DNA of 64,000 bases, taken from positions 310,001 through 374,000 of the forward strand of contig NZ_JANHMQ010000002.1 in the NCBI RefSeq assembly GCF_024609325.1, in the 5' to 3' direction. The DNA comes from Geothrix fuzhouensis. Its GTDB lineage: Bacteria > Acidobacteriota > Holophagae > Holophagales > Holophagaceae. Both the position numbers and the translations under genes were made by a program. The notes below the pieces were generated by a model. That model searched no databases, had not been told where the DNA came from, and saw nothing but the letters and a program-made list of their open reading frames with translations. Shown piece after piece: positions 1-64,000 of the stretch (positions within the stretch are counted from its first letter, which is position 1; each line of letters starts with the position of its first letter).

Positions 1-258
1 ACTGGTCCAGGTCTCAAGAAGGCTGTTCTTGCCGTAGTTCCACCGGAGGTCGAGGCTGGCTCGGAAATTCCGATGAGTCCAGCTCTTGGCCCAGTTCGCA
101 CCGCTGCCCAACTGGTGTGCTGCGCCCTCGGGTTTGAAGACCAGGCTCAGCCCTTCCTTGGTCTCCCGCTGGAGAGTCACGCGGTACTTGGGCGTGGTGC
201 CGTCCACCTCGTAGAGGGTGATGCGGCTGCGGGCCGTGCCATAGATGATGTAGCTCAT
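1..258 (-). CDS. phage distal tail protein, N-terminal part (cut by window edge)
   Basis: The ATG at 258 overlaps the stop of the upstream tail gene (ATGA). 86 codons are visible and the frame is open through position 1. The visible part begins MSYIIYGTARSRITLYEVDG and is rich in Thr, Arg and aromatic residues. I do not recognise the family. Its position after the tape measure and a very large tail protein suggests a tail-tip or baseplate component. Confidence 0.75.
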   Translation of the reverse strand, partial: MSYIIYGTARSRITLYEVDGTTPKYRVTLQRETKEGLSLVFKPEGAAHQLGSGANWAKSWTHRNFRASLDLRWNYGKNSLLETWTS

Positions 259-3200
259 GGGGCCGCCGGATTGATGAGAACGGGGAGCTTGATCAGTTCA
301 ACGCCCACTTCGCGGTTTTCGGCGCGGGGGCGGAACTGGTGGAGCTTGTAGGCCTCCAGCGGTGTGGTGCTGCCGATGGCGTGGGAGGTGAAGGTGACGA
401 GATCGCCGATCTGCCAGGTGGCCCAGAAGGGGGGGGTGAGGCCCTGGGCGACACCACCGGTTCGGTCCACCCAAGTCTCGCTGAGCACCCCCGCGGGCGC
501 GCCGAACCAGTAGGCCGCGGCCTCGCCGATGGCGCGGGCGGCGGTGATGCCACCCACCAGAGCGCTCATGTCCAGCGTGATGGGCTTACCTCCATCGTGG
601 GTGGCCACCACCACGGCCTGGGCAGAGTCTCCCGTGAGCACATCAGTGAAGTTGACGCGGACCTCGCTCACATACCCGCGATAGGTCTGGGTGGTCTTTC
701 GCGGGCCGCGCTGGCTTGCCTGCACGCTAATCCGGTTGCCGGCGCCGATGTCCTGCACCTGGAGGGGCCCACTGCCACGGGAGACCATCCGGAGGTTGCC
801 GTCTGCTGCCGGGATGGCGGTGGCCAGCAGGGCGCTGGCAAGCAGCTCCACATAATTGGCGGCAGAGAGGCCGCTGGCATCCTTGCCCGTGGTGCTGGCC
901 TCGCCAACCTTCAGATGCTCCACGGTGCGGGGGATGGTTGTGTCCACCTGGAACAATCGGCCCCCGATGAACCCCGCGCAGGCATCGCCAATACCCGTCC
1001 GGGCCAGGCGGCAAGGCAACGCCCCATCGGGGATCAGAGATGACACCACATCGCCGCGGCGGAAGCTCGCAGCGAGATTCAGGGGATCACTCGGATCAGG
1101 CTCAGGGTCTCCATTCAAGAGGGTAAGCGAGGGGCCCAGCCACAAGAAGCGTAGGCGGCGGGCAGCGGCGAAATTGCCGTCGAGATAAGTCTCGATGCCC
1201 AATGCGTACCATCCGCTGATGGTCATGGCTCCGGCGGAGCCCGCGAGGCTGAGGGGTTGGATCGACTGGGGGATCACCTCCATCGTCCGGAATGTGGCCG
1301 TCAGGTGGTTGGTCCCGTCGAGCTTGTGCAGGATGGTCTTGGGGTAGGCCACGCCATCCACGGTTTCGGTGATGGTCTGGACCACCAGGCCACCGCCAAC
1401 CGCCCAGGTGCCGGCGGGGACGCTGCCCGTGGCCCAGAGGGAGACTGACTGGCGCAGGGTGAGATTGCCCCCGCTGGCCTGGCTCAGCAGGGCCGCGCTG
1501 ACAGCTGTGAAGGGTTGGGCGGAATCGGGCACCACCAGGCCAAGGAGGGCCTCCTGCTCATCGCCGCTGGCATAGATGCCCATGCCCAAGGTCAACCAAT
1601 TGCCGGTGGGCAGGGTGCCCGTGAGGGTGGGTGTGACAGCCGCGCCCAACGTGCCGGCTCCCGTATGGGGCTCGAAGGTCCAGGCCGGGGCATTGGTGCG
1701 GGTGTAGCGGCCTGGGCTGACAGTCTGGGCCGAGAAGCTCACCAGCTTGGTGGGGATCAGGCCGGTGGGCGCCTGGTTGACCCACTGCACGGCCGTGCCG
1801 TTCCACCAGGATTCAGCATCTTGGATTTGGGTGAGGGGATCCTTCCATGTGCGGAAGTACCCGCGCCAACCATTGGGCGGGATGGTGGCGCCCGCGCTGA
1901 GGTCACCCTGGACGTAGAGCACGGGCGGGCGGGCTGTGTTGGTGCCACCAGGCCACTGGTTGAGATCGCCGAGGATCTGGAGCGGGCTCGCCCCGGTGGG
2001 CATTCCCAGCCAGGACCAGCCGGCGCTCCAGGAGCCCTCCCAGACCCCGTTCAGTGGGTAGGTGTTATCCGACTCCCGCAGGGCGCCACGCCGGGCCAAC
2101 CGCAGGCCGCCCGAACGGTCGATGGACTGGAGGCTGATCACACCGTAGAGCTGGGGGCTGGCCGTGTCATGGGGCATCCAGGTCAGCACAGGGCGGCTGG
2201 TGGCGGCCGGCCGCAGGTAGGTGGTGTCCAGCGCGAAGGGCGCCACGGCCCTGGCGGCAAAGGCCACGCCATCGAACAGCACTGGGTCGAGGCTGTTGCG
2301 GCGGATTTTGAGGACGGTGGAGGTGGTGAGGGCCTGGCCCAGGGGATCCGTCAGCCAGACCTTGCCCGTCTCGCCATCCACGTCGATGACCGTCACGTCT
2401 AGGCTGCTGCGGCGTTGGACGCTGTTGGTGGTGTCCCAGAACGTGATGGTGGGGCTATCCCCGGCCACCAGCTGCTCGACACAGGTGAGTTTCATCCATC
2501 GTTGGCCATCGCTGCCACTGGCTGGCGCAGGCACATTCTCAGCCAACACATAATGGGTGCGTTGGTTCTCGGCGATTCCCCAGGTGACCGTGGCTCCCAG
2601 CGTGAGGATGCCCGTGAGGTCAGGAGCACCCTGCAAGACGATGCGGGCCACGCTCTGGGTGGAGACCCAGCTATAGTCGCCGGCCACACCGCCAGCCACA
2701 TCGGCTGAGATGTCCCACTCGATGTGATCGACATGATAGAGGGTGCTACCAATGGTTAGACTCAGGCTGGGTGGCGGCGGTGGGGGATAGCTTTCATGGG
2801 CGGTGAAGGGGCGGGAATGGCCCCCCACATCCGCCCAAGTGGTTTCCCGAAGAGCCGAGGTGTCCACATACCAGCTGAACCGGCCTGTGGCCCATAGGGC
2901 CACCTCGATGGCCACCGCATCGGTGCGGGGGGTGTAGGCGGGCACGGCGGCGTGCAACAGGGCATCGGCGGTGGACTGTGCGAAGGCCTCGGTCGCGGTC
3001 GTGGGCACGCTGGGATAGGGCCGCAGCAGCCCCGGTAAGTCTGCCAGCCTGCGCTCGCGCAGCAATTGACTGGCATGGAGCACAGTGGCCTTGGTGGTAG
3101 CCGCGGCCTCGTCCCATTGCAGGCTCGTCTCATCCAGATAGCCTGTCCAGCGCACGACGGAGCTGGTGCCCCAGACCTCAGTCACCTCGATCCAAGGGCC

Positions 3201-3494
3201 GTAGTATCGGTCTGTGGTGGCCATGGTGCCGCTGAAGGGGCCCAGTAGGGTGGCCTTCGATTCATCGGGATCCACCAGGTCGATCGGCAGGCTGCTGTAG
3301 CTGGCCTTGGTGAGGTCGCGTTCCAGCGTGCTGCTGAAGTCCTGGAGCGGCGATAGGAAGGGCGTCAGATCCACTGTGCGCAGGCCGTTGGCGGCGATGG
3401 GGTCGCTGCCGGGCGCGGCTGGCCCCCAGATGGTGGGCCAGCTGGGCTGCGGCGTGCCGAGGCGCTCGATGGCCCGGACGTGCCAGGTGGACAT
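255..3494 (-). CDS. large tail protein, probable tail-tip/hub
   Basis: A 1079-residue protein translated directly after the tape measure (ATGA overlap at 3494). The first 150 residues look like a distal-tail fold start. The last 200 residues (after about 880) resemble hub-type tail proteins, with a YVSEVRVNF strand and an alternating polar/hydrophobic pattern. No catalytic motif is visible. Non-contractile tails place distal tail, hub and fibre genes here, so a structural role at the tail tip is inferred from position and size. The specific family is not recognised. Confidence 0.7.
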   Translation of the reverse strand: MSTWHVRAIERLGTPQPSWPTIWGPAAPGSDPIAANGLRTVDLTPFLSPLQDFSSTLERDLTKASYSSLPIDLVDPDESKATLLGPFSGTMATTDRYYGPWIEVTEVWGTSSVVRWTGYLDETSLQWDEAAATTKATVLHASQLLRERRLADLPGLLRPYPSVPTTATEAFAQSTADALLHAAVPAYTPRTDAVAIEVALWATGRFSWYVDTSALRETTWADVGGHSRPFTAHESYPPPPPPSLSLTIGSTLYHVDHIEWDISADVAGGVAGDYSWVSTQSVARIVLQGAPDLTGILTLGATVTWGIAENQRTHYVLAENVPAPASGSDGQRWMKLTCVEQLVAGDSPTITFWDTTNSVQRRSSLDVTVIDVDGETGKVWLTDPLGQALTTSTVLKIRRNSLDPVLFDGVAFAARAVAPFALDTTYLRPAATSRPVLTWMPHDTASPQLYGVISLQSIDRSGGLRLARRGALRESDNTYPLNGVWEGSWSAGWSWLGMPTGASPLQILGDLNQWPGGTNTARPPVLYVQGDLSAGATIPPNGWRGYFRTWKDPLTQIQDAESWWNGTAVQWVNQAPTGLIPTKLVSFSAQTVSPGRYTRTNAPAWTFEPHTGAGTLGAAVTPTLTGTLPTGNWLTLGMGIYASGDEQEALLGLVVPDSAQPFTAVSAALLSQASGGNLTLRQSVSLWATGSVPAGTWAVGGGLVVQTITETVDGVAYPKTILHKLDGTNHLTATFRTMEVIPQSIQPLSLAGSAGAMTISGWYALGIETYLDGNFAAARRLRFLWLGPSLTLLNGDPEPDPSDPLNLAASFRRGDVVSSLIPDGALPCRLARTGIGDACAGFIGGRLFQVDTTIPRTVEHLKVGEASTTGKDASGLSAANYVELLASALLATAIPAADGNLRMVSRGSGPLQVQDIGAGNRISVQASQRGPRKTTQTYRGYVSEVRVNFTDVLTGDSAQAVVVATHDGGKPITLDMSALVGGITAARAIGEAAAYWFGAPAGVLSETWVDRTGGVAQGLTPPFWATWQIGDLVTFTSHAIGSTTPLEAYKLHQFRPRAENREVGVELIKLPVLINPAAP

Positions 3495-6400
3495 CAGATG
3501 CCCCCGAAGACCTGGCCAGGCTCGATGACCTGGCCCCGGCGACGGGCGGCCACCTGCACCGCCTCCATGACGTAGTTGCCCAGGTTTTCCCTGCCCCGGT
3601 CGGAGGTGTCATAGATCTGAGCGTTGGGGAAGGACAGGTGCAGCACCCGGGGATCCTCACCCTGTTCGGCAGCATCGCGGCTGGTGGAGACGGCGCTGGC
3701 GGCATAACCGGCGCCCTGGAGGGCATAACCCATCTCGATCCGGTTGTTCCGGTTGACGTTGGCCTGCAGGTTGGCGCCCATGCCCACCATGGAGCGCGCC
3801 CAGTCCTTGAAGTCGCTTTCGGGGGCCACCACTTCGGGGATGCCGTTCTTGGCGAGCCAGGTGAACTCCGGTTCGGTCACCAGGCCGCCCACGTCCCGCA
3901 CGGTGGCCACAGCCCCCGCCCCGCTGGACATGGCCCCCACCCCAGCGCCAGTGGAACCCGCACCCGACGCGGCGCCGGCAGCGGCCCCAGCGATGCCCAC
4001 TCCGGCGACCGAGGTCACCATCATGGCGATCTGCGCCAGGGCCAAGGCCCAGCCGACATAAGGTATCGAGCCGTAGGCCTCCCAGGCAGCTGCGGCTCCC
4101 GCCGTCAAGGAGTGAGCGGTGCGCTCATCACTTTGGGCCACCTGGTCCTTGGTCATGGCGCCGCCGACGATCTTCATGATCAGCCACCGGGCGATCATTT
4201 GGGCCACAGCCTGGGCGAGGGTCTGGACGATGCCCTGCCAGATGGCTTTGAATCCCTGGCTCAGGGTCATCTGGCCCGAGATAATGCCGGCGATGCCGCG
4301 CGTGAACGATTGCTCGACGCCGTTGATCACCTGGGTAGCCATGTTCTTGAAGGTCGTGAAGGCGTTGCTCGCCTGGCCCAGCCAATCCCGGATCCCCGCC
4401 AGCCAGCCCTGGGTGGCGGTGCCATTGAGGTGCAGCTCCTCCCGCAACTTGGCCACCGCCTCGGCGGCTTCCCTGGAGCGCGCCGCGAACCTCGTCATGA
4501 CCTCTTCCTGCTCATCGAAGGCAAGGGCATGGCCCCGGATCTGGGCCAGCTCGGCCAGTTCCTGCTTGAGCTTCGCCAGGTCAGCCTTGACCTGCTCCAT
4601 CCGGGCCCGCGCTTTGGCGGCCCGCTCGGCCTCGCGGATCTCCTCGTCCTGGGCCGCCTTCTGGGCGTCGGTGGTCTGAGCCGTGCGGAGTTTCGCCGCC
4701 TCGGCACGGATCTTGTCGAAGGCCTTCCTGACGGCCTCGTAGCGCTGTTGCAGGCCGCCTTCCTCACCCGCCGTCAGGCGAGACTGGAGGTCGCCTTCCA
4801 TCTGGATCCGCTTGTCCGCGAAATCCTTGTTGATGGCTGCTTCCCGGCTCTTCCGGCGTTCGATGTTGGCGGCCCAGAGCTGGTCCACTCCGGCCTGGTT
4901 ACCGTCGAACTTGCCCTCGGAGGCCTCCTTGAGCAGCCGGGCCCGTTCGATCAGGTATTGCTTGTTCACCTCGGACAGGGCGTGCTGCTTCTGTTGCTCC
5001 AGGGTGACCTTCTCTTCCGCGTCGGCCCGCAGGGCCGCCAGGCGAGCCTCGATCTCCGCAGCCGAGATGATGCCGGAGCGATCTGCGGCTTCGGGAGGCT
5101 TGGGCTTGGGGAGGACATTGGCTGTCTCGGCGGCGGCCTTCTTGGTGGCATCGCCGAGCGCCATGGCCTTTACCTTGGCCTCAAGTAGGGCATCCCCGAA
5201 CTGCGCCACGGCTCCTTTGCCGTCCAGGATGGGTTTCAGGAAGGCATCGGCCCCGGCATGGCCCTGGTCGAGGAACTTCTGCATGTCCTCGGCCACCTTG
5301 ACCACCAGGTCGCCCGATCCCTTCTTGACGTAGTTCATGGCCTCGCCAATGCCGATGAGCACCAGCTGGATGGGGCCAAGCACCCCTTGGAGCAGGAACA
5401 CGCCTACTGTCTGGAGGGCGAAGGCCACGATGGACACCACATCCCGCACCACGGCGATGGTCAGGCCGATGCCCTCGATCAAGGTCTTCAGGATGCTGAA
5501 CTGGCCCTGGGCCTGGTTGGCCGCGCCCACGATGCTGATCACATCCTTGAGGACGCCGCCCAGCTGCTCAGCCAGGGCCTTCGCGGTCCCCACCATCTCG
5601 ATGACATCCTTCCGGTTCTCCTTGAACCAGGCGGAGAGGTCCTTGGCGCTCTGGACCGCCCAACCCAGGGCCTCCTGGAAGAGATCTCCCAACGCGCTGG
5701 AGACTTCCTGGCCGGCTTCCACCAGGCCGGAGAAGGCATCACTGATGCGGGCGTTCTTTAAGTCGAAGGCATCCTTGAGGGCGTTTTGCAGGTTGTCTTT
5801 GATCTTGTCGAACAAAGGCTGGGTCATGGCCCCGGCCATGGTCTGGGTGGCCTCAACGACGTTGCTGGTCACGCCGGACCAGGTCAACGCGGCCTTCTCC
5901 CCTGCGATACCAAAGGCCTCCATCCGCTTGTTCAGCTCATCGGCCAAGGTGTGGCCGCCCGCGGCCTGCCACTTGCGTACTTCCTCGTTGGTGATGTTGA
6001 GGGCGGTGGCGATGCGGGTGTTGCGCGGATTGATGTTGCCCTGAAGCAGATCACGGACCTCTTCCGCGAGCTGGTTCATGGGCAGGCCCAGGGCCGCGGC
6101 GGCCTGGGTGATCTTGATGGTGATTTCCCGGATCTCGTCCAGGTTCATGCCGACCGACAGCCCCACGCCCACGGCCTGCTGGTAGGCGACGACGAGCTGC
6201 TGGGTGGTGGCCACCGTTTCCAGGCCGGCGATCTTCAGCTTTTGCATCTGGTCGGCAGAGAGGACCAGGGCGGCGTTGAGGGCTTCCCGCCCCTTGAGTT
6301 CCTGCCCGGCCCCATCCACCAGCTTGGCTTGGGCGGCGATGAGGCTGCCGATGCCCAGCTGGGCGGTCTCCATGATCGAGTTGTATTCGATGCCCATTTC

Positions 6401-6727
6401 CCCGAAGCCGAAGACCGCCTTCAGGGCTTTCCAGGCCATGGCCACCGTGGCCAATTTGCCCACCATCCCGGTCAGGGCCTTGCTGATGTCCGCGCTGGCC
6501 GTGGTGGTGTTGCCAGAGAGGTCCTTCATGCTCTCCCCGGCTTCCGCCGCGCCCTTCTTGACCTTCTGACCCGCCGCGGCCCCCGCCCCGCCCATGCGGT
6601 CCAGAGCGGAGCCGGCGGCGGTGGCGGAGGCATCGGTCCCCTTGATCGAGGCCATGGCCTGGTTGAGCTGGCTTTTCAGCTGCTCGACCTGGGCGACGAA
6701 CTCGACCTCGACCTTGTACGTGTTCAT
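3494..6727 (-). CDS. tail tape measure protein
   Basis: A 1077-residue protein that sets tail length and is ejected with the DNA. It starts MNTYKVEVEFVAQVEQLKSQ, a typical tape-measure N-terminus. It is largely helical, with Ala/Lys/Glu-rich coiled-coil stretches around residues 560-760 (KAAQDEEIREAERAAKARAR) and hydrophobic segments around 410-460 and 830-930 that could cross a membrane. It follows the frameshifted chaperone gene (TGATG overlap at 6725-6729), the usual place for a tape measure. Confidence 0.93.
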   Translation of the reverse strand: MNTYKVEVEFVAQVEQLKSQLNQAMASIKGTDASATAAGSALDRMGGAGAAAGQKVKKGAAEAGESMKDLSGNTTTASADISKALTGMVGKLATVAMAWKALKAVFGFGEMGIEYNSIMETAQLGIGSLIAAQAKLVDGAGQELKGREALNAALVLSADQMQKLKIAGLETVATTQQLVVAYQQAVGVGLSVGMNLDEIREITIKITQAAAALGLPMNQLAEEVRDLLQGNINPRNTRIATALNITNEEVRKWQAAGGHTLADELNKRMEAFGIAGEKAALTWSGVTSNVVEATQTMAGAMTQPLFDKIKDNLQNALKDAFDLKNARISDAFSGLVEAGQEVSSALGDLFQEALGWAVQSAKDLSAWFKENRKDVIEMVGTAKALAEQLGGVLKDVISIVGAANQAQGQFSILKTLIEGIGLTIAVVRDVVSIVAFALQTVGVFLLQGVLGPIQLVLIGIGEAMNYVKKGSGDLVVKVAEDMQKFLDQGHAGADAFLKPILDGKGAVAQFGDALLEAKVKAMALGDATKKAAAETANVLPKPKPPEAADRSGIISAAEIEARLAALRADAEEKVTLEQQKQHALSEVNKQYLIERARLLKEASEGKFDGNQAGVDQLWAANIERRKSREAAINKDFADKRIQMEGDLQSRLTAGEEGGLQQRYEAVRKAFDKIRAEAAKLRTAQTTDAQKAAQDEEIREAERAAKARARMEQVKADLAKLKQELAELAQIRGHALAFDEQEEVMTRFAARSREAAEAVAKLREELHLNGTATQGWLAGIRDWLGQASNAFTTFKNMATQVINGVEQSFTRGIAGIISGQMTLSQGFKAIWQGIVQTLAQAVAQMIARWLIMKIVGGAMTKDQVAQSDERTAHSLTAGAAAAWEAYGSIPYVGWALALAQIAMMVTSVAGVGIAGAAAGAASGAGSTGAGVGAMSSGAGAVATVRDVGGLVTEPEFTWLAKNGIPEVVAPESDFKDWARSMVGMGANLQANVNRNNRIEMGYALQGAGYAASAVSTSRDAAEQGEDPRVLHLSFPNAQIYDTSDRGRENLGNYVMEAVQVAARRRGQVIEPGQVFGGI

Positions 6728-7274
6728 CAGTCCTCAGGGGGTGGGGGCGGTTCGGGGGCATAGCCGCCATGGGCGTAGGCAGGCAGCGAGCTGGCGTGGA
6801 TCTGGAGGGCCCGTTCCCAGGCCGCCCATCGGCGGTCCCGCAGGATTCGCTCGGCCCAGGCGAGGGCATCCTCGGCGGGGAGGAGGGAGGCAGCCTCCCA
6901 TCCCCCCGCCTCGGAGGCGATCAGCTGGGCGACGAGGAGGCCTGGAGCGGGGCTTCCGGGTGGCCGGTCAGAGCCGCCGTCGCCATCACTTCCGGCTTCG
7001 GCAGCTCCAAAGAGCCGAGGGAACGCGTGTTCCAGGTCTTGAACTGCTCGAAAAAATCAGCGAGCAGCTCCGCGGCGTTCTCGGCGTCGAGCTCGGCGGC
7101 CTGCTCGATCAGGGCCTCCATCACGGTGGAATCTTTGCGGGCCTTGAGCAGGATGGCGGCGGACGCCAGGTAGCTGGCCACCATCTCGGTGGACACCCCC
7201 GGCTCGGTGAGCCGGGGGGCCAACTGGAGGGCCACATCCATGTGGATCTGGGAGAGTCTCTTCTTGTCCGCCAT
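6727..7274 (-). CDS. tail assembly chaperone, -1 frameshift long form
   Basis: The gene at 6921-7274 has a perfect slippery heptamer, T TTT TTC, in frame (plus-strand 7050-7056). After a -1 shift the reading continues open for over 300 nt, through RAVQDLEHAFPRLFG and LVAQLIASEAGGWEAA, to a TGA that overlaps the tape-measure ATG. This is the arrangement of lambda G/GT and many siphophages: the long form links the tail tube protein to the tape measure during assembly. The shift is read from sequence only. Confidence 0.75.
6921..7274 (-). CDS. tail assembly chaperone, short form
   Basis: 117 residues, starting MADKKRLSQIHMDVALQLAP. A small acidic helical protein between tail tube and tape measure, as expected for the G-type chaperone that coats the tape measure. 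Residues after about 74 are replaced by another sequence if ribosomes slip at T TTT TTC. The unshifted reading ends in a low-complexity Ser/Pro tail, which also suggests that the shifted product is the functional extension. Confidence 0.85.
   Translation of the reverse strand: MADKKRLSQIHMDVALQLAPRLTEPGVSTEMVASYLASAAILLKARKDSTVMEALIEQAAELDAENAAELLADFFEQFKTWNTRSLGSLELPKPEVMATAALTGHPEAPLQASSSPS
7050..7056 (-). promoter_or_regulatory. programmed -1 frameshift slippery site
   Basis: On the minus strand the heptamer reads T TTT TTC with codons GAT TTT TTC in the zero frame, the canonical X XXY YYZ pattern. The -1 frame is then open to the tape-measure start. Confidence 0.75.
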
Positions 7275-7277
7275 GGC

Positions 7278-7946
7278 TTAGGCCGTCTTCGCAGCGGTGA
7301 CGTAGTCCTCGACCCAGATCACGGGCTTGCCGGTGACGGGGTCGTAGAGCAGGCCGCTGTCCTGCCCTTTGAACTTGACCTTCAGCTCGCGGGCCTTGCC
7401 CTTGCTCAGGGGGCTGGCGCCGTCGAGGTTGAAGACCATGGCCAGGATGAGGACGTGGCGGAACTCACCAGGGAACTCCCGGGACTCATAGCGGTAGAGA
7501 CCCAGGTAGGTGGTGACGTTGCGCTGGCCACCGCCCAGCAGGGTCTCGCGGCCCGCCTGGGTGGGGCTGGCCACCGTGGTGAGCACCTGGGCCGCGGCGG
7601 CGCTGAGGAGATCCTTGAATCCCTTCACGTCCACGTCCAGCACGGTGGTGTCGCCGTCGAAGGCCACATCCTCGTAGCCGATGGTTTCATCCGGGGCGTC
7701 GTTGGACTTGACAATCACGGGCGTCTGCTTGATGGAGGCGTTGAGGCCGTTGGCGTCCAGCACCTTCCAGGGCTTGATGCCCGCCTTGAGGGGGCCGCGG
7801 ATGGTGCCATCGACCAGGAAGTTCTCCAGCAGCTCCTTGATGATGAGGTCGGGGGTGGTGGCCACCACCGTCGCCGGGGTGGGAACCAGGTAGAGGTAGC
7901 CCGGGGCAGCCTGGATGGCTTTCCGGTTGAAGGTGGCGGTCGCCAT
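7278..7946 (-). CDS. major tail (tube) protein
   Basis: 222 residues, starting MATATFNRKAIQAAPGYLYL, with AAGGAG eight bases before the ATG. The beta-rich pattern, with no coiled coil and no catalytic motif, fits a tail tube subunit. It is upstream of the chaperone pair, where siphophages encode the tube protein. It has no sheath partner. Function rests on size and position. Confidence 0.75.
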   Translation of the reverse strand: MATATFNRKAIQAAPGYLYLVPTPATVVATTPDLIIKELLENFLVDGTIRGPLKAGIKPWKVLDANGLNASIKQTPVIVKSNDAPDETIGYEDVAFDGDTTVLDVDVKGFKDLLSAAAAQVLTTVASPTQAGRETLLGGGQRNVTTYLGLYRYESREFPGEFRHVLILAMVFNLDGASPLSKGKARELKVKFKGQDSGLLYDPVTGKPVIWVEDYVTAAKTA

Positions 7947-8012
7947 GCGGAATCTCCTTGGATGGGGTCAGAAGGGAGGGGGGTGTGGCCTGGGGTCAAG
8001 CCAGGGGCGGGA

Positions 8013-8210
8013 CTAGGTCCCGGCCGGGGCCTTGGGCGCGGCCTGGTCGCCGTCGATCACCACGCCGGGCAGCTTCGCCAGGTAGGCCGCCTGGGCGGCG
8101 GTGACGGTGACAGGGACGCCTGCGGGCAGCTCCAGGCCCTTCTCGGGGATGGAGGGGTCATTGCTCTTGTTCAGGCAGATGGTTGAGTCGAGGGAAGTGG
8201 CCTTGGCCAT
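8013..8210 (-). CDS. small tail-region protein, possibly Mu gp38/DUF2635-like
   Basis: 65 residues, containing PAGVPVTVTAAQAAYLAKLP. In Mu-like phages a 60-70 residue protein of this style lies between the gp37-like protein and the tail protein. Similarity is judged by size, position and the valine/threonine-rich centre only. Confidence 0.55.
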   Translation of the reverse strand: MAKATSLDSTICLNKSNDPSIPEKGLELPAGVPVTVTAAQAAYLAKLPGVVIDGDQAAPKAPAGT

Positions 8211-8213
8211 GGG

Positions 8214-8618
8214 TCATCCGATCCGGTTGGCGAAGAGCGCGGCCACCGTCATGGGGTGCAGGCGCTCTGTGCGGGTTGCGGTGGGAACGTAGGGGGTGTC
8301 GTATTCGTCCATCCAGCGGCGGATGGCCATGAGGGCGTCCATGGCGGTCTGCCGGCGGACTTTCTGATCCGTGCCGGGCACCACGGCCACGAAGGCCAAC
8401 TGGAGGGTGTCTGCCTCGGCAGCGGCCCCTCCGGCGTGGTCCGCCCCCACCACGGCCACCAGCAGACTGGGGGTGGCGATCTGAAGCTGGTCGTTCTCCA
8501 GGTCCACCTGGCCTGCCAGGCTGTCGATGGCGAAGCCGGCCAGGGCGGGCATCTGTCCGCCGTCTACCAGGGCCGCCAGGTTGGTGACGGCTTCCTGCTC
8601 AATGGCTTCGATGGTCAT
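8214..8618 (-). CDS. Mu gp37-like protein (DUF1834 type)
   Basis: 134 residues, starting MTIEAIEQEAVTNLAALVDG. The ATG at 8618 overlaps the stop of the virion morphogenesis gene. Mu gp37-type proteins sit between the gpG-type protein and the tail genes and are thought to act at the head-tail joint. The later segment TAMDALMAIRRWMDEYD fits that family. No catalytic site is expected. Confidence 0.7.
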   Translation of the reverse strand: MTIEAIEQEAVTNLAALVDGGQMPALAGFAIDSLAGQVDLENDQLQIATPSLLVAVVGADHAGGAAAEADTLQLAFVAVVPGTDQKVRRQTAMDALMAIRRWMDEYDTPYVPTATRTERLHPMTVAALFANRIG

Positions 8619-9211
8619 CACGGCTGCCCTCCGGTATCGGCGCCGATCTGGCCGCTGAGGACGTAGTTGAGGACCAGAGCGCCGTAGGCTTCGGGTTCCC
8701 CGGGCTGGAAGGTCAGGAAGGGGCGGGCTGGGATGTGGATCTGGTAGGCCCCCGGGGTGAAGGCCCGCTCCACGGCCCGCTTGTGCGAGCCCGAAGCAAA
8801 GACCGCCAGGTGGGCCTTGCGGCCCTCTTTGCCCTGGCGGAGCAGGCGTCCCTTGGCATCCGTGCGGAGCCGCACGGTGCCTTCCCGCCCCTGGCGCTGG
8901 ATGACGCCGCCTTCCTGGTGGATGCGGGCGTAGGGCTCGTTGGAGCCCAGCACCACGGTCCGACCCGCCACCTTGAAGGTGATGGAACGGGCCAGGACCC
9001 CCGACCACATCAGGATCTTGCTGTGCCCGGCCTTGGCCTTTCGGCGGGCCGTGGCCTTGGCGACGGGCCTCCAGGCGGGGCGGCCTTCGGCTTCGAAGTT
9101 GCGGTCCGCGCTGGCCACCATCAGATCCCCGATGGCGCGGAGGACCGGCGGCAGGTTGTCGGCCCGGTTGAGCATGGCCTGGAGGTTGCGGAGCATCTCA
9201 GAGGCCTTCAT
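8618..9211 (-). CDS. phage virion morphogenesis protein (Mu gpG type)
   Basis: 197 residues. The segment RPAWRPVAKATARRKAKAGH followed by KILMWSGVLARSI is the hallmark of the Mu gpG/tail-completion family, in which the Trp/Leu-Ser-Gly-Leu-Arg-Ser motif is conserved. It overlaps its neighbours by 4 nt on both sides. The role is head-tail joining and tail stability. Confidence 0.85.
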   Translation of the reverse strand: MKASEMLRNLQAMLNRADNLPPVLRAIGDLMVASADRNFEAEGRPAWRPVAKATARRKAKAGHSKILMWSGVLARSITFKVAGRTVVLGSNEPYARIHQEGGVIQRQGREGTVRLRTDAKGRLLRQGKEGRKAHLAVFASGSHKRAVERAFTPGAYQIHIPARPFLTFQPGEPEAYGALVLNYVLSGQIGADTGGQP

Positions 9212-9621
9212 AGGAAGGCCCCGTCCACGGTCGAAGCCGGGTTGAGCGCCGCCAGGCGGTGGGATACGGGCAGTGTGGAGATGGGGATCTCCCCCGAGGC
9301 GAAGCGGTCCAGCAGCTGGCGGGAGCGCTTGAGGCGATCCACCCAGCCTTCGGGCAGCTTGGCGGCAGCCCCCGGCTGGCGGAGGAAGAGGCCTTCCACC
9401 GCCAGGTCGAGGGTGATGTCCGCCAGGGCACCGGTGGGCGTGGTGTCGGCCAGGGTGCCCCGGCCGGAGAGCACGCTGCGCACCTCCGTCTCTGCCCGGT
9501 CCAGCACGGCTTGCAGCACCGTGTCGTCCTGGGCCGTGGCCCGGCCGTCCCCCGTGGAGAGCTGACGCAGCTCCAAGGGGGACAGTCGGGTGGCCAGGGC
9601 CTCGGGGGCGAACCAGGCCAT
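9208..9621 (-). CDS. Mu gp36-like head completion protein (DUF1320)
   Basis: 137 residues, starting MAWFAPEALATRLSPLELRQ. DUF1320 proteins follow the major capsid gene in Mu-like phages and probably act as head-tail adaptors. The helical content, the Asp-rich region after residue 25 (TGDGRATAQDDTVLQAVLDR) and the place between capsid and gpG-type genes support the call. Confidence 0.8.
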   Translation of the reverse strand: MAWFAPEALATRLSPLELRQLSTGDGRATAQDDTVLQAVLDRAETEVRSVLSGRGTLADTTPTGALADITLDLAVEGLFLRQPGAAAKLPEGWVDRLKRSRQLLDRFASGEIPISTLPVSHRLAALNPASTVDGAFL

Positions 9622-9623
9622 GG

Positions 9624-10577
9624 CTAGGCCAGGATCCCGGACAGGCCGCGACCGAGGTCGGCCGCGATCTGCTTGGTGTCGTACTTGCGGCCCACCTGCA
9701 CCATGGCGGTGCCCGAGAAGCCGCGGTCCTCGTTCTCCCAGACGCGCACCAGGGTGCCCTTCTCGGAAGACGAATAGACCTGGGACTCGCGGTTGGCGCC
9801 CTTGAGGTTGAAGTTCTGGACCTTCAGCAGGGCGGCGAAGGTGATCTGCTCGGTGCCGATCTCCTGGGTGGGGGCTTTGTGGCCGAGGAAGAAGGTGTCA
9901 CCCCAGATGTAGTCCAGCACCTCGGCCCGGCCCCGGACGGCGGTGTTGGCCTTCATGGTGGGGACAAACACCTCGTCCACCTCCAGGATGGAGGCAAGAT
10001 CCTGCCGGGTGATGGAACCGGGGCGGGTATTGGCGCGCAGGGCCACCACCTTGGGGTGGTAGATCAGGCGGTCGTAGACCCGCTTGCCGACCACGGCGAT
10101 GTTCGCCGGCATGGCCAGCTTCTGGGCCAGGGTCTTGGCGTCCTTGATGGGGTCCGAGGTGTCGAGCGCCCAGCTGGAGCCGACGGCATCCTTGGTGAAA
10201 CTGTCCACCAGGGTGAAGCCCTGCTTCTCCCGCCACCGGTTGAGCGAATCCGTAAGGCCGGTGACGGCCTGCTGGATGCGGTTCACCTGCACGGGGGTCA
10301 GGTTCTCGATGTCGTAGGCGATGCCGGTCTTCAGGGCGAAGGGCTTCGCCAGGAAGGGCATCTGCGCCTCGGAGAAGTCCACCTCCTTGGCTTCGCCCAG
10401 GCGGGACATGGAGGGGTCGTCCATCCGGAAGGCGAACTCCCGGCCGAACTGGGTGTAGGTCCCGGCTTCGAGTTCGACCGGGATGGTGTTGAACAGCTCG
10501 TCCACGATGCCCCCGTCGCCCTTGTAGGCGATGGAGGTGCCGGGGAGCATGTTGATGACATCAGCGATGTGCAGCAT
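9624..10577 (-). CDS. major capsid protein (Mu-like major head subunit)
   Basis: 317 residues, starting MLHIADVINMLPGTSIAYKG. Length and position (after protease/scaffold and a small decoration-type gene) match the Mu gpT/HK97-fold major head subunit. The central region FALKTGIAYDIENLTPVQVN and the C-terminal NFNLKGANRESQVYSSSEKG are typical of these proteins. A ribosome-binding site TTAGGAG precedes the ATG. Confidence 0.85.
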   Translation of the reverse strand: MLHIADVINMLPGTSIAYKGDGGIVDELFNTIPVELEAGTYTQFGREFAFRMDDPSMSRLGEAKEVDFSEAQMPFLAKPFALKTGIAYDIENLTPVQVNRIQQAVTGLTDSLNRWREKQGFTLVDSFTKDAVGSSWALDTSDPIKDAKTLAQKLAMPANIAVVGKRVYDRLIYHPKVVALRANTRPGSITRQDLASILEVDEVFVPTMKANTAVRGRAEVLDYIWGDTFFLGHKAPTQEIGTEQITFAALLKVQNFNLKGANRESQVYSSSEKGTLVRVWENEDRGFSGTAMVQVGRKYDTKQIAADLGRGLSGILA

Positions 10578-10657
10578 TGCCTGGCTCCTAAAGAAGGTCT
10601 GAAGGGGGAGGGGAAGGTCGGGGCCTCACGGCCCAGGCAGACCCAGGCCCGAGGGGC

Positions 10658-11035
10658 CTAGATCACGACCTGGTGGGGGTGGATGAGGATGTCGACGGTG
10701 TCCCCGGCGGTGGTCACGGCGTTCCGGGCGAAGCCGACGCACCAGACCTTCTCGCCGCCTGCTCCGGCGGCCACGACCATACGGCCCTGGTTGTCGGTGG
10801 CGACGCTGTCATTGATGTTGAGGGCGCCGCCGGCCACGGCGGGGGCCACACCCGCGGTCTGGATGGCGGCCTCACCAGCGGTCGCCAGGGTGTCGTCGAC
10901 GAAGAGGCCGATGCACTTGACCTTCGCCACGGCGGGGATGGCGGCCACGCCCGTGGCGGGGTCCTCGTAGGCCGCCTTCATGGCGGTGATGTTGGTGGCG
11001 ATGGGGGCGTTGAGGGTCAGTCCGTATTGGGACAT
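10658..11035 (-). CDS. small capsid-associated (decoration-type) protein
   Basis: 125 residues, rich in Ala, Val, Gly and Thr (CIGLFVDDTLATAGEAAIQT), beta-like, between scaffold and major capsid genes. Proteins of this size here are usually head decoration proteins (DUF2190 type). The family is not certain. Confidence 0.6.
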   Translation of the reverse strand: MSQYGLTLNAPIATNITAMKAAYEDPATGVAAIPAVAKVKCIGLFVDDTLATAGEAAIQTAGVAPAVAGGALNINDSVATDNQGRMVVAAGAGGEKVWCVGFARNAVTTAGDTVDILIHPHQVVI

Positions 11036-11107
11036 GGATGAACTCCGGGAAAGGGTTGCGGAGAGGGGTCCCGGCTACCGGCCGGGGCGGGCAGAGAGGC
11101 GCCCGGC

Positions 11108-11599
11108 CTACTGGCCGTCGTTGTCGAGGTCCTGGGCAGCGCAGGCCACGGCGTCCGCGTGGGTCTTGCCGGCGGACTCGTACTTGTCCACCAGGGCCGC
11201 CATCTCCTTGGAGCGGTCACCCTTGGCCTTGGAGGCCAGCTCGACCGGAGGCTTGCCGGGGACCTTCAGGGGGGCCTTCAGCCCATGGGCCGCGCCTTCG
11301 GCCAGGACGGCCAGCAGCGCCTCGCGGGGCTTGGCACTCTTGCCGTCGGCCAGCTTCACCTCACCCTCGGCGGGCAGGGCGAGCAGCACGGGGGCCAGCA
11401 CCTCGGCCTGGGCCGGGGTGAGCTTCGAGTCCTTCACCAGCTCGGCGAGGCTGAGCTTCACGGTGGCGTTGTCGTGCTCCAGGGTCTGGGCGGCCAGCCT
11501 GGCCTCCAGCTCGGCGGTCTTCTTGGTGGCTTCCGCGAGGGCGGTTTCGGTGACGGCGGCCTTGTCCAGGGCCGCCTGCTGTTCGGGGGTCAGCGCCAT
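11108..11599 (-). CDS. nested scaffold protein (internal start)
   Basis: An in-frame ATG at 11599 (MALTPEQQAALDKAAVTETA) is preceded by AAGGAG with six bases between, a stronger site than most in this operon. It would give a 163-residue helical scaffold, parallel to Mu gpZ made inside gpI. That it is used is an inference from this signal and the Mu precedent. Confidence 0.6.
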   Translation of the reverse strand: MALTPEQQAALDKAAVTETALAEATKKTAELEARLAAQTLEHDNATVKLSLAELVKDSKLTPAQAEVLAPVLLALPAEGEVKLADGKSAKPREALLAVLAEGAAHGLKAPLKVPGKPPVELASKAKGDRSKEMAALVDKYESAGKTHADAVACAAQDLDNDGQ

Positions 11600-12262
11600 G
11601 GCTGCTCCTTGTGAGGCGGGCGGCTGAGGGCCGCCAGGGTTGGGGAGGGCTTCGTCGTCCAGGCCGAGGGCCAGGACAGGGACTTCGACCTCGCTGGCGT
11701 TTTCCGCCAACTGGAGGGGCCCGAGGTTCGGGCAGGCCGGGCTGTCGGTACCCAGCAGGGCGAGGGCCTTGAAGTTCCACTTCCCGGGCGTGGGATTGCT
11801 CGGGTGGGTGGGCGGCCACGCTTCGATGGACCGCATGAGGAACTCGCCGGACTTGACCTTGGCGCGCCCCAGATCATTGGGGGCCAGGGTAGCGAGCAGG
11901 GCCTTCCGGGGCTTGGTCTGCCCCGGCGGCGTGAACTCACCCAGGCGCAGGGCCTTCACCCAGCCGGCCGCCGGGCTCTCCTTGTCGGCATGGGTGATCT
12001 TGATGGGGGCGGGCTGGGCGGCGAAGTTGTAGGTCTCCACCAGCTCCCGCAGGACTGCCTCCGTGAAGGTGTGCCCGTTGAAGATCCCCGACGTGACCAC
12101 CGGGACCTCCGGACCCGCCAGGCAGATCAGGGAAGCCCCAGGCATGGGCGCAAGGGCCTTTAGACCCCGCTTAAACCTTTCGAGGAGGGCATAGGCCCAC
12201 CCGATCCAGGGGGAGATGCCCTTCGGGGCCTTGGAGGGGCCTTTCCGGCGAAATGGGTTCAT
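11108..12262 (-). CDS. Mu gpI-like prohead protease fused to scaffold
   Basis: 384 residues. The N-terminal 210 residues match the Mu protease I family (GIFNGHTFTEAVLRELVETY, KITHADKESPAAGWVKALRL, EFLMRSIEAWPP). The C-terminal part is a charged helical scaffold (LTPEQQAALDKAAVTETALA). In Mu the scaffold Z is made from an internal start in the same frame; a well-placed internal start exists here too (11599). The product cleaves scaffold during prohead maturation. It overlaps the portal gene by 4 nt. Confidence 0.85.
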   Translation of the reverse strand: MNPFRRKGPSKAPKGISPWIGWAYALLERFKRGLKALAPMPGASLICLAGPEVPVVTSGIFNGHTFTEAVLRELVETYNFAAQPAPIKITHADKESPAAGWVKALRLGEFTPPGQTKPRKALLATLAPNDLGRAKVKSGEFLMRSIEAWPPTHPSNPTPGKWNFKALALLGTDSPACPNLGPLQLAENASEVEVPVLALGLDDEALPNPGGPQPPASQGAAMALTPEQQAALDKAAVTETALAEATKKTAELEARLAAQTLEHDNATVKLSLAELVKDSKLTPAQAEVLAPVLLALPAEGEVKLADGKSAKPREALLAVLAEGAAHGLKAPLKVPGKPPVELASKAKGDRSKEMAALVDKYESAGKTHADAVACAAQDLDNDGQ

Positions 12263-14796
12263 CGGAGCCTCACACCCCGGCGCCAGGGGGCCGGGTCGGA
12301 AAGGACCTGAGGTCCCTGGGCCCGCGGCACGACGCCGCCCTGCGCGGGCACCAGGAGCACCTGGTCGTTGGGAAGGGGGAGCAGGTAGTTGAGCTGGAGG
12401 CCCAGCTGGCCTTCGGGGCCTTCCACGGGCGCCAGCCAGATCTCCGCCGGGGCCTGGAGGGCATCGAGCACGGCCTGGTTGGCGCCGGGGGCGGCGACCA
12501 CGCGGCCCGTGGGATCCGTCACCATGCCTTCCATAGGGGCGACCCTCGGCGGCGTGGGCGCCGGAGCCATGGGGCTGGTGGCGGGGCGATCCAGCCAGGA
12601 CCAGGCGGGGCTGCCTATGGGCAGGGGCTGCCAGGGCATGGCCTCCCGCGCCTGGCTGTCCAGGTAGCGGGCAAAGCTGGGGGCGCCCTTGCCGAAGCCG
12701 GCCTCGGGGGGCGTGTGCAGGCGCGGATCGGTGCTTTGGGTCACCTTGCGGTCGGCTTCCGCGGCCCGGATGCGGCAGCGGCAGCGGAAGCCCAGAGGTG
12801 GGGTGTGGGTGTCCCAGAAGGGATCGGTCTTGGGCCGGGTGACGCCATCGAGGATGCGGTGAGCAGGGCGCACCCGCTCATCTCCCGCCGTCACATAGGT
12901 CAGGTTCTGGACCAGGGGATTGGCCTGGAGGCCCGTCATCCGGCCGCCCATGTAGGCGCCATGGACCTGGGCATCGAAGGCCAGCCGCAGCCGATCCTCG
13001 GTGACGCCAAGGCCCGACAGTCGCGCCAGCCACGCGGCCTTCCACTCATCGAAGGGCGTCCCGGCGGCCAGGGCGTCGCCCATGGAGTCCTGGAGGTCCG
13101 TCAGCAGGTTCAGCTGGTCCACCCCAGCCACCCAGAAGGCCCGCGCCCGCAGTTCGGCATCCTTCAGACCTTCCACCTGGTCGAAGGTCAGGGGCAGCTT
13201 GCCCCGCAGCCAGGCCAGGGCCTGATCAGGCACCATGGCGTAGTCGATGGCGGGGCCGTCGGCCAGCTTGAGGGCCTGGGCTTCTTGGCCGGCCTCGAAG
13301 GCCCCCAGGTTCCGAGCCGCCTCCATGGCGGTGAAGAGCGCCTCCCCGGCACTGACCGGAAAGTCCCGGGCGACGGCCAGGGCTGCCGTCCAGGCATGGC
13401 CGAAGTCCTGGGCCTCCTGAAGGGCGGTGGCTACCAGTTGGGCCACCACGCCCTGGCGGCGGACATAGCCATCGGCCCACTGGGCCAGCATGGCGTCCGT
13501 GGGATCCAGGCCGGCATCCGCCAACTGAGCGGGATCGGGCTCGGGGGGGATTAGGGGAACCGCGGGCTTCCCAAGTGGCACCAGGTCCGCCACCGGGGCT
13601 TCGACCGGCTCCAGCTCGTCCTTGTCGTTCTGGGGCGCCGGGATGCCGAAGGTCTCCCGCAGCCAGACCACAGAAGGTTCCATCCCTTCTTTGCGAAGGG
13701 TGGTGACGGACGCCAGGCGATCCTTGAGGCTGGCCTTGACCTGCTTTTCCAGCCGGAAGAGCGGGGGCACCTCGTCGGGGCCCAGATTCAGGGTGACGAT
13801 CCAGGGGATGAGTGTGCGGTTGAGGGTGGCTTCGATGCGGCGGGCGTCCGCGCTCTCCTGACGGTCGGACTGCTCCTGGTGGACACCACCCAGGGCCTGG
13901 GTGCCGTGGCGCCCCTCGCTGGTGGTGAGCGTGTTGCCCAGGATGCCCGTGGCGATCTCAGCGTTCGCAGCGTCCACCAGCTTCACGCCCATCTCGAACT
14001 TGCTGTCGAGCTTGATGGGCTCGCAGGTCATCCCTTCGGGGATCACCACGCCGGGGCTGTCCATGAGCCTTGCGGCGATCTGGATGTAGCGGTTCTGCTC
14101 CTCATCCTGAGTGCCGTCCGGGTAGCGGAACACCATGCGGTCGTGGGCGTAGCGCGGATAATCCCGGTAGGTGGCATAGGCGATGGCCACCTTGACCCGC
14201 ACCCAGCGGGGGATGGTGCGGCCCCTGCCTAGGCCCCAGGGGTTGCGGAAGTGGCTGCCGTGCCGGTGCAGGATCAGCTTGCCGGGCTCGGCCACCTGGC
14301 CGCCCACCATGGGCTGGCGGTCGGGATCGAAGCTCAGGTGGATGGGCTCGAAACTCTCCAGGTCCACCGGCAGCAATTCGCCCTTCACCACGTCCCAGTG
14401 GACCTCCAGGGGCACCAGGCCGTAGTAGGCGGCCTTGGCCATTTCCTCGATGTCCTGCACCAGGTTCAGGCCCTTGAGGGCGCGGCGGACCAGGTCCATG
14501 GCCCGGGGCGACGTGCCCGGCTGGGGCACCAGGTCCCAGGGCAGATCGGCCACCACCTGGCAGCGCAGGTCCAGGCAGGCGGCGGCCTTGGGATCGCGCA
14601 GCGCGTCGTGCAGCTCGCGCCAGGTGCCGATGCCCTCGGTGCCCGTGTCCAGGTTGGGATTGAAGGTGCGGCCCAGGCCCAGCCAGGGGATCTGGTAGCC
14701 CGTGTCCCTCAGGACGCCCATCTGATTCGGAGCCTTCTTCTGGCCCTGGACAGGGGCACCCTGGCTGGCGGCGGAAGGACGGCGGCGGCGGGTCAC
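12259..14796 (-). CDS. portal protein (DUF935/Mu gp29) fused to MuF-type head morphogenesis protein
   Basis: 845 residues. Residues 1-400 fit the DUF935 portal: GVLRDTGYQIPWLGLGRTFN, then PLEVHWDV, HRHGSHFRNPWGLGRG and a helical stem/wing region. Residues after about 540 fit the SPP1 gp7/MuF family, with the conserved end DERVRPAHRILDGV and PLGFRCRCRI. In Mu these are two genes (gp29 and gpF); here they form one continuous frame. The portal is the DNA-entry ring and the MuF part a minor head protein carried with it. It overlaps the terminase gene by 4 nt. Confidence 0.88.
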   Translation of the reverse strand: MTRRRRPSAASQGAPVQGQKKAPNQMGVLRDTGYQIPWLGLGRTFNPNLDTGTEGIGTWRELHDALRDPKAAACLDLRCQVVADLPWDLVPQPGTSPRAMDLVRRALKGLNLVQDIEEMAKAAYYGLVPLEVHWDVVKGELLPVDLESFEPIHLSFDPDRQPMVGGQVAEPGKLILHRHGSHFRNPWGLGRGRTIPRWVRVKVAIAYATYRDYPRYAHDRMVFRYPDGTQDEEQNRYIQIAARLMDSPGVVIPEGMTCEPIKLDSKFEMGVKLVDAANAEIATGILGNTLTTSEGRHGTQALGGVHQEQSDRQESADARRIEATLNRTLIPWIVTLNLGPDEVPPLFRLEKQVKASLKDRLASVTTLRKEGMEPSVVWLRETFGIPAPQNDKDELEPVEAPVADLVPLGKPAVPLIPPEPDPAQLADAGLDPTDAMLAQWADGYVRRQGVVAQLVATALQEAQDFGHAWTAALAVARDFPVSAGEALFTAMEAARNLGAFEAGQEAQALKLADGPAIDYAMVPDQALAWLRGKLPLTFDQVEGLKDAELRARAFWVAGVDQLNLLTDLQDSMGDALAAGTPFDEWKAAWLARLSGLGVTEDRLRLAFDAQVHGAYMGGRMTGLQANPLVQNLTYVTAGDERVRPAHRILDGVTRPKTDPFWDTHTPPLGFRCRCRIRAAEADRKVTQSTDPRLHTPPEAGFGKGAPSFARYLDSQAREAMPWQPLPIGSPAWSWLDRPATSPMAPAPTPPRVAPMEGMVTDPTGRVVAAPGANQAVLDALQAPAEIWLAPVEGPEGQLGLQLNYLLPLPNDQVLLVPAQGGVVPRAQGPQVLSDPAPWRRGVRLR

Positions 14797-16463
14797 AGGC
14801 GCACCTCGAAGGATTCACGGCTGGGCTTCAGGCCCAGGCCCGCGCCAGCGAAGGGCTTCTTCTTCCAGCGGCCCGCCACGGCGCCCTGGAGGGCATCCGG
14901 GCCGTCGTCGTTGGCGCCCTTGGGGAACTGGAGCAGCTGGGCCTGGAGCTTGCGGATGCCACTGGCCCCTCCCACCAGGCAGGGCTGGAGGTTGCCATTG
15001 CCCTTCGCCATGGGGCTGAGTTGGGGGAAGAGGATCCGGCCCGTCTCGATGTGCGGGGCCATGCTCTCGATGCGGGCGACCTTGTCCCCCTTGGGCTTCA
15101 CCAGCGCGATGGGGACCAGAATCCCCTCCTCCGCCGAGAGCAGGCCCACGATCTCCGCCAGGGATTCCTGGTAGGCCACATCCTCGGATTGCACCTTGCC
15201 GGGGTAGGCCTCCCGCTGGGCGAGGATGGCCTTGCCGGTGAGGGTGGCGCCGATCCGCTTGATGACGGCATCCAGCACGTAGCAGATGCCGTTGGCGTAG
15301 CCCACCGTCACCAGGGCGGTGTAGTCACCCCGGCGCTTGCCCGTGGCGGGATCCACATGGGTGAGGATCTCCAGGCGCTCGGGCAGCCGGTCGTATTCCT
15401 GGAAAGCCTTGAAGGGCTTCTCATCATCGCCCTGGGCGCGGTTCTCCATCTCCTGGGCGAAGGACCCGGGATCCTCGGCATCCATGGTGGAGCGCAGCCA
15501 GCGCAGGTGGCCGGCAGGGAAGCGCTCAGGCCAGAGGGGCGTCTCCTGCTCGTCCCAGCAGCGCCAGATGGCCCCGCCGAACATGCGCAGGACCGAGCAG
15601 AGCAGGCTGTCTTCGTGCAGGATGGTGCCCCACACGGCCAGGGCGCCGCAGCTGGGGTCCAGCGCGGGCAGCACGGCCTTGATGAACCAGCGGCGGAGCT
15701 TCTTGCGGCGGTCGGGGTTCTCCACCGCCTCGTCGTTCTCCACGTCGTCTAGGATGATCAGGTCGGGACGGCGCCCCTGGAAGGTGCGACCGCGCAGGCG
15801 CTGGCCCGAGCCGAAGGCCTGGAGCCGGGCCAGCCGGAAGGCGGCCTTCTCTCCCGCGGGGCCCGCGGGCACCACCAGGTCTATGAGCCCCTCGGGGCCC
15901 TCGGTCTCGATCTGGCCGAAGTCGCAGCGGATGCGGGGACTTTCCTCCATCAGCGTGCGCACGGCCTCGATGAAGCCCTTGGCCTGGTCCTGGGTGTCGC
16001 TGACCACCTGCACGTAGCCCTTGCGGCCCGTGAGGATCACCCAGGCGCTGAAGGCCAGGGTGCCCCAGGTGCTCTTGGCGTGGCCGCGAGGCGCGGCGGT
16101 GGCCATGGCGTGGATCTCTGCCGCCTCCAGGGCGTCATCCGCCGCCAGCACCACCTCGCCGAAGGGGCCGGGATCGCGCACGGGCGCGGGCTTCCCGTCG
16201 CCCAGGGCCTGGCAGCCGGTGGCGATGGCGTCATGCAGGACACAGCCCTCGCCCTGGATCAGGTCGGGCAGGTAGTTCTTGCAGAATGTTTGGAATTTTG
16301 CCTGGGCGGCCTGGCGCCGGGCGCGGGCAGCCTGGGCCGTGCGGGCATCCGGAGGGAAGTCCTCCATCTCCCGCAGCCGGGCGATGAGCTGCTCCAGCTC
16401 CTCGGTCTTGCGGCGGGCCTTGGCGGCCGTGGCCTTGGGGATGTGGACGCGGGGGCCGGTCAT
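14793..16463 (-). CDS. terminase large subunit (Mu gp28 type)
   Basis: 556 residues. It carries an ATPase Walker A at residues 124-131 (APRGHAKS), Walker B at 234-242 (DLIILDDVE), and a C-terminal RNase H-like nuclease with Asp in HVDPATGKRRGDYTALVTVG and the late DDGPDALQGAV acidic motif. It packages DNA into proheads and cuts it at a full head, in transposable phages from host DNA outside the phage end. It overlaps both neighbours by 4 nt. Confidence 0.93.
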   Translation of the reverse strand: MTGPRVHIPKATAAKARRKTEELEQLIARLREMEDFPPDARTAQAARARRQAAQAKFQTFCKNYLPDLIQGEGCVLHDAIATGCQALGDGKPAPVRDPGPFGEVVLAADDALEAAEIHAMATAAPRGHAKSTWGTLAFSAWVILTGRKGYVQVVSDTQDQAKGFIEAVRTLMEESPRIRCDFGQIETEGPEGLIDLVVPAGPAGEKAAFRLARLQAFGSGQRLRGRTFQGRRPDLIILDDVENDEAVENPDRRKKLRRWFIKAVLPALDPSCGALAVWGTILHEDSLLCSVLRMFGGAIWRCWDEQETPLWPERFPAGHLRWLRSTMDAEDPGSFAQEMENRAQGDDEKPFKAFQEYDRLPERLEILTHVDPATGKRRGDYTALVTVGYANGICYVLDAVIKRIGATLTGKAILAQREAYPGKVQSEDVAYQESLAEIVGLLSAEEGILVPIALVKPKGDKVARIESMAPHIETGRILFPQLSPMAKGNGNLQPCLVGGASGIRKLQAQLLQFPKGANDDGPDALQGAVAGRWKKKPFAGAGLGLKPSRESFEVRL

Positions 16464-16933
16464 CCGTTCCTCCGGCTCACGTCGTCCAGGAAGGCCTTCC
16501 AGGCTTCCAGCAGGCGCGGGGCCTCATTGGGGAACTCCCGCAGCACGAAGGCCTGGAAGTCCTCGCCCACCACCAGCGCGGCGTCGACCAGGCGGAAGCC
16601 CTGTTGCTTGGCGATGAGGGCCTTGAAGCGGTTGACGTTGGTCAGCAGGGCCAGCAGCGCCTCGGGCTCCAGCGTGGCGGCGGAGGTCTCCAGGCGGCCC
16701 AGCAGCTTGCGCAGGGCGCGGTCCTCCAACTCCTCCAAGGAGATCCCGTGGACCTCCACCCAGGTGGCGCGGGCTTCACGCCAGCCCAGATCGCGGATCC
16801 AGCTCTGCACCGTGCGGCTGGAGGCCCCGATCACCTTGGCCACCTGGTCCGCCGAGGCGCCCTCTTCCACGAAGAGCCGCCGGGCCTTGACCCGGTGCTC
16901 CTCGCCGAAGCGCGTGTTGCCGTGAACCGTCAT
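16460..16933 (-). CDS. terminase small subunit-like (DUF1804/Mu gp27 type)
   Basis: 157 residues from the ATG at 16933. An N-terminal helix-turn-helix (VKARRLFVEEGASADQVAKV, then SSRTVQSWIRDLGW) is followed by a helical domain, the layout of Mu gp27. It recognises the packaging site and recruits the large subunit, encoded directly downstream with a 4-nt overlap. Confidence 0.8.
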   Translation of the reverse strand: MTVHGNTRFGEEHRVKARRLFVEEGASADQVAKVIGASSRTVQSWIRDLGWREARATWVEVHGISLEELEDRALRKLLGRLETSAATLEPEALLALLTNVNRFKALIAKQQGFRLVDAALVVGEDFQAFVLREFPNEAPRLLEAWKAFLDDVSRRNG

Positions 16934-16937
16934 CGGG

Positions 16938-17579
16938 TCACCAGGAAAAGCCAAGGACGAGGCCTTGGCGGTCAGGAAGTGCCCAGCCGCCCACGAACAC
17001 ACGGGGCGCCAGGTCGTAGGTGGTCACCAGGCCAAACTGCTTGCCCTCCCCGCGCTGGGGCGGGGCCCACAGCAGGCCGGTCCGCCAGGGATGGGGCTGG
17101 AGCATTGGCAGGCGCAGCTCCGTGCGGCGCTCCACCTGGCGGACACCGCCAAGGGAGACCGGGAGGCCCGCGCACTCGGCCCAGCCCGTGGACTCCGCCA
17201 CGACCTGGTTCCCCTCCAGATGCAGGGCGGTGGCCACATGGAGGGTGGGTGAAGGACAGGGGCGATCCTGGGGCAGGTTCAACGTCCAGTCCGTCGTCCA
17301 GGCGGGCTGGGGCGCATTGGGGATGGGCGGGGCGGCCGGCTCACCCGGCTCAACCCGGGCGGTGATGACGGTCCGGGGCTGAGGCTTGGCGCCCTTCCCT
17401 TGCATCACCCGCACGTCCTGAGCGCTGTGGTCGGCCTCGGGCGCCTTGCGGTCGCCCCCCACCACCAGCACCCGGGGTGGCAGCACCTTGGCGTGCCGCA
17501 GGCCCAGGGTCAGACCCCCGAAGAAGCCCCCCAGGGCCGCCAGGGCCAGGAGCGCGAGCGCGGCCGTCAAGCGGTTCAT
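16938..17579 (-). CDS. membrane-anchored lysis-region protein, spanin candidate
   Basis: 213 residues with an N-terminal membrane segment (LTAALALLALAALGGFFGGL) and a long soluble, proline-rich domain. It follows the transglycosylase with a 4-nt overlap, where phages place inner spanins, but it lacks an obvious coiled coil, so the spanin role is only a suggestion. Confidence 0.5.
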   Translation of the reverse strand: MNRLTAALALLALAALGGFFGGLTLGLRHAKVLPPRVLVVGGDRKAPEADHSAQDVRVMQGKGAKPQPRTVITARVEPGEPAAPPIPNAPQPAWTTDWTLNLPQDRPCPSPTLHVATALHLEGNQVVAESTGWAECAGLPVSLGGVRQVERRTELRLPMLQPHPWRTGLLWAPPQRGEGKQFGLVTTYDLAPRVFVGGWALPDRQGLVLGFSW

Positions 17580-18127
17580 GCGGCCCCCCGCGTGCTCATC
17601 TGGCGGAGCTGCGCCCGGAAGCGGCGGTTGCGGATCAGATAGCCCGTGGTCTCGGCGGCATGGGCCGGGCCGGTCACCCGGGGCAGGGCCCGCAGCCAGG
17701 CCTCCGAACCCACCAGGCCGAGGCCATCGGCCAGGCGCCGAGCCTTGCGGATGTTGCCCAGGCCCGCGTTGTAGGCGCCCAGGGCGGGATCGAGCTGGCC
17801 GCCGCAGCGGGCTTCCAGCCAGAGCATGTAGCGGTGCTGGGCCTGGATACTGGCGATGGGGTCGAAGGGATCGGCGCCGGGCGCCCATTCGGCCCAGGTG
17901 GCGGGCATGAACTGGGCGAGGCCCCGGGCACCCACGGGCGACACGGCGCGGGGGTTGAAGGCGCTCTCCGCCTGCACCTGGGCCGCCCGGTCGATCCAGC
18001 GGGGACCGGCCACGGCGCGGAAGGTGGGCTCGAAGGGCACCGCCGCATGGGCCGCGCAGGCCCCCGCGAGGATGGCCACGAAGCCCAGCAGCGTCAGGAT
18101 CGCTATTCGCCAGCGGAGGGGCGTCAC
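17576..18127 (-). CDS. endolysin, lytic transglycosylase (SLT) family
   Basis: 183 residues. A signal or signal-anchor segment (residues 8-28) precedes an SLT domain: the catalytic Glu in QVQAESAFNPRAVSP, then GARGLAQFMPATW, and AYNAGLGNI, all conserved in soluble lytic transglycosylases. It cleaves peptidoglycan at the end of the lytic cycle. The N-terminal membrane segment suggests export without a holin, as with SAR endolysins. Confidence 0.88.
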   Translation of the reverse strand: MTPLRWRIAILTLLGFVAILAGACAAHAAVPFEPTFRAVAGPRWIDRAAQVQAESAFNPRAVSPVGARGLAQFMPATWAEWAPGADPFDPIASIQAQHRYMLWLEARCGGQLDPALGAYNAGLGNIRKARRLADGLGLVGSEAWLRALPRVTGPAHAAETTGYLIRNRRFRAQLRQMSTRGAA

Positions 18128-18546
18128 CTCAGCACCGCCGCCGCGAGGATGAACAGGCCCAGCAGCAGGGCGCCGAAGACCGCGCCCGCGCTAAGGGTCT
18201 TGCTGGCCTCGGTGTAGCCCGAGTCCTTCACGGTGTCCCAGTGGAAGAGCCGCTGACCCAGGGCGCTGCGGTCGAGCAGCTGGAACGCCAGCACGGCGAG
18301 CACCACGCTGGCGGCGGCCAGCCCCAGCGCCACCCAGGCCCGGAAGCTGATGGTGGTGGCCAGGATGGCGCCTTCCCAGCCCGGCTGGTCCGCGGCCACC
18401 GGCAGGGCCGCATGGTTCAAGCGGTAGGTGATGGCGCCGATGAGGGCCACCACCAGGGTGAGGACGGCCTTGATGACCTTGCCGCGCAGGGCGGCGGGGA
18501 CCTTGAAGCCGGGGGCAGTGAAGATGAAGCGGAGGAGGGCGATCAT
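18124..18546 (-). CDS. holin-like membrane protein
   Basis: 140 residues with three hydrophobic segments (about 24-40, 70-92, 118-138), lying directly before the endolysin gene with a 4-nt overlap. Size and position fit a holin. No family motif is visible. Confidence 0.6.
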   Translation of the reverse strand: MIALLRFIFTAPGFKVPAALRGKVIKAVLTLVVALIGAITYRLNHAALPVAADQPGWEGAILATTISFRAWVALGLAAASVVLAVLAFQLLDRSALGQRLFHWDTVKDSGYTEASKTLSAGAVFGALLLGLFILAAAVLR

Positions 18547-18887
18547 TCGGGCGTCCTTCCATGGGCGGCACTGGGCGCAGCCTGGCCTGGGGTGGGGGCC
18601 GGGATCTGCTCCAGGTCCCGGAAGTGGCGGTACGCGGTGATGGCCCCGAAGAGCAGCGTCAGGGTCGTGGGCACGCCCACCAGCAGCGAGGCCCGCACGT
18701 TGCCCCGGAAGCGCTCCAAGGTGCTCACCCGGGTCAGCAGGCCTTCCTCGGGCACGGAGGGATGGCCGAAGATGGTGGTCTTCATGCTGTCCAGGTCCAC
18801 CAGCAGGGCCGCCAGCGCCTGATCCCGGGGATCGGCACTGGCTTGCAGGTGGCGGACCAGGTGGTCATGGGGATGAGGGAGTGGCAT
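18543..18887 (-). CDS. small membrane protein, first gene of the late lysis block
   Basis: 114 residues from the ATG at 18887, with one hydrophobic segment near residues 69-87 (ASLLVGVPTTLTLLFGAITA). It might be a second holin or an anti-holin. No similarity is recognised. Confidence 0.6.
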   Translation of the reverse strand: MPLPHPHDHLVRHLQASADPRDQALAALLVDLDSMKTTIFGHPSVPEEGLLTRVSTLERFRGNVRASLLVGVPTTLTLLFGAITAYRHFRDLEQIPAPTPGQAAPSAAHGRTPE

Positions 18888-19103
18888 GGCGCTCCTGGGC
18901 GGCAGCCCCGGCTCGGGAGGAAGCCGGGGCTGGGACCGAAGTCCGCACAACCGAAGGGGGGGACGGTCGCGCCGCGGTCAGCCCTACAAGTGGTTGCTCC
19001 GCTCCCGGTTCACCAACCCAAGAAGTGGAAGAAGTGGACATGGTTAAAACAGGTGTTTGCGCGCTTTGCGGCTCTTGGCCATCTTTAGGTTGGGGGCAAT
19101 GGG
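18888..19103. other. intergenic region between late and early blocks
   Basis: 216 bases where minus-strand late transcription should begin and from which a plus-strand gene leaves. It contains two neighbouring GAAGTGG-type repeats (19022-19039) and the motif TTTAGGTTGGG (19084-19094), which recurs upstream of gemA at 20739-20749. No convincing -35/-10 pair is visible, in keeping with activator- or sigma-dependent late promoters. Confidence 0.4.
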
Positions 19104-19385
19104 ATGAGGGCACACTTTCGCGAGGAGCAGTTGCAGGCCCACGCGCCGCGGCTGCCCTTCGATGCCCTGGTGGAGCTGCTGCCCGAAGACGACTGGATCA
19201 GCCCCAAGGAGGCCGCCGCCGCCGTGCGCATGACCCCCAACGCCTTCCGCGCCGCCTACTGCGCCCCCGAGGCCCCCCGCCTGCGCATCTGGCAGCGCAG
19301 GGGCCCCCACGGGGGCCGCCGCCTGCTGGTGAACCGCGAGGACGTGGCCCAGCTCATCCGCGAAGGGCTGCTCGTCCCAGCATGA
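19104..19385 (+). CDS. small HTH-like DNA-binding protein
   Basis: 93 residues on the plus strand, against the operon direction. WISPKEAAAAVRMTPNAFRA looks like a winged-helix or excisionase-type HTH, followed by a basic wing (QRRGPHGGRRLLVNREDVAQ). Its place between early and late blocks is where Mu carries its middle/late regulators, so a regulatory role is possible but unproven. Confidence 0.6.
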   Translation: MRAHFREEQLQAHAPRLPFDALVELLPEDDWISPKEAAAAVRMTPNAFRAAYCAPEAPRLRIWQRRGPHGGRRLLVNREDVAQLIREGLLVPA

Positions 19386-19407
19386 AAAAGCCCCGCGGGT
19401 GCGGGGC
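19385..19407 (-). terminator. terminator of the early operon
   Basis: On the minus strand a GC-rich hairpin (GCCCCGC, four-base loop, GCGGGGC; 19390-19407) is followed by five T (19385-19389). It lies after the last early gene and at the same time just after the stop of the plus-strand HTH gene. Confidence 0.7.
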
Positions 19408-19559
19408 TTCGGTGCTGGGGGCCAGGCTTGATACTGGCTGCTCGATCTCGGCCCCTACTTATCTGGGGTTCCTTCGGGCGGTGGGGTGTTTGGCCTCTTT
19501 AAGGATCGAGAACCGCGAAGCGTGTCCTTCCACGCCGCCCCAGCAGATGCTTGTAAAGA

Positions 19560-19925
19560 TCAGGCAAAGTATCTCGCATTCGGGCGTTCCGGGTTAATCG
19601 GCATCCAGCCAACGATCTTGTCAGGCCCGTTGGTGAAGGTCTTCCAAACGGGGGCAAAGCCTGGCGGATAGGCCGGTGCGAACCATTCCCAGGCATCCCC
19701 ATGCCATTGCACATGGTAGGTGAGGCCAGGCGGGCAGTTGATCTGGGCATGTTTCCGGCAAAATTCCTCGACCACAGCATTCCGCTCTTCCGACGCCGGG
19801 AATCGCATGCAATGAGTTGCCCAAGGATGCGACATTGCTTCAATCTCCCCCATGCTCTTTCCCTCTATCGGATGCTCGTCAAAAAGATTGGAAGGTCGTT
19901 TCGCTAAATCGATCCAGCCCGCCAT
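19560..19925 (-). CDS. early-operon protein of unknown function
   Basis: 121 residues from the ATG at 19925; a GTG at 19937 in frame is the alternative. Trp/Tyr/His-rich soluble protein (CPPGLTYHVQWHGDAWEWFA, then KIVGWMPINPERPNARYFA). It overlaps the upstream gene by about 20 nt and is the last gene before the terminator. I do not recognise it. Confidence 0.65.
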   Translation of the reverse strand: MAGWIDLAKRPSNLFDEHPIEGKSMGEIEAMSHPWATHCMRFPASEERNAVVEEFCRKHAQINCPPGLTYHVQWHGDAWEWFAPAYPPGFAPVWKTFTNGPDKIVGWMPINPERPNARYFA

Positions 19926-20203
19926 TGATGTCCGCACTTTAAGCAGGTCAGAAGGACCTTTCGGCTTCCGTGGAACCCGCCCAGCAGGCCCAGGCCACCG
20001 GTGGCCACGCCAAGGGTCAAGCCTTTCACCCAGCCGTAGCCCTTTCGGTCAGAGGAGAACTGGGTCGACCAGCACTTGGGGCAGCAGACAGGCGCGTCAC
20101 TGCTGCTGGAGGCCTGTGCCTTCGCCTTCTGCTTGGATGCCCGGACGACGCTGTAAAGGGCGAGTGCCGCAACGCTGAAGAAGATCAGTTGTGTCGATTC
20201 CAT
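19904..20203 (-). CDS. membrane-anchored zinc-ribbon protein
   Basis: 99 residues. An N-terminal membrane segment (LIFFSVAALALYSVV) is followed by CCPKCWS and, 40 residues later, CLKCGHQWR, two CxxC knuckles of a zinc ribbon that flank a glycine-rich hydrophobic stretch. The ribosome-binding site is a run of eight G before the ATG at 20203. Function unknown. Confidence 0.7.
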   Translation of the reverse strand: MESTQLIFFSVAALALYSVVRASKQKAKAQASSSSDAPVCCPKCWSTQFSSDRKGYGWVKGLTLGVATGGLGLLGGFHGSRKVLLTCLKCGHQWRAGSI

Positions 20204-20231
20204 TCCCCCCCCTTGTGATTGGTGCCCCATC

Positions 20232-20720
20232 CTACCGCTTCGCCCAGCGACGCTGGGCTCCATTCACGCCCTTGACGTGCTCCATGAGGCCCTGGAGGGC
20301 TTCCATGGGCCAGGCCTCCAGGCGCTGAGGCGTGCCGTGGAGGTGGGGATGGTGAGTGCTGAGCCAGGCCACCACACGCTCCCGCACCCGCTGACGGCGG
20401 GCGGGCTCGGTGGCATCGAAGGCCCCCGCCGCCTCGGGCCGGTCCCACCCCGCCTCATAAGCCTCACGCAGGATGCGCCCGATGAGGCGGGTCTTGGGCT
20501 CGTCCTTGGGATCGGCGGGTCGCCGCACCTTCACGGCCTGCCCGCCGCGCAGGTGCTCCAGTGCCCGCAGCACCTGGCGGGCCCCGTCCTCGGACAAGTC
20601 CTTGCTGCTGCGCTTCCCCGCCACGTTCTCCAGGAAGTCCCGGTACACCTCATCCTCTGCCAGGCCGGGGATCTGCCCCCGCAGCGTGTGGATGATCTTG
20701 ATCTGGAGCGGCGTGCTCAT
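20232..20720 (-). CDS. GemA-like protein (DUF1018, Mu gp16)
   Basis: 162 residues, starting MSTPLQIKIIHTLRGQIPGL. The early IKIIHTLRGQI segment and the C-terminal LQGLMEHVKGV are typical of the Mu GemA family, which alters host gene expression and DNA supercoiling early in infection. In Mu it is a distal early gene. Here a cassette array separates it from the rest of the early operon. Confidence 0.82.
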   Translation of the reverse strand: MSTPLQIKIIHTLRGQIPGLAEDEVYRDFLENVAGKRSSKDLSEDGARQVLRALEHLRGGQAVKVRRPADPKDEPKTRLIGRILREAYEAGWDRPEAAGAFDATEPARRQRVRERVVAWLSTHHPHLHGTPQRLEAWPMEALQGLMEHVKGVNGAQRRWAKR

Positions 20721-20778
20721 GGTGTCCGTCCGGGAATATTTAGGTTGGGTTTACAGATCACCAAACAGATATGAAACG

Positions 20779-20850
20779 GCTTACCTAGCGCACGGACGAT
20801 TTAGGCGAACCAGCGCGGCGCAGCGCAGTTCGTCTAATACAAAGTTAGGC
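20779..20850 (+). repeat. attC P1 (end next to gemA)
   Basis: Right core GTTAGGC at 20844-20850. Arms TTAGGCGAAC and GTTCGTCTAA enclose a GC-rich loop. The left core (ACCTAGC) is degenerate. It belongs to a different attC family from the other sites. Confidence 0.7.
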
Positions 20851-21153
20851 CGCTCGGCAGGCGTCGATGACAACCCGTGCCACGCGCATGACGTAGGCCA
20901 TTTCCGCCTTCGTTGCCTTGATGTTCCAGGTGAGATTGCGGGCCACGTAATCGGCGTCACAACCGGAAACGAACTCGCGCACCGTCTTGCCCGACATTCC
21001 GCCCCAGTAGGTCGTCCAGGCGCGGTTGTAGCAGGTGACGATGAGGTAGCCCTGTCCGGGCGCTATGTCGTGGAAGATCACGCGCACCGGGTCAAGACGG
21101 TCGGCATCCGAAACGACGATCCCGTTCAGCTTTTCGATCAGTTCAAGTGCCAC
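20845..21153 (-). CDS. cassette protein, phage-associated unknown family
   Basis: 102 residues, GTG start with GGAG eight bases before it. The stop TAA is formed by the core GTTAGGC of P1. The segments YLIVTCYNRAWTTYWGGMSG and VREFVSGCDADYVARNL resemble a small protein family seen in prophages and mobile elements of Proteobacteria; its function is unknown to me. It is an intact gene inside cassette P1-P2. Confidence 0.75.
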   Translation of the reverse strand: MALELIEKLNGIVVSDADRLDPVRVIFHDIAPGQGYLIVTCYNRAWTTYWGGMSGKTVREFVSGCDADYVARNLTWNIKATKAEMAYVMRVARVVIDACRAA

Positions 21154-21184
21154 TTTTTCTCCTTCGATTTGTCCGTTGTTCGCG

Positions 21185-21250
21185 GCCTAACCAAGTCGCT
21201 CAGCGTCGGACCCCGGCTGCGCCGTGGCCGAGCTAGCTCCGAAGTTGGGC
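21185..21250 (+). repeat. attC P2
   Basis: 66 bp. Cores GCCTAAC and GTTGGGC; arms GCTCAGCGTCGGACC and GGCCGAGCTAGC. Short site without an ATG in its loop. Confidence 0.8.
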
Positions 21251-21251
21251 G

Positions 21252-21455
21252 CTATCGGAAGGCTGTGAACTCAAGGCATTCCTCGTTGTGTATGACCTTC
21301 ACCAGCTCCAGGTATGCATCCGGGTGGTTCTCCTTCAATTCGCGGAACCAATTCCGAGCCACGCGCTCTCCGTCTTGATTCCAAGATTCGACCACCTCAA
21401 ATCGGTTGGTCTTTACGGTTGAAACCCGCTGTCTGATTTCAAAGGTGGTTCCCAT
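21252..21455 (-). CDS. small cassette protein, unknown
   Basis: 67 residues, starting MGTTFEIRQRVSTVKTNRFE, with GGAG before the ATG. The stop TAG lies 3 nt inside the core of P2. The charged, Trp/Phe-containing sequence (RVARNWFRELKENHPDAYLE) looks like a folded small protein. No family recognised. Confidence 0.7.
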   Translation of the reverse strand: MGTTFEIRQRVSTVKTNRFEVVESWNQDGERVARNWFRELKENHPDAYLELVKVIHNEECLEFTAFR

Positions 21456-21468
21456 CGTTTGCTCCTAC

Positions 21469-21555
21469 GCCCAACCAGGCGCTCAACCTTCACTCGCTTC
21501 GCTCGTCGGACCCGTCAGGCTGCGCCTGCCGGCCCGGGTTAGCTTTCCGTTAGGA
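21469..21555 (+). repeat. attC P3
   Basis: Cores GCCCAAC and GTTAGGA; arms GCTCAACC and GGGTTAGC, with an inner hairpin (CACTCGCTTCGCTCG). Its right core supplies the stop codon of the next gene. Confidence 0.8.
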
Positions 21556-21936
21556 CTTCCGCTCCCTCGGCTGTTCGTCCAGATCGTCGTCCTTGGCCTT
21601 GTAGTAGCCGCCGACGACAATCTGCTCGTAGGTATAGCGGTCCACCCACCACGTAGCCCGCTCCCACTTCTTCCCGTTGAACTTCTTGATGTCCACGCTG
21701 TAGCTGTCGGGGTAGAAAAAGAACATCGGGACCATCGTGATAGTGGTAGTTTTCCCGCTGCTCACGGTCATGGGCATCAGGATCATCTGTGTGTGGGCCG
21801 GGTGAAATTCCTTGGTCGCCACCACGCCCTCTTTCAGCGCGGGCTCACAGGCCAGGGCCAGCATCAGGGCGCAGCATCCAAGCAACGTCCTAACCCAGCG
21901 CTCAACTCGGACCCCGCCTGCATTGCTCTCTGCCAT
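21550..21936 (-). CDS. cassette lipoprotein-like protein whose start lies in attC P4
   Basis: 128 residues from the ATG at 21936, with GGAGG five bases before it, both inside the loop of P4. The first 17 residues (MAESNAGGVRVERWVRT) are read from attC. They lead into a hydrophobic stretch ending in Cys (LLGCCALMLALAC), a lipoprotein-type signal. The mature part contains SSGKTTTITMVPMFFFYPDS and ATWWVDRYTYEQIVVGGYY. The stop TAA is the core of P3. An internal ATG at the LALAC segment would be the alternative start. Confidence 0.7.
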   Translation of the reverse strand: MAESNAGGVRVERWVRTLLGCCALMLALACEPALKEGVVATKEFHPAHTQMILMPMTVSSGKTTTITMVPMFFFYPDSYSVDIKKFNGKKWERATWWVDRYTYEQIVVGGYYKAKDDDLDEQPRERKS

Positions 21937-21984
21937 GTCATCCTCCAGGCCCACGGCGGGGCCGGTTAGCTTCATTCGTTAGGC
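21888..21984 (+). repeat. attC P4, carrying a start codon
   Basis: 97 bp. Cores TCCTAAC and GTTAGGC. Its right arm, GCCGGTTAGCTTCATTCG, equals that of the chromosomal array sites. The loop contains, on the minus strand, GGAGGATGACATGG: a ribosome-binding site and ATG. Confidence 0.88.
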
Positions 21985-22374
21985 CGGGCCTTGGCCGAAA
22001 TGCTCGAAGTAAAAGACGACGCGCTTGCATGTCCCTTCCACCTGCCCGAAGTCCTCAGCCAGGCGGAAACCTGCTGAGTCGCGCCGAACTCGATCTACCT
22101 GGGCTTCGATTTCCTTCCTGAACCCTTCGACCGAATGAACGGATTTCCAGAGGTTGCAGCGACGGCAGGATGGGAACTTATCCGTTTCCGCGTCCCGTTC
22201 CTTTGCCCCAAGCAAGCCCCGGAAGACGGGCTGAACATGATCGACATGGAACCCCTTCTTGGGGATCTCCTGGCCACAATAGGCGCACCGGCCCGCGAAC
22301 CGTGCCCACACGGCGGCCCGGTCTAACCGTGCGCTCGACTCGGACCCTGCCTCGGGTGCGTTCTGCTTCGTCAT
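21979..22374 (-). CDS. HNH endonuclease, started inside attC P5
   Basis: 131 residues. The first 17 (MTKQNAPEAGSESSARL) are encoded by the loop and left arm of P5, with AAAGGAA before the ATG. The rest is an HNH nuclease: CAYCGQEI, then HVDHVQPVFRG and PSCRRCNLWKS, with zinc cysteines and catalytic histidine present. The stop TAA is the core of P4. It could cut incoming DNA or serve phage packaging, but its cassette location suggests independent cargo. Confidence 0.85.
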   Translation of the reverse strand: MTKQNAPEAGSESSARLDRAAVWARFAGRCAYCGQEIPKKGFHVDHVQPVFRGLLGAKERDAETDKFPSCRRCNLWKSVHSVEGFRKEIEAQVDRVRRDSAGFRLAEDFGQVEGTCKRVVFYFEHFGQGPA

Positions 22375-22420
22375 GTCGGTTCCTTTCTCCGGCAGGGCCG
22401 GTCAGCTTGGGCTGTTGGGC
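22321..22420 (+). repeat. attC P5, carrying a start codon
   Basis: 100 bp. Cores GTCTAAC and GTTGGGC. The loop carries, on the minus strand, AAAGGAACCGACATGACGAA. Nearly the same loop occurs in P9, although the genes they start are unrelated. Confidence 0.85.
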
Positions 22421-22421
22421 G

Positions 22422-22598
22422 CTACTTGTCCCCTTCATCGGCCAAGTCGCTGCCCATCCAGGGGTCAGGGTCATCTTGCTTCTGCACTTGTCCCTGCTTG
22501 TTCCTGGGCCTGTAGACATCAGCGCCGGGGCAGGTGTTGCAGTCCTCGTGCCCGTGCCACTTGCTCTCTTTGTCGAAACATCGTCGGTCGCAACTCAT
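22422..22598 (-). CDS. small Cys-rich cassette protein
   Basis: 58 residues from the ATG at 22598 (AAAGGAAG before it). CDRRCF, then HEDCNTCPG suggest a small zinc-binding protein. The C-terminal half is acidic and disordered. The stop TAG lies just inside the core of P5. Function unknown. Confidence 0.6.
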   Translation of the reverse strand: MSCDRRCFDKESKWHGHEDCNTCPGADVYRPRNKQGQVQKQDDPDPWMGSDLADEGDK

Positions 22599-22619
22599 CG
22601 CTTCCTTTCCGGGCATCGC

Positions 22620-22694
22620 GCCCAACCATCTCGCTCAACCCCGCTTCGCTCGGACCCGCGCAAGCGCGGCCCGTGTTAGCTCGGGGCGTTAGGC
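22620..22694 (+). repeat. attC P6
   Basis: 75 bp. Cores GCCCAAC and GTTAGGC; arms GCTCAACCC and GTGTTAGC with a short GC-rich inner hairpin. No start codon in the loop. Confidence 0.8.
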
Positions 22695-22976
22695 GCCTTC
22701 CAGCGCATCGTCTGCGAGCTTGTAAAGGAAGGTGTCGGTCCCCCTTGCATACTCGCGGATCTGTCGAAGAGCCTTCCGATGGCGATCCCTTTCCCGCTCC
22801 TGTATCAGGTTCATCTGCGCACGGAATAGGCCCGACTCTTCGGCAGTGATCTCCACCCGCTCCCCGCGCATGATTGCCTCGGTTTTTTCGGGAGACAGCA
22901 GCCCTAGGAAGGGGAGATCCCGCCTAACCACGGCGCTCAACTCGGACCCCGCCTTCCTTGATCTCTGCCATGTCAT
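22689..22976 (-). CDS. cassette protein started inside attC P7
   Basis: 95 residues. The reading frame begins at an ATG in the P7 loop (MTWQRSRKAGSELSAVVRR is attC-encoded) and ends with TAA in the core of P6. The body, ITAEESGLFRAQMNLIQERE followed by RDRHRKALRQIREYARG, is helical and charged. A second ATG 5 nt downstream has better spacing from GGAGG but is out of frame and stops after 15 codons. A start further inside is possible. No family recognised. Confidence 0.6.
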   Translation of the reverse strand: MTWQRSRKAGSELSAVVRRDLPFLGLLSPEKTEAIMRGERVEITAEESGLFRAQMNLIQERERDRHRKALRQIREYARGTDTFLYKLADDALEGA

Positions 22977-23019
22977 CCTCCTGGCCCACGGCGGGGCCGG
23001 TTAGCTGCATTCGTTGGGC
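22922..23019 (+). repeat. attC P7, carrying start codons
   Basis: 98 bp. Cores GCCTAAC and GTTGGGC. The loop, as in P4, has GGAGGATGACATGG on the minus strand, so two ATG codons in different frames follow one ribosome-binding site. Confidence 0.85.
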
Positions 23020-23020
23020 G

Positions 23021-23224
23021 CTACTCCCCAAACCCAGGAAGCATCTTCTTCTTCTGCCCGATGGTGTAGACGATGGCCGCGGTCCAGATGATCACTTGAA
23101 GCGTCCAGAAGACACCCCATCCCCAGCTTGGGATCTTCAGTCGGTCGCACAGAAGCCACATCGCCACCGAGTGCCAGAGGGGCAGCCGATATGGTAGGCA
23201 CTTGTCATCGATAACTGTCGGCAT
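23021..23224 (-). CDS. small cassette membrane protein
   Basis: 67 residues from the ATG at 23224; the frame is open to 23263, inside P8. Two hydrophobic segments (LPLWHSVAMWLLC and WGVFWTLQVIIWTAAIVYTI) precede a basic tail (GQKKKM). The stop TAG lies just inside the core of P7. Function unknown. Confidence 0.65.
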   Translation of the reverse strand: MPTVIDDKCLPYRLPLWHSVAMWLLCDRLKIPSWGWGVFWTLQVIIWTAAIVYTIGQKKKMLPGFGE

Positions 23225-23245
23225 TTTCACTTTCTCTCTCCACGC

Positions 23246-23343
23246 GCTCAACCAAGCGCTCAACTCGGACCCGATAGCCGTTGTGGTCCGTGTAGTTTTG
23301 AAAGTCCGGCTCGGCTATCGGGCCGGTTAGCTGGGCGTTAGGC
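23246..23343 (+). repeat. attC P8
   Basis: 98 bp. The left core is altered to GCTCAAC; right core GTTAGGC. Arms GCTCAACTCGGACCCGATAG and GGGCCGGTTAGC. The inner stem (CCGATAGCCG with CGGCTATCGG) is perfect. Confidence 0.8.
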
Positions 23344-23601
23344 CGCATCGTCCTTGACGATTTGGGGTGAAAGCATTAACCTGAATTGCCCGGAGGAGCA
23401 GTACAGTGGCTCCACTGAGCGCGAACCCGGAGGCATCCGATCGTGCGAAGTGGGAACGCTGGCCCCGAGACGTTCACTACGGCCCAGCTGGTGGTTCAGC
23501 ACTGGAGGGTTCGAGATACGGTGGACTAGATGCCCTGAACAGGTATCCCGGGCAACCAATCCGAAAGCCACCAACACGATTTGGTGGCTTTTTTTGGGCC
23601 T
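23344..23601 (+). ncRNA. cassette without a convincing gene; possible plus-strand RNA
   Basis: This cassette has no reading frame that looks like a protein. It ends with a strong plus-strand terminator at 23570-23595: AAAGCCACC, loop, GGTGGC, then seven T. A plus-strand transcript would follow the attC orientation, unlike the other genes here. The minus-strand frame that starts in P9 continues through it, but its composition after the first 30 residues is not protein-like. Confidence 0.4.
23570..23596 (+). terminator. rho-independent terminator inside the array
   Basis: Stem AAGCCACC with GGTGGCTT around an eleven-base loop, followed by T7. It is directed against phage early transcription. 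Confidence 0.75.
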
Positions 23602-23701
23602 GCCTAACCGTGCGCTCGACTCGGACCCTGCCTCAGGTGCGTTCTGCTTCGTCATGTCGGTTCCTTTCTCCGGCAGGGCCGGTCAGCTTGGGGCGTTAGG
23701 C
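23602..23701 (+). repeat. attC P9, carrying a start codon
   Basis: 100 bp. Cores GCCTAAC and GTTAGGC. The loop is almost identical to that of P5, including the ribosome-binding site and the codons for MTKQNAPEAGSESSARL on the minus strand. Confidence 0.88.
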
Positions 23702-23971
23702 CAGCTTCTTGATGGTCACTTCCCAGTCGCCCAACTTCTCAGCGCCGTGGGTAAAACCCTCGATGGTGGTCGTGCTGGTGGTGGCATTCATGTCGGCGGC
23801 GTGGCCAATCAGAATCAGCGCGGCACTCATCGTCCACACGCGCCCCTGCTCGTTCCCGATCTTCACGATGTCGAGGGCCACCTTCTTGGTGAGCTTTCCA
23901 ACCGCCTCATCGGGCAGTTCCAGCCAGGTCGCGGCGGCTTTTTCTTCTTCGGTCAAAATGAGTTCGGCCAT
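23696..23971 (-). CDS. cassette protein, unknown
   Basis: 91 residues, starting MAELILTEEEKAAATWLELP. A strong AAGGAGAAGG precedes the ATG at 23971, and the stop TAA is the core of P9. An acidic helical N-terminal half is followed by a Thr-rich strand (NATTSTTTIEGFTHG). It looks like an intact small protein of unknown function. Confidence 0.75.
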   Translation of the reverse strand: MAELILTEEEKAAATWLELPDEAVGKLTKKVALDIVKIGNEQGRVWTMSAALILIGHAADMNATTSTTTIEGFTHGAEKLGDWEVTIKKLA

Positions 23972-23992
23972 TCCTTCTCCTTGTTTTGTGGG

Positions 23993-24051
23993 GCCTAACC
24001 GGCTCGCTCAACCCGGACGCCTGACGGCGCCGGTTAGCTCGAAAGTTAGGC
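23993..24051 (+). repeat. attC P10
   Basis: 59 bp, the most compact site. Cores GCCTAAC and GTTAGGC; arms GCTCAACCCGGACGCC and GGCGCCGGTTAGC. Confidence 0.88.
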
Positions 24052-24207
24052 GTTTACAGGCGCTCGATAGCCCTTCTTGGCGACCCATCGCTGGAACAGG
24101 TCCGGGTGACGATAGGCTGGAATCCCGCGTTTGGTGAAGTGTGCATAGACGGCCTGCCTTATACGCCTCACCAATTCAAAATCGGTATAGCTCCACGCTT
24201 CAGGCAT
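24046..24207 (-). CDS. small cassette protein, unknown
   Basis: 53 residues from the ATG at 24207; a GTG directly before it is possible. The stop TAA is the core of P10. The sequence has a basic helix (DFELVRRIRQAVYAHFTKRG) and a Trp/Arg-rich end. It could be the end of a once longer gene, because the next site (P11) is incomplete. Confidence 0.55.
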   Translation of the reverse strand: MPEAWSYTDFELVRRIRQAVYAHFTKRGIPAYRHPDLFQRWVAKKGYRAPVNA

Positions 24208-24233
24208 CACTTACACCGTCGCTGCCAATCAGC

Positions 24234-24267
24234 TCTCTCAACCGGATTGCTCAACCCTGCTGCCTGA
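24234..24267 (+). repeat. attC P11 remnant, junction of array and phage gene
   Basis: TCTCAAC, spacer, GCTCAACC and CTGCCTGACGGG align with the left half of P10; the right arm and core are missing. The last codons and the stop of the phage gene at 24251-24475 lie inside this half site. Confidence 0.6.
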
Positions 24268-24475
24268 CGGGTCCATGAAGCTGAGCCAGGACTGCCCCCA
24301 CCCAAGCCTCGACCTCAGCCAGCGGACGGTAGATGACCTTCAACTCCCGGGGCTTGCGGTCGAGGCGCTGGAGGCTGATGACGGGCCGGCCCTGGTTGTC
24401 GCAGCCGCCCACGGCGTGGACCTTGAAGCGGCGGCCCTCGGGGCTGACGAGGGAGGTTCCGACCTTCAGGCTCAT
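24251..24475 (-). CDS. early phage protein, small beta-rich, end altered by the array
   Basis: 74 residues, starting MSLKVGTSLVSPEGRRFKVH and overlapping the upstream gene by 4 nt. The sequence looks like a small SH3-like or KOW-like fold (SPEGRRFKVHAVGGC, then PRELKVIYRPLAEVEAWVGA). The last eight residues and the stop come from the attC remnant, so the native C-terminus may have been longer. Confidence 0.65.
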   Translation of the reverse strand: MSLKVGTSLVSPEGRRFKVHAVGGCDNQGRPVISLQRLDRKPRELKVIYRPLAEVEAWVGAVLAQLHGPVRQQG

Positions 24476-24639
24476 GGGTTCACCATCCAGGTGTAGATGG
24501 CATTGGCACCCAGGGCCACGCCCGCAAGCAGGGCCATGCCGAGGAACACCTTGGGCGCCCAGTGGAGCAGGGCTACGATGGCGCCCTGCACGGCCGCGCT
24601 GAGGGCGATAGCAAGCAGGATCCTGGTGCGACGGCTCAT
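24472..24639 (-). CDS. small phage membrane protein
   Basis: 55 residues. Two hydrophobic segments (ILLAIALSAAVQGAIVALL and VFLGMALLAGVALGANAI) are separated by HWAPK. It overlaps both neighbours by 4 nt (ATGA), so it is part of the early operon. Function unknown. Confidence 0.7.
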   Translation of the reverse strand: MSRRTRILLAIALSAAVQGAIVALLHWAPKVFLGMALLAGVALGANAIYTWMVNP

Positions 24640-24884
24640 CAGCGGCCCCTTCGGGCCAGGGCAGCGGCCTTGCGGCGCTCGTGGCGGTTGACGGCTGGGG
24701 GTGCAGGCGTGTCCTTGGGCAGCTGCTGGGCCTTCTGGGCCAGGCGGGTCTTGGTGGTGTGGTCCATGGCTTCCAGCACGGCCTGTAGAAGGCCGACGCG
24801 GCGGATGGACCGGCCGTTCGGGCCGGGCGTGATGGCGACCAGGGCCGTGGGGGCGACGGGATCAATGGCGAGACGTTCCTGCAT
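24639..24884 (-). CDS. early phage protein, unknown
   Basis: 81 residues, starting MQERLAIDPVAPTALVAITP. It ends in a basic tail (NRHERRKAAALARRGR) typical of small nucleic-acid-binding phage proteins. ATGA overlap with the next gene. Confidence 0.65.
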   Translation of the reverse strand: MQERLAIDPVAPTALVAITPGPNGRSIRRVGLLQAVLEAMDHTTKTRLAQKAQQLPKDTPAPPAVNRHERRKAAALARRGR

Positions 24885-24895
24885 GGGAGGTCCTT

Positions 24896-25468
24896 TCAGA
24901 TGGCTGCGGTGGCGATGTCGGAAGTCATGCGGTGGAAGAGGCGGGCGGTGGCCAGGGCATCGCCCAGGGCGGTGTGGCGCTGGTCGTCGGCTAGGTCGAT
25001 GCCGTAGTGCTGGAGGAGATCGGTCAGGCCGCCCTTGCCCTCGGGCAGCAGGCCCCCGACCCGCAGAGCCGTGGCGAGGGTCATGGTGTCCACCAGGCGG
25101 TGGCTGAAGCGGCCCACCAGGTGGGGGCCGTGCTGGCGCAGGTAGGGCATCAGGAAGGCGATGTCAAAGCCCACGTTGTGGCCGCCCAGCATGACCTTCT
25201 CGCCCTGGGGCACGTTGGCGTCCAGGAAGGCCTCGATGCGGGCCACGGCGGTGGTGGGCTCCAGGGCCTTGGCGTGGTGCTGCACCAGGTCGATGCGGTT
25301 CACGGCCATGGCATCGGCCTCCACCACATAGGTGGGATGCCGGAAGGCGATCTCATCCACGATGGGTTCCCAGCCGTGCCGGGGCTTGGCGACCAGGGCC
25401 AGGGTGAGCAGGCTGTGGCGGGAGGGATCCAGGCCGCCCGTCTCGGTGTCGATCCAGACCAGATTCAA
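24896..25468 (-). CDS. DnaQ/RNase T-like 3'-5' exonuclease
   Basis: 190 residues with a TTG start that overlaps the upstream stop (TTGA). The DEDDh motifs are in place: WIDTETGG (Asp7, Glu9), GHNVGFDIAFL, and HTALGDALATARL with the His and last Asp. It trims single-stranded 3' ends of DNA or RNA and probably serves phage replication or repair. Length fits the single-domain family. Confidence 0.88.
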   Translation of the reverse strand: MNLVWIDTETGGLDPSRHSLLTLALVAKPRHGWEPIVDEIAFRHPTYVVEADAMAVNRIDLVQHHAKALEPTTAVARIEAFLDANVPQGEKVMLGGHNVGFDIAFLMPYLRQHGPHLVGRFSHRLVDTMTLATALRVGGLLPEGKGGLTDLLQHYGIDLADDQRHTALGDALATARLFHRMTSDIATAAI

Positions 25469-25578
25469 CGCAGCCCCCCGAACATGTGGGGCCGGAGGAT
25501 CCGGTACCAGAGGTCGATTACGTCGATCCAGAGGATGCGGAGGAAGCCGGTGTGCTCGCGGCGGTCGATGGCGCTCAT
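25465..25578 (-). CDS. very small early phage protein
   Basis: 37 residues (begins MSAIDRREHTGFLRI), with 4-nt overlaps at both ends (ATGA and TTGA), which argue that it is translated. The centre is hydrophobic and aromatic (LWIDVIDLWYRIL). Confidence 0.55.
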   Translation of the reverse strand: MSAIDRREHTGFLRILWIDVIDLWYRILRPHMFGGLR

Positions 25579-26312
25579 GCGACCGCCTGCGCGAGCCGGA
25601 CGCCCAACGTCAGCACCTCGGCCAAGAGGCCGATTTCGCGTTCTGTGGCCTTGGCCTCGTCGGGGGTGAGCCCCTCACAGCTGGGCAGCAGGTCCAACGC
25701 CTGGGAGCGCAAGGCGCGGAAGCGGGCGGCCACTTCCGGCGAAGTCACGGCCAGGCGGTGGCTGAGGTCCTCTCTCATGGCCTCGGCTTCTGCCGGGGAG
25801 CCAGGGACATGGATCCCCGCATCCTTCAGGGCCAGGCGCATCGGCTCGGACGAGGCCTTGGGTTGCACGCTGGCCTGGGCCTGGGCTCGGTTCTTCCGCT
25901 CAGCCTCGACCGGCACGGGGAGGCCGTTGACCTTGCAGTAGGTGCGGATGTCCGAGGTCAACTTGTACACCTCGATCTGGCGGTCTTCGGCCTGTAGCCT
26001 CGCCAGCCGGGCCAACTTGGTGGCGAGGCAGGCCTGGGGAGTCTTCTTCGGCATGGGGGTCTCCGGGACCGCAGGGGCGGTCATGGTGCCCTTCACGGGA
26101 TGCGTGGGCCGATGCATCGTTGTGGCCGCGATCTGGCGAAGGGTGAGGGATTGAGGCGGCGGGGGCGGTTCGGGCGTGGCACCCACCTCGGCCAGGTCAT
26201 TCACCAGGCTCTGGCGCAGGGTGAGGTAGAGGTCATGGCCAATGCCGGGGCCGGGATCGCGCAGCTCAGCCAGTTCCTGGCGCAGTTCACGGATGCGGGC
26301 TTCGCTAGACAT
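25575..26312 (-). CDS. early phage protein, unknown, helical
   Basis: 245 residues, starting MSSEARIRELRQELAELRDP, with a heptad-like N-terminal helix and a Pro-rich linker (TPEPPPPPQS). The C-terminal helical domain contains RLAVTSPEVAARFRALRSQA. It is in the place where Mu-like phages have several unassigned early genes. No known domain recognised. Confidence 0.65.
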   Translation of the reverse strand: MSSEARIRELRQELAELRDPGPGIGHDLYLTLRQSLVNDLAEVGATPEPPPPPQSLTLRQIAATTMHRPTHPVKGTMTAPAVPETPMPKKTPQACLATKLARLARLQAEDRQIEVYKLTSDIRTYCKVNGLPVPVEAERKNRAQAQASVQPKASSEPMRLALKDAGIHVPGSPAEAEAMREDLSHRLAVTSPEVAARFRALRSQALDLLPSCEGLTPDEAKATEREIGLLAEVLTLGVRLAQAVA

Positions 26313-26715
26313 GGCTGCCCCACCAACCCGAGGGCAGCAAACGGCGCAGGCGCGGCCCCAGGCCAGCAGCCTTGGGATCGTTCGTCTGGACGTGCTTCTG
26401 GAACCCTTCAAGGCCATCCAGGAGATCAAGCACGGCGTTGTAGGCTTCGCAGGCGACGATAGCCCAGCCTTTGAAGTGGCTCGGCAGATCGGCGGCCAGC
26501 AGCTTGCGCAGGCTCGGCGCGGCCTCCTGCATGAGCTGGAAGGTGGCGCGAGTGTCTTCCCGGTGGAGGGGTTCCACACGGAGACGAGTGGCGGCCTCAG
26601 AGAGCTTGGCCCCGGCGAAGCGGCAATCCGCGTCCTGGATGTGGCTGTCAGCCAGGCCCACCAGAGATTGGGAGGCGTAATCGAGTAGTTCGATGGCGGC
26701 GTGTTGGAGGCTCAT
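26305..26715 (-). CDS. early phage protein, unknown
   Basis: 136 residues from the ATG at 26715, overlapping the stop of the frameshifted gene before it. Helical (HAAIELLDYASQSLVGLADS), with several conserved-looking Trp near the end. Unknown. Confidence 0.65.
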   Translation of the reverse strand: MSLQHAAIELLDYASQSLVGLADSHIQDADCRFAGAKLSEAATRLRVEPLHREDTRATFQLMQEAAPSLRKLLAADLPSHFKGWAIVACEAYNAVLDLLDGLEGFQKHVQTNDPKAAGLGPRLRRLLPSGWWGSHV

Positions 26716-26943
26716 CGCGTCACCAGGAACTCGGCCTGGGCCTGGTCGTCCACCCAGCCCCGGGCCTCGGAAGGGCCGTTGAAAGGGCCCGCAAACCGCT
26801 CCACACGGTGGTAAGTGGCAAAGAATTTGCCCCCCCGTTTTCCAATACGAGCCGACGCACCGGCCGCCCTTGATGTGGCAGCTCTCTCCCAGTGCCGTGG
26901 CCCTCCAGCGGGTGACCTCATCGGGGCCCCAGGCCTTAGCCAT
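26712..26943 (-). pseudogene. small early phage gene with a frameshift in a G7 run
   Basis: From the ATG at 26943 the frame reads MAKAWGPDEVTRWRATALGE, then CHIKGGRCVGSYWKTGG, up to a run of seven G (plus-strand C7 at 26830-26836). After it the sensible sequence continues in another frame: KFFATYHRVERFAGPF to DDQAQAEFLVTR, ending in the ATGA overlap at 26712. One G fewer would restore a 76-residue protein. This may be a real mutation, phase variation or a base-calling error. Confidence 0.65.
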
Positions 26944-27112
26944 GGCGCACCTCCGAGCCTTCCTCGGCCGTATCCAGCAGCAGGGGCGTTCCGGCGGTGG
27001 CGGCTTTGCGCTGGCGCTGGGTCTCCTTGGCCGACCGTTCCTGCGCCCGCTCCTGGCGCTTGCGGTCGCGGATGGCGTCTTCGATAGTGAGTTGTGTGGC
27101 GAACTGCGGCAT
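26936..27112 (-). CDS. small basic early phage protein
   Basis: 58 residues: MPQFATQLTIEDAIRDRKRQ, then a charged helix and LLLDTAEEG. It overlaps the start of the next gene by 8 nt. Possibly nucleic-acid binding. No family recognised. Confidence 0.55.
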   Translation of the reverse strand: MPQFATQLTIEDAIRDRKRQERAQERSAKETQRQRKAATAGTPLLLDTAEEGSEVRHG

Positions 27113-27126
27113 GAACCCTCCCGGTT

Positions 27127-27801
27127 TCAGCCCTTGTAGGCGATGACTTTCCGAAGCCGGCCCAGGGCCTGGCTTTCGAGTTGGCGGACGCGCTCGCGGC
27201 TCAGGCCCAGGCTGAGCGCGATGACGGCCAGGTTTTCGGCGGGGTGGCCACAGAGGCCGAAGCGCCGGATGAGGATGTGCCGTTCTCTGGGCTTGAGCAG
27301 GCGGAGCAGGCGACGGGCTTCGAGGGCGGACACCTGGGCTTCGGTGATGTCCGCGCCCTGGTCACCTGCCATGCAATCGCCGATGGTGGTGCCATCCGCG
27401 AGAAAAGGCAGATCCAGACTGCACACAGGCGGCAGCGATCCCGTCTGGCGCATGGTGGCGGCGGTCTCGCGGGGGATGTGGACGACCACCTGCTTGCGCA
27501 GGGTGTCCAGGATGCGGGAACGGATCCACCAGACGGCGTAAGTGATGAAGCGCAGGCCCTTGGCGGGATCGAACCGTTGCGCGGCCACCAATGCCCCGTG
27601 GTGCCCCTCCTGGACCAGGTCTTCCACGGAGAGGCCGGACTTGGCCCCCGTGGCGGCGAATTTCCGCGCTTCACGCCAGATGAACGCATCCAACGTGAGG
27701 ATCGCCGCGGGGTCCAAGCCCGCCTCGGGCGTCCAGATGTAATCCGTGCCCTTGATGTGGACCAGGACGGGCAGCAGTTCAGCGGTGGCGGGCTCGGCCA
27801 T
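27127..27801 (-). CDS. phage sigma-70-type sigma factor
   Basis: 224 residues. Region 2 is clear: LSVEDLVQEGHHGALVAAQR, FDPAKGLRFITYAVWWIRSR (core binding and -10 recognition). Region 4 follows (LKPRERHILIRRFGL and LSLGLSRERVRQLESQALGR) with its HTH for the -35 element. It lacks region 1.1. It would direct host RNA polymerase to phage middle or late promoters; Mu uses the activators Mor and C instead. It starts 4 nt after the DUF4406 gene, within the early operon. Confidence 0.9.
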   Translation of the reverse strand: MAEPATAELLPVLVHIKGTDYIWTPEAGLDPAAILTLDAFIWREARKFAATGAKSGLSVEDLVQEGHHGALVAAQRFDPAKGLRFITYAVWWIRSRILDTLRKQVVVHIPRETAATMRQTGSLPPVCSLDLPFLADGTTIGDCMAGDQGADITEAQVSALEARRLLRLLKPRERHILIRRFGLCGHPAENLAVIALSLGLSRERVRQLESQALGRLRKVIAYKG

Positions 27802-27804
27802 GGC

Positions 27805-28230
27805 TTACCCCCGGGGCTGGAAGGGGAGAAGCTGCCGCTTCAGGCCGGACGCCAGCAGCTCGTCCACGGATTCGTAGACCCGGATGCCCCAGCCCAGGGC
27901 GAACGTCCGTTCCCGCACCGCCCCAGGGCTCTTCTCCCAGCCGGGCATCATGAAGATGCCGTCGCAGCGGCCCAGCAACATGAAGTCCACGGCCATGATG
28001 TCCTCATAGCCGAGGCGGCCGATGTCCTGGATGTTGGTGTGGGGGCAGATGGGGGCGTAGCCCAGCTCGGCCAGGTAGGTGGTCCAGGCCCTCGCGGCCC
28101 GGACATTGCCCTCCACCCCCGCCGGGGTGGGGGCGGAGATGGCACCGGAAACATAGAGAACGGCCATGGTCCGGCAATCGGCGGGGATAGGGATAACGAT
28201 GGAGGTGGGCGACGGCGCGGGCTTGGGCAT
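27805..28230 (-). CDS. DUF4406-type protein, nucleoside deoxyribosyltransferase-like
   Basis: 141 residues, starting MPKPAPSPTSIVIPIPADCR. The Rossmann-like pattern LYVSGAISAPTP, then PICPHTNIQDIGRLGYEDIM and DGIFMMPGWEKSPGAVRE is that of the DUF4406/2'-deoxyribosyltransferase-like fold common in phages. A role in nucleotide metabolism is possible. ATGA overlap with the DUF3164 gene. Confidence 0.8.
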   Translation of the reverse strand: MPKPAPSPTSIVIPIPADCRTMAVLYVSGAISAPTPAGVEGNVRAARAWTTYLAELGYAPICPHTNIQDIGRLGYEDIMAVDFMLLGRCDGIFMMPGWEKSPGAVRERTFALGWGIRVYESVDELLASGLKRQLLPFQPRG

Positions 28231-28844
28231 CACAGCTCCGCCACATCGAGAGGCACCGGGGTGTACTGGTCGGAGTGGCCAATCCGCTTGTAGAAGCGGA
28301 GGTAGGCCTTGGAGCCGGTGACGGTGATGGAATCCCCGATGGCCTCCATGGCCCGCTTCCAGTTCCGGTCGTCCACATCCAGGCGGCGCAGGCTGAGGAT
28401 GCGGGTGGGGCTGAGCTTGCCCTCCTTGTCCACCTCGAAGGCGTAGTTCACCAGGGCCATGAGCTTGGCGTCGGCACCCTCGCCCCACTTGCTGATGCAC
28501 TTGTCGATGAGCACCTTGGCGGCCTGGAGCCGCTCGTCGAAGGCGATGCGATCCTGGATCTGGACCTGCACCTTGTAGCGCCCGTCGAAGCTCATGAGGG
28601 TGACGTTGCCCTTCACGCCGCCCACCTTGGCTTTGAACTTGGCCATGGATTCGGCGATGAAGGCGTCGATGGTGGCCATGGCCTCGACCTTGAAGACGGC
28701 CAGGCCGGTGGAGTGCTGCTCGGCGGCCTTGACGAGGGTGGTGACCAGCTCGTCGCGGGCCAGGTCGATTTCCTTGATGGTCTCGACCGGCACCAGCCGG
28801 CCCTTGGCATCTTCCCTGAAACCATCGGGGATTTTGGTGGACAT
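28230..28844 (-). CDS. DUF3164 protein of Mu-like phages
   Basis: 204 residues from the ATG at 28844. The segments DAKGRLVPVETIKEIDLARD, SFDGRYKVQVQIQDRIAFDE and RRLDVDDRNWKRAMEAIGDS are typical of DUF3164, an early-operon family of transposable phages found near the A and B genes. Function is not established. Confidence 0.85.
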   Translation of the reverse strand: MSTKIPDGFREDAKGRLVPVETIKEIDLARDELVTTLVKAAEQHSTGLAVFKVEAMATIDAFIAESMAKFKAKVGGVKGNVTLMSFDGRYKVQVQIQDRIAFDERLQAAKVLIDKCISKWGEGADAKLMALVNYAFEVDKEGKLSPTRILSLRRLDVDDRNWKRAMEAIGDSITVTGSKAYLRFYKRIGHSDQYTPVPLDVAEL

Positions 28845-28864
28845 GCGTGCTCCTTGAGGGGTGG

Positions 28865-28996
28865 TTAAAGGCGGCAGACGGGGTAGCGGTGGTGCCAGCG
28901 GCGCCAGGCGTCCCGAAGGTGGAGGGCGCCCAGGATGGGCAGCCAGAAGGGCGAGATCGCCCAGGCCAGCGCCTTGGAGGCGGTGGCGGTCTTCAT
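28865..28996 (-). CDS. very small early phage protein
   Basis: 43 residues: a hydrophobic stretch (ALAWAISPFWLPILGALHL), then RDAWRRWHHRYPVCRL. The ATG overlaps the upstream stop (ATGA at 28993-28996), supporting translation. Possibly membrane associated. Confidence 0.55.
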   Translation of the reverse strand: MKTATASKALAWAISPFWLPILGALHLRDAWRRWHHRYPVCRL

Positions 28997-29277
28997 GCGA
29001 CCCACTGGCCCGCGGCGCGCATCTTGGTGATGCGCTGCTGCAGCTCGTAGTGCAGAACCGGCAGCGAGGGAGGGGGGAGGCGGTCCTGGTCACGAATGAG
29101 GTTCACCAGGGCCATCTCGATGGAGGTGAGGGGCAGCGACCGTAGGATCGCTTCCTTCACTGCGTCACAAGCCATCTCGACGCTGGTCTGATCGGTGATC
29201 AGGGTGATGGCGTGCTGCGCGGTGTAGGCGGCGGCGGCGAAGGCGGAGAGGTTTGGCGAGGGCTCGAAGGGGGTCAT
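28993..29277 (-). CDS. early phage protein, unknown
   Basis: 94 residues from the ATG at 29277, starting MTPFEPSPNLSAFAAAAYTA. Helical, with an end motif LHYELQQRITKMRAAGQWVA. ATGA overlaps on both sides. Unknown. Confidence 0.65.
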   Translation of the reverse strand: MTPFEPSPNLSAFAAAAYTAQHAITLITDQTSVEMACDAVKEAILRSLPLTSIEMALVNLIRDQDRLPPPSLPVLHYELQQRITKMRAAGQWVA

Positions 29278-29585
29278 GGCTTGGCTCCTTTGAAGTGGGG
29301 GCAGCTCTGGCAGGCAGACCAATGGCGGAGGGTCTTGGGGTTGGAGGTGGGGACGGGGCTATGGCTGATGCGGCGGCACTGCTCGGCGGGAATCGGCGCA
29401 CCCAGGAAAGGGCAGGCGACTTCGCCATAGAGCGACAGCACCCGGGCCTCGATGCGCTCGGTGCCGCCCGGATACTTGTCCCTGCGGACGAGGCTGAGGG
29501 TGGTGGCGGAGTAGCCCAGTTCCCGGGCGACGGCGGCCTGGCCCTTGTCCTTGATCTTGGATTCGAGGAGGTCACGCCAGGTCAT
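29274..29585 (-). CDS. HTH protein of the early operon
   Basis: 103 residues from the ATG at 29585. The N-terminal GQAAVARELGYSATTLSLVR is a lambda-repressor-type HTH, followed by a region with paired Cys (VACPF, C-R-R, SACQSCPHF) that may bind zinc. It could regulate phage genes. A longer frame upstream is a shadow of the preceding gene. Confidence 0.7.
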   Translation of the reverse strand: MTWRDLLESKIKDKGQAAVARELGYSATTLSLVRRDKYPGGTERIEARVLSLYGEVACPFLGAPIPAEQCRRISHSPVPTSNPKTLRHWSACQSCPHFKGAKP

Positions 29586-30129
29586 AGCTGACTCCCTGAT
29601 TGGGGTCGAAGACCCGCTTCTGGCGCTTGTTCCACTGCGGGGCCTGGGGGCCGGTATCGCGCAGCAGCAGCCACCGCTGGGGGCCGCTGCGGGTGTAGGC
29701 GGGATCGAGAATCCCGACGTGGGCCAGGGCATTCAGGTAGCGGCGGGCATCTTCCCGAGCGTTGCCTTCGGTGCCTTTGGCGGCCAGCACCAGCAGCTCG
29801 TCCACCGAGGCCACCCGCTTGAGGCGCAGGGCCCGCCACAGGCGGGTTCGGAGCGTAGATGGGGCGAAGGGCGAGGGTCCATGGGGGCCCTTGGGGCCGC
29901 TGGTGATGACCTTACCGGAGGCCAGGTGCTTAAGGCCCTCGGGGGTGATGGCGTAGACGCCCTTCCAGCAATGGCGGACGAGGCCGCGTTCCATCAGGGC
30001 GTAGAGCGTGAAGCGGACCTGCGTGGGGGTCAGTTCCAGCCGGGCGGCCAGATCGCGCAGGGACACACGGTCGCCCAGGCGCTGGGGATCGGGCACCAGG
30101 GCTTGGAGGACGTGGTCGGCCACGCTCAC
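29572..30129 (-). CDS. winged-helix early phage protein
   Basis: 185 residues. LAARLELTPTQVRFTLYALM followed by ERGLVRHCWKGVYAITPEGL is a winged-helix DNA-binding pattern; a second such pattern lies near residues 105-150. It directly follows the B gene with a 4-nt overlap. Regulatory or replication role possible. Confidence 0.7.
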   Translation of the reverse strand: MSVADHVLQALVPDPQRLGDRVSLRDLAARLELTPTQVRFTLYALMERGLVRHCWKGVYAITPEGLKHLASGKVITSGPKGPHGPSPFAPSTLRTRLWRALRLKRVASVDELLVLAAKGTEGNAREDARRYLNALAHVGILDPAYTRSGPQRWLLLRDTGPQAPQWNKRQKRVFDPNQGVSYDLA

Positions 30130-30893
30130 TGCGGGTCCCCTTCTCGGCGGGCCAGGGGTTTCAGGACCTGGGGCTTCCGGGCCTGCCAGTCGTGGACCAG
30201 TTCCACGTCCTTGACCTCGGCCAGGCCGACGGTCTTGACCTTGCGGAGCCGGGCCACCCGCTCGCAGGCGGCCAGGCCGTTGAGCACCAGGCGCATCCGG
30301 CCCTCGGAGCGGACGTGGATCAGCTCGGCCACGTCATCCGTGATGGCGACGCCCTGCTCCAGCAGCATGGCGGCGGTGGCCCGCACATCCTCCAGGGTGG
30401 CGGGCTGGAAGGTGACGATGGTGGCGATGCGGCTCTGCACCTGGGGGTGCCGGGCGATCTTGTTTCGCACCTCGGCCATGCCCACCAGCACGGTGGGCAG
30501 GCGCAGCAGGTCGCTGAAGTCGCGGATGGCCTCCAGCACGCGGGTATCGGCCAGGGCGTGCTCGACCTCGTCCACCACCAGCACGTAGGGCTTGCGGGCC
30601 AGGGCGGCCAGGGCCTGCTTGAACATGTCCTCCGTCAGGCGGGTGGGCGCTTCGCCCAGCTCGGCCAGAAGGTCGTTCAGGAACCAGTGGCGGGTCCAGC
30701 CAGACTTGGCCCGCAGGTAGATGGCGTAGGGCTGCTGGGTTACGTACCAGCCAAGGGTCTCGGTCTTGCCCAAGCCGGGCTGGCCGGTCACCAGCATCAG
30801 GCAGGCCTCGACGGCCCCTCGCTCCTGGACGATGCTGACGCCGGCCAGGAGCCGACTGACGTTGGAAACGGTATGGCAGAATTGCTGGTGCAA
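30126..30893 (-). CDS. MuB-like AAA+ target-selection ATPase
   Basis: 255 residues. Walker A GQPGLGKTE near residues 37-45, Walker B VLVVDEVEHAL near 107, and a sensor-like VLVGMAEVRNKIARH. MuB forms ATP-dependent filaments on target DNA, activates the transposase and gives target immunity. The gene lies directly after the transposase gene, as in Mu. Length is near the usual 300. Confidence 0.9.
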   Translation of the reverse strand: MHQQFCHTVSNVSRLLAGVSIVQERGAVEACLMLVTGQPGLGKTETLGWYVTQQPYAIYLRAKSGWTRHWFLNDLLAELGEAPTRLTEDMFKQALAALARKPYVLVVDEVEHALADTRVLEAIRDFSDLLRLPTVLVGMAEVRNKIARHPQVQSRIATIVTFQPATLEDVRATAAMLLEQGVAITDDVAELIHVRSEGRMRLVLNGLAACERVARLRKVKTVGLAEVKDVELVHDWQARKPQVLKPLARREGDPQ

Positions 30894-30929
30894 AGGATCC
30901 TCCTCCCGAAGGGATGGGTTGGGGTGGGG

Positions 30930-33221
30930 CTAGGCGGGAATGCCCAGCTGTTGGCGAACCAAGGGGTTCTGGTCGAGATAGCGGTCGAAGTCGCGCCGCT
31001 CGGCGTCATCGGCGTCGTCGGGGTGGGTGAGCATGTAGCGGCACCAGTCCAGGCGGTCCTTGATGCCCGCCCGGCCCTGGGGGGCCAGGGTTTCGGGCTC
31101 GGGCACGGCCTGGACGGGCGTGGGTTCGGGCAGGCCCAGCTCGGCCATCTGCTCTTGGGCGCGGAGGAGCTGGTCGTCCGTCAGGTCGTTGATCTCGACA
31201 GGCGGCTGGGGGATCACCTTCAGGGTGGGCCGGCCAATCTGAAAGCCTTCGGCGGTGCGGATGCGGTCCCGCTCCAGTTCGGCCCGCTTGATGACAGCGA
31301 TCTGGGCCTTCTTGGCGTTCTGCATGATGCGGAGCGACACCACATCCGTGCCGGCGGCGCCCAGCTCGGGGCCATCGGGGACGAAGGTGAGGGTGTCCAG
31401 CAGCTCACCGCCTCGGCAGAGCCAGGCCTGGCGAACATCCCAGGGGGACAGACGCACAGTGAGGTTGTCGGCATTGATTTCATGCAGGATGGGGGCGCTG
31501 AAGCGGAGATCCTGGCCCTCGATCCGGCAGGTGACGTAGCCGCGCACCTTCTGGGCCTTGAGGCTGGGCAGCACGCGCCATTCCTCGCCGGGGCGGATGA
31601 ACCGGGGGTGTTCGGGCCCCAGTTCCTTCAGCAGGCGGGCCTTGGCCTGCTCCAGGGCCTGGCGGGGGTGGATCTGGTGGCCGTGGATGGTCCGGATGCG
31701 GTCCATTTCGGCCTGCCGGAAGGCCTCCAGCCGGAGGTTGAGGTTATCCAAAGTCTCGATCTGGCCCCGGCGCAGGGCCTCGGCGATGGGATCACCAGGC
31801 CGGGTACTGGGCGTTCCGCCTGTAAAGGTGGGGATAAGGGCTGAAAACCGCTGCTTCACGTTCAGGAAGTCGCGTTCCACGGGCTTAGACCGGCTGTTGT
31901 AGGGCAACGCGCCCCGCCACAGGGCCTCTCCGTCCTTCCAACCCATGCCGAGCTGGGGGAAGTAGCCCACCAGGTCGTCGTCGCCCAGGAAGAAGCGGTT
32001 GCGCACCTCGCGGCCGTTGTCGGACTGGATGGTCTCGGGGATGATGCCCGTGCGCAGGATGGCCTCGGCGATGGCCATGAACGGCAGGTAGCGGTTGAGG
32101 TTGTAGCCCACCGTCAGACTCAGCAGGGCGCCCGAGCCCACGTCCCGCACGGCATAGATGTTCGGGCGGAAGCCTTTGGGTTGCTCCCCGGGCAGCAGAT
32201 CCTCCCAGATCCACATGGAGTCTTCGGTGTGGCCGTCGATCGACCAGCACTGGAAGGGCAGGCTCGGGCGACGGCGGACGTAGGGCCCCAGGTCGGTCTG
32301 GGCCTTCCGGGCGCCAAATCTCAACCCCATGCGGATGGCGGGATCGAGGCTGCTGACCACCCGGCGCAGGGTGGCCTCGCTGATGGCGACACCCGCGGCC
32401 TGCAAGTACTCGGTGGCCAGGGCGAAGCTGCCGGAGTGGGCGAAGGCGCCCGTGATCTTGTCCAGCAGCTCGGGCTGCTGCTCGACCAGGCGGGGGCGGC
32501 CACAGGCGCTCCACTGGGGGCGCAGGGACTCCCCGGAGGGATCCTCGGCCAGGGCCGCCCACCACCTATTAAGGGAGCTGGTGCTGGGGATCTCCCCCAG
32601 GACCTGGCGCACGTCGTCAGCCTCCTGGGTGGTCAGCAGCCAGGTGATGGCGGCCTGGCGCACAGCCCCGGGCAGGCCCTTCTTGGTGGAGCGCCGCTGC
32701 GGGCCCTGCTCGGCCAGGAGGAGACGGGTCTTCTCCAGGAGCTTCAGCCGGGCCTGCTGGACCTGTCGCGCCCGCTGGAGGGCCTCGGGGTTGGCCCGTA
32801 GCACCACCTGCTGGGGATCCCGCTTGATCCGGGGTTCCACCGTGGCCACGGCCTGGGCCTGGGCGACCATGCGGGCCTCGTAGGCGGCGCGGGCCTCGGG
32901 CCACAGGGTGAAGACCGCCTCGGGAAGCGCCAAGTATTCAACCTGCCCTTTGCGCCGGGGATCGGCGCTGGGGATGGGTTCGGCTTCCAAGCGGCCAGAG
33001 GTCACGGCCTTGAAAATCGCCTGGCGGGACTTCCCGGTAAGTTGACCGATCTCAGGAAGGGTCAGCTTTCCGGTCCGCTGGTCGAACGCCGCGCCAGTGT
33101 TGAGGTTTCCGTTGGTTTCGACTGGTTGACCGTTTGACCGTTCGGAACGGTAAACCATCGGTAAACCAGATCGGTCAACCAGGCCCGACTCGGGCGGCAG
33201 TGGGAGAGCGAGGGTGCCCAT
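30930..33221 (-). CDS. MuA-type DDE transposase
   Basis: 763 residues. Residues 50-110 hold a Mu-type HTH (LPEIGQLTGKSRQAIFKAVT). The catalytic DDE core has Asp329 in CWSIDGHTEDSMW, Asp401 in TIQSDNGREVRN and Glu449 in SKPVERDF, with spacings close to MuA (269/336/392). The C-terminal part should contact MuB. It carries out integration and replicative transposition. Confidence 0.95.
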   Translation of the reverse strand: MGTLALPLPPESGLVDRSGLPMVYRSERSNGQPVETNGNLNTGAAFDQRTGKLTLPEIGQLTGKSRQAIFKAVTSGRLEAEPIPSADPRRKGQVEYLALPEAVFTLWPEARAAYEARMVAQAQAVATVEPRIKRDPQQVVLRANPEALQRARQVQQARLKLLEKTRLLLAEQGPQRRSTKKGLPGAVRQAAITWLLTTQEADDVRQVLGEIPSTSSLNRWWAALAEDPSGESLRPQWSACGRPRLVEQQPELLDKITGAFAHSGSFALATEYLQAAGVAISEATLRRVVSSLDPAIRMGLRFGARKAQTDLGPYVRRRPSLPFQCWSIDGHTEDSMWIWEDLLPGEQPKGFRPNIYAVRDVGSGALLSLTVGYNLNRYLPFMAIAEAILRTGIIPETIQSDNGREVRNRFFLGDDDLVGYFPQLGMGWKDGEALWRGALPYNSRSKPVERDFLNVKQRFSALIPTFTGGTPSTRPGDPIAEALRRGQIETLDNLNLRLEAFRQAEMDRIRTIHGHQIHPRQALEQAKARLLKELGPEHPRFIRPGEEWRVLPSLKAQKVRGYVTCRIEGQDLRFSAPILHEINADNLTVRLSPWDVRQAWLCRGGELLDTLTFVPDGPELGAAGTDVVSLRIMQNAKKAQIAVIKRAELERDRIRTAEGFQIGRPTLKVIPQPPVEINDLTDDQLLRAQEQMAELGLPEPTPVQAVPEPETLAPQGRAGIKDRLDWCRYMLTHPDDADDAERRDFDRYLDQNPLVRQQLGIPA

Positions 33222-33225
33222 GGGT

Positions 33226-33558
33226 TCAGGCGGCCGGCTCGGACTGGCGGCCCCAGATCCGATCAGACAGGAGGCCCAGGGCCGCGGCGATGATGTCTTC
33301 GACCGTGGCGTCCTTGCATTCCCGATTGATGACCTGGTGGAAGTAGGGGTCCGTGTAGCCGTGGGACTCGGCCAGCACTTTCACGTTCACGCCCTTGAGC
33401 TTCAGGAGGGCGCGCTTAGCCTCGGGCTTCAGGGATCCATCTGGATTGATCCCGTGGCTGATCATCTGCTGCACATCGGCAGCCGTAGCAAGGATCGACT
33501 GGACACTTGGGGGCAGGCCGTAGGCTGCCCGCTTGCGCAGGGGCTTTTCGAGTGGCAT
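33226..33558 (-). CDS. Ner-like DNA-binding protein
   Basis: 110 residues. VKVLAESHGYTDPYFHQVIN is an HTH followed by a helix; the end RIWGRQSEPAA resembles Mu Ner, whose gene lies in this place before A. Ner turns down early transcription. It is the first gene after the divergent operator region. Confidence 0.75.
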   Translation of the reverse strand: MPLEKPLRKRAAYGLPPSVQSILATAADVQQMISHGINPDGSLKPEAKRALLKLKGVNVKVLAESHGYTDPYFHQVINRECKDATVEDIIAAALGLLSDRIWGRQSEPAA

Positions 33559-33560
33559 CT

Positions 33561-33629
33561 TTGACTCCGGTTCCCTTAGTCAACTAAGGGTGACTACCAA
33601 GAGAATAGTCCGACGCATCAGACCGTCAA
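33561..33629. promoter_or_regulatory. divergent early/repressor promoter region with operator
   Basis: On the minus strand TTGACG (33624-33629), a 16-bp spacer and TATTCT (33602-33607) form a good early promoter. Downstream lies an 18-bp palindrome, CCCTTAGT-CA-ACTAAGGG (33573-33590). On the plus strand TTGACT (33561-33566) could be the -35 of the repressor gene, with the palindrome between it and its start. Repressor or Ner binding here would control both directions. Confidence 0.7.
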
Positions 33630-33647
33630 GGGTTGGGTCTTGAATTT

Positions 33648-34406
33648 ATGACTTTATTTGCAGCGCCAGACACCCCAGGGTTCCGCCTGCGCATGGCGAG
33701 GAAGGCCCTATCGAAGTCCCAGGAGGAATTCGGAACCCCTCTGGGCTATGGGAAAGCGCCTGTGTCCACCTGGGAGACGGGCCGTGTTGAGATCACGATC
33801 CTCATGGCCCAGGCGATTGAGTTCGTCTGGGGTATCCGCTTGCGGTGGCTCCTTTACGGAGAGGGCGAGCCTTGGGCCGACAAGGCTACCCAGTTGGAGC
33901 TGCAATCGCTCCCCACCGGGGAGGTTCTCGTGCGGCCCGAGATTGACGGCACCGCAACCTGTGGACCGGGCGGCGAGATCCATCGCCCCGGGCCTTTCGC
34001 ACCAACCCACCACCTGGACCGCACCCTAGCCGAGAAGCTCCTCAAGGATTCGGGTGGAGGCCGTGAGGAGGACCTGTTCTTCCTGCGCTGCGAAGGGGTG
34101 TCCATGGAGCCGACGATCCGCGACAAGGAGATCGTCCTGGTCAACACGGCCCTGGAGGGCCGGCTGCACCCGCGCAACAACGCCATCTATCTGGTACGCC
34201 GGTCCCCCAGCGGCAACGATGCCCGGGTGAAGCGCGTGCGCCTAGACCAGGAGCGCCGCCAGCTGGTGCTTTCGTCCGACAACCGCGCCTACACGCCGGC
34301 CATGATCGACCTCGACGGCATTCCCCTCCACCAGGTCGTCCTCGGCCGCGTCGTCTGGGTGGGCCGCGACCTCATCGACGGCGACCCGCCGGCTGAGGAC
34401 TGGTGA
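33648..34406 (+). CDS. phage repressor, HTH plus S24 peptidase domain
   Basis: 252 residues from the ATG at 33648; a TTG at 33633 in frame is the alternative. The N-terminal HTH (SKSQEEFGTPLGYGKAPVST, then WETGRVEI) resembles XRE proteins. The C-terminal LexA/CI-type domain has the catalytic Ser in RCEGVSMEPTIRDKEIVLV and a Lys in DARVKRVRL. It keeps the prophage silent and would be inactivated by RecA-stimulated self-cleavage. This differs from Mu c, which lacks the peptidase domain. Confidence 0.88.
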   Translation: MTLFAAPDTPGFRLRMARKALSKSQEEFGTPLGYGKAPVSTWETGRVEITILMAQAIEFVWGIRLRWLLYGEGEPWADKATQLELQSLPTGEVLVRPEIDGTATCGPGGEIHRPGPFAPTHHLDRTLAEKLLKDSGGGREEDLFFLRCEGVSMEPTIRDKEIVLVNTALEGRLHPRNNAIYLVRRSPSGNDARVKRVRLDQERRQLVLSSDNRAYTPAMIDLDGIPLHQVVLGRVVWVGRDLIDGDPPAEDW

Positions 34407-34709
34407 TATTCCATTCTTTTTGACGCGCCGCAGCCGGTCGTCGTTCAACCCGGTCTCAAGGCCGCTAAATCCCATTCTTTTTGAAAGATTCTCGCGTCAA
34501 TCCGCAGCCGACCGCGCAATCTTTCTGCAAAACCACCGCGGCCCGAATCTCGGTCCAAACCCGCGCCGAATCTGAGCCCAACCCCCGTCGCGCCCTATCC
34601 CCGTCTCAGAGAATCATTTCGACGGTTCACACTGATCGCCTGCCAGTATTTTCGTGACTTCAAATGTCCCTCTTCCCGCCACGAAGAAGCCGCCTTTCGG
34701 CGGCTTCAG
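34407..34709. other. prophage left end region with repeated transposase-site candidates
   Basis: No gene. The 13-mer CCATTCTTTTTGA occurs at 34411-34423 and 34472-34484 in the same direction, each followed by a CGC-rich stretch and later CCGCAGCCG. Direct repeats near the end are expected for MuA-type binding sites (L sites). Further GAATC-type repeats follow up to 34620. The exact phage/host junction cannot be placed from sequence alone. Confidence 0.5.
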
Positions 34710-34802
<93 letters not shown>

Positions 34803-34885
34803 AAGGTCTCCCAGATTACCGTTGGGAGCGGATCGGCACAAGGCTTCTTGCCCAGAGCCGCGCCCAGCCTTCAAGATGGAGGCAC

Positions 34886-34975
34886 GGAGGGATGGCCGAG
34901 CGGTTTAAGGCAACGGTCTTGAAAACCGTCGTGGGTGTGAGCTCACCGCGAGTTCGAATCTCGCTCCCTCCGCCA
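34886..34975 (+). tRNA. tRNA-Ser(TGA)
   Basis: The 5' end GGAGGGATGGCCGAGCGGTT, anticodon loop CTTGAAA with TGA, a long variable arm, T-arm AGTTCGAATCT and encoded CCA. Plus strand, 83 bp from the divergent tRNA-Ser(GCT). Confidence 0.95.
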
Positions 34976-34980
34976 CCTCA

Positions 34981-35003
34981 GCGCCCCGCGAATGCGGGGC
35001 GCC
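34981..35003 (+). terminator. hairpin after tRNA-Ser(TGA)
   Basis: GCGCCCCGC, loop GAAT, GCGGGGCGC, a strong GC hairpin six bases after the tRNA. It lacks a long T run. The same hairpin recurs at 35184-35206. Confidence 0.6.
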
Positions 35004-35019
35004 TTCATGAAGGCGTGGT

Positions 35020-35205
35020 GGGAGCGAGATTCGAAGTCACTGAATCGCTGGCAGGTAACCGCAGGTCCCAACAGCCCGGGGGGCTGTCGAGACCGTGAAG
35101 CGGTGTGCCAGCGATTCGTGCGACCGGAAGGGACGCCGCGGAGCGGTGGCCCTGGAGGGAATCTCGCTCCCTCCGCCACCCCAGCGCCCCGCGAATGCGG
35201 GGCGC
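35020..35205. repeat. duplicated tRNA-Ser 3' end with an inverted copy
   Basis: The 47 bp covering the 3' end of tRNA-Ser(TGA) and its hairpin (34956-35002) are repeated at 35159-35205 with one mismatch. An inverted copy of the T-arm (GGGAGCGAGATTCGAA) lies at 35020-35035, and between them GAATCGCTGGCA and TGCCAGCGATTC form a further inverted repeat. This may be the scar of an element that used the tRNA end as its attachment site. Confidence 0.7.
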
Positions 35206-35270
35206 GATCGTAGGCTCGTTGGATGATTGGCGTCCCGCGTTCCAACCATCCGAGCCCCGGGATCTCCAGG

Positions 35271-35951
35271 CTACGGCCGGTGGTCCCATCCCTCCGCCGC
35301 GCGGAAGCTGTGGTAACGCTCGTGGCCGAGGATGAGGTGGTCGGCCAGGGGCACGCCGAGGGATTCGCCGGCGGCCTGAAGGCGTCGGGTTAGCTGGATG
35401 TCCTCGCGGCTGGGGGCGGGATCGCCACTGGGATGGTTGTGGAAGGCCAGGGCGGTGCTGGCCCCGTAACGGAGGGCCTCGCGGAAGAACTCGCGGGGGC
35501 TGATGAGTGTGGCGGTGGCCGTGCCTTGGCTGAGGATGCGTTCGGCCAGCAGGTCGCCCTTGGCGTTGAGGGCCAACAAGCCGAAGCGCTCCTCGCTCCA
35601 ACCCTGGCAGCGGGGCAGGAGGTAGCTGCCTGCGGCACGGGGGCTGGTGATGCGCGGCCGATCAGACCCGCGCTGGGCGCGCCGGGTCAGTTCCAGGGCG
35701 GCCCAGAGCTGGCCGGCCTTGGCCGGGCCGAGGCCCGGCTGGTCCAGCCAGTCGTTCAGGCCCAGGGCCAGGAGGCCCGCGATGCCGCCGGTGCGGCCCA
35801 ACACGGTCTGGGCGAGTTCCACGGCGCTCTGGCCCCGCAGTCCCGTGCCCCACAGCAGGGCCAGCAGGTCCGCATCGGACAAGGTCTCGCCGTGGCCCGC
35901 CAGCAGGCGTTCCCGAGGGCGCTGATCGGGGGAAAGGTCCAGGATGCGCAT
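35271..35951 (-). CDS. radC: RadC-family JAMM protein
   Basis: 226 residues from the ATG at 35951. The N-terminal HhH region (LNDWLDQPGLGPAKAGQLWA) precedes the JAMM metal site: Glu before it, then FHNHPSGDPAPSREDIQLT with both His, Ser and Asp. RadC-type proteins are widespread; the role in DNA repair is disputed. ATGA overlap with the prepilin-like gene upstream. Confidence 0.9.
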   Translation of the reverse strand: MRILDLSPDQRPRERLLAGHGETLSDADLLALLWGTGLRGQSAVELAQTVLGRTGGIAGLLALGLNDWLDQPGLGPAKAGQLWAALELTRRAQRGSDRPRITSPRAAGSYLLPRCQGWSEERFGLLALNAKGDLLAERILSQGTATATLISPREFFREALRYGASTALAFHNHPSGDPAPSREDIQLTRRLQAAGESLGVPLADHLILGHERYHSFRAAEGWDHRP

Positions 35952-36451
35952 CAGACCCTCGTCCACTTCTGGCGATCCCGGTTCCACCGCAGTACCTGGA
36001 GCTTGCCCTGGCCAGACAGCCGCATGCACAGGGCCTCGCGGCCGTCGTTCAGGAACCAGGTGCTGGCCAGGGCCGTGTGGCGGGGGGTGACCGTGAGGAT
36101 GGGATGGGCCTCGCCCGTGCGGGTGGCCACCGTGGGCGCGTCCATGCCCGGGGGCAGCGGGATGTTGGCGGGCTTGCCCCACTTGATCCGGCGGCTGAGC
36201 TGCACCGCAAGATGCTCTCCGGCGCCGCTGGCCTGGCCCAGGGCCACGCTGACGTTGGTGCCCCGGGCCCGGGCGAGGCTGAAGGCCTGCTCCAAGCTGC
36301 CGCGGATCTCCTGGTGGGCCACGGCGAGGTCGAGGCTACCGGGATCCCATTGGGCCAGGCACACCACGCTCAGGATGGCGGCCACCGCCATGGAGACGGT
36401 GAGGTCCAGCAGGGAGGCTCCCCGTTGAGAGGCGCGGCAGCTCCGGAGCAT
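35951..36451 (-). CDS. pseudopilin-like protein (GspH/FimT type)
   Basis: 166 residues. After a short basic leader the segment RGASLLDLTVSMAVAAILSV is a prepilin-type N-terminus, with Asp replacing the usual Glu at position 5. The soluble domain resembles GspH/FimT minor pilins. It probably goes to the inner membrane and is cut by prepilin peptidase. The next gene upstream encodes a ComEA-like protein, so a DNA-uptake role is possible. Confidence 0.7.
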   Translation of the reverse strand: MLRSCRASQRGASLLDLTVSMAVAAILSVVCLAQWDPGSLDLAVAHQEIRGSLEQAFSLARARGTNVSVALGQASGAGEHLAVQLSRRIKWGKPANIPLPPGMDAPTVATRTGEAHPILTVTPRHTALASTWFLNDGREALCMRLSGQGKLQVLRWNRDRQKWTRV

Positions 36452-36460
36452 GGCCGCCCC

Positions 36461-36775
36461 CTACTTCGTGGCGGCCGCGGGTCGCGGCACGGGGGTGAGG
36501 GCCAGGTAGGGCTTGAGCTTGGCGTAGGACTTCTCGCCGATGCCCTTGACGTTCATCAGCTCCTCCGGTCGCTGAAAACCGCCGTGTTGCTTGCGGAAGG
36601 CCACGATGCGCTCGGCGGTCTTCTGGCCGACGCGGGGCAGCTGCATCAGCTCGGTGACCGAGGCCGTGTTGAGGTTCACGGCCCGCTGCGGGGCCCGCGG
36701 TGCGCGAACGGGCGCTGCGGAGAGGGGAAGCGCCAAGGCGAGCGCCAGGGCGAGAGAGGTGAAGGGGTTGGACAT
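36461..36775 (-). CDS. ComEA-like helix-hairpin-helix DNA-binding protein
   Basis: 104 residues. A signal peptide (FTSLALALALALPLSAAPVR) is followed by VNLNTASVTELMQLPRVGQK and FQRPEELMNVKGIGEKSYAK, the two HhH motifs of ComEA. It would bind incoming double-stranded DNA in the periplasm during natural transformation. GGAGGCAAC precedes the ATG. Confidence 0.9.
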   Translation of the reverse strand: MSNPFTSLALALALALPLSAAPVRAPRAPQRAVNLNTASVTELMQLPRVGQKTAERIVAFRKQHGGFQRPEELMNVKGIGEKSYAKLKPYLALTPVPRPAAATK

Positions 36776-36839
36776 GGTTGCCTCCTTTCAGGCAGTCATG
36801 TCCAATCGAGGGCTGTGCCAGTTTGTAAGCCATTTGTTT

Positions 36840-36970
36840 GCACATAAAAGATTTTATATATGAAAATATTTTGTTATTTAAATATGACAAAATAATATAA
36901 AAAAATAACAATTTACATTATTTCAATATTTATATTTTGTAATAAAATTTATGAAAATATTGAATAAATG
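36840..36970. other. AT-rich intergenic island
   Basis: About 130 bp with very few G or C (stretches such as TTTTATATATGAAAATATT) in a high-GC chromosome, between the divergent comEA-like gene and ahcY. It may hold promoters and UP elements for both; no single -35/-10 pair stands out. Confidence 0.5.
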
Positions 36971-37031
36971 ACATGAAATCAGATTGGAGGAATCCACCCT
37001 CATCCCTGTCGTCACCGCTATCCTTGAGAAG

Positions 37032-37140
37032 TCCGAGGAGCGCTGCAGGACCCCACAGATTGGCTGTGCGGGATCTCAGGCTCGGACGCTCTCGATCAGG
37101 AACGGCGCTCACCTCACCCCTGTCCGGGGTCGATGAGGTG
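37032..37140 (+). promoter_or_regulatory. SAH riboswitch
   Basis: The conserved core is present in order: CCGAGGAGCGCTGC, then CAGGCTCGG pairing with the first strand, then AACGGCGCTCAC, which forms the pseudoknot-like pairing with GAGCGC. It binds S-adenosylhomocysteine and turns on the gene that removes it. A hairpin, CACCCCTGTCCGGGGTCG, follows and may be the expression platform. The ahcY start is at 37182. Confidence 0.93.
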
Positions 37141-37181
37141 GGTCGTTCCACCCGTCGTCCTGGCCCTTCGTGGAGGTCCCC

Positions 37182-38579
<1,398 letters not shown>

Positions 38580-38603
38580 CACCATGCACGTTTCAGAAGA
38601 ACA

Positions 38604-38630
38604 GGGCGCCGCAAGGCGCCCTGTTCGTAC
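38604..38630 (+). terminator. terminator between ahcY and the caspase-like gene
   Basis: AACAGGGCGCC, loop GCAA, GGCGCCCTGTT is a perfect GC-rich hairpin between the two convergent genes and may serve both. Confidence 0.75.
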
Positions 38631-38646
38631 TGGGTGAAAGCCCTGA

Positions 38647-39525
38647 TCAGGTCGGCATCTCCGTGGGGAGCGGCGCCAGGTTGGGGGGGACTTCCACGGC
38701 CTTCATCACGGCGTGGCGGGTGACGGCCTCGCAGTCCAGCTGGGGAGTCTGCGTGAAGTGGGCGGCACTGAGGTCGGCGCGGATCTTGGCCAGCACCTTG
38801 GCCCGGGTGAGGTGGTTGCCGCTGGCCATGGCCTCGCGGCAGAAATGCCAGGTGAAGGCGCCGTGCCAGTCGCCCTGCATGAAGGCGTCCGCGGCGGTCT
38901 GGCTGTCCTTGCAGGCGGTCCACAGGATGTGGTGCGACAAGCCCTTCTCCAGGAGCTTGATGTGCCCGGGACGGGCCCGACGGTACTCGATGTCGCGGAA
39001 GGCTTCGATCGAGGGCGGCGGCAGGTAGCGGGGCTTGCGGTCCATGAGCAGATCCGCGGCCCGCAGGCCCGCGCCGCTGTGGGACGTGTCGAGCAGGATT
39101 TCCAGGATCACGGTCGGGGGCAGCTGCACGAACAGGTCGTGGAGTTCGTCGTCCACGATGAGGTGATCGCGGTCCCACTGAGGTCCGCTCTTGGCCAGGT
39201 CATGGGGGCAGAAGGCCTCATCGGCCCGATCGAATTCGTCGAGGTTCAGGTCCGGCACCTGGGTGCCATGACCCGCGAAGGTGAAGACCAGGTGGTTGTA
39301 CCGGCCGGCCAAGGCGCCCTCCACCATGCGCCGCAGCTCGTGCATGATGTTGGCTTTGGTGGCGGCCTGATCCGTCAACTGGATGATGTCGGAATCTTCG
39401 AAGCCCAGCAGATCCCTCAGCAGGGCGGCCATATCGCGGGCGTCGTTGACGCACCCGTTCAGGTTGGCCGCGGGGAAGTTCTGGTACTGGTTGATCCCGA
39501 TGCAAAGCGCGGTTCGATGCAGCAT
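38647..39525 (-). CDS. caspase-like (peptidase C14) protein with Ser at the catalytic Cys position
   Basis: 292 residues. The start TALCIGINQYQNFPAANLNG and CVNDARDMAALL are typical of bacterial metacaspase-like proteins, and His86 lies in VFTFAGHGTQ. The catalytic Cys motif, usually D-x-C-H-S-G, is here LLDTSHSGAG with Ser148 (codon TCC, one base from TGC). The C-terminal ILWTACKDSQTAADAFMQGD is also family-like. It may be an inactive homologue or an unusual hydrolase. No partner gene is adjacent. Confidence 0.85.
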   Translation of the reverse strand: MLHRTALCIGINQYQNFPAANLNGCVNDARDMAALLRDLLGFEDSDIIQLTDQAATKANIMHELRRMVEGALAGRYNHLVFTFAGHGTQVPDLNLDEFDRADEAFCPHDLAKSGPQWDRDHLIVDDELHDLFVQLPPTVILEILLDTSHSGAGLRAADLLMDRKPRYLPPPSIEAFRDIEYRRARPGHIKLLEKGLSHHILWTACKDSQTAADAFMQGDWHGAFTWHFCREAMASGNHLTRAKVLAKIRADLSAAHFTQTPQLDCEAVTRHAVMKAVEVPPNLAPLPTEMPT

Positions 39526-39745
39526 GGGAGCCTCCTAGGCTTGGCGCTCTTACTCGGGGGATGTGGGGACAGACGCGCCGCGCCCGTCCCCCTTAGGGGC
39601 AGCAGATCCTGGGTGGATCGGAGGACTGCGGCAGACCGCGCACATCCTGGAGGACTCCACCCTTCACGATAGGCCCGGGTTGCACCGGTTCAAGCGCGGG
39701 GCCCTTTTTCCGTACAATGGCTAGAGCTAGTTGCGGCGGAGTCCC

Positions 39746-40276
39746 ATGAGCGACGACAAAAAAGAACCTTGGCTGAACCTCCTGGCCCTGACGACGGTGA
39801 TTCTGGCGGTCTGCGCGACCTTGGCCACCTTCAAGGGCGGCGGCCACTCCACGCGCACCATGTTGAACCAGGCCATGGCCTCGGATCAGTGGGCCTATTA
39901 CCAGGCCAAGGGCATCAAGGGCAATCTCTACGAAGTCGAAGCCATGCGCCTGCGCCGGGAACTGGAACTCGCTCCGAAGGCGGCCCTGCCCGCCTTGGAG
40001 AAGAGCCTCGTCGATGTGGAAAAGAAGGTGGCCAAGTACGACAGCGAAAAGGCGGACATCCAGAACAAGGCCAACGGCTACGAGGAGGCGAAGGCCGACG
40101 CGCAGAAGCACGGAGCGGTCTTTGGATTCGCGGTGATCTTCCTCCAGATCGGCATCCTGCTCTCCTCCATCGCCGCCTTGCTCAATCAGAAGCCCGTCTA
40201 CTACCTGGGCCTGCTGGTGGGCGTGGTGGGCATCGTCTATTTCATCAACGGCTTCTATCTCTTTCTGCCGGCCTGA
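39746..40276 (+). CDS. DUF4337 membrane protein
   Basis: 176 residues from the ATG at 39746. A transmembrane helix at residues 12-30 (LLALTTVILAVCATLATF), a long charged helical loop (KSLVDVEKKVAKYDSEKADI) and two C-terminal helices (FAVIFLQIGILLSSIAALL; YYLGLLVGVVGIVYFINGF) match DUF4337. The function is unknown. It overlaps the Nudix gene (TGATG). Confidence 0.85.
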   Translation: MSDDKKEPWLNLLALTTVILAVCATLATFKGGGHSTRTMLNQAMASDQWAYYQAKGIKGNLYEVEAMRLRRELELAPKAALPALEKSLVDVEKKVAKYDSEKADIQNKANGYEEAKADAQKHGAVFGFAVIFLQIGILLSSIAALLNQKPVYYLGLLVGVVGIVYFINGFYLFLPA

Positions 40277-40719
40277 TGTGGGCCCTCACGGTCGCCGCCA
40301 TCATTGAGTGCGAGGGGCGCTACCTCGTGGTGGAAGAGACGGACGGCGCCTCGCCTGAGCGCGTCTTCAACCAGCCCGCGGGCCATGTGGAGCCCGGTGA
40401 GGGCCTTCTCGACGCCGTGCGCCGCGAGGTGCGCGAGGAGACCGGCCTGGTCTTCACCCCCGAGGCGCTGGTGGGCATCTACCAGCTCCAGGCCCGAAAC
40501 GGGAAGGACTACTGCCGCGTCTGTTTCCGGGGCACCGTGCCCGCAGGCGTCGAGGCTGTTCCCGAGGATCCGGAGATCCTCGGCTGCCGCTGGCTCAGCC
40601 GCGAGGAACTGGCCACCGCACCCCTGCGTTCGGGCCTCGTCTTGCAGTGTCTGGACGATGCCCGTGCCGGCGCCGCCTACCCGCTGTCGCTCTTGGAGGG
40701 CGTGCGGCGGGAGCGGTAG
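40276..40719 (+). CDS. Nudix hydrolase, NudJ-like
   Basis: 147 residues with a complete Nudix box: GHVEPGEGLLDAVRREVREE followed by TGL. FNQPAGHVEPGEG and the later YCRVCFRGTVP resemble the NudJ group, which acts on nucleoside and thiamine pyrophosphates. The substrate here is not known. Confidence 0.9.
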   Translation: MWALTVAAIIECEGRYLVVEETDGASPERVFNQPAGHVEPGEGLLDAVRREVREETGLVFTPEALVGIYQLQARNGKDYCRVCFRGTVPAGVEAVPEDPEILGCRWLSREELATAPLRSGLVLQCLDDARAGAAYPLSLLEGVRRER

Positions 40720-40722
40720 TCC

Positions 40723-41274
40723 TCAGCCTGGATGATTGGATTCGCCCAGCCCGCTTGAATCTTTGCGAGAGTCTGGCCCGGGGCTCGCGACGGAAGGCAC
40801 GGTCCGCTTGTGGTACCGGACCGCCGCCACCACCGACGTGAACAGGCCCGTGATCCAGGTGCCCAGGGCCCAGGCGAAGGCCCGGCCCAGCGTGGTCTGC
40901 ATGGGGCCCCCCGCCTTCATCACCGCCTCGATCTGCTCGGCGGTGAAGCCCTGTTGGGTCATCCTGAGCCGGCCCAGGGCCTCCATCTCCGCGAAGTAGC
41001 TGGGGAAGACCACCAGGGTGAAGAGCAGGCTCCCCACGAAAATGATGGCGGAGGCGATGACGGAGGCCCCCACGCCGTTCTGCACCTGGCGCAGGTAGCC
41101 CAAAGTGGCGGCGCTCCTGCGGAGCATCAGTACCAGGATGCCGATCTGCAGGGGGATCGCCAGCCACATGAGGAAGAGCAGGCTGGGGTGCCGGTACCAG
41201 CCCGTGAAGCCCATGACGAAAGTCCAGAGCACCACCAGGATGCCGAGGACGAGACCTGTGCGAACCGCCACCAT
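40723..41274 (-). CDS. DUF4199-like membrane protein
   Basis: 183 residues with four hydrophobic segments (TGLVLGILVVLWTFVMGFTG; LFLMWLAIPLQIGILVLMLR; VIASAIIFVGSLLFTLVVF; FAWALGTWITGLFTSVVAAV) and a charged stretch between the third and fourth (MEALGRLRMTQQGFTAEQIE). This layout is that of DUF4199. Function unknown. Confidence 0.75.
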   Translation of the reverse strand: MVAVRTGLVLGILVVLWTFVMGFTGWYRHPSLLFLMWLAIPLQIGILVLMLRRSAATLGYLRQVQNGVGASVIASAIIFVGSLLFTLVVFPSYFAEMEALGRLRMTQQGFTAEQIEAVMKAGGPMQTTLGRAFAWALGTWITGLFTSVVAAVRYHKRTVPSVASPGPDSRKDSSGLGESNHPG

Positions 41275-41283
41275 GCCATGCTC

Positions 41284-42027
41284 CTAGAAGACGTATCCGC
41301 CGCCGTTAACGGGGATCGTGGCGCCGGTGACGAAGCCGGCCCGGAGGACGCCAACCACGGCTTCGGCGATATCCTCGGCCTGACCGTTGCGCCGCAGAGG
41401 CGTGTGCTCGGCCGCGGCCTGTTTGTTCTTTTCCGGAAGGTTCGCCGTGGCATCGGTCAGGGTGAGGCCGGGGGCCACGGCGTTCACGCGAATGCCCATG
41501 GGTCCCAGTTCGAAGGCCAGGGCCCGCACGAAGCCCTCCAGTGCGGCCTTGGCGGCGCTGTGGGCGGAGAACCCCCAGCCAGGGTTGCGGGCAAGGCCAC
41601 TGGTGATGGCGATGATGGCGCCCTTCTTCCGTGCCAGCATCTGGGGCACCACGGCCCGACAACCGTGAAAGGCCGCCCCCATCTCACCCAGCACCTTGGC
41701 TTCGAAGGCCTCCCACGGGTATTCCAGGAAACCCTTCATGGGAAAGCTGACGGCGGCGTTGAGCACCAGGATGCCAATGGGTCCGAGCTCCGCCTGCACG
41801 GTGGCGGCCATCGCTTCCACCTGGGCCCGGTCGCGGGCGTCCGCACGCACGGCCAGGGCCCGCCCACCTGCGGCCTGGATCTCGGCCACCACGGCCTTTG
41901 CCGCAGCCTCCGAGCCGAAGTAGTTCACGGCCACCGCAGCGCCTTCCGCGGCCAAGGCCTTGGCTACGGCCGCTCCGATGCCGCGGCTGGCGCCGGTGAC
42001 GAGCGCGACGTTGCCCTTCATGGACAT
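41284..42027 (-). CDS. short-chain dehydrogenase/reductase with an altered active site
   Basis: 247 residues from the ATG at 42027 with GGAGG before it. The Rossmann motif VTGASRGIGAAVAKAL, NAAVSFPM and PGLTLTDATANLP place it in the FabG-like SDR group. The catalytic Tyr of YxxxK is replaced by His (FSAHSAAKAAL, codon CAC, one base from TAC). The conserved Ser (ITSGLARNP) is present. Either activity is weak or altered, or the protein has another role. Confidence 0.88.
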   Translation of the reverse strand: MSMKGNVALVTGASRGIGAAVAKALAAEGAAVAVNYFGSEAAAKAVVAEIQAAGGRALAVRADARDRAQVEAMAATVQAELGPIGILVLNAAVSFPMKGFLEYPWEAFEAKVLGEMGAAFHGCRAVVPQMLARKKGAIIAITSGLARNPGWGFSAHSAAKAALEGFVRALAFELGPMGIRVNAVAPGLTLTDATANLPEKNKQAAAEHTPLRRNGQAEDIAEAVVGVLRAGFVTGATIPVNGGGYVF

Positions 42028-42077
42028 GGAGCCTCCTTCTTCTCGATGGCTGATTCTCCGCCTGGCGTCAGATCGGC

Positions 42078-42578
42078 TCAAGCCTCGGCCAGATCCTGAA
42101 TGGCCATGCCCCCGGCACTGGTGGCATCGCCGGTGAGGGCCCGGCGCAGGTAGCCCGCCTGGCCCAGATGGAACGCGAGGTGGGCCTCCAGGTGCAGGAG
42201 AAATCGCCCGGTGGACATCCGGTGGCCACCGATGGGGACGGGAAAGGACGCAGTCAAAGCGGCCTCCGTCATCGCCGCCATGCCCGCTTCCACGGCCACC
42301 AGGCTGGCCTCCAACTCCCCGGCGACCGAGGCTCGAGTGCCCTCCCGCTGGGCGAATTCCCGCTCCCGCTGGCGCACATAGCCCGTGGCGCCCAGGACGG
42401 CGCCCACGAAGTGCTGGAGGTTGCCCGCCACGTGCAGGGCCACGTTTCCCGCGCTGTTGGCGATGCCCGGCACCGTGCGCCAGAGGGTGGCATCATCCGG
42501 GAACAACTCTACCTCGCGGATGAGGCAGCGCAGGTCGCGGCGGAACAGCAGGAGGAGGTCGGCGGCGAGGGGCGTCAT
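42078..42578 (-). CDS. DinB-family protein
   Basis: 166 residues from the ATG at 42578 (an ATG at 42587 is also possible). The four-helix DinB pattern is visible, with metal-ligand His in NVALHVAGNLQHFVGAVLG and HLEAHLAFHLGQAGYLR. These proteins are often thiol-transferases or detoxification enzymes; the substrate is unknown. Confidence 0.82.
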   Translation of the reverse strand: MTPLAADLLLLFRRDLRCLIREVELFPDDATLWRTVPGIANSAGNVALHVAGNLQHFVGAVLGATGYVRQREREFAQREGTRASVAGELEASLVAVEAGMAAMTEAALTASFPVPIGGHRMSTGRFLLHLEAHLAFHLGQAGYLRRALTGDATSAGGMAIQDLAEA

Positions 42579-42621
42579 GGCGACCATCCTAAACCCATTG
42601 CTCCTGTGGGATTCTGGGGGC

Positions 42622-43533
42622 ATGGACCTCCAAGCCCTCCTCGACGACCTGGCCATGGAATCGGCGCCCTGCGCGGCGCAGGGGAAGGTGGCGGACTACA
42701 TCCCGGCCTTGGCGGCAGTGGATCCTGCGCGTTTCGGCCTCGCCCTGGCCACCATGGACGGGCAACTGGTCGGCACCGGCGACTGGCGTACGCCCTTCTC
42801 CATCCAGAGCGTGTCCAAGGCCTTCTCCCTGGCCCTGGTGCTGGCCCGGGATGGTGAGGCGCTGTGGCGGCGAGTGGGCCGCGAGCCCTCGGGCAACCCC
42901 TTCAACTCCCTGGTGCAGCTGGAGTACGAAAAGGGCATCCCCCGCAATCCCTTCATCAACGCAGGGGCCCTGGTCCTCATCGACCGGCTACTCACCCAGA
43001 CCGGTGATTCCCTGGGCACCCTGCGGGACTTTCTGCGCGCCGAGAGCGGCAATCCGGCCCTGGACGTGGATCCCGAAGTGGCAGCGTCGGAGGCGTCCCA
43101 TGGCCACCGCAACGCGGCCCTGGCCCACTTCATGGCCAGCTGCGGCAACCTGGAAAACCCGGTGGACCGTGTGCTGGACCACTACGTCCGTCAGTGCTCC
43201 CTCCGCATGAGCTGCGCCGACCTGGCCAAGGCCGGGCTCTTCCTGGCCAACCATGGCCTGCGGGCCGATGGTTCGCGCCTGCTCACCCGCAGCGAATCCA
43301 AGCGCATCAACTCGATCATGCTCACCTGCGGCACCTACGACGCCGCCGGCGACTTCGCCTACCGCGTGGGCCTGCCCGGCAAGAGCGGCGTGGGCGGCGG
43401 CATCCTGGCCGTGCTGCCCGAGCGCGGCGTCCTCTGCGTCTGGAGCCCCGCCCTGGATCCCCACGGCAACAGCATCGCCGGCGTCGAAGCCCTCGACCGC
43501 TTCACCACGCGGACGGGGTGGTCGGTGTTCTGA
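42622..43533 (+). CDS. glsA: glutaminase
   Basis: 303 residues. It converts glutamine to glutamate and ammonia. The serine-dependent active site is present: Ser63-x-x-Lys66 in FSIQSVSKAF, then GIPRNPFINAGALV and the C-terminal LPGKSGVGGGILAVLP. Length equals that of the GlsA family (about 305-310). It is divergent from the DinB gene with 43 bp between. Confidence 0.95.
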   Translation: MDLQALLDDLAMESAPCAAQGKVADYIPALAAVDPARFGLALATMDGQLVGTGDWRTPFSIQSVSKAFSLALVLARDGEALWRRVGREPSGNPFNSLVQLEYEKGIPRNPFINAGALVLIDRLLTQTGDSLGTLRDFLRAESGNPALDVDPEVAASEASHGHRNAALAHFMASCGNLENPVDRVLDHYVRQCSLRMSCADLAKAGLFLANHGLRADGSRLLTRSESKRINSIMLTCGTYDAAGDFAYRVGLPGKSGVGGGILAVLPERGVLCVWSPALDPHGNSIAGVEALDRFTTRTGWSVF

Positions 43534-43536
43534 GGT

Positions 43537-43860
43537 TCAAGCCTGGCTTTTCTTTTCCCGCATCATCCACGCCGCCCAAGCGGTGAACAGGGCCACGGCG
43601 CCGAGGATTAGGGCCAGGCGCAGCCAGGGCTCACCGAAGGCCAGGCGCTGGCGGACATCCTCCACCAGGGTCCACAGCCACACCAGCGAACCCAGGAGCA
43701 GGGCCCAGCGTGTCAGCGCCTGGGCCCAGGGCCGCGGCACGAAGAGCGGCACCAACAGGGCGAGGCAGAGCAGCACCAGGGCCAGCTGTCCAAAGCGGAG
43801 GAAGTGCGCTCCCAGAATCAACAAGGCGAGCAAGGCGGGCAGGCGGCGAAGGACAAACAT
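43537..43860 (-). CDS. small membrane protein, unknown
   Basis: 107 residues with four hydrophobic segments (LPALLALLILGAHFL; LVLLCLALLVPLFVP; WALLLGSLVWLWTLV; LALILGAVALFTAWAAWMM). It resembles small membrane proteins sometimes annotated as YccF- or DUF-type. No motif supports a function. Confidence 0.7.
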   Translation of the reverse strand: MFVLRRLPALLALLILGAHFLRFGQLALVLLCLALLVPLFVPRPWAQALTRWALLLGSLVWLWTLVEDVRQRLAFGEPWLRLALILGAVALFTAWAAWMMREKKSQA

Positions 43861-43922
43861 GGAAACTCCGGTGACGGGAGAATCATACTTGTGCGTCCGA
43901 AATAGGGGATCACAACCCGGAA

Positions 43923-44951
43923 CTAGCTGTTCGTCCAGCGTTTGGACCAGGCGGCCCGGGCCTCGGGTTCGAGAAAGGTCCAGGCCAGGAAACGGCTCTG
44001 CTTCTGGCCTTGGGCCATGGGCACCGTGCGGACCTCCACAGCCCCGGCTTGGCGCAGGGCCCGGTGCAGGCCGGGCAGGTTCGCGGAGCTGGAGACGAGC
44101 GTGGTGAACCATCCCACCCGAATCGCGAGGGTGACGCTCTCGTCGATCATGCGCCGGACGAAGCCCGCCTCGCCGCCCTCGCACCACAGCTCCGCTCCGC
44201 GGCCGCCGAAGTTCCGGGTCGTCCCGGCGGCGCCGCGCCCCAGCTTCCGCCACTTCGTCTGGGCGGCCTCCCGCGCCTCCCGAGCCGAGGCGTGGAAGGG
44301 TGGGTTGCAGAGGGTCAGGTCGAAGCGCTCGTCCGGCCCCACGACGTTCCGGAAGATGGCTTTGGGATCGGGCTGTCGGCGCAGGGCGATGGCGGCCTCC
44401 AGGCCGGGGTTGGCCGCCAGAATGCGGGCTGCCGAGGCCAGGGCGGCGCCGTCGAGGTCCGAGGCCACAAAGGACCAGCCGTACTCCTGGTGGCCCAGTA
44501 GCGGATAGATGACGCTGGCGCCGGTGCCGATGTCGAGCGCCCGCACGGCGGCGCCCCGGGGGGTGGGCCCGCCCTCCGCCAGCAAGTCCGCCAGGTGATG
44601 CAGGTAGTCTGCGCGGCCGGGAATGGGTGGGCAGAGGGCGTCGGCCGGCAGGTCCCAGCCGCGGATGCCGTAGGCCTCCAGCAGGAGGGCCCGGTTCAGG
44701 GCCTTCACCGCGGCGGGGTCCGCGAAGTCGATGGTGGGCCCGCCATGGGGGGCGCGCCGCACATAGGGTTCCAGCTCCGGGCAAACGGCGATGAGCTTCG
44801 GGAAGTCGTAGCCGCCGCCGTGGCGGTTACGGGGGTGCAGACCCGGCTTGGCGGGAGGCGCGGCCTGGGCCGGTGGCCTCCGTGCCCGAACCGGGGGCTT
44901 CGGTGCCTTGGCGTGGGACTTCGGGGCCTGGACCGGTGGCTTCGGCGCCAT
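43923..44951 (-). CDS. rlmF: 23S rRNA (adenine-1618-N6)-methyltransferase
   Basis: 342 residues from the ATG at 44951. A basic, low-complexity leader ([20 protein letters not shown]) precedes the RlmF body: [34 protein letters not shown] (SAM site) and [11 protein letters not shown], the NPPF motif of N6-adenine methyltransferases. The enzyme modifies 23S rRNA. The long leader is unusual for the family. Confidence 0.92.
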
Positions 44952-44952
44952 G

Positions 44953-45507
44953 TCAGCGGGCCTCCCCATCCGGGGCCAGGCGGGTGGCCACGAACCAGAA
45001 GGCCAGGGCGAGGAGGAGCGTCAGGACGGCCACGGTGACGGCCAGGGACCGGCCCTGCCAGAGCCCTTCGAACCAGCGCCGGAACTCCGTGACCAGGACG
45101 TTCAGCTTCCCCCCGTAGACCTCCAGCTCGCGCAGGTATCTCTTGGTGTCCTCGGGCTCGTAGCCCAGGGGGTTGGCCGCCGGAGGGGTGGCCCGGAGGT
45201 AGATCAGGGCCGCGCTGCCGAGGCCCGCGGCCAGGATGCCCGCCGTGACGCGGCGGATGCGGCGCCGCCGGATAAGCGGGTCGGTCCCCAGCAGGCGGCC
45301 GGACTGCGCGGCTTGCCGCGCCTCCCGCGATCGGAGCGCCTCCCGCACCTGCGCGAGGTCGGCCTCGGGGATGGTCGCCCCCCGCCGCCGCAGCTCCGCC
45401 AGAGCGGCCTCTACGGCCTCGGTCTTGTAGCCCTGGGCGTGGTCCAGATAGCGGCGCAGCTCGGCGTCGGCCAGCGTGGGGATGCGCGTGCGGAACGATT
45501 CAGTCAT
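44953..45507 (-). CDS. membrane protein, unknown
   Basis: 184 residues. A helical soluble N-terminus ([20 protein letters not shown]) is followed by two hydrophobic segments ([18 protein letters not shown] and [20 protein letters not shown]). It is close to rlmF (stop before its start), but a shared role is not evident. Confidence 0.7.
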
Positions 45508-45535
45508 GTCCCCAGCATAGTTTGAGTGCCTGACC

Positions 45536-46009
45536 TTAGAACCAGCGGCGGACGGTCCGCAGGTAGGCCTGGTAGTCCGCCCCAAAGCGGGCCGCGAGGT
45601 GGCGCTCCTCCCGGGCGATGACGTGGAAGCGGATGACGAGCAGGACGGGCAGAAGCATGAGCGCGGGCCAGAGAGCATTCGCCAGCAGGGCCACGCCGGC
45701 ATGGAGCAGCGAGAGGCTGAGGTACAGGGGATTCCGGGTGAAATGGAAGGGCCCCGCGGTGAGGAGCGCCGAGGCGGGGCGATCGGGCCGCACCGTGGTG
45801 CGGGCCCGGCGGAAGGTGAGGAAACCCCAGAGCGCCAGGGCTCCCGAGCCGAGGACGAGCACGCCGCCCAGCAGCCGCGGAAGGGGGTTTCCCGGCGCGG
45901 CGAAGGGCAGCAGGAAGCGGCTCTGGAGCAGGAAGCCAAGGCCCAGCCCCGAGATGAACACGAGGGGCGGCGGGAGGCGGACCCCGGGGCCGGTGCGGTC
46001 CGCGTCCAT
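45536..46009 (-). CDS. isoprenylcysteine methyltransferase-like (ICMT/PEMT) membrane protein
   Basis: 157 residues with several transmembrane segments and the family end motif GPFHFTRNPLYLSLSLLHAG, followed by EERHLAARFGADYQAYLRTV. These conserved RNPxY and E-x-LxxxFGxxYxxY elements bind SAM. The methyl acceptor in bacteria is usually unknown. 1 nt from the next methyltransferase gene. Confidence 0.88.
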   Translation of the reverse strand: MDADRTGPGVRLPPPLVFISGLGLGFLLQSRFLLPFAAPGNPLPRLLGGVLVLGSGALALWGFLTFRRARTTVRPDRPASALLTAGPFHFTRNPLYLSLSLLHAGVALLANALWPALMLLPVLLVIRFHVIAREERHLAARFGADYQAYLRTVRRWF

Positions 46010-46010
46010 G

Positions 46011-46832
46011 TCAGGCCCGGCCGAGGCCGATGCAGGCCTCCACGGTCAAAGTGGGCAGGCCGTCCCGAGACTGGGCGCGGAGGGCCCCGATGTACTCCCG
46101 TCCCACGGCCGCAGTCACCTCGGGCCCCAGTTGGCCGAAGAGGTGGGCCAGGGGTGGTGCCGACCGAGTGAAGCCAGACCAGTAGGCCTCCGGCTCGTCG
46201 ATCTTCTGCACGGCCTTGGACGTCACGACCGCCACCTCGCGAAAACCCGCGGCTTCCATGCGGGTCTTCAAGGCCTCCGCACCGGCGAGCCGTGCCCACG
46301 CGGGTGGCGCAGCGTGGGACTGGAACTCGGGGACGACCTTGTGGACGGCCTGCTTCACGAGCGTCATGAGCTGGAGGGTGGCAGGATCGCGCCAGCAGAC
46401 CACCGCGGCGCGTCCGTCCCGGCGCAACACGCGCCGCAGCTCCGCGAGGCCCCGGTCCTGGTCCGGGAAGAAGATCAGGCCCAGGACCGAGGCGCCGGCG
46501 TCGAAGGCTCCGTCCGGAATGGCCAGGGCCTGCCCGTCCATCACCTCGGCGGAGATGCCCGAGAGCTGTTCCTCGGCGATGCGCTCGCGAAGGCGCGCCA
46601 CCATCCCCGGGGCAAAGTCAGTCGCGAGGACCTTCGCGCCGGCCCGCGCAGCCATCAGGCTGAAGACCCCCGTGCCCGCGGCCACATCGAGCACGTGGTC
46701 ATCCCGCCGCAGGCCCAGCAGCCGCAGCGCGTGTGCCGCGAACTGACCGCTCAGGCCCTCGAAGGCCCGCTCATAGTCCGAGGCGATGGCGCCCCAGTTC
46801 TCGGCCACTTGGTCTGGACTCAACTCGGCCAT
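46011..46832 (-). CDS. class I SAM-dependent methyltransferase
   Basis: 273 residues of the Methyltransf_11/UbiE type: HVLDVAAGTGVFSLMAARAG (motif I), VLATDFAPGMVARLRERI, and FDAGASVLGLIFFPDQDRGL. The substrate is unknown. It sits directly before the ICMT-like gene (1-nt gap), possibly one operon. Confidence 0.9.
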   Translation of the reverse strand: MAELSPDQVAENWGAIASDYERAFEGLSGQFAAHALRLLGLRRDDHVLDVAAGTGVFSLMAARAGAKVLATDFAPGMVARLRERIAEEQLSGISAEVMDGQALAIPDGAFDAGASVLGLIFFPDQDRGLAELRRVLRRDGRAAVVCWRDPATLQLMTLVKQAVHKVVPEFQSHAAPPAWARLAGAEALKTRMEAAGFREVAVVTSKAVQKIDEPEAYWSGFTRSAPPLAHLFGQLGPEVTAAVGREYIGALRAQSRDGLPTLTVEACIGLGRA

Positions 46833-47049
46833 GGGAAGCTCCCGGAGGGACTCGGCGGGGTCAGGCCGAAACCGCGATGTGAGATAGAGACTGCATCTTT
46901 ATGAAAGCCACGGCCATGAAGATAGCCCGGTTCCCCCGGGGCGCCAGGTGCGATCCCTTGGCAGAGGGGTGGCGTCTGGCCCTGGTTGGAGGCGGGTGGC
47001 TGCCTCGAGGGCTCCCAGGTTGGTCCGATGGATGGCGGGAATACCCGCT
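46833..47049. other. intergenic, nothing recognised
   Basis: 217 bases without a convincing gene. It should contain the promoter for the two methyltransferase genes on the minus strand and the 3' end of the thioesterase gene's transcript. Confidence 0.4.
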
Positions 47050-47493
47050 TCAGGTTCCGGTGACGGTCCCGCCACCTTCCCTTCGCCCCTCCCCAGGCGG
47101 GATGGAATAGGTGCCCACCACGTGCGCCACGGGCTCGTCCAGTCCCTCGGAATAGAGCGACACCTCGCCGATGGCCAGGGCCCTGCCGACCTTCAGGAGC
47201 CTACAGCGAGCGATGATGCGCCGGTCGGCCGTGGGTTTCCGCAGGAAGTTGATGGTGAGGCTGGTTGTGACGGCCAGGGGGACGATGCCGATCACGCCCA
47301 GGATGGCCACGTACAGCGCAACGTCCGCCACCCCCATGAGCATCGGCCCCGAGACGGTGCCCCCGGGGCGCAGCTCGCCGGGGCCGACGGGATGCGAGAC
47401 TGTGGCACCTCCCTCACCGACCGCCTCGACCACGCACCGGGTCTGCGGAAATTCGGCGGCAATGAAGGCCGCGATCTCGTCCTTGCTGGCCAC
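47050..47493 (-). CDS. PaaI-like hotdog thioesterase
   Basis: 147 residues. RPGGTVSGPMLMGVADVALY corresponds to the hotdog helix with the active Asp/Gly pattern, and TTSLTINFLRKPTADRRIIA to the following strand. It probably hydrolyses an acyl-CoA thioester. Confidence 0.85.
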   Translation of the reverse strand: MASKDEIAAFIAAEFPQTRCVVEAVGEGGATVSHPVGPGELRPGGTVSGPMLMGVADVALYVAILGVIGIVPLAVTTSLTINFLRKPTADRRIIARCRLLKVGRALAIGEVSLYSEGLDEPVAHVVGTYSIPPGEGRREGGGTVTGT

Positions 47494-47522
47494 CGATCCT
47501 CCGTGTCAACCGTGAGACGACA

Positions 47523-47780
47523 CTAACCGGATTCGGCTTCGGCGGCTGGCCGGCCGCCCACGGTGGCCCGGACGGCAAGGATCGCCGAGCGCAGGGCCCC
47601 GGTTCGCCAGCCCACATCCAGCCACTTCCGGCCTGGAGGGTGGTCCATCCAGGCGAGGAACAGCGGGGCCACTTGGCGGCTCCACCGTCCCACGTACCGT
47701 TCGTAGGCGTCGCCTCGTTCCCAGGGATCGGAGCGTTGCTGCTGCCTCATCATCAGAACCTCGCCCGCCAATCCAGGCAT
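47523..47780 (-). pseudogene. truncated methyltransferase remnant
   Basis: The frame reads SDPWERGDAYERYVGRWSRQ, then PPGRKWLDVGWRTGAL, which is the start of a class I methyltransferase up to motif I (normally LDVGCGTG). Both the Cys-Gly of motif I and the rest of the domain are lost; a stop follows within 30 codons. A decayed gene. Confidence 0.7.
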
Positions 47781-47793
47781 CTCGACAAAGGAA

Positions 47794-47847
47794 GATAGGC
47801 CTTTCAGTGGCTAATCGCATGGTGTAAAAATCGGCATCAGGCCTATC
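47794..47847. repeat. inverted repeat upstream of a small gene
   Basis: GATAGGCCT at 47794-47802 and AGGCCTATC at 47839-47847 are inverted copies around a 36-bp AT-richer centre. It may be an operator or part of a promoter for the plus-strand gene at 47906. Confidence 0.4.
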
Positions 47848-47905
47848 CAGCCCGGCGTATGATCTTCCCACTTCTCTGTTCTGGGACAGGCCGAGGGGGG
47901 TGGTC

Positions 47906-48265
47906 ATGCTGCGCACCAAACGGATCAAGGATCTGGATGAGCTGCGGGGTTTTGCCTTCCCGCCGCCGTACACGCTCCTGGCAACCCTCGAAACCACTGA
48001 GGGCCGGGGTGAGGCGTGGTGGGTCCTCGTCGCCTACGAGCGGTACGGCACCCAGGCCCGATGGGTTGCCGTGTTCCCAGAGGACCAGGAGGCCAGGTTC
48101 TTCACGGATGGCGATGAGCTGCGCGGGCGCTGGGACGCGGACCACGAGATCTTCATCCCGGACGAGGGTTCACCCCTGGATTTGCGCGGCAACCCCGTGT
48201 CCTTGGCTGCCATCGAGGAGGAGGAAGAGGACGAGGATGCCGAGGTTGAGGAGAGGCGACGATAG
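47906..48265 (+). CDS. small acidic protein, unknown
   Basis: 119 residues from the ATG at 47906 (GTG at 47900 is the alternative) with GAGGGGGG before it. A beta-rich body (TLLATLETTEGRGEAWWVLV) ends in a strongly acidic and then basic tail (EEEEEDEDAEVEERRR). No family recognised. Confidence 0.65.
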   Translation: MLRTKRIKDLDELRGFAFPPPYTLLATLETTEGRGEAWWVLVAYERYGTQARWVAVFPEDQEARFFTDGDELRGRWDADHEIFIPDEGSPLDLRGNPVSLAAIEEEEEDEDAEVEERRR

Positions 48266-48405
48266 GCGTGGCCATCCCACCGAAGCAGGCGGTATCGATG
48301 GTGGTGGGATTCCTCAAAGGGAAGTGCGTATTCCCTCTGGCGTGAGTGCATGGAGGGGCAGAACGAAATCGTCTGCTTCAGCCGCATAGGCGTAAAGAGG
48401 GAAGA
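48266..48405. other. junction of chromosome and array end
   Basis: 140 bases. ATCCCACC (48274-48281) and GGTGGGAT (48303-48310) form a hairpin after the plus-strand gene. No attC is seen to close the last cassette. Confidence 0.5.
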
Positions 48406-49170
48406 CTACCCTCGTTTTTCACAAGTGGCTGGGTTCAGTGGAAAAAGGAAGATGCAAAAAATGATGGCGATGAGTAATGAGGCTGAAGCCGTATAACGAT
48501 TAAGGGCTAGACCACCATTAATTAATGGTTTGTCTAGAAAGTCACCCACCACTGCACCAAGGGGCCGCGTAAGAATAAAAGCCGACCAAAACAGTGCAGT
48601 GTGGGATATTTTGGTCCGATAGTAGGCTACCGAAATGACTGCCAACATCGAGCCAAATAAGATGGCACTGCCACCATAACCAAGGCCAGCCCCATCTGCC
48701 ATCCAATCACCCAAGGCAGTGCCTAGAGTCTGAGAGAACATGATGGTGATCCAATAAAACATTTCTGATTTAGGCGAATTTACAGAATCTACAGAGATTG
48801 ATCCAAGCACATGGTTCCATACGAACAATGACACAACAACCAGGGAGAAAAGAATCAGGGTCCCCCCCAAATAACCTATGCCAAGAGAACGATCTACAAA
48901 GTCAGCTAAAGTCGTTCCGACTGTTGTTGTTGCAATAATTGTTGTCCAGTAAATAATGGGATGAAATTTTTTCGCAGACAGCTGGGCAAAAACCGCAACC
49001 ACGAATAGGGTCGCAAATATTCCGGTTCCTATGAGGTAGCCAAGTTTCATCGACATCGAGACGGCATCTCCGCCTGTCTCTCCCAATGTCGTGGCAAGAA
49101 TTTTGATAACCCAAAAGACCAAGGTGACCTCTGGAACTTTGCTGAGAACCTCTTGCTGTTCCATGTTCAT
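48406..49170 (-). CDS. COG4705-like multi-pass membrane protein
   Basis: 254 residues from the ATG at 49170. Repeated segments with the pattern ATTLGETGGDAVS, TTVGTTLADFV, TLGTALGDWMADG and PLGAVVGDFLDKP, each followed by two membrane helices, are the mark of the COG4705 family (four internal repeats). Some of these proteins occur with metal or stress genes; the function is unknown. Last gene of the array, without attC. Confidence 0.8.
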   Translation of the reverse strand: MNMEQQEVLSKVPEVTLVFWVIKILATTLGETGGDAVSMSMKLGYLIGTGIFATLFVVAVFAQLSAKKFHPIIYWTTIIATTTVGTTLADFVDRSLGIGYLGGTLILFSLVVVSLFVWNHVLGSISVDSVNSPKSEMFYWITIMFSQTLGTALGDWMADGAGLGYGGSAILFGSMLAVISVAYYRTKISHTALFWSAFILTRPLGAVVGDFLDKPLINGGLALNRYTASASLLIAIIFCIFLFPLNPATCEKRG

Positions 49171-49209
49171 TCCTTTCCCTGATCCACAGATAATTGCCTG
49201 GATTGTGAG

Positions 49210-49333
49210 GCCTAACAAACGAAGCAAACTGGCCCCATCTGCACCGTTGCGCGGGGTGGAGCCAACGTAGCGGGAAGCTGAGAGAGGGCAGAAGGCAATG
49301 CAGGCGGGGTCCGAGTTGAGCTGAGGGTTAGGC
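49210..49333 (-). repeat. attC C1
   Basis: Cores GGCCTAAC and GTTAGGC. The most divergent complete site of the array: its right half (AAACGAAGCAAACTGGCCCC on the plus strand) has changes in the arm, as expected for an old distal site. Confidence 0.85.
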
Positions 49334-49354
49334 TGCAGGTTAAGGAATTGCAGG

Positions 49355-49717
49355 TCATGGACCAACATGGTCAGGCTCAGGAATGATGGAAAGTGCAATT
49401 AATACAATTAAAATAATTAGCAAGGAATATTTTTTGCGATCAAATGATCTAACAGCGGCAAGACACAAAACGGTAAATTGAATGATTCTGATACAAGTAA
49501 TGGTTAGCAAATCGTTTGCAGTATAAGGAGATTGTAGATATAGGCCAAGGTGGTTTGCAATGATCCTGATAAAAAGTTTATCCAAATTGTATTCAAATCG
49601 AATCGGCCCATTGGTTAATGAAAAATACACTAAACTTACAATACCTGTGATGGCAGCCGAGGTGATAATGCCCAATAGAATATGTGAATTGCTTATGTCG
49701 TTTTGAGGCTTTTCCAT
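49355..49717 (-). CDS. cassette membrane protein, unknown
   Basis: 120 residues with three hydrophobic segments (ILLGIITSAAITGIVSLVYF; ITCIRIIQFTVLCLAAV; LLIILIVLIALSIIPEP). Low GC. Its attC is C1. Confidence 0.7.
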   Translation of the reverse strand: MEKPQNDISNSHILLGIITSAAITGIVSLVYFSLTNGPIRFEYNLDKLFIRIIANHLGLYLQSPYTANDLLTITCIRIIQFTVLCLAAVRSFDRKKYSLLIILIVLIALSIIPEPDHVGP

Positions 49718-49732
49718 CTGGGCTCCAGGGTA

Positions 49733-49857
49733 GCCTAACGAATGAAGCTAACCGGCCCCGCCTGCACCGAGGCGATGAACGAAGCCGAAGGAAGCAGGGA
49801 GATGAGAGAGAGCGAGAGGCAATGCAGGCGGGGTCCGAGTTGAGCGGAGGGTTAGGC
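49733..49857 (-). repeat. attC C2
   Basis: 125 bp, one base longer than the standard. Cores GCCTAAC and GTTAGGC; arms GAAGCTAACCGGCCCCGCC and GGCGGGGTCCGAGTTGAGC (plus strand). Confidence 0.9.
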
Positions 49858-49919
49858 AGCCGGGAAGTACATTGATAGTGATGAGTGATTCATATTTGTT
49901 TTGAATCATCAGAATCGGA

Positions 49920-50225
49920 TTAATCATTCGAATATAACCACGATTTGGGTTTGGGCTTTTGTTTTCCGAAGAACATAACTAACCAAATTAATGAAAATGG
50001 CGCTAAAGAGAGCAAAACAATTCCGAATGTCATAATATCCAGTGGTAATAAAAGAATGTGAATTCCGTAATATGAGCCAAAACAAATTAGATAAATCTTT
50101 CGGCACTTGTCTACGTTTGGATGTTTTCTATAAAATAAATATAAAATGGAAATAAGCAAACAAAATGAAACTGAATATCGCCAATGGAAAAGAAGAAATT
50201 CAATGTTTCGGATGCCTAAGAGCAT
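49920..50225 (-). CDS. cassette membrane protein, unknown
   Basis: 101 residues with three or four hydrophobic segments (SVSFCLLISILYLFYRK; YYGIHILLLPLDIMTFGIVL; FSLIWLVMFF) and a basic tail (GKQKPKPKSW). Its attC is C2. Confidence 0.7.
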   Translation of the reverse strand: MLLGIRNIEFLLFHWRYSVSFCLLISILYLFYRKHPNVDKCRKIYLICFGSYYGIHILLLPLDIMTFGIVLLSLAPFSLIWLVMFFGKQKPKPKSWLYSND

Positions 50226-50232
50226 GATGGCT

Positions 50233-50356
50233 ACCTAACGAATGAAGCTAACCGGCCCAACCGCAGCCGGGCGCAGAGTGGAGAGCGGAAATCCAAACGA
50301 ACGAAGGAGAGCGGAAGGCAAGGGCGGTTGGGTCCGAGTTGAGCTAAAGGTTAGGC
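50233..50356 (-). repeat. attC C3
   Basis: Right core (minus strand) GTTAGGT instead of GTTAGGC; arm CCAACCGCAGCC deviates from the common CCCCGCCTGCACC. It belongs to copy A of the repeated cassette. Confidence 0.85.
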
Positions 50357-50670
50357 CGAGCCCTAAGCATTGACACCCCGAACACGCGGCGCGCTTGAAT
50401 TTGAACCTGCTTGAGCGAGAGCGAAAGTTCATGCCGACGAGCCCAAAGGAGAACACCGGAGTTATCGCGTGAAAGTGAAGGCCAAGATGCTGAAGTGACC
50501 TCGATGATCGCAGAAATCCATGGGCCGATGGTTGATGAGTAAGCGATAACCCGATTCAGTAGAACCAGAAGACCGAGAAATGATGCGGGTTTGCCGCCGG
50601 AGCAAGCCAGGCTGACGAAGCTGGGCCAGAACCCCACCACCAAGCAGACAGAAAGAGACGGGCGAACGAG
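50357..50670 (-). repeat. repeated gene-poor cassette, copy A
   Basis: One of four related cassettes (A-D). GTTATCGC (50461-50468) and GCGATAAC (50543-50550) bound a 90-nt core. On the minus strand the core reads VIAYSSTIGPWISAIIEV. The reading frame from 50643 runs through it but, unlike B-D, carries a one-base deletion near its end. A second frame starts at 50432 (MNFRSRSSRFKFKRAACSG) and runs 65 codons through attC C3. Confidence 0.8.
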
Positions 50671-50794
50671 GCCTAACGAATGAAGCTAACCGGCCCCGCC
50701 TGCACCGAGGCGATGAGCGGAGCCGAGGAAGCGAGACGAAGAGAAAGAGCGAAAGGCAATGCAGGCGGGGTCCGAGTTGAGCGGAGGGTTAGGC
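50671..50794 (-). repeat. attC C4
   Basis: Standard 124-bp site with GCCTAAC and GTTAGGC. It belongs to the secreted protein at 50811-51143. Confidence 0.92.
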
Positions 50795-50810
50795 AACTTG
50801 GGCCACAATA

Positions 50811-51143
50811 CTATTTCATTTGAATACCGCGAAGCCGGTCGGCACGAGCCACCAATTTCCCTGATGGAGAGCGGAATTCTAAACTTCGAGCTTGGCCTGT
50901 TACGCACGCATCAGCGTTTGCATACGTGGTGACGATCCCTTCCGTTTGCCGGTCGGACCAGGAGAAGTAGTCCTGTCCAAGGGTGACTACCACCCACCCA
51001 TCTTCTACTGCGACACTGGCGACGATATACGGGCGCATCTTGGCCAAGGCCTTTTTCGCAGCAGCCTTATCGCAAGCGTGAGCTTGGGTGGCCGTGAAAG
51101 CGGCGAGAACAACAACAAGAGAAAATCTGGTCAATCGCGCCAT
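50811..51143 (-). CDS. secreted cassette protein, unknown
   Basis: 110 residues with a signal peptide (LTRFSLVVVLAAFTATQAHA). The mature protein has two Cys and a compact alpha/beta pattern (AVEDGWVVVTLGQDYFSWSD). A periplasmic role is likely; family unknown. Confidence 0.72.
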   Translation of the reverse strand: MARLTRFSLVVVLAAFTATQAHACDKAAAKKALAKMRPYIVASVAVEDGWVVVTLGQDYFSWSDRQTEGIVTTYANADACVTGQARSLEFRSPSGKLVARADRLRGIQMK

Positions 51144-51170
51144 GACTACTCCTGTTTGATTGATGAAGCT

Positions 51171-51294
51171 GCCTAACGAATGAAGCTAAGCGGCACCGCC
51201 TGCACCGAGGCGCTGAACGAAGCCGAGATAGCGAGAACAAGAAAGAGGACGGAAGGCAATGCAGGCGGGGTCCGACTTGAGCGAGAGGTTAGAC
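51171..51294 (-). repeat. attC C5 (read-through subtype)
   Basis: Right core GTTAGGC, left core GTCTAAC. Arms differ from the others (GAAGCTAAGCGGCACCG; TCCGACTTGAGCGAGAGG on the plus strand) and resemble those of C11. The gene of this cassette is read through the whole site. Confidence 0.9.
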
Positions 51295-51754
51295 GCCACC
51301 GTTTGAAACGATCGATCATGTAACTGAGAAGATTGAGGAGAATTAGATATACAGGCAACCCGTAAAGTAGGTGCAGGCGAAATATTTTGCTGAAGAAAAC
51401 AGTTCGATTCAAGGAGAACCAACCATTGTCGGGGGTCCAATGAGTCGAAATAAATTTAGTTTCGTGCCGCGGCCCCAAGTTGAGATTTTGTGGCACCTCG
51501 TAAGGTTCCGGGTACCCAATTAGCTTAGAAACAGGGCCCTGAAAGAGGTAAACAGGAACTTCGAGGATCCTTGCAACGAGGATGTGAGTTCCCATCCAAC
51601 GCTTGTGTTCCAAAGGGTAGGCGTTTTCTGAAACTACCCAGATGTAGGTAAGAATTAGGAACGACCGGATGAGATGCCCAATTTGAACGAAAACCCGGCG
51701 AGCCCACTCCGGAACGTTGGACAGAACGATTGGGGATTGGAATTTGAGGGTCAT
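51173..51754 (-). CDS. cassette membrane protein with attC-encoded C-terminus
   Basis: 193 residues. Membrane segments at residues 26-44 (IGHLIRSFLILTYIWVV) and 131-149 (LLYGLPVYLILLNLLSYMI). The frame does not stop before attC C5: about 40 residues are encoded there, starting LTSRSSRTPPALPSVLF and ending VQAVPLSFIR, with the stop TAG in the core. The tail contains a further hydrophobic stretch (VLFLVLAISASFSASVQA). Confidence 0.7.
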   Translation of the reverse strand: MTLKFQSPIVLSNVPEWARRVFVQIGHLIRSFLILTYIWVVSENAYPLEHKRWMGTHILVARILEVPVYLFQGPVSKLIGYPEPYEVPQNLNLGPRHETKFISTHWTPDNGWFSLNRTVFFSKIFRLHLLYGLPVYLILLNLLSYMIDRFKRWRLTSRSSRTPPALPSVLFLVLAISASFSASVQAVPLSFIR

Positions 51755-51764
51755 GGTGAGTGGC

Positions 51765-51888
51765 GTCTAACGAATGAAGCTAACCGGCCCCGCCTGCACC
51801 GAGGAGATGAGCGGAGCCGAGATAGCGAAATGCTGAGAGAGAACGGAAGGCAATGCAGGCGGGGTCCGAGTTGAGCGTAAGGTTAGGC
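51765..51888 (-). repeat. attC C6
   Basis: Standard site, right core (minus strand) GTTAGAC, left core GCCTAAC. It closes the two-gene cassette 52048-52835. Confidence 0.92.
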
Positions 51889-51972
51889 GGCCGAGTAATT
51901 AGTGATGTTTTAAAATATGAATTATAATATGTTTAAATAATTTTCGATAAATATTTTAGATACTCACATGAT

Positions 51973-52026
51973 ATACCGACTGAGCTTCATGTTCCGAGTC
52001 CCTGGGACATGAAGCTTAGTCGGTAT
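51973..52026 (-). terminator. long hairpin after the secreted-protein genes
   Basis: ATACCGACTGAGCTTCATG and CATGAAGCTTAGTCGGTAT are inverted repeats of over 20 bp (one G-T mismatch) around an eight-base loop, with A/T runs on both sides. It lies between the gene at 52048 and its attC and is much longer than an ordinary terminator. Confidence 0.6.
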
Positions 52027-52047
52027 TTTATTCAAACGATGATTCCA

Positions 52048-52617
52048 TTACTGTTTTTTAAATGATTTCTTCTTTTCTAATTCCAATGGTTGTTCACAAC
52101 TGTGCCGACTAATTCCCCATGATATCTGTCCAGAAGGAACAACTCGGTGAAAAACAGATATGCAGACAGGGATATTGTCTCTATGAACGGGCTGGATAAT
52201 AAATGGTAGTGTACTCGTTTTTTCGAAAAGAATTGAGCCATCCTTTGAAATTAAAATATCTACTTCGAATAGAATTAAACTCTTCTTTCCGCCTACAGAA
52301 CTTGCGGATACTTTACCTAGTTCTATTGGAAAGACTTTGGAAGGTAGTAAGCCATCAACTTGAACAATTTCAGAATAGCTAATATCGCCTGAAACCAGAT
52401 CTCGTGAGGAAATGTCATCTTTTGTGAATTCTCCACGACCTCCAAATTTACTTGGGTCCAATTCGCCCACAGAAGAATGGACTTTAAACGAAACTAAAGC
52501 TCCAGGGGGTAACTTATCCATGGAACCAAGATTTAGTTGAATTATTCTACTGATGGAATCTTGTGCCGACGCATTGACTGAAAAAATGAGTGATACAATA
52601 AAAAATAAAATTTTCAT
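52048..52617 (-). CDS. secreted cassette protein, unknown
   Basis: 189 residues with a signal peptide (ILFFIVSLIFSVNASAQ). Two Cys (VCISVFHR, HSCEQP) in a mostly beta pattern, basic end (LEKKKSFKKQ). Second gene of a two-gene cassette, 14 nt after the upstream stop. Confidence 0.72.
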   Translation of the reverse strand: MKILFFIVSLIFSVNASAQDSISRIIQLNLGSMDKLPPGALVSFKVHSSVGELDPSKFGGRGEFTKDDISSRDLVSGDISYSEIVQVDGLLPSKVFPIELGKVSASSVGGKKSLILFEVDILISKDGSILFEKTSTLPFIIQPVHRDNIPVCISVFHRVVPSGQISWGISRHSCEQPLELEKKKSFKKQ

Positions 52618-52631
52618 TTGTCAATCTCCTT

Positions 52632-52835
52632 TTAGCAGGGTCCAACATCGTTATACCAACAAGTCGTTGCATCTTCAGAATCGAAAATCCAGAGTCGACA
52701 CTCTCCGCTTGTGAGATCGAATATCACAAGATATGGACAAGAGGGGCTTCGTGCAAATGCTGGCCCAGAGCTAAAGGCTAATGTCATGGCGGTTGCCACC
52801 ATGGCTCGCCACACTCGACGAAATGACATTTTCAC
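52632..52835 (-). CDS. small secreted Cys-containing protein
   Basis: 67 residues with a signal peptide (WRAMVATAMTLAFSSGPAFA) and a mature part of about 40 residues with four Cys. Translated before the gene at 52048 in the same cassette, so a shared pathway is possible. Confidence 0.68.
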   Translation of the reverse strand: MKMSFRRVWRAMVATAMTLAFSSGPAFARSPSCPYLVIFDLTSGECRLWIFDSEDATTCWYNDVGPC

Positions 52836-53050
52836 ACCTCCTTATCATCATGGCGGCATGGCCGCTAGTTGTGATTAGGCCGGAAGCGCCATAATTTATT
52901 GAAAATAATGGCTGACCTAGGCCCGTTGAAACTGGGCATCACCCTAACGCCGCCGCGGCAATGGAGGAAGATATTCCGCCGAACGGTATCAAATCAGCCT
53001 CTGAACGGGTACCAAAAAGATAGAGCAGGGAACATTAGGGCCGTAAAGCC
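52836..53050. other. untranslated start of the two-gene cassette
   Basis: 215 bases without a gene. AAGGAGGTG precedes the ATG at 52835. It has room for a cassette promoter, and an AT-rich stretch (52888-52909) could serve as -10/-35 region, but no clear pair is seen. Confidence 0.4.
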
Positions 53051-53174
53051 GTCTAACGAATGAAGCTAACCGGCCCCGCCTGCACCGAGGCGCTGAGCGA
53101 AGCCGAGGAAGCGGGAAGTTGAGAGAGAGCGGAAGACAACGTAGGCGGGGTCCGAGTTGAGCGCAAGGTTAGGG
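53051..53174 (-). repeat. attC C7
   Basis: Standard site. Right core (minus strand) GTTAGAC, left core CCCTAAC. Confidence 0.92.
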
Positions 53175-53231
53175 CGCAGCATGGGTGCAATTTGTTGATA
53201 TAGGCAACGGATTGGAGATGATTGCTTATTT

Positions 53232-53618
53232 TTACTGTTTATCTGTAAATACAATAAGTGTGGCTCGATAATCATTTCCCTGGTCGGGATTTCCCTTTAA
53301 GTCATGGTCGTTAACGATCCGGGTATCTAGCACAATTAGGCCATCTGCGCCTGCGCGAGCAGCGGCAATTCGAAATTTACCGAAAATCGTTCCCTCATCT
53401 GGGCGGTAGCTCCAATCAAGGTACTGGACCATCCCGATCTCTTTGTAAGGTCTAGTTGGTTTTCTGCTGATGTAGATTTCGACTTCATCGGGGTTTTTCT
53501 GTATTAGATTCGCCTGGCCAAACATGGAAGTTCTTACGCCTCTTGTCTGGTCTGCTTCGGGGCTAGAGCAACCAATCGCTACAAAAAAGAGGAAAGTGAT
53601 AAGAGGTAAAAATTTCAT
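53232..53618 (-). CDS. cassette lipoprotein, unknown
   Basis: 128 residues with a lipoprotein signal (LITFLFFVAIGCSS, lipobox IGC). The region GTIFGKFRIAAARAGADGLI resembles the YjhX/LprI-like or DUF4156-type pattern in which a helix with Ala-Gly-Ala-Asp-Gly precedes a strand; the family is not certain. Second gene of a two-gene cassette. Confidence 0.72.
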   Translation of the reverse strand: MKFLPLITFLFFVAIGCSSPEADQTRGVRTSMFGQANLIQKNPDEVEIYISRKPTRPYKEIGMVQYLDWSYRPDEGTIFGKFRIAAARAGADGLIVLDTRIVNDHDLKGNPDQGNDYRATLIVFTDKQ

Positions 53619-53746
53619 GATGCTCCCTTTATTTTATTTGAGGTTGATATAGTAAAGGTGCTTTCTAGCAAGTGTGTCAGTAGAATGAGAAAGAGTGTAT
53701 GGAATAATGGCTGTCTGGCCATGGTTTGGCTTAGGGTTATGGGTTG

Positions 53747-53959
53747 TCAAAAGGCATTGGGACCGATCAAGTGTTTACAAATGCCGGGAACCCATTGCCA
53801 GGGATCTCCTGGGCACCGGTCCCAAGCCAGGCGCGGATTGTCCGTCTTTGCCTTCATGAACCAAAAGAAGAGTTTATTGTTATCCCAGGTGCGCCGTTCC
53901 GCAATTGGAACACGCATTAATTCTGTTCTTACAGCCTGTTCGAATTCCGATTTGTTCAT
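53747..53959 (-). CDS. small soluble cassette protein, unknown
   Basis: 70 residues: MNKSEFEQAVRTELMRVPIA and a Trp/Pro-rich end (DRCPGDPWQWVPGICKHLIG). First gene of the cassette, 128 nt before the lipoprotein gene, with no attC between them. Confidence 0.68.
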   Translation of the reverse strand: MNKSEFEQAVRTELMRVPIAERRTWDNNKLFFWFMKAKTDNPRLAWDRCPGDPWQWVPGICKHLIGPNAF

Positions 53960-53974
53960 GGGACGTCTCCGAAG

Positions 53975-54098
53975 GCCTAACGAATGAAGCTAACCGGCCC
54001 CGCCTGCACCGAGGTGCTGAGCGGAGCCGAGGAAGCGAGAAGCTGAGAGAGAGCGGAAGGCAATGCAGGCGGGGTCCGAGTTGAGCTAAGGGTTAGGC
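53975..54098 (-). repeat. attC C8
   Basis: Standard site, cores GCCTAAC and GTTAGGC. Confidence 0.92.
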
Positions 54099-54108
54099 GC
54101 GGGCCTAG

Positions 54109-54414
54109 TCATTGGATTTTGACACTTGAAGGGACTTGGCGTCGTTCGATGTAGCCAGAAACCTTTTTGTCGGGGGTTTTGGCGTTGAAGTGGAACTTGA
54201 TGTAAGGGCGAGCGCCATCGTTGGGGTGAAACTCGGTTGTGAGGTAGGCACGCTCATCTTCAGTGAGTTCACGGACGGACCCATCTTCATTCACATAGAC
54301 GAACTTGAATCCGTCCTCGTTTGGGCGTCGAGACCGAGTGATGAATTTGTATCCAACCCACACCGCCAGAACTGCGGCGATGACTTCAGTGGTGATTTGA
54401 AGGGGTTGGTTCAT
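54109..54414 (-). CDS. membrane-anchored cassette protein
   Basis: 101 residues. An N-terminal membrane helix (TTEVIAAVLAVWVGYKFI) and a soluble part with acidic segments (VYVNEDGSVRELTEDERAYL). Unknown. Confidence 0.7.
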   Translation of the reverse strand: MNQPLQITTEVIAAVLAVWVGYKFITRSRRPNEDGFKFVYVNEDGSVRELTEDERAYLTTEFHPNDGARPYIKFHFNAKTPDKKVSGYIERRQVPSSVKIQ

Positions 54415-54429
54415 GGCGTGTTCACTGGC

Positions 54430-54553
54430 GGCTAACGAATGAAGCTAACCGGACCCGCCTGCACCGAGGCGCTCAGCGGAGCCGAGGAAGCAGAACGATG
54501 AGAGAGAGCGGAAGGCAAGGCAGGCGGGGTCCGAGTTGAGCGGAGGGTTAGGC
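54430..54553 (-). repeat. attC C9
   Basis: Right core (minus strand) GTTAGCC; otherwise standard, with one change in the arm (ACCGGACCCGCC). Confidence 0.9.
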
Positions 54554-54584
54554 CGTGATGCGTGACCATTCGATCTCCATGGGA

Positions 54585-54836
54585 CTATTTGGGGAGAATC
54601 CAGATGAAGAACAGGCCGATGAGTGAAAGATGCTGTGCCAGGGACACCCAACCTGGGATGTTGTCATCAATTCGATCGTATTCAGTGCCAGCTGGCCAAA
54701 GATATCGAAGCCTAAAGGGAAGTAGCGCCCAGAAGGCGGCTGAAATGAAGCCAACATTTTTTACGTGATAGAAGAACGAAATGACGACCGAAATCGCTAG
54801 AGCCAATCCACAGATTATTTTGAGGTTTTCGACCAT
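54585..54836 (-). CDS. small cassette membrane protein
   Basis: 83 residues with three hydrophobic segments (IICGLALAISVVISFFYHV; VGFISAAFWALLPF; LSLIGLFFIWILPK). Unknown. Confidence 0.7.
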   Translation of the reverse strand: MVENLKIICGLALAISVVISFFYHVKNVGFISAAFWALLPFRLRYLWPAGTEYDRIDDNIPGWVSLAQHLSLIGLFFIWILPK

Positions 54837-54855
54837 GCAGCAATCTCGACGAACG

Positions 54856-54979
54856 GCCTAACGAATGAAGCTAACCGGCCCCGCCTGCACCGAGGCGCTG
54901 AGCGGAGCCGAGGAAGCGGGAAGCTGAGAGAGAGCGGGAGGCAATGCAGGCGGGGTCCGAGTTGAGCTGAAGGTTAGGC
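54856..54979 (-). repeat. attC C10
   Basis: Standard site, cores GCCTAAC and GTTAGGC. Confidence 0.92.
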
Positions 54980-55001
54980 GGCGGCCAAAGGTTTGCATGG
55001 T

Positions 55002-55235
55002 TCAAGCGTCAATCAGCCGGAGTTCAGATGGTGGAACCTGGATATCTCTACCGGTCGAAAGTTCTACGGTGTATATCAGACCGGACTCATCAATGAATGC
55101 GGAAATGACAGAACCTCTTAAACCCGCGTCGGGGCCACACTGCAGCTCGACCGCGTCGTTGCAGACAAACGGCATATCTTCGGGATGCCGACGGCCTTCA
55201 TAGAACGCGCTGTCTAGTTCATTCTCATTCGACAT
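55002..55235 (-). CDS. small soluble cassette protein
   Basis: 77 residues, acidic (MSNENELDSAFYEGRRHPED), with a small beta-barrel-like pattern (GLRGSVISAFIDESGLIYTV, then LSTGRDIQVPPSELRLI). Unknown. Confidence 0.72.
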   Translation of the reverse strand: MSNENELDSAFYEGRRHPEDMPFVCNDAVELQCGPDAGLRGSVISAFIDESGLIYTVELSTGRDIQVPPSELRLIDA

Positions 55236-55244
55236 TTTGAGGGC

Positions 55245-55368
55245 GCCTAACGAATGAAGCTAAGCGGCCACGCCTGCACCGAGGCGACGAACGGAGCCGA
55301 GATAGCGAGAAGAAGAAAGAGAACGCCAGGCAAAGCAGGCGGGGTCCGACTTGAGCGAGAGGTTAGGC
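55245..55368 (-). repeat. attC C11 (read-through subtype)
   Basis: Cores GCCTAAC and GTTAGGC. Arms as in C5 (GAAGCTAAGCGGCCACGCC; CCGACTTGAGCGAGAGG). The gene at 55247-55657 is read through it. Confidence 0.9.
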
Positions 55369-55657
55369 GATTCAGCCCCAACGATATGGGCCAGGGAATG
55401 ACGACAGCCCAAATCAGTGCCAGTGACCAGGCAAATGGTTGAGACATTAGCGCGGGAATTCGCTCGACCAGCCACCGGCCAAGTAACAAAGGTGGAATAC
55501 CAATGATCCAACCAATTTCTGAGAAGAAGCGAATTTGCCACCACCTTGGATGGCCAACGAACGGGTAATACAAGGCCTGGATCATGCAGAAGAAGGCAAA
55601 CCCCGACAGTACGAGGTGAACAATCCGGATTCGCTTTTGGGTTGGCAGCAGAATCAC
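55247..55657 (-). CDS. cassette membrane protein with attC-encoded C-terminus
   Basis: 136 residues. Three hydrophobic segments (VHLVLSGFAFFCMIQALYYP; IGWIIGIPPLLLGRWL; FAWSLALIWAVVIPWPI) come from the cassette body. The frame then continues through C11: LTSRSSRTPPALPGVLF and ISAPFVASVQAWPLSFIR, with the stop in the core. The tail matches that of the gene at 51173-51754 almost residue for residue. Confidence 0.7.
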   Translation of the reverse strand: MILLPTQKRIRIVHLVLSGFAFFCMIQALYYPFVGHPRWWQIRFFSEIGWIIGIPPLLLGRWLVERIPALMSQPFAWSLALIWAVVIPWPISLGLNRLTSRSSRTPPALPGVLFLLLAISAPFVASVQAWPLSFIR

Positions 55658-55663
55658 ATGAAC

Positions 55664-55787
55664 GCCTAACGAATGAAGCTAACCGGCCCCGCCTGCACCG
55701 AGGCGCTGAACGAAGCCGAGGAAGCGGAACGAAGAGAAAGAGCGGAAGACAGGGCGGGCGGGGTCCGAGTTGAGCTGAGGGTTAGGC
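55664..55787 (-). repeat. attC C12
   Basis: Standard site, cores GCCTAAC and GTTAGGC. Confidence 0.92.
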
Positions 55788-55808
55788 CCCCTGTGGCGAG
55801 TCTCCAGG

Positions 55809-56558
55809 TTACCTGTAGGTTGTACCAGGCTTTAGATGTGCACGTGAATCTAGTGCATAGGTGGCAAACACCTTATGGGCAGATGCGAATGGGAAGTTGA
55901 AAGCATGTTCTGTGACGTCAAAAAAAATTAACCCCAAGGGCCTTGATGAATCAGATGGACAAATAATTGTGTAGCTAATTCTGTGACCATTTGCATCATC
56001 GATGTATCCTCCACTAACATTCCCATACTTGGTAAATAACTCAACTTGACCTTTATTATTTGTATCAAAACGCTCATTAATATTTTGTCTGTTTGTTAGA
56101 TAAATCTTGCCTCTATCGAGAGGTAGCCCATCCGGATTGATAATAGTTAGATACAATGTTACTCTGATCTGTTTATCTATTATAATATTAATAGTTATAG
56201 CAATAATAACTAAAGAGAACAAAGTGTATCCAATCACCTTACCGAATTTCTCGCGAGGTACCGGGTCTGACTTTAAAATTAGTATGAATAGGCCAACAAA
56301 AAAGAATGGAGCGAGAGCAAGCATAGAATAACCCGCTGCCATACCAATAAACCCACCAGCTGATATTCCGAGTAAAAACAAAGACAATTGCCATATAAAA
56401 CAAGAACACCATGTTGTTAAAATGATTAATTTTAAATATTTAACAAATAAATATGATTTCAAAATTAAAAATGTATACATTAAGCAAAACATGATGCAAA
56501 TTGAAATAATGAATTTTTGATGATCAAAAAGGTAAGATACTGCCGAATTTGGAAGCAT
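55809..56558 (-). CDS. large cassette membrane protein
   Basis: 249 residues. Four or five membrane helices in the first 140 residues (IISICIMFCLMYTFLILK, FIWQLSLFLLGISAG, FFFVGLFILIL, VIGYTLFSLVIIAITINIII) are followed by a soluble beta-rich domain (YLTIINPDGLPLDRGKIYLT). Very low GC. Unknown. Confidence 0.75.
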   Translation of the reverse strand: MLPNSAVSYLFDHQKFIISICIMFCLMYTFLILKSYLFVKYLKLIILTTWCSCFIWQLSLFLLGISAGGFIGMAAGYSMLALAPFFFVGLFILILKSDPVPREKFGKVIGYTLFSLVIIAITINIIIDKQIRVTLYLTIINPDGLPLDRGKIYLTNRQNINERFDTNNKGQVELFTKYGNVSGGYIDDANGHRISYTIICPSDSSRPLGLIFFDVTEHAFNFPFASAHKVFATYALDSRAHLKPGTTYR

Positions 56559-56606
56559 GATAAGTCTCCATCGTAAATCGTCGAATTAAAGAAGCTCAGC
56601 TAGTGG

Positions 56607-56730
56607 GCCTAACGAATGAAGCTAACCGGCCCCGCCTGCACCGAGGCGCTGAACGGAGCCGAGGAAGCGGGAAGCTGAGAGAGAACGGAAGGCAATGCAG
56701 GCGGGGTCCGAGTTGAGCTAAGGGTTAGGC
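56607..56730 (-). repeat. attC C13
   Basis: Standard site, cores GCCTAAC and GTTAGGC. Confidence 0.92.
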
Positions 56731-56738
56731 GACCAGTT

Positions 56739-57032
56739 TCAGTAGCTCAGTGGGAAGCCCGTGAAATAAAAGGTTCGGGTGGTGCCGTCACGCAAAAGAA
56801 TGGTGACAGCGTCCGTGGGTTGATTGACCCCATTGCACGACATCAGCAGACTTTGGCCCTTAGGAAGGAATCCTGGATAGCGGGCCTTCATCCATGCGTA
56901 CTCATCGGCCACAGATTTGACGCGAATTGCATGAGCGCAATCCTGCCCTTCCAAGTTTTGCTCCGGGGTCGAAGTTGGCTTGCTGCAGGCCAAAACGACA
57001 AGAATGAAAGGAAGAAGCAGTATTGCCTTCAT
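56739..57032 (-). CDS. cassette lipoprotein, unknown
   Basis: 97 residues with a lipobox (LLPFILVVLACSK). VADEYAWMKARYPGFLPKGQ and ILLRDGTTRTFYFTGFPLSY resemble the region after residue 65 of the lipoprotein at 62073-62966 (NWVQRNLPGAVVL, RLPDGRERVIHFLQV), so both cassettes may carry the same small domain. Confidence 0.72.
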   Translation of the reverse strand: MKAILLLPFILVVLACSKPTSTPEQNLEGQDCAHAIRVKSVADEYAWMKARYPGFLPKGQSLLMSCNGVNQPTDAVTILLRDGTTRTFYFTGFPLSY

Positions 57033-57058
57033 AAGATCTCCGAAATGTACGTGATGGC

Positions 57059-57182
57059 GCCTAACGAATGAAGCTAACCGGCCCCGCCTGCACCGAGGCG
57101 CTGAACGAAGCCGAGGAAGCGGGAAGCTGAGAGAGAGCGGAAGGCAATGCAGGCGGGGTCCGAGTTGAGCTAAGGGTTAGGC
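57059..57182 (-). repeat. attC C14
   Basis: Standard site, cores GCCTAAC and GTTAGGC. Confidence 0.92.
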
Positions 57183-57188
57183 CGACGG

Positions 57189-57443
57189 TCATGGCAGTTG
57201 GGATTTTGACGAACACTGGTCATAGAGAAAGATTGCTACGGCTGGTGCTAAGCAAATGGGCGCACCAAGAATGACAGGGTAGGCCCAACCAGCTAGGCCT
57301 GGCCCGAGAGCGTTGAATACCAAAGGCCGAATCCACACGATGCAGACCGAAAGCCACGCGGGGAAGGCGAGGCAGAAGGTAATTACTCCGACCCACTCTC
57401 TGGGCGTGGGTTTGTAGAAGCGACCCTTTGAATTCGGATCCAT
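57189..57443 (-). CDS. small cassette membrane protein
   Basis: 84 residues with two or three hydrophobic segments (VITFCLAFPAWLSVCIVWI; LAGWAYPVILGAPICLAPAV). Unknown. Confidence 0.7.
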   Translation of the reverse strand: MDPNSKGRFYKPTPREWVGVITFCLAFPAWLSVCIVWIRPLVFNALGPGLAGWAYPVILGAPICLAPAVAIFLYDQCSSKSQLP

Positions 57444-57451
57444 CTTGGGAG

Positions 57452-57575
57452 GCCTAACGAATGAAGCTAACCGGCCCCGCCTGCACCGAGGCGCTGAACG
57501 GAGCCGAGGAAGCGAAATGAAGAGAAAGAGCGAGAGGCAATGTAGGCGGGGTCCGAGTTGAGCTAAGGGTTAGGC
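57452..57575 (-). repeat. attC C15
   Basis: Standard site, cores GCCTAAC and GTTAGGC. The first core base triplet gives the stop codon of the gene at 57570. Confidence 0.92.
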
Positions 57576-58004
57576 CTTGTGAGACCTTGCAAGTTTTTTG
57601 GCGGCGGACAAGCGTTCTTTAAGTTTGGCTGGCCCTGAACCTGGTGCTTTCGGCTGGGCTTCGTAGCGTTCTAAGATGGCAACCTCATCTTCGTATCGTT
57701 TGTCTTTCCGGTAAATGATCGCGAGCTGTTCGTAGTACCAGGGTGCGACTCCCCAGCCTTCACCAGCAAATCTTGACTCCCGCTCTGTCGCCTCGATTGA
57801 CTGAATTAGTAAAACGATGGCTTCTTCATTTCTGGACTCTCGCTTTAGTTGCTTGATCGTTTCGACCGTGTCTGTGTAATGGACTCCATCGGTTGAGCCA
57901 GCTGATTTGATGGATTCACGCACTTGCCTGAGTTCTTCATTGAGAGATCCAACCGTCTCCGCTGCCGGTGTTGGATTACCAAATAATCGTTTGAACCAGT
58001 TCAT
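57570..58004 (-). CDS. TPR-like cassette protein
   Basis: 144 residues. After an N-terminal helix the pattern KQLKRESRNEEAIVLLIQSI and WYYEQLAIIYRKDKRYEDEV, then AILERYEAQPKAPG, is that of tetratricopeptide repeats. Likely a protein-protein interaction module. The stop TAA is formed by the core of C15. Confidence 0.75.
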   Translation of the reverse strand: MNWFKRLFGNPTPAAETVGSLNEELRQVRESIKSAGSTDGVHYTDTVETIKQLKRESRNEEAIVLLIQSIEATERESRFAGEGWGVAPWYYEQLAIIYRKDKRYEDEVAILERYEAQPKAPGSGPAKLKERLSAAKKLARSHKA

Positions 58005-58020
58005 GGACGGACCCGATGAG

Positions 58021-58144
58021 GCCTAACGAAAGAAGCTAACCGGCCCCGCCTGCGCCGAGGCGCTGAGCGGAGCCGAGGAAGCGAGAAGATAAGAGAGAGC
58101 GGAAGACAATGCAGGCGGGGTCCGAGTTGAGCTAACGGTTAGGC
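58021..58144 (-). repeat. attC C16
   Basis: Standard length. GAAAGAAGC replaces GAATGAAGC next to the core. It belongs to the very short cassette 58145-58322. Confidence 0.9.
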
Positions 58145-58322
58145 CGAGACGCCGGTTCTGACGTGACATGAACCAAGGCGATGGGAAGACCGAGCGGAGG
58201 AAGGGAAAGAGCAACCTGGGGCGTTGCCACCATGAACGCATGCCCGCCATGAAGCTCAAAGCAAAACGGCCGAACAGGCGATTTGGCGGGCTGAACGGGG
58301 TTCAGAGAGCCCTGCTTTCGAG
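58145..58322 (-). other. short cassette without a recognisable gene
   Basis: 178 bases between C16 and C17. A frame from 58259 runs into C16 (MSFMAGMRSWWQRPRLLFPF) but has no sign of selection except its openness. It may be a gene remnant or a regulatory cassette. Confidence 0.5.
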
Positions 58323-58446
58323 GCCTAACGAATGAAGCTAACCGGCCCCGCCTGCACCGAGACGATGAGCGAAGCCGAGGAAGCGAGAAGCTGAGAGAGA
58401 GCGGGAGCCAGTGCAGGCGGGGTCCGAGTTGAGCGGAGGGTTAGGC
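58323..58446 (-). repeat. attC C17
   Basis: Standard site, cores GCCTAAC and GTTAGGC. Confidence 0.92.
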
Positions 58447-58470
58447 CAATTATGAACATGATGTTGGAGG

Positions 58471-58947
58471 TTAAACTGCTTTAATGAATTCCTGGAGAGA
58501 TCGTAGTAGCTCGAGATATAAGGCCCAGAACTCAGTGTATGCGTCATCCCTGCGAGTACGAACTATAGAGCCATCGCCTTTCATTGATTCAATATAGAAG
58601 TATATTTCAGACAAGTTTTCTTCAGACGGTTCTATCTCCAAATTATTGCCAACATTGTTATGGGCAAAGGCATTACGAATAGAAAGCAAGCGATGGAATT
58701 TGTCACGATTGATAAAATCACCATTAATATTTTTGTTGATGACCTGAAGCAATTTAATCTTGGCGCCAAAAGAAACAACCGAATTATCAAGGAGATTCAA
58801 TTTGACAAATTTTTCGGCATCTAATATTGGTGCAATATAGTTAAAAATAACGGTATTTATGAGCTGCTCTATTTCGCTGAAGCGCTCAACAATGACTCCC
58901 GTTCTTTGGATCTGTTCTTCTAGGCTGTAGGACTTTGAAGATGTCAT
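58471..58947 (-). CDS. HEPN-like cassette protein
   Basis: 158 residues, all helical. The motif LLSIRNAFAHNNVG has Arg91 and His96, the R-x4-H signature of HEPN ribonucleases and of MltR/DUF4145-type proteins. HEPN proteins often act as toxins or in phage defence. No antitoxin (MNT) gene is adjacent within the cassette. Confidence 0.65.
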   Translation of the reverse strand: MTSSKSYSLEEQIQRTGVIVERFSEIEQLINTVIFNYIAPILDAEKFVKLNLLDNSVVSFGAKIKLLQVINKNINGDFINRDKFHRLLSIRNAFAHNNVGNNLEIEPSEENLSEIYFYIESMKGDGSIVRTRRDDAYTEFWALYLELLRSLQEFIKAV

Positions 58948-58954
58948 GGAAGTG

Positions 58955-59078
58955 GCCTAACGAATGAAGCTAACCGGCCCCGCTTGCACCGAGACGATGA
59001 GCGGAGCCGGGATAGCGAGAAGCTGAGAGAGAGCGGAAGGCAATGCAGGCGGGGTCCGAGTTGAGCAGAGAGTTAGAC
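58955..59078 (-). repeat. attC C18
   Basis: Left core (minus strand) GTCTAAC, right core GTTAGGC. It belongs to copy B of the repeated cassette. Confidence 0.9.
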
Positions 59079-59394
59079 CGAGCCCTAAGCAGTGGCGACC
59101 TGAGCACACGGCGCGCCTAGATTTGAGCCTGCTTGAGCGGGAGCGGGAATTCATGCCGACGACCCCAAAGGGAAATTGCCGGAGTTATCGCGTGAGAGTG
59201 AAGGCCGAGAAGCTGAAGTTACCCCGATGATGGCAGAAATCCATGGGCCGATGGTTGGTGAGTAAGCGATAACACTATTCGTTGAACGCTGAAGACTGAG
59301 GAATGGCGAGGCTTTGCCCTGAATCAGTGAACCAACGATCGAACCCGACGAACCCCACGCACACCCAGCAGACAGAAATAGACAGGCGAACGAG
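59079..59394 (-). repeat. repeated gene-poor cassette, copy B
   Basis: GTTATCGC at 59184-59191 and GCGATAAC at 59266-59273 bound the 90-nt core. The minus-strand core reads VIAYSPTIGPWISAIIGV and ends LGSSA before a TGA that overlaps the ATG of a second frame (59154, MNSRSRSSRLKSRRAVCSG), which runs through C18. It is closest to copy D. Confidence 0.8.
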
Positions 59395-59518
59395 GCCTAA
59401 CGAATGAAGCTAACCGGCCCCGCCTGCACCGAGGCGCTGAGCGGAGCCGAGGAAGCGAGAAGTTGAGAGGGGGCGGAAGGCAATGCAGGCGGGGTCCGAG
59501 TTGAGCTAAGGGTTAGGG
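59395..59518 (-). repeat. attC C19
   Basis: Standard site, right core GTTAGGC, left core CCCTAAC. Confidence 0.92.
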
Positions 59519-59558
59519 CGCATGAGAACGAAGAATGGGAATTCGTGCAGAACATGCT

Positions 59559-59963
59559 TCAGTCTCCGATTGGACTAAGAGCGACCGCGATTTTGTTCTG
59601 AGAGATCAAATTTTCGAAGGCATGTACATCAATGGAAACAGGGGTTCGTTTGTTGAGCACCCCATTTCCATTCGCGTCAAAGAAGTAGGAATCTTGTCCA
59701 TCCAAAATTCGGAGCCTTACCTTTTGGTTGTCGAATGAAAGGTGATCTTCTTCTTTGATGAGCGCCCGTACCGAGTCGGGCATTTCTTGATGTTTGATGA
59801 TTAATTGGATAAAGGCGCTCTTAACAATGGTCTGTTTGGTGACTGGGCGATAAGTTTGAATTGAGAAGGGGAGATAGTCGATTTGAACGCCCGCACTGGC
59901 AGGAGTCCCGACAATCGCGGCTGGCAGAAGGAGAATCAGTGCAAGGCCTCTTCGCATGAACAA
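59559..59963 (-). CDS. secreted cassette protein with an EF-hand-like segment
   Basis: 134 residues with a signal peptide (RGLALILLLPAAIVGTPASA). Near the C-terminus FFDANGNGVLNKRTPVSIDV resembles a calcium-binding D-x-N-x-N-G loop. Function unknown. Confidence 0.7.
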   Translation of the reverse strand: MFMRRGLALILLLPAAIVGTPASAGVQIDYLPFSIQTYRPVTKQTIVKSAFIQLIIKHQEMPDSVRALIKEEDHLSFDNQKVRLRILDGQDSYFFDANGNGVLNKRTPVSIDVHAFENLISQNKIAVALSPIGD

Positions 59964-59980
59964 CTCCAGGAATGGATGCG

Positions 59981-60104
59981 GCCTAACGAATGAAGCTAAC
60001 CGGCCCCGCCTGCACCGAGGCGCTGAACGGAGTCGAGGAAGCGAGAAGTCGAGAGAGAGCGGAAGGCAATGCAGGCGGGGTCCGAGTTGAGCGCGAGGTT
60101 AGGC
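59981..60104 (-). repeat. attC C20
   Basis: Standard site, cores GCCTAAC and GTTAGGC. It belongs to copy C of the repeated cassette. Confidence 0.92.
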
Positions 60105-60419
60105 CGAGCCCTAAGCAGTAGCCTCCCGAGCACACGGCGCGCTTGGGTTTGAGCCTGCTTGAGCGAGAGCGAAAGTTCATACCGACGAGCCCAAAAGGAG
60201 AACACCGGAGTTATCGCGTGAACGTGAAAGCCGAGATGCTGAATGGACCTCGATGATGGCAGAAATCCATGGGCCGATGGTTGATGAGTAAGCGATAACC
60301 CTATTCAGTGAAACCAGAAGACCGAGGAACGATGCGGCTTTGCCGTCGGAGCAAGCCAGGCTGACGAAGCTGGGCCAGAACCCCACCACCAAGCAGACAG
60401 AAAGAGAAGGGCGAACGAG
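60105..60419 (-). repeat. repeated gene-poor cassette, copy C
   Basis: GTTATCGC at 60210-60217 and GCGATAAC at 60292-60299. A first frame (60177-60392, 71 codons) reads MVVGFWPSFVSLACSDGKAA, then VIAYSSTIGPWISAIIEV, and ends GSSV. Its TGA overlaps the ATG at 60180 of a second frame (59983-60180, 65 codons, through C20). Close to copy A. Confidence 0.8.
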
Positions 60420-60543
60420 GCCTAACGAATGAAGCTAACCGGCCCCGCCTGCACCGAGGCGCTGAACGGAGCCGAGGAAGCGAGTAGCTGAGAGAGAGCG
60501 GAAGGCAATGCAGGCGGGGTCCGAGTTGAGCGAGAGGTTAGGC
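60420..60543 (-). repeat. attC C21
   Basis: Standard site, cores GCCTAAC and GTTAGGC. Confidence 0.92.
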
Positions 60544-60557
60544 GCTCGGGAACGAGG

Positions 60558-61490
60558 CTAAAAGGGTATGTCGTCATCGGGTTTTATCGGTAAATGGCTA
60601 TAATCGTGCTGGATATAGTTGCTTTGGGTATGATTGTATTTTTCTTCAAGGCGACTGTAAACGGATTCGTAATAATCGGCCAGTATGAATTCACTCTCCC
60701 ATTCTGGTGGGATTTCTTTGTGGTATTTTTCCCATAATACAATGGCCTTATTTCTAAAAACTTGAATTTCTTCTTCTATTTTATTGATCCACCAATGTGA
60801 CTGTATGGCCGCAGCCGGAACACGTGCCTTCTCAACCCATTTTTCAAAACTATCGGTGAGAGTAGATATTTTTTTACTCAAAGCTATTGTGTCGACGCCG
60901 CTACAAAAAGCACATTTGGTGAAATTGGGTATATTGTGTTGAATTGGTTGCCATATTCTTGGATTATCGATAACGTTGGTTGCATCAAGTTCTAGCCATA
61001 AATGTTCGGATTTTAGACGTTTGAATTCATCAACTTCATGGGTTACAAGAATTTCAATAGCTAGTACGGGTTTGCGATCATGAAGTAAAACAACATCTGG
61101 TCTAAGGTCCTTTACTTGATGTTCCAATTTGACTTCATCGATCTTGGTGCGGATAAGCGGTCTTCTAATCTCGCCTTCACAACTCCACCATTCTGTTCCC
61201 ATGCAGTTGCCTGTGATAGTCGGAGTAGGACCTCGATTTTCAAGCCATGCTTCTATTGCTTTTTGGAGTTCAAATTTCGCTGTTTTATGTAGGTAAGATT
61301 CCCATGAACACCCAAATCCTGCTTTATGTGCAAAGTGCCTTACTTTGATTGAACCAGATCTTAGAATGATTGGTTTCAAGCACCCTGGGCACACATATGA
61401 AGTTTTCGGTGTTCCATCTTTGGCTGAGATTAAATGGCCTTCGGGATCAAGCGCCCATGGAACCTTGAATGACTTGGTTTGGTCGTTCAT
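60558..61490 (-). CDS. CoiA-like competence nuclease
   Basis: 310 residues. The N-terminal Cys pair and HFAH motif (YVCPGCLKPIILRSGSIKVR, then HFAHK) and the nuclease core LRPDVVLLHDRKPVLAIEIL (Asp132, Glu146) match the CoiA family; a CAFC pair near residue 205 may bind zinc. CoiA is linked to recombination of incoming DNA in competence; related proteins are also found near defence genes. As an integron cassette this is unusual cargo. Confidence 0.85.
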   Translation of the reverse strand: MNDQTKSFKVPWALDPEGHLISAKDGTPKTSYVCPGCLKPIILRSGSIKVRHFAHKAGFGCSWESYLHKTAKFELQKAIEAWLENRGPTPTITGNCMGTEWWSCEGEIRRPLIRTKIDEVKLEHQVKDLRPDVVLLHDRKPVLAIEILVTHEVDEFKRLKSEHLWLELDATNVIDNPRIWQPIQHNIPNFTKCAFCSGVDTIALSKKISTLTDSFEKWVEKARVPAAAIQSHWWINKIEEEIQVFRNKAIVLWEKYHKEIPPEWESEFILADYYESVYSRLEEKYNHTQSNYIQHDYSHLPIKPDDDIPF

Positions 61491-61499
61491 GCAGTGAGC

Positions 61500-61623
61500 G
61501 CCTAACGAATGAAGCTAACCGGCCCCGCCTGCACCGAGGCGATGAGCGGAGCCGAGGAAGCGAGAAGCTGAGAGAGAGCGGGAGGCAATGCAGGCGGGGT
61601 CCGAGTTGAGCGGAGAGTTAGAC
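61500..61623 (-). repeat. attC C22
   Basis: Left core (minus strand) GTCTAAC, right core GTTAGGC. It belongs to copy D of the repeated cassette. Confidence 0.92.
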
Positions 61624-61939
61624 CGAGCCCTAAGCAGTAGCGACCTGAGCACGCGGCGCGCTTAGATTTGAGCTTGCTTGAGTGGGAGCGAAAGTTCATG
61701 CCGACGAGTCCAAAAGGAGAACACCGGTGTTATCGCGTGAGAGTGAAGGTTGAAAAGCTGAATTGACCTCGATGATGGCAGAAATCCATGGGCCGATGGT
61801 TGATGAGCAAGCGATAACTCTATTCCTTGAAGACCAAAGACTGAGAATTGGCGAGGCTTTGCCCTGAATTCGTGAACGGACGATCGAACTCGCCGAACCC
61901 CGCGCTCACCCAGCAGACAGAAATAGACAGGCGAACGAG
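61624..61939 (-). repeat. repeated gene-poor cassette, copy D
   Basis: GTTATCGC at 61729-61736 and GCGATAAC at 61811-61818. The core reads VIACSSTIGPWISAIIEV; its frame ends LLDSSA with TGA over the ATG at 61699 of the second frame (MNFRSHSSKLKSKRAACSG, through C22). No ATG opens the first frame in B or D. Confidence 0.8.
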
Positions 61940-62063
61940 GGCTAACGAATGAAGCTAACCGGCCCCGCCTGCACCGAGGCGCTGAGCGGAGCCGAGGAAG
62001 CGAGAAGATGAGAGAGAGCGGAAGACAATGCAGGCGGGGTCCGAGTTGAGCGGAGGGTTAGGC
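61940..62063 (-). repeat. attC C23
   Basis: Right core (minus strand) GTTAGCC; otherwise standard. Confidence 0.92.
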
Positions 62064-62072
62064 CGAATGGGC

Positions 62073-62966
62073 TTATTTGAGGTGCTCATATTCTTTATCT
62101 TCTAGAGTCCGGCCCACGAACGAGGTAGGGTCATCGGTCCAGCCAATGACGCCGGGGTGCGTCCGTATTTGTACCCACCATTCTGAGTTGGGCTCGCGGG
62201 TATAGTGGCCTAGCCGATCCTTGCTGTAATCCGGATCGAAACCAAACTCGATTCGGCCTTCACACCAGAAATAGTAAGAGCCCTCACTGCCATAATCATA
62301 GATATATAGAGTCTCCCCTGGTTGGTGAGTATGGTTTCCGGCAGCACAAGACCATGGTTGAGCCAGGACGAATAGTCCAGGGACCGTGCGCATGTCGCTG
62401 TGAAGGGCTTCGACGACCTCGCCAACGTGGATGATGGCGACGGACGCTGGCCCCCGCTTCGAGTCCGCGTAGAGCTTCACTTCCTTTTGAGCCTTCCACT
62501 GGCCGAGTTCGAAGTACTCCCCGGGGGCGGCATTCTCATGGAGATAGAGCATAGGTGGTTCTGGATAGGGCCCTTTCTTGATCACCTCGGGGTTAGGACT
62601 ATACGGGATCTGGCTCTTGTTCACTTGAAGGAAATGGATCACTCGCTCACGCCCATCTGGCAGCCGTACAGCCATCGGATAGTGGTTACCTTGTATGGAG
62701 TTAAACCGCAGCACAACGGCTCCAGGGAGGTTGCGCTGGACCCAATTGGTGGTTTCCTCTATCGACACGAACCTGATTGGTTGAGCGGGGTTCATGCCTT
62801 CCAGGTCCGTGGCCATAGTTGGATCGGACTTCGCGAAGGTTGGGGCCAAAGTGATTTGTGTGGGCGAAGGTTGCGTCGCTGGAGATGAGGGCTTAGTGGA
62901 CCTATCGCATGCCAGTGAGGTTAGTGCGAGCAAGGCGAACAAGGTGAGGAACGCTTTCATGGACAA
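62073..62966 (-). CDS. large cassette lipoprotein with an SH3-like region
   Basis: 297 residues with a lipobox (FALLALTSLACDR). Residues 60-115 contain NWVQRNLPGAVVL and RLPDGRERVIHFLQV; residues 160-200 (KEVKLYADSKRGPASVAIIH, then VGEVVEALHSDMRTVPG) look like a bacterial SH3 domain, and a Trp-rich end follows (WWVQIRTHPGVIGWTDD). Probably binds the cell wall or envelope. Confidence 0.75.
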   Translation of the reverse strand: MSMKAFLTLFALLALTSLACDRSTKPSSPATQPSPTQITLAPTFAKSDPTMATDLEGMNPAQPIRFVSIEETTNWVQRNLPGAVVLRFNSIQGNHYPMAVRLPDGRERVIHFLQVNKSQIPYSPNPEVIKKGPYPEPPMLYLHENAAPGEYFELGQWKAQKEVKLYADSKRGPASVAIIHVGEVVEALHSDMRTVPGLFVLAQPWSCAAGNHTHQPGETLYIYDYGSEGSYYFWCEGRIEFGFDPDYSKDRLGHYTREPNSEWWVQIRTHPGVIGWTDDPTSFVGRTLEDKEYEHLK

Positions 62967-62978
62967 CCTATGGATGCG

Positions 62979-63102
62979 GCCTAACGAATGAAGCTAACCG
63001 GCCCCGCCTGCACCGAGGTGCTGAACGGAGCCGAGGAAGCGAGAAGTTGAGAGAGAGCGAAAGGCAATGCAGGCGGGGTCCGAGTTGAGCGCAGGGTTAG
63101 AC
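62979..63102 (-). repeat. attC C24
   Basis: Left core (minus strand) GTCTAAC, right core GTTAGGC. Confidence 0.92.
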
Positions 63103-63122
63103 CGCACCATAGCAAGCCTTGG

Positions 63123-63926
63123 TTATTTGGCATCTGGGGTAGGCATGGGAAGTAATGTGATTTGGCCTGTTGGTTCAATGCGGTAGTGCACACCTTTACC
63201 GAGGACGTGCCAACGGACATTAGGGAATAAAATTGCAACTGCCACATCGGTCTCAGTGGGGTAATCAGAATTAGCGTGGTTATGCCCGAACCCAGGGTCG
63301 TGAGCACCAGGAGGCAAAGACTTAATCAAATCTTTCGGGTGAACCTTATGAACGGTTTGATGAAAAGTCGTAACGACATAAGGTTTGGCCTCGCCTGGAA
63401 GGTAAGAGGACTTCAGGTCTTTGCCAATAATAATTTCATCCGGGTTGTCTTGCCTGGGCATTACGTACAGGGAAAACCCACCCGTTGGCTCGAGCATAGG
63501 AATCATGTACATCACGTACGATAATTCGCCGAATTGTTTCTTCCAGGAGGCAAAGTAATTTGCTAATTCAATAACGTCGGATGGCAATTTGATTGACTCA
63601 AGGACCCTGCCCAATTTTATATCCTTAACGTCACACTCAACGACTTTGTAGACGGTGAATTCTTTGTTGAAGGAGCCAGGTTTTTCGTAGAATACAAGCC
63701 AGCGGTTTCCATCACGAACAATGACAGGCGAGCCAATATTTTTGGGATTTTCTCCTGCCTGCTTCAGGATTGATTTGGTTGAATTTTCTATCAGGATTCG
63801 ATCAGCAAGATCTGCTCCTCGCTTTTCAAGCCAAACGACTCGGGCCAGTTCTGGACCAGTCGCGTTGGCTGCGGGTGCTTGATGTGTTGCGAGAAGTGAC
63901 CAAACCAACAATGGAAGAAAGGTCAT
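63123..63926 (-). CDS. secreted cassette protein with a JAMM-like motif
   Basis: 267 residues with a signal peptide (FLPLLVWSLLATHQAPA). Near residue 220, GFGHNHANSDYPTETDVAVA matches the metal site of JAMM/DUF4329 proteins (H-x-H, then Thr/Ser-x-x-Asp), followed by GKGVHYRIEPTGQI as in DUF4329. Such domains occur in polymorphic toxins and peptidases. Whether it is active is not known. Confidence 0.6.
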   Translation of the reverse strand: MTFLPLLVWSLLATHQAPAANATGPELARVVWLEKRGADLADRILIENSTKSILKQAGENPKNIGSPVIVRDGNRWLVFYEKPGSFNKEFTVYKVVECDVKDIKLGRVLESIKLPSDVIELANYFASWKKQFGELSYVMYMIPMLEPTGGFSLYVMPRQDNPDEIIIGKDLKSSYLPGEAKPYVVTTFHQTVHKVHPKDLIKSLPPGAHDPGFGHNHANSDYPTETDVAVAILFPNVRWHVLGKGVHYRIEPTGQITLLPMPTPDAK

Positions 63927-63948
63927 GTTGGATGTCTCCTAAAGTGCG

Positions 63949-64000
63949 GGCTAACGAATGAAGCTAACCGGCCCCGCCTGCACCGAGGCGCTGAGCGGAG
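63949..64000 (-). repeat. attC C25 (cut by window edge)
   Basis: Begins GGCTAACGAATGAAGCTAAC like the others and continues to the last base. The array therefore extends beyond the window. Confidence 0.88.

Follow-up and report, generated by a model that had tools for sequence, protein, structure and literature searches.

How does an array of integron-type cassettes come to lie in the early operon of a transposable prophage, and which enzyme could move them there? Integron cassettes are regarded as bacterial and as having one fixed layout. The locus which raises this question lies in a stretch of 64,000 nucleotides of Geothrix fuzhouensis (contig NZ_JANHMQ010000002.1, positions 310,001 to 374,000), called the window here, and its features are compiled in Table 1. 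With a probability of roughly three in four, the early operon of a Mu-like phage contains here an integrase-less integron platform, the inverse cassettes of which are exchanged by the host integrase in trans.

Table 1. Features of the prophage array and its surroundings (positions within the window).
Feature	Position	Strand	Remarks
gemA-like gene	20232..20720	-	downstream of the array
Putative attI-like site (P1)	20828..20850	+	GTTCGTCTAATACAAAG|TTAGGC; expected cut between 20844 and 20845
Cassette 1	20845..21244		102-aa gene 20845-21153 (-); attC P2 21185-21250 (+)
Cassette 2	21245..21549		67-aa gene 21252-21455 (-); attC P3 21469-21555 (+)
Cassette 3	21550..21978		lipoprotein-like gene 21550-21936 (-), start codon within loop of attC P4 21888-21984 (+)
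Cassette 4	21979..22414		HNH-like gene 21979-22374 (-), start codon within loop of attC P5 22321-22420 (+)
Cassette 5	22415..22688		small gene 22422-22625 (-); attC P6 22620-22694 (+)
Cassette 6	22689..23013		95-aa gene 22689-22976 (-), frame opening inside attC P7 22922-23019 (+)
Cassette 7	23014..23337		small membrane-protein-like gene 23021-23263 (-, uncertain start); attC P8 23246-23343 (+)
Cassette 8	23338..23695		gene not convincing; attC P9 23602-23701 (+)
Cassette 9	23696..24045		91-aa gene 23696-23971 (-); attC P10 23993-24051 (+)
Truncated last cassette	24046..24270		53-codon gene 24046-24207 (-); attC left half only, about 24236-24270
Mu-type transposition gene B	30126..30893	-
Mu-type transposition gene A	30930..33221	-
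Transposition-gene end of prophage (TGTGAACC...)	34625..34632	-	common to sister prophages
Host chromosomal integron, part	49210..64000	-	first attC at 49210; array continues past the window

Using a covariance model trained solely on the host chromosomal integron, from which 19 attC sites were taken, nine matches were found in positions 1-47000 (P2-P10, 21185-24051), all on the plus strand and with E-values from 2.5e-16 to 0.53. The weakest scores belong to P6 and P3, yet these have no competing match across the 47 kb. The same nine sites were recovered by an independent box-grammar scan with scores of 25-48, for which chance gives 0.8 random hits per 46 kb at a score of 21. The signal is far above chance, and the attC array is real. 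Because a rigid position matrix derived from the host attCs failed to detect sites whose spacers differ in length, the flexible grammar and the covariance model were adopted. The boxes of P2-P10 are of the R''-L''...L'-R' type, their spacer is unpaired and the L'' arm has bulged bases; three bulged bases and unequal arms are retained. The initial annotation had counted ten attC-like sites and proposed a search for attC structure, in which P2-P10 scored as attC and only P1 did not. It had also noticed that the right arm of P4 and P7 is common with the host array, which is correct for this arm but too narrow, as both arms are shared.

P1 was scored as an attC neither by the covariance model nor by the grammar scan and matches an attI instead. 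As judged from its sequence, it is a putative attI: it is unstructured, carries an AAAG|TTRRRY core, lies at the head of the array and has the array's polarity. An inverted partner, TTAGGCGAAC, was found at 20801-20810, and the site resembles the host attI (GTCGTCCAATTCAAAG|TTAGGC) as well as the proximal ends of other phage arrays. A matrix trained on six of the sites which it recovers scored 34-41 at phage array heads, compared to at best 15.5 elsewhere in 2.5 Mb, and the attI pattern matched 17 times in the genus (0 times for the reversed pattern). As no integron integrase gene lies beside this site, the array is not a complete integron. Like a CALIN, it has at least two attC sites and no integrase nearby, but unlike a CALIN it has an attI-like site. 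The sole integron integrase above the cut-off in this genome is that of the chromosomal integron, and none was found above the cut-off in 12 viral records, which are often fragments, so that an integrase may lie elsewhere.

Chromosomes of the genus also have attI-like arrays remote from intI, often with an attI-like site of their own. These arrays and those of Alteromonas (PMC4119200) are, like the phage array, integrase-less and away from intI, but they are chromosomal, belong to no mobile element and have their genes in attC orientation where it is clear.

The array is located beside gemA in the early operon, as had been annotated initially, with the gene order Mu-type A, B, a DnaQ-like gene, array, gemA and then the head genes. 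Transposase A and ATPase B, the gemA-type gene, a TG terminus and relatives at different insertion sites identify a Mu-like transposable phage. Its other end falls left of the window; the far end and a target duplication were looked for and not found. A comparison with related prophages for an empty locus had been suggested, and two sister prophages (L012 and L013) indeed lack the array and have no attC at the corresponding position. A third related Mu-like phage has a cassette array in the same operon. At the far end of the present array, the half-attC is fused into the terminus of the adjoining upstream phage gene. A search of the array DNA against isolated phages in the GenBank phage collection gave no match.

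A search of phage genomes for the same cassettes, likewise suggested beforehand, identified two of them in unrelated phages: cassette 2 has a counterpart with 85% identity in phage L052 and cassette 6 one with 84% identity in phage L053, both ending at the cut. A third cassette is common to a phage and a host array, and phage-type cassettes occur in host arrays. The homology of the shared cassettes breaks off at the G|TT cut of the R box. Near-identical attC sequences are joined to differing genes, which would also be expected if the hairpins were conserved intergenic repeats, over which phage proteins of the Sak4 or RecE/T type shuffle genes by homology without an integrase; annealing proteins are encoded by several of these phages. 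This explanation is nevertheless improbable, since the homology begins sharply at G|TT and is not scattered over the repeat of roughly 100 bp, the arrays begin at attI-like sites, and the bulged bases and unequal arms of the attCs are maintained.

All nine prophage attCs lie on the plus strand and the genes on the minus strand, so that attC and gene are opposed throughout and the layout differs from that of ordinary, host-type cassettes. For the open frame of cassette 8 (23338-23655), the codon model found no phage codon usage. In a polarity-blind search of IMG/VR, 98 sites were inverse and 1 was sense, while 55 of the 154 received no call from the codon model, which was trained on this single phage; 49 contigs were inverse-only and one was sense-only. 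Longest-ORF calls for the viral segments (54 inverse, 20 sense) were set aside in favor of the codon model because they are noisy in GC-rich DNA. The host array belongs to the same attC family and is located 25 kb apart. Its attC and gene polarity agree, with 97 of 108 segments being sense; orientation was taken here from ORF length, since the codon model gives no information on the lower-GC cassettes of the host. The polarity of the host attCs is consistent with the position of attI and of intI, which lies beyond the window at about 77622.

The proximity of this host array and the truncated last attC could mean that the phage acquired a block of host cassettes in a single chance event and carries it passively, the attCs being relics and their orientation accidental. 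This is very unlikely, as the host cassettes nearby have sense orientation and, for the most part, a lower GC content, whereas those of the phage are inverse, mostly have 56-61% GC and show phage-like codon use; moreover, of the 50 viral contigs that could be assigned, 49 have the inverse layout, and cassettes are common to other phages. That the polarity was misassigned, with the bulged arm on the opposite side in this attC family and the phage cassettes being ordinary, is hardly credible: polarity was inferred from sequence and low-frequency recombination of the top attC strand exists (PMC9892861), but the covariance model assigns identical strands, the same rule gives sense for the host sites, whose polarity fits intI and attI, and, by eye, for Tetrasphaera phage TJE1 (an automated hairpin search on TJE1 had no match), the attI-like site of the phage is oriented like the attCs and not like the genes, and the contrast between phage and host holds whichever strand is called bottom.

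Of 117 long phage attCs, 57 have a ribosome-binding site and a start codon inside the loop, compared with only 1 of 120 for the opposite strand and 3/123 and 0/122 for the host attC controls. With the Shine-Dalgarno sequence and start codon in the loop of about half of the long phage attCs, the attC may double as translation start, and the first 10-30 residues would be attC-encoded. In the 95-aa family, change between the R box and the first internal methionine is mostly synonymous in most pairs, and translation out of the attC appears to be established for this one family. ORF-11 of attI1 (PMC8876359) likewise has translation signals within an integron recombination site; it is a short separate peptide in attI coupled to the first cassette, whereas in the phage the cassette gene would have its own start in its own attC loop. 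As far as could be found, a start codon within an attC defines a previously undescribed type of translated recombination site.

The proposed explanation builds on the observed anatomy, polarity and shared cassettes that end at the cut. The platform would comprise one attI-like site beside gemA followed by ten cassettes, nine of them complete and the last truncated, and the chromosomal IntI of the host would load, exchange and remove the cassettes in trans. The mobile unit in the phage would be an attC followed by a gene opposed to the attC polarity, the reverse of a host cassette. The genes commonly stop at a codon inside the R box of the site that follows (GCC-TAA-C). The cassette genes may be expressed from the phage early promoter, and their coding strand would be the bottom attC strand, the one that recombines. 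If replication follows early transcription as in Mu, the bottom strand would also be the lagging-strand template, where attC recombination is raised (PMC11023631). The same placement, with high excision, was described for the inverted integron of Vibrio cholerae, in which the whole array was inverted experimentally in the chromosome, whereas each phage cassette has its gene reversed with respect to attC.

The cargo of the phage cassette class includes anti-restriction genes or domains, most of it being without any known domain; in this array, a domain is known only for the HNH-like gene. The cargo probably consists of counter-defence and other accessory genes, and a counter-defence role may extend to the unnamed genes of this array.

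The initial annotation knew of no described case, and a Mu-like phage with cassettes in its gemA operon was likewise not found in the literature searched. Cassettes in phage genomes as such are already known: Qi et al. (2023; PMC9892861) report 3 complete integrons and 17 CALINs, and some of the attC cassettes recombined with IntI1. Those CALINs are likewise integrase-less attC cassettes and include methylase cargo. Systematic inversion is not reported there and TJE1 of that set is sense by the present rule, start codons in attC are unmentioned in the passages covered, and attI without intI appears only in a cryptic Shewanella prophage, which has such a CALIN besides a complete integron (PMC9892861). 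In the literature searched, no description of inverted cassettes, of start codons within attC or of comparable attI platforms that lack intI was found. The sedentary integron of the host shares the attC family, a similar attI and the G|TT core with the phage array, but has its genes in attC orientation, an integrase, attCs of almost uniformly 124 bp and mostly lower-GC cassettes.

The recurrence of the reversed layout in dozens of phages suggests a parallel gene-swapping system which relies on the recombinase of the host. It is reasonably likely that the Mu-like and other phages of these hosts have a separate, mirror-image cassette pool, loaded at the phage attI by the host integrase, and that these cassettes are interchangeable with those of the host yet silent in each other's arrays. 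A spread of cassettes to new hosts by the phage is plausible. With this natural reversal of attC polarity, a comparison of phage arrays with host arrays offers a test of what strand choice, the direction of replication and, in translation, the attC hairpins have been proposed to do. If widespread, this arrangement would give phages site-specific swapping of early genes, including anti-restriction genes, without a recombinase of their own, and a phage pool of opposite layout would tie integrons to the phages which infect their hosts.

Nine of the ten attC-like sites named in the initial annotation (P1 to P10) were recovered by both searches applied. A covariance model, trained solely on 19 attCs from the chromosomal integron, was run on window positions 1-47000 to check their attC status and gave nine matches and no others, all on the plus strand, namely P2 to P10. 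A second scan, by a grammar of general R boxes joined by spacers of flexible length, returned the identical nine sites, and P1, picked up by neither, was rejected as an attC. P3 and P6 score weakly under the covariance model. On the operon-sense strand P4, P5 and P9 fold into the L-box hairpin, one arm of which carries three bulged bases. Their R-box helix is closed in P4 and P9 and open in the best fold of P5.

The array belongs to a Mu-like prophage on the minus strand (transposase, early region, gemA, lysis, terminase, portal and head genes), where it is located between upstream early genes and gemA. The window spans bases 310001-374000 of a 909-kb contig in a genome of 3.3 Mb. The prophage terminus is common to two sister prophages with differing flanks.

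Features of the window (window numbering)
Feature	Position	Strand	Remark
gemA	20232-20720	minus	
95-aa family gene	22689-22976		
Cassette 8	23338-23601		no convincing gene
Hairpin and T run CCACCAACACGATTTGGTGGCTTTTTTT	~23569-23596	plus	terminator-like, against the operon
Transposition gene B	30126-30893	minus	
Transposase A	30930-33221	minus	
Prophage terminus TGTGAACC	34632		
Two divergent tRNA-Ser genes	34710-34975		just beyond the prophage end that carries the transposition genes
SAH riboswitch (RF01057)	37029-37117	plus	52 bits
Chromosomal sedentary integron	starts 49210		25 kb from the prophage array; runs past the window end to the integron integrase, ~77622

By its sequence, P1 is an attI-like site. 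It reads GTTCGTCTAATACAAAG|TTAGGC and resembles the host attI, GTCGTCCAATTCAAAG|TTAGGC, which stands ahead of the host integron's first cassette; the core of the class 1 attI1 is similar. The motif is also found at the proximal end of the phage arrays L137, L142, L077, L186, L187, L061 and L122, always with the polarity of the attCs. An attI matrix scored 34-41 at array-head sites versus at best 15.5 elsewhere in 2.5 Mb; as it was trained on six of its own detected sites, independent support comes from the host attI, from weaker relatives in the loci L045 and L058, and from a pattern search across the genus, where 17 matches were found and the reversed control pattern had none. With the attI-like P1 and the cassettes, the phage carries what is, judged from sequence, an integron platform without the integrase gene. 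Other genomes of the genus (L196-L212) have attI-like sites at more than one location, for example three in G006 and two each in G012, G030, G046 and G049, and most of these sites adjoin attC arrays.

The comparison of related prophages at gemA, suggested in the initial annotation, revealed both states of the locus. In the sister prophages L012 and L013, whose gemA is 83% and 80% identical to that of the window prophage, the interval between the DnaQ region and gemA contains no attC and is filled by ordinary back-to-back small genes instead. The related phage L054 (identity of 94% for B and 73% for the transposase) carries an array with the attC types, operon and polarity of the window prophage, broken off by the contig end.

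Genes and attCs of the host integron point one way, and the longest ORF is sense in 97 of 108 inter-attC segments from 26 host loci. In the prophage array all nine attCs are on the plus strand and the genes on the minus strand, which a codon model trained on other genes of this one phage preferred in 9 of 10 cassette bodies. A viral collection was scanned with the attC right-arm pattern, blind to gene content. Among the matches listed, which are a lower bound drawn mainly by one attC family and not a census of all phages, 154 attC sites were scored in viral loci, 98 being inverse, one sense and 55 without a polarity call; 49 of the 50 assignable contigs among them are inverse-only and one is sense-only. 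These loci are varied, encoding terminase and portal, DNA polymerase and helicase, annealing proteins, or a tyrosine integrase. Read by eye under the same rule, the Tetrasphaera phage TJE1 is sense, which indicates that inversion is not universal among phage CALINs (attC sites without a nearby integrase).

The cut made by IntI falls at G|TT of R'. In the reversed layout it is upstream of the attC in the direction of transcription, so that the mobile unit is an attC followed by its gene. The phage cassette genes commonly stop at a TAA within the next R box. Of 117 long phage attCs, 57 have a Shine-Dalgarno sequence and a start codon in the terminal loop, with a frame of at least 35 codons beyond the site, compared to 1 of 120 on their opposite strand and 3 of 123 and 0 of 122 in host attCs. 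The attC arms would then encode leaders like AGSESSA, GGVRVER and GPVERGV, and near-identical leaders are fused to different proteins. Five phages conserve the protein of the 95-aa family directly from the R box onward. From there to the first internal methionine, most pairs differ mostly by synonymous codon changes, L045 being the exception, and the four relatives of the window copy show no possible start from the loop up to where conservation begins. Translation of this family very probably starts in the attC, as is predicted for the other families. The N-terminal half of the family is kept (window copy, L045, L072, L137), while several relatives end in an unrelated C-terminal half; such swaps within the gene are unexplained by cassette recombination. 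Cassette 8 may encode a small RNA.

Cassette 2 (67 aa) is also present in L052, a tyrosine-integrase prophage of another genome, with 85% DNA identity that starts exactly at G|TT, the sequence outside being unrelated. Cassette 6 (95 aa) recurs in a third phage, L053, with comparably sharp ends, and a short cassette is common to the IMG/VR phage L122 and the chromosomal array L024 of another genome of the genus (86%, cut to cut). The host arrays L022 and L059 contain phage-type attCs, with reversed genes, beside ordinary host cassettes. Cassettes therefore seem to move from one phage to another as well as between phage and host. L024 lies at the start of contig 1 of G006 near a folE-like gene and has a phage-type attI; no integrase was found in the 3 kb examined. 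Within the L122 array, a host-type attC of 124 bp (12565-12688; 137 bits under the host model) apparently marks a host cassette acquired by the phage. No integron integrase above the cut-off was found in 12 viral records, and the only one in this genome is sited in the chromosomal integron; the host integrase is the likely agent of the exchange.

The window cargo consists of an HNH-like protein, a lipoprotein-like protein and small proteins of no known function. Other arrays of the class encode two Lar restriction-alleviation proteins, two C5 cytosine methylases, a Dam-type methylase and a weak Mom match. Such cargo fits counter-defence genes expressed early, but for most members no domain is known. 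The initial annotation knew of no described case of cassettes in this operon position; since phage CALINs are already described (PMC9892861), the kind itself is not new. In the open-access papers searched, no earlier account was found of systematically inverted phage cassettes, of an attC with an internal start codon, or of intI-less attI platforms in non-cryptic phages. Among integron sites that are translated, the closest precedent is ORF-11 of attI1 (PMC8876359).

Platform anatomy, reversed polarity, shared cassettes ending at the cut and, for one family, codon conservation out of the attC are shown by the sequences, and the following steps are proposed. Host IntI would load cassettes at the phage attI beside gemA, so that the array would gain new ones at its promoter-distal side, and the phage early promoter would drive their expression. 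Mu-type replication proceeds with early transcription. If that holds here, the strand that recombines would serve as the lagging-strand template, since the attC bottom strand is also the coding strand. Such a placement of the bottom strand in Vibrio cholerae sharply raises cassette excision, and host integrons are usually oriented so as to avoid it (PMC11023631). The reversal would also leave each cassette pool silent in the arrays of the other, since phage cassettes in host arrays point away from Pc, and host cassettes in phage arrays away from the early promoter. In the host genus, one integrase may serve many dispersed attI platforms.

Follow-up and report, generated by a model that had tools for sequence, protein, structure and literature searches.

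Integron cassettes usually consist of a gene followed by its attC site, and attC sites are known as obstacles to ribosomes. CALINs do not require an attI, and in the 'reverse' integrons of spirochaetes genes and attC sites still agree in direction. The latter resemble the locus described here in having an unusual orientation within the integron, and what is reversed is the integrase gene (PMC9668308). Phages also carry such elements. For example, Qi et al. 2023 (PMC9892861) describe phage CALINs and phage integrons, in which attC sites and cassettes lie in phage genomes mostly without an integrase of their own, report that IntI1 recombined five of six phage attC sites tested, and present the TJE1 and PH101 cassettes as running in one direction, as in typical bacterial arrays. 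Our locus is similar in its phage-borne attC sites and cassettes and its missing integrase, while the words 'antisense' and 'start codon' do not occur in that text, which contains neither an antisense rule nor a start within attC (PMC9892861). The one TJE1 attC read by eye (approximately 1475-1530 of HQ225832, where the automatic finder reported no site) agrees with its gene, and mirror polarity is therefore rejected as a rule for all phages.

A Shine-Dalgarno (SD) sequence and start codon within a recombination site are described for ORF-11 in the attI1 of class 1 integrons, where they aid cassette translation (PMC8876359). That signal lies in attI, concerns the first cassette and belongs to a separate short sense-strand ORF, whereas in the phage array it is carried on the bottom strand of the attC belonging to the cassette itself and is often fused in frame to the gene. 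The sedentary chromosomal integron of the host genus shares with the phage array its L'' motif, attI type and attI-to-attC geometry, but has an intI, genes sense to attC, attC sites of ~124 nt and start signals in 5 of 147 sites. A literature search limited to titles and abstracts, with subscription papers largely outside it, returned no report of reversed polarity or of starts inside attC.

Polarity of the prophage cassettes

The window, the whole 64,000-nucleotide stretch of Geothrix fuzhouensis DNA analysed here, contains a cassette array within a Mu-like prophage and part of the host's chromosomal array (Table 1). We consider it probable that the mirror-polarity cassettes of the former are moved in trans by the host IntI, with expression driven from the phage early operon, although no recombination, RNA or protein data exist.

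Table 1 Features of the prophage array, its phage context and the host array within the window.
Feature	Position	Strand	Remarks
gemA of Mu-like prophage	20232-20720	-	Just downstream of array; PF06252, E 9.4e-10
Phage attI	20795-20850	+	TTTAGGCGAAC motif then TTCGTCTAATACAAAGTTAGGC; array boundary, cassettes to right; matrix score 30.0
Cassette gene 1, phrog_3451	20845-21153	-	Own SD, GTG start; stop TAA in attI core
attC	21185-21250	+	Automatic finder, extrahelical bases, fold
Cassette gene 2	21252-21455	-	97% amino acid identity to cassette of another prophage (L094); stop TAG 2 nt past core
attC	21469-21555	+	By eye, not finder; BLAST match to L048 and L058 attC
Cassette gene 3, lipoprotein-like, phrog_4392	21550-21936	-	SD and ATG inside its attC; stop TAA in core
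attC	21888-21984	+	Antisense SD and ATG in apical loop (GGAGGATGACATG)
Cassette gene 4, HNH endonuclease	21979-22374	-	Putative attC-encoded leader MTKQNAPEAGSESSARL; stop TAA in core
attC	22321-22420	+	Antisense SD and ATG in loop (GGAGAAAGGAACCGACATG); minimum-energy DNA fold not the attC fold
Cassette gene 5	22422-22625	-	90% amino acid identity to L058 cassette; stop TAG 2 nt past core
attC	22620-22694	+	By motif; 98% match to L007 attC
Cassette gene 6	22689-22976	-	Homologues in L006, L096, L138, L139; stop TAA in core
attC	22922-23019	+	In-frame ATG directly abuts SD, so start uncertain
Cassette gene 7, membrane-protein-like	23021-23224	-	Stop TAG 2 nt past core
attC	23246-23343	+	Automatic finder, extrahelical bases
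Cassette without scored coding ORF	23344-23601	.	Hairpin with T run, + strand, near 23570-23598; no Rfam match
attC	23602-23701	+	Antisense SD and ATG; near-duplicate of 22321-22420
Cassette gene 8	23696-23971	-	92% amino acid identity to L053 cassette; own RBS outside attC; stop TAA in core
attC	23993-24051	+	97% match inside host array G006:C10
Cassette gene 9	24046-24207	-	Stop TAA in core
Truncated attC remnant, distal array end	24217-24270	+	Repeat families D2, D5, D6
MuB-like gene (30126-30893) and transposase gene (30930-33221)	30126-33221	-	Upstream, same direction; phrog_296, phrog_310
Candidate early promoter	33602-33629	-	Region divergent from repressor-like gene; sigma-70-like pair
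Host chromosomal integron array, in-window part	49210-63102	-	22 attC: 21 minus, 1 ambiguous; genes mainly minus

As the initial annotation had stated, genes and attC sites of the prophage array lie in opposite orientations: all nine genes called there are on the minus strand, and the seven attC sites found automatically are all plus by their extrahelical bases; two further sites were added by eye or motif. That annotation had named an extrahelical-base pattern favouring the opposite orientation as the result that would overturn it. Folding of the bottom strands upheld the plus orientation: the L'' arm carries the bulged bases, just as it does in host attC sites folded alongside. Of six window sites, one (22321-22420) departs from the attC fold in its minimum-energy DNA structure. 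With R'', L'', L' and R' present and the bulged bases so placed, the cassette criterion is met, while the usual, not strictly defining, criterion of a gene co-directional with its attC is not met in the phage arrays. The earlier reading is supported but incomplete, having missed the attI, the start signals in attC and the shared cassette pool. The site ending at 20850, at first counted as the leftmost attC, is this attI.

Orientation statistics from other arrays, which had been proposed as a check, gave the same picture. Codon-scored ORFs were antisense to attC in 26 cases and sense in none across ten phage arrays (10 of 36 cassettes left unscored), versus 7 antisense and 51 sense across ten host arrays (78 of 136 unscored, many AT-rich host cassettes being missed by the codon model), and held-out arrays gave 7 antisense and 0 sense. 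In the chromosomal array of the window, genes and attC sites agree, as had been said, with eight sense, one antisense and 12 unscored cassettes. A longest-ORF rule returned 24 antisense, 5 sense and 12 ties for phage arrays versus 5 antisense, 117 sense, 8 ties and 8 without a call for host arrays (Fisher p = 2.5e-18, treating related cassettes as independent); since this cruder rule is poor in GC-rich phage DNA, the codon-scored calls are preferred and both are reported.

Phage context and transcription

The prophage meets the criteria for a Mu-like carrier, with a MuA-like transposase, a MuB-like protein and GemA, and the array sits between transposition, sigma-factor and DnaQ-like genes on one side and gemA on the other. 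Flanking prophage genes are co-directional with the cassette genes, and this position in the early region fits the earlier suggestion that phage early transcription reads the whole array, although early-promoter transcription is inferred and no RNA data exist. Between 20200 and 34000 the candidate promoter (minus strand, 33629-33602) is the sole sigma-70-like hexamer pair, although 1.6 would be expected by chance. Eleven arrays have scored genes on the presumed entry side, and in each of them the majority of these genes share the direction of the cassette genes, without exception in nine; on the entry side of L096 the balance is 4 to 1 by gene and slightly against by bases.

An attI without an integrase

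A matrix built from 20 host attI sites scored 30.0 at 20830-20850, the next best match in 34.5 kb of phage DNA being 6.6, and the upstream TAGGCGAAC motif is common to the host and phage attI. Of 16 contigs with an array, 8 had their top match to this matrix at the boundary of the array, while nothing above 7.6 was found in three array-free relatives. Among the eight contigs without a matrix attI at the boundary, L048, L058 and L094 have a divergent attI relative recognisable by eye, and no attI was identified in L008, L053, L098, L099 or L101, partly because that end lies outside the DNA analysed.

No intI (TIGR02249) scored above cut-off in the seven phage records, which is weak evidence of absence as the records may be fragments. 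Above cut-off, intI occurs once in the host genome, outside both prophage and window (G000:C2:387622-388566), and in 29 of 47 congeneric genomes. Measured against the criteria for an integron, the prophage array lacks an adjacent integrase gene and has an attI at its start; it meets the CALIN criterion (at least two attC sites without a nearby integrase), but the attI is present in addition. The array is therefore an integron platform without an integrase, with transcription inferred to enter from its far end.

Start signals in attC and stop codons in the core

On the strand of the gene, 19 of 55 phage attC sites have an SD sequence and start codon within their apical loop (excluding the mis-bounded L006 5024, the attI and one L094 site outside range), versus a mean of 3.7 and a maximum of 9 in 200 rounds of shuffling, and these loops belong to nine distinct families. 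Held-out phage sites carried them in 4 of 11 cases. Among host sites (147 of 152, those of phage type in L097, L102 and L113 being left out) 5 carried them, against a shuffled mean of 10.3, and the top strand had no start signal in any of 57 phage or 152 host sites. In the 16 hairpins tested, SD and ATG were mostly less paired than the attC overall. The positions of these signals suggest that attC itself may start translation and encode a leader, an inference for which there are no protein data. For attC 21469, which is not among the carriers, a hand-set end at 21548 instead of 21555 was used in start and stop counts. About two thirds of phage attC sites have no internal start, and a start in the loop is thus common, not universal.

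Stop codons were likewise observed at the core, where the initial annotation had placed the TAA of five or more genes: TAA lies inside it in six of the nine window genes, and TAG is found 2 nt beyond it in three. Among length-called antisense genes, 21 of 24 stop inside the core or exactly 2 nt past it, a count that excludes one stop at -117.

It is possible, though unlikely, that the start signals are a by-product of a mobile cassette set, whose genes already had a leader when they were captured beside an attC and are translated independently of the loop. The 36 of 55 phage sites without an internal start would fit this, as would genes whose RBS lies outside attC (e.g. 20845-21153 and 23696-23971), but neither the nine loop families and the excess over shuffled loops nor the in-frame joining of one loop type to a variety of genes (for an HNH protein in the window, a zinc-finger-like one in L007 and others in L048 and L053) would be expected. 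Slightly more doubtful is the proposal that antisense polarity serves recombination instead of expression, by making the recombinogenic bottom strand the non-template strand of transcription or by assigning it to a particular strand in replication. The coding strand is indeed the attC bottom strand in phage arrays, but start and stop codons tuned to attC are not predicted on this basis, and such an advantage is not excluded as an added effect.

Proposed mechanism and its implications

Under the preferred reading of mirror-polarity cassettes moved in trans, a host-type attI and the cassettes behind it form an integrase-less platform set the 'wrong' way round in the phage early operon. Recombination polarity is ordinary, with attI at the left and cassettes and attC sites pointing right, while transcription would enter at the distal right-hand end and leave through attI. 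Because cassettes would be read only if the gene is antisense to its attC, phages would come to share a pool of mirror cassettes, a selection by expression that is inferred. Each mirror cassette would be a complete translation unit: its start signals lie at attC, inside the bottom-strand loop in about a third of sites, and its stop codon falls within the core or 2 nt beyond. The host chromosomal IntI, whose activity on these sites is likewise inferred, would most likely move the cassettes in trans, and new cassettes entering at attI would come last in the early operon, at its 3' end.

With more reservation, we lean towards viewing this as a parasitic integron in several phage lineages of one bacterial genus, with its own attI, a borrowed host integrase, a separate pool of opposite polarity and attC as a ribosome landing site. 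Because a cassette that crosses from the phage to the host integron, or from host to phage, ends up facing the wrong way, the two pools would be mutually silent, yet recombinable. The gene-then-attC rule is broken here systematically and heritably in more than one kind of phage, which suggests that the origin of transcription, rather than the recombination system, sets cassette polarity and that attC can act as a start site. The arrangement would equip phages with a borrowed machine for gene shuffling and provide a testable case of one integrase serving two partly isolated cassette pools.

Cassettes shared between phages and with the host integron

Cassette proteins are 90-97% identical between different phages, in other cassette orders, and several cassette genes match phage families. 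We give very little credence to the idea of a dead host-integron piece carried into the prophage and inverted by chance with inert cassettes. It would suit the lack of an integrase above cut-off in the phage records and the attC remnant at the distal end, but inversion of a block preserves gene-attC agreement, and the disagreement is seen inside each scored cassette. This polarity within cassettes largely refutes the idea and rules out an inverted fragment of the host array; the two observations above and the maintained coding signal and frames through attC also speak against it.

Searches gave no Rfam match at E 0.5 in the prophage array, no useful Pfam result for most cassette proteins, no DNA match of the array to deposited phages and no plasmid match for the one attC queried. 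A mirror cassette in L097 abuts an attI-like sequence but was not counted as an attI capture, as comparable sequences occur within a host array (at L110 3277) and also downstream from the L120 attI.

In the G019 host integron, a phage-type mirror cassette is the first after attI, with its stop in the attI core. Signs of recombination by IntI are indirect only, namely this cassette and the shared cassettes. Two of the seven antisense-scored host cassettes are phage-type cassettes of L102.

Location of the array and its attI boundary

The array (20845-24207 plus its leftmost site) consists of small genes interspersed with attC sites over 3.4 kb and lies between a DnaQ-like gene and gemA in a Mu-like prophage, which occupies the minus strand of the window and also encodes terminase, portal and head proteins. 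Two related stretches with ~80% identity to the prophage over long distances, L042 and L106, have an empty site, where one ordinary gene lies between gemA and the gene equivalent to 24639-24884. Carrier phages are of more than one kind, as L098 encodes a MuB-like protein, portal proteins occur near L096 and L100, and a DnaB-like helicase occurs near L058. L101 and L099 are assigned to phages solely by their shared cassettes and attC types, since a single flanking protein examined for each gave no PHROG match. Several compared contigs are fragments. Outside the prophage, an SAH riboswitch (RF01057, 52 bits) was identified on the plus strand at 37029-37117.

Coordinates of the prophage genes, the host integron and the gene adjoining gemA in near relatives
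Feature	Position	Strand	Context
Transposase (phrog_310)	30930-33221	-	Mu-like prophage
MuB-like (phrog_296)	30126-30893	-	Mu-like prophage
GemA (PF06252)	20232-20720	-	Mu-like prophage
Host chromosomal integron array	49.2 kb to past window end		right of prophage
intI of host integron	C2:387622-388566		TIGR02249, 461.9 bits
Ordinary early gene adjoining gemA	L042 7498-8004; L106 8573-9079		near relatives

The leftmost site of the phage array ends in TTCGTCTAATACAAAGTTAGGC, while host attI sites, located upstream of intI in congeners, end in, for example, TCGTCCAATTCAAAGTTAGGC, with a TAGGCGAAC motif ~30 nt earlier. A matrix built from 20 host attI sites, with no phage site included, scored 30.0 at 20830-20850, and no other position within the 34.5 kb of phage sequence exceeded 6.6. 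Eight of the 16 array-bearing contigs had their top match at the boundary of the array (the window, L006, L007, L010, L095, L096, L100 and L103), a divergent version was recognised by eye in L048, L058 and L094, and the array-free relatives L042, L106 and L107 contained no match above 7.6. No intI above the cut-off was found in seven phage records (which may be fragments), while it was encoded in 29 of the 47 genomes available for the genus, this one included. Judged from sequence, the phage array is therefore an attI platform without intI rather than a mere attC cluster. AttI-like sequences also occur in or beside host integron arrays (G002 and G006; L110 3277 and L120 565), where they are perhaps attI-derived cassettes.

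Genes are antisense to their attC sites

The initial annotation held that phage-array genes oppose their attC sites while host genes agree with theirs, and both parts were borne out: all nine called phage-array genes were on the minus strand and all seven automatically found attC sites on the plus, while 21 of 22 host attC sites within the window (one ambiguous) were minus, as were the genes. Reversed attC orientation, which it had named as a possible refutation, was not supported by folding, as bottom strands carried bulged bases on the L'' arm in phage sites and likewise in a host site folded alongside; the exception was 22321-22420, whose minimum-energy DNA fold differs from the attC fold. 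Because host attC sites and genes are both minus in an array running away from intI, polarity is read from one and the same motif in phage and host.

A codon-usage score built from long ORFs and applied to each interval between adjacent attC sites yielded 26 antisense and no sense genes (10/36 unscored) across ten phage arrays (the window, L006, L007, L048, L053, L058, L096, L098, L100 and L101), and 51 sense and seven antisense (78/136 unscored) across ten host arrays, two of the seven being phage-type cassettes of L102. The longest-ORF rule gave 24 antisense, five sense and 12 ties in phages, and 117 sense, five antisense, eight ties and eight without a call in hosts; both counts treat related cassettes as independent. 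Held-out arrays located through a three-member cassette protein alignment (L138, from the opposite end of the L007 contig, and L139, on a new contig) contained seven antisense and no sense genes (2/9 unscored).

Integron parts in phages have been described by Qi et al. 2023 (PMC9892861), whose TJE1 and PH101 cassettes are reported to have the typical orientation and whose P12002L has divergent attC sites. In the literature searched, whose coverage was limited, we found no description of genes systematically antisense to attC, of start signals placed within attC loops, or of a phage cassette pool that has an attI and the opposite polarity.

Start and stop signals at attC

Start signals on the gene strand (SD of at least 4 bases plus ATG/GTG, with a frame that exits through R'' and stays open for 25 codons or more) were present in 19 of 55 phage attC sites, whereas 200 dinucleotide-preserving loop shuffles averaged 3.7 and never exceeded 9; they were present in 5 of 147 host sites, below the shuffled mean of 10.3 (phage versus host, Fisher p = 1.9e-8, related cassettes counted separately). 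The top strand had none (0/57 and 0/152), and held-out arrays had 4 in 11. The 19 sites comprise nine loop families, with the conserved L''-R'' stretch translating as GSE(L/S)S.. or GGVRVER... One loop type, MTKQNAPEAGSESSA- with its close variants, is fused in frame to an HNH protein within the window, while its partners in L007, L048, L053 and L098 are other proteins; in three homologous proteins leaders differ and sequence agrees from the R'' end on. Across 16 RNA hairpins, SD and ATG were mostly less paired than the average attC base, with exceptions including L007 12261-12387 (ATG 0.02) and L053 (SD 0.28). At 22922-23019, the R'' spacer is of a different length from that of homologues, so the leader frame is shifted; with the in-frame ATG also directly abutting the SD, this copy may be poorly translated.

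Among length-called antisense genes, 21 of 24 stopped at exactly one of two positions, either within the core or 2 nt beyond (the others at +8, +9 and -117). The observation that genes of the prophage array terminate at the neighbouring core also held, with six of nine stops inside it and three at 2 nt past. Integron crossover occurs after the G of GTTRRRY, so the stop is part of the cassette itself, and a mirror cassette (gene antisense to its own attC) thus has a start and a stop of its own. At L006 5024-5091, an attC has an altered right core (GTGATAGGC), and a neighbouring-cassette gene runs across it into the next, a natural gene fusion across attC.

Cassette sharing and proposed mechanism

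Different phages share cassette proteins in differing orders, with protein identities of 97% (window gene 2 and L094), 90% (gene 5 and L058), 92% (gene 8 and L053), 94% (L048 and L058) and 91% (L101 and L103). Sharing extends to hosts: in G019 a phage-type cassette comes first after attI, with SD and ATG in the attC loop, its gene directed back to intI and its TAA in the attI core; a host-type array (G006:C10) has two mirror cassettes, one of a family present in phage L007; and L007 has one 124-nt attC of host type. In G018, a phage-type mirror cassette (L097 3455-3736) shares its 5' leader, CGAACAACGGACAAATCGAAGGAGAA, with window gene 1 (20845-21153), though the genes differ.

The simplest account, in which recombination is inferred, has the host's IntI working in trans on the attI and attC sites of the phage. 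Early phage transcription would enter from the distal end (expression is likewise inferred); 20200-34000 contains a single sigma-70-like pair, at 33629-33602 on the minus strand, although 1.6 are expected by chance. As only antisense genes would be read, selection would build up a mirror-cassette pool. On finishing at the core, a ribosome would arrive at the foot of the following attC hairpin, with the next SD displayed in its loop, making translational coupling across attC plausible in the absence of expression data. Canonical attC hairpins in mRNA impede ribosomes, according to a review (PMC8876359), whereas the phage hairpin would be a start site.

One cassette, 23344-23601, contains no scored gene and has a plus-strand hairpin and T run (CCACCAACACGATTTGGTGGCTTTTTTT), opposite to phage transcription; it is possibly a small RNA.
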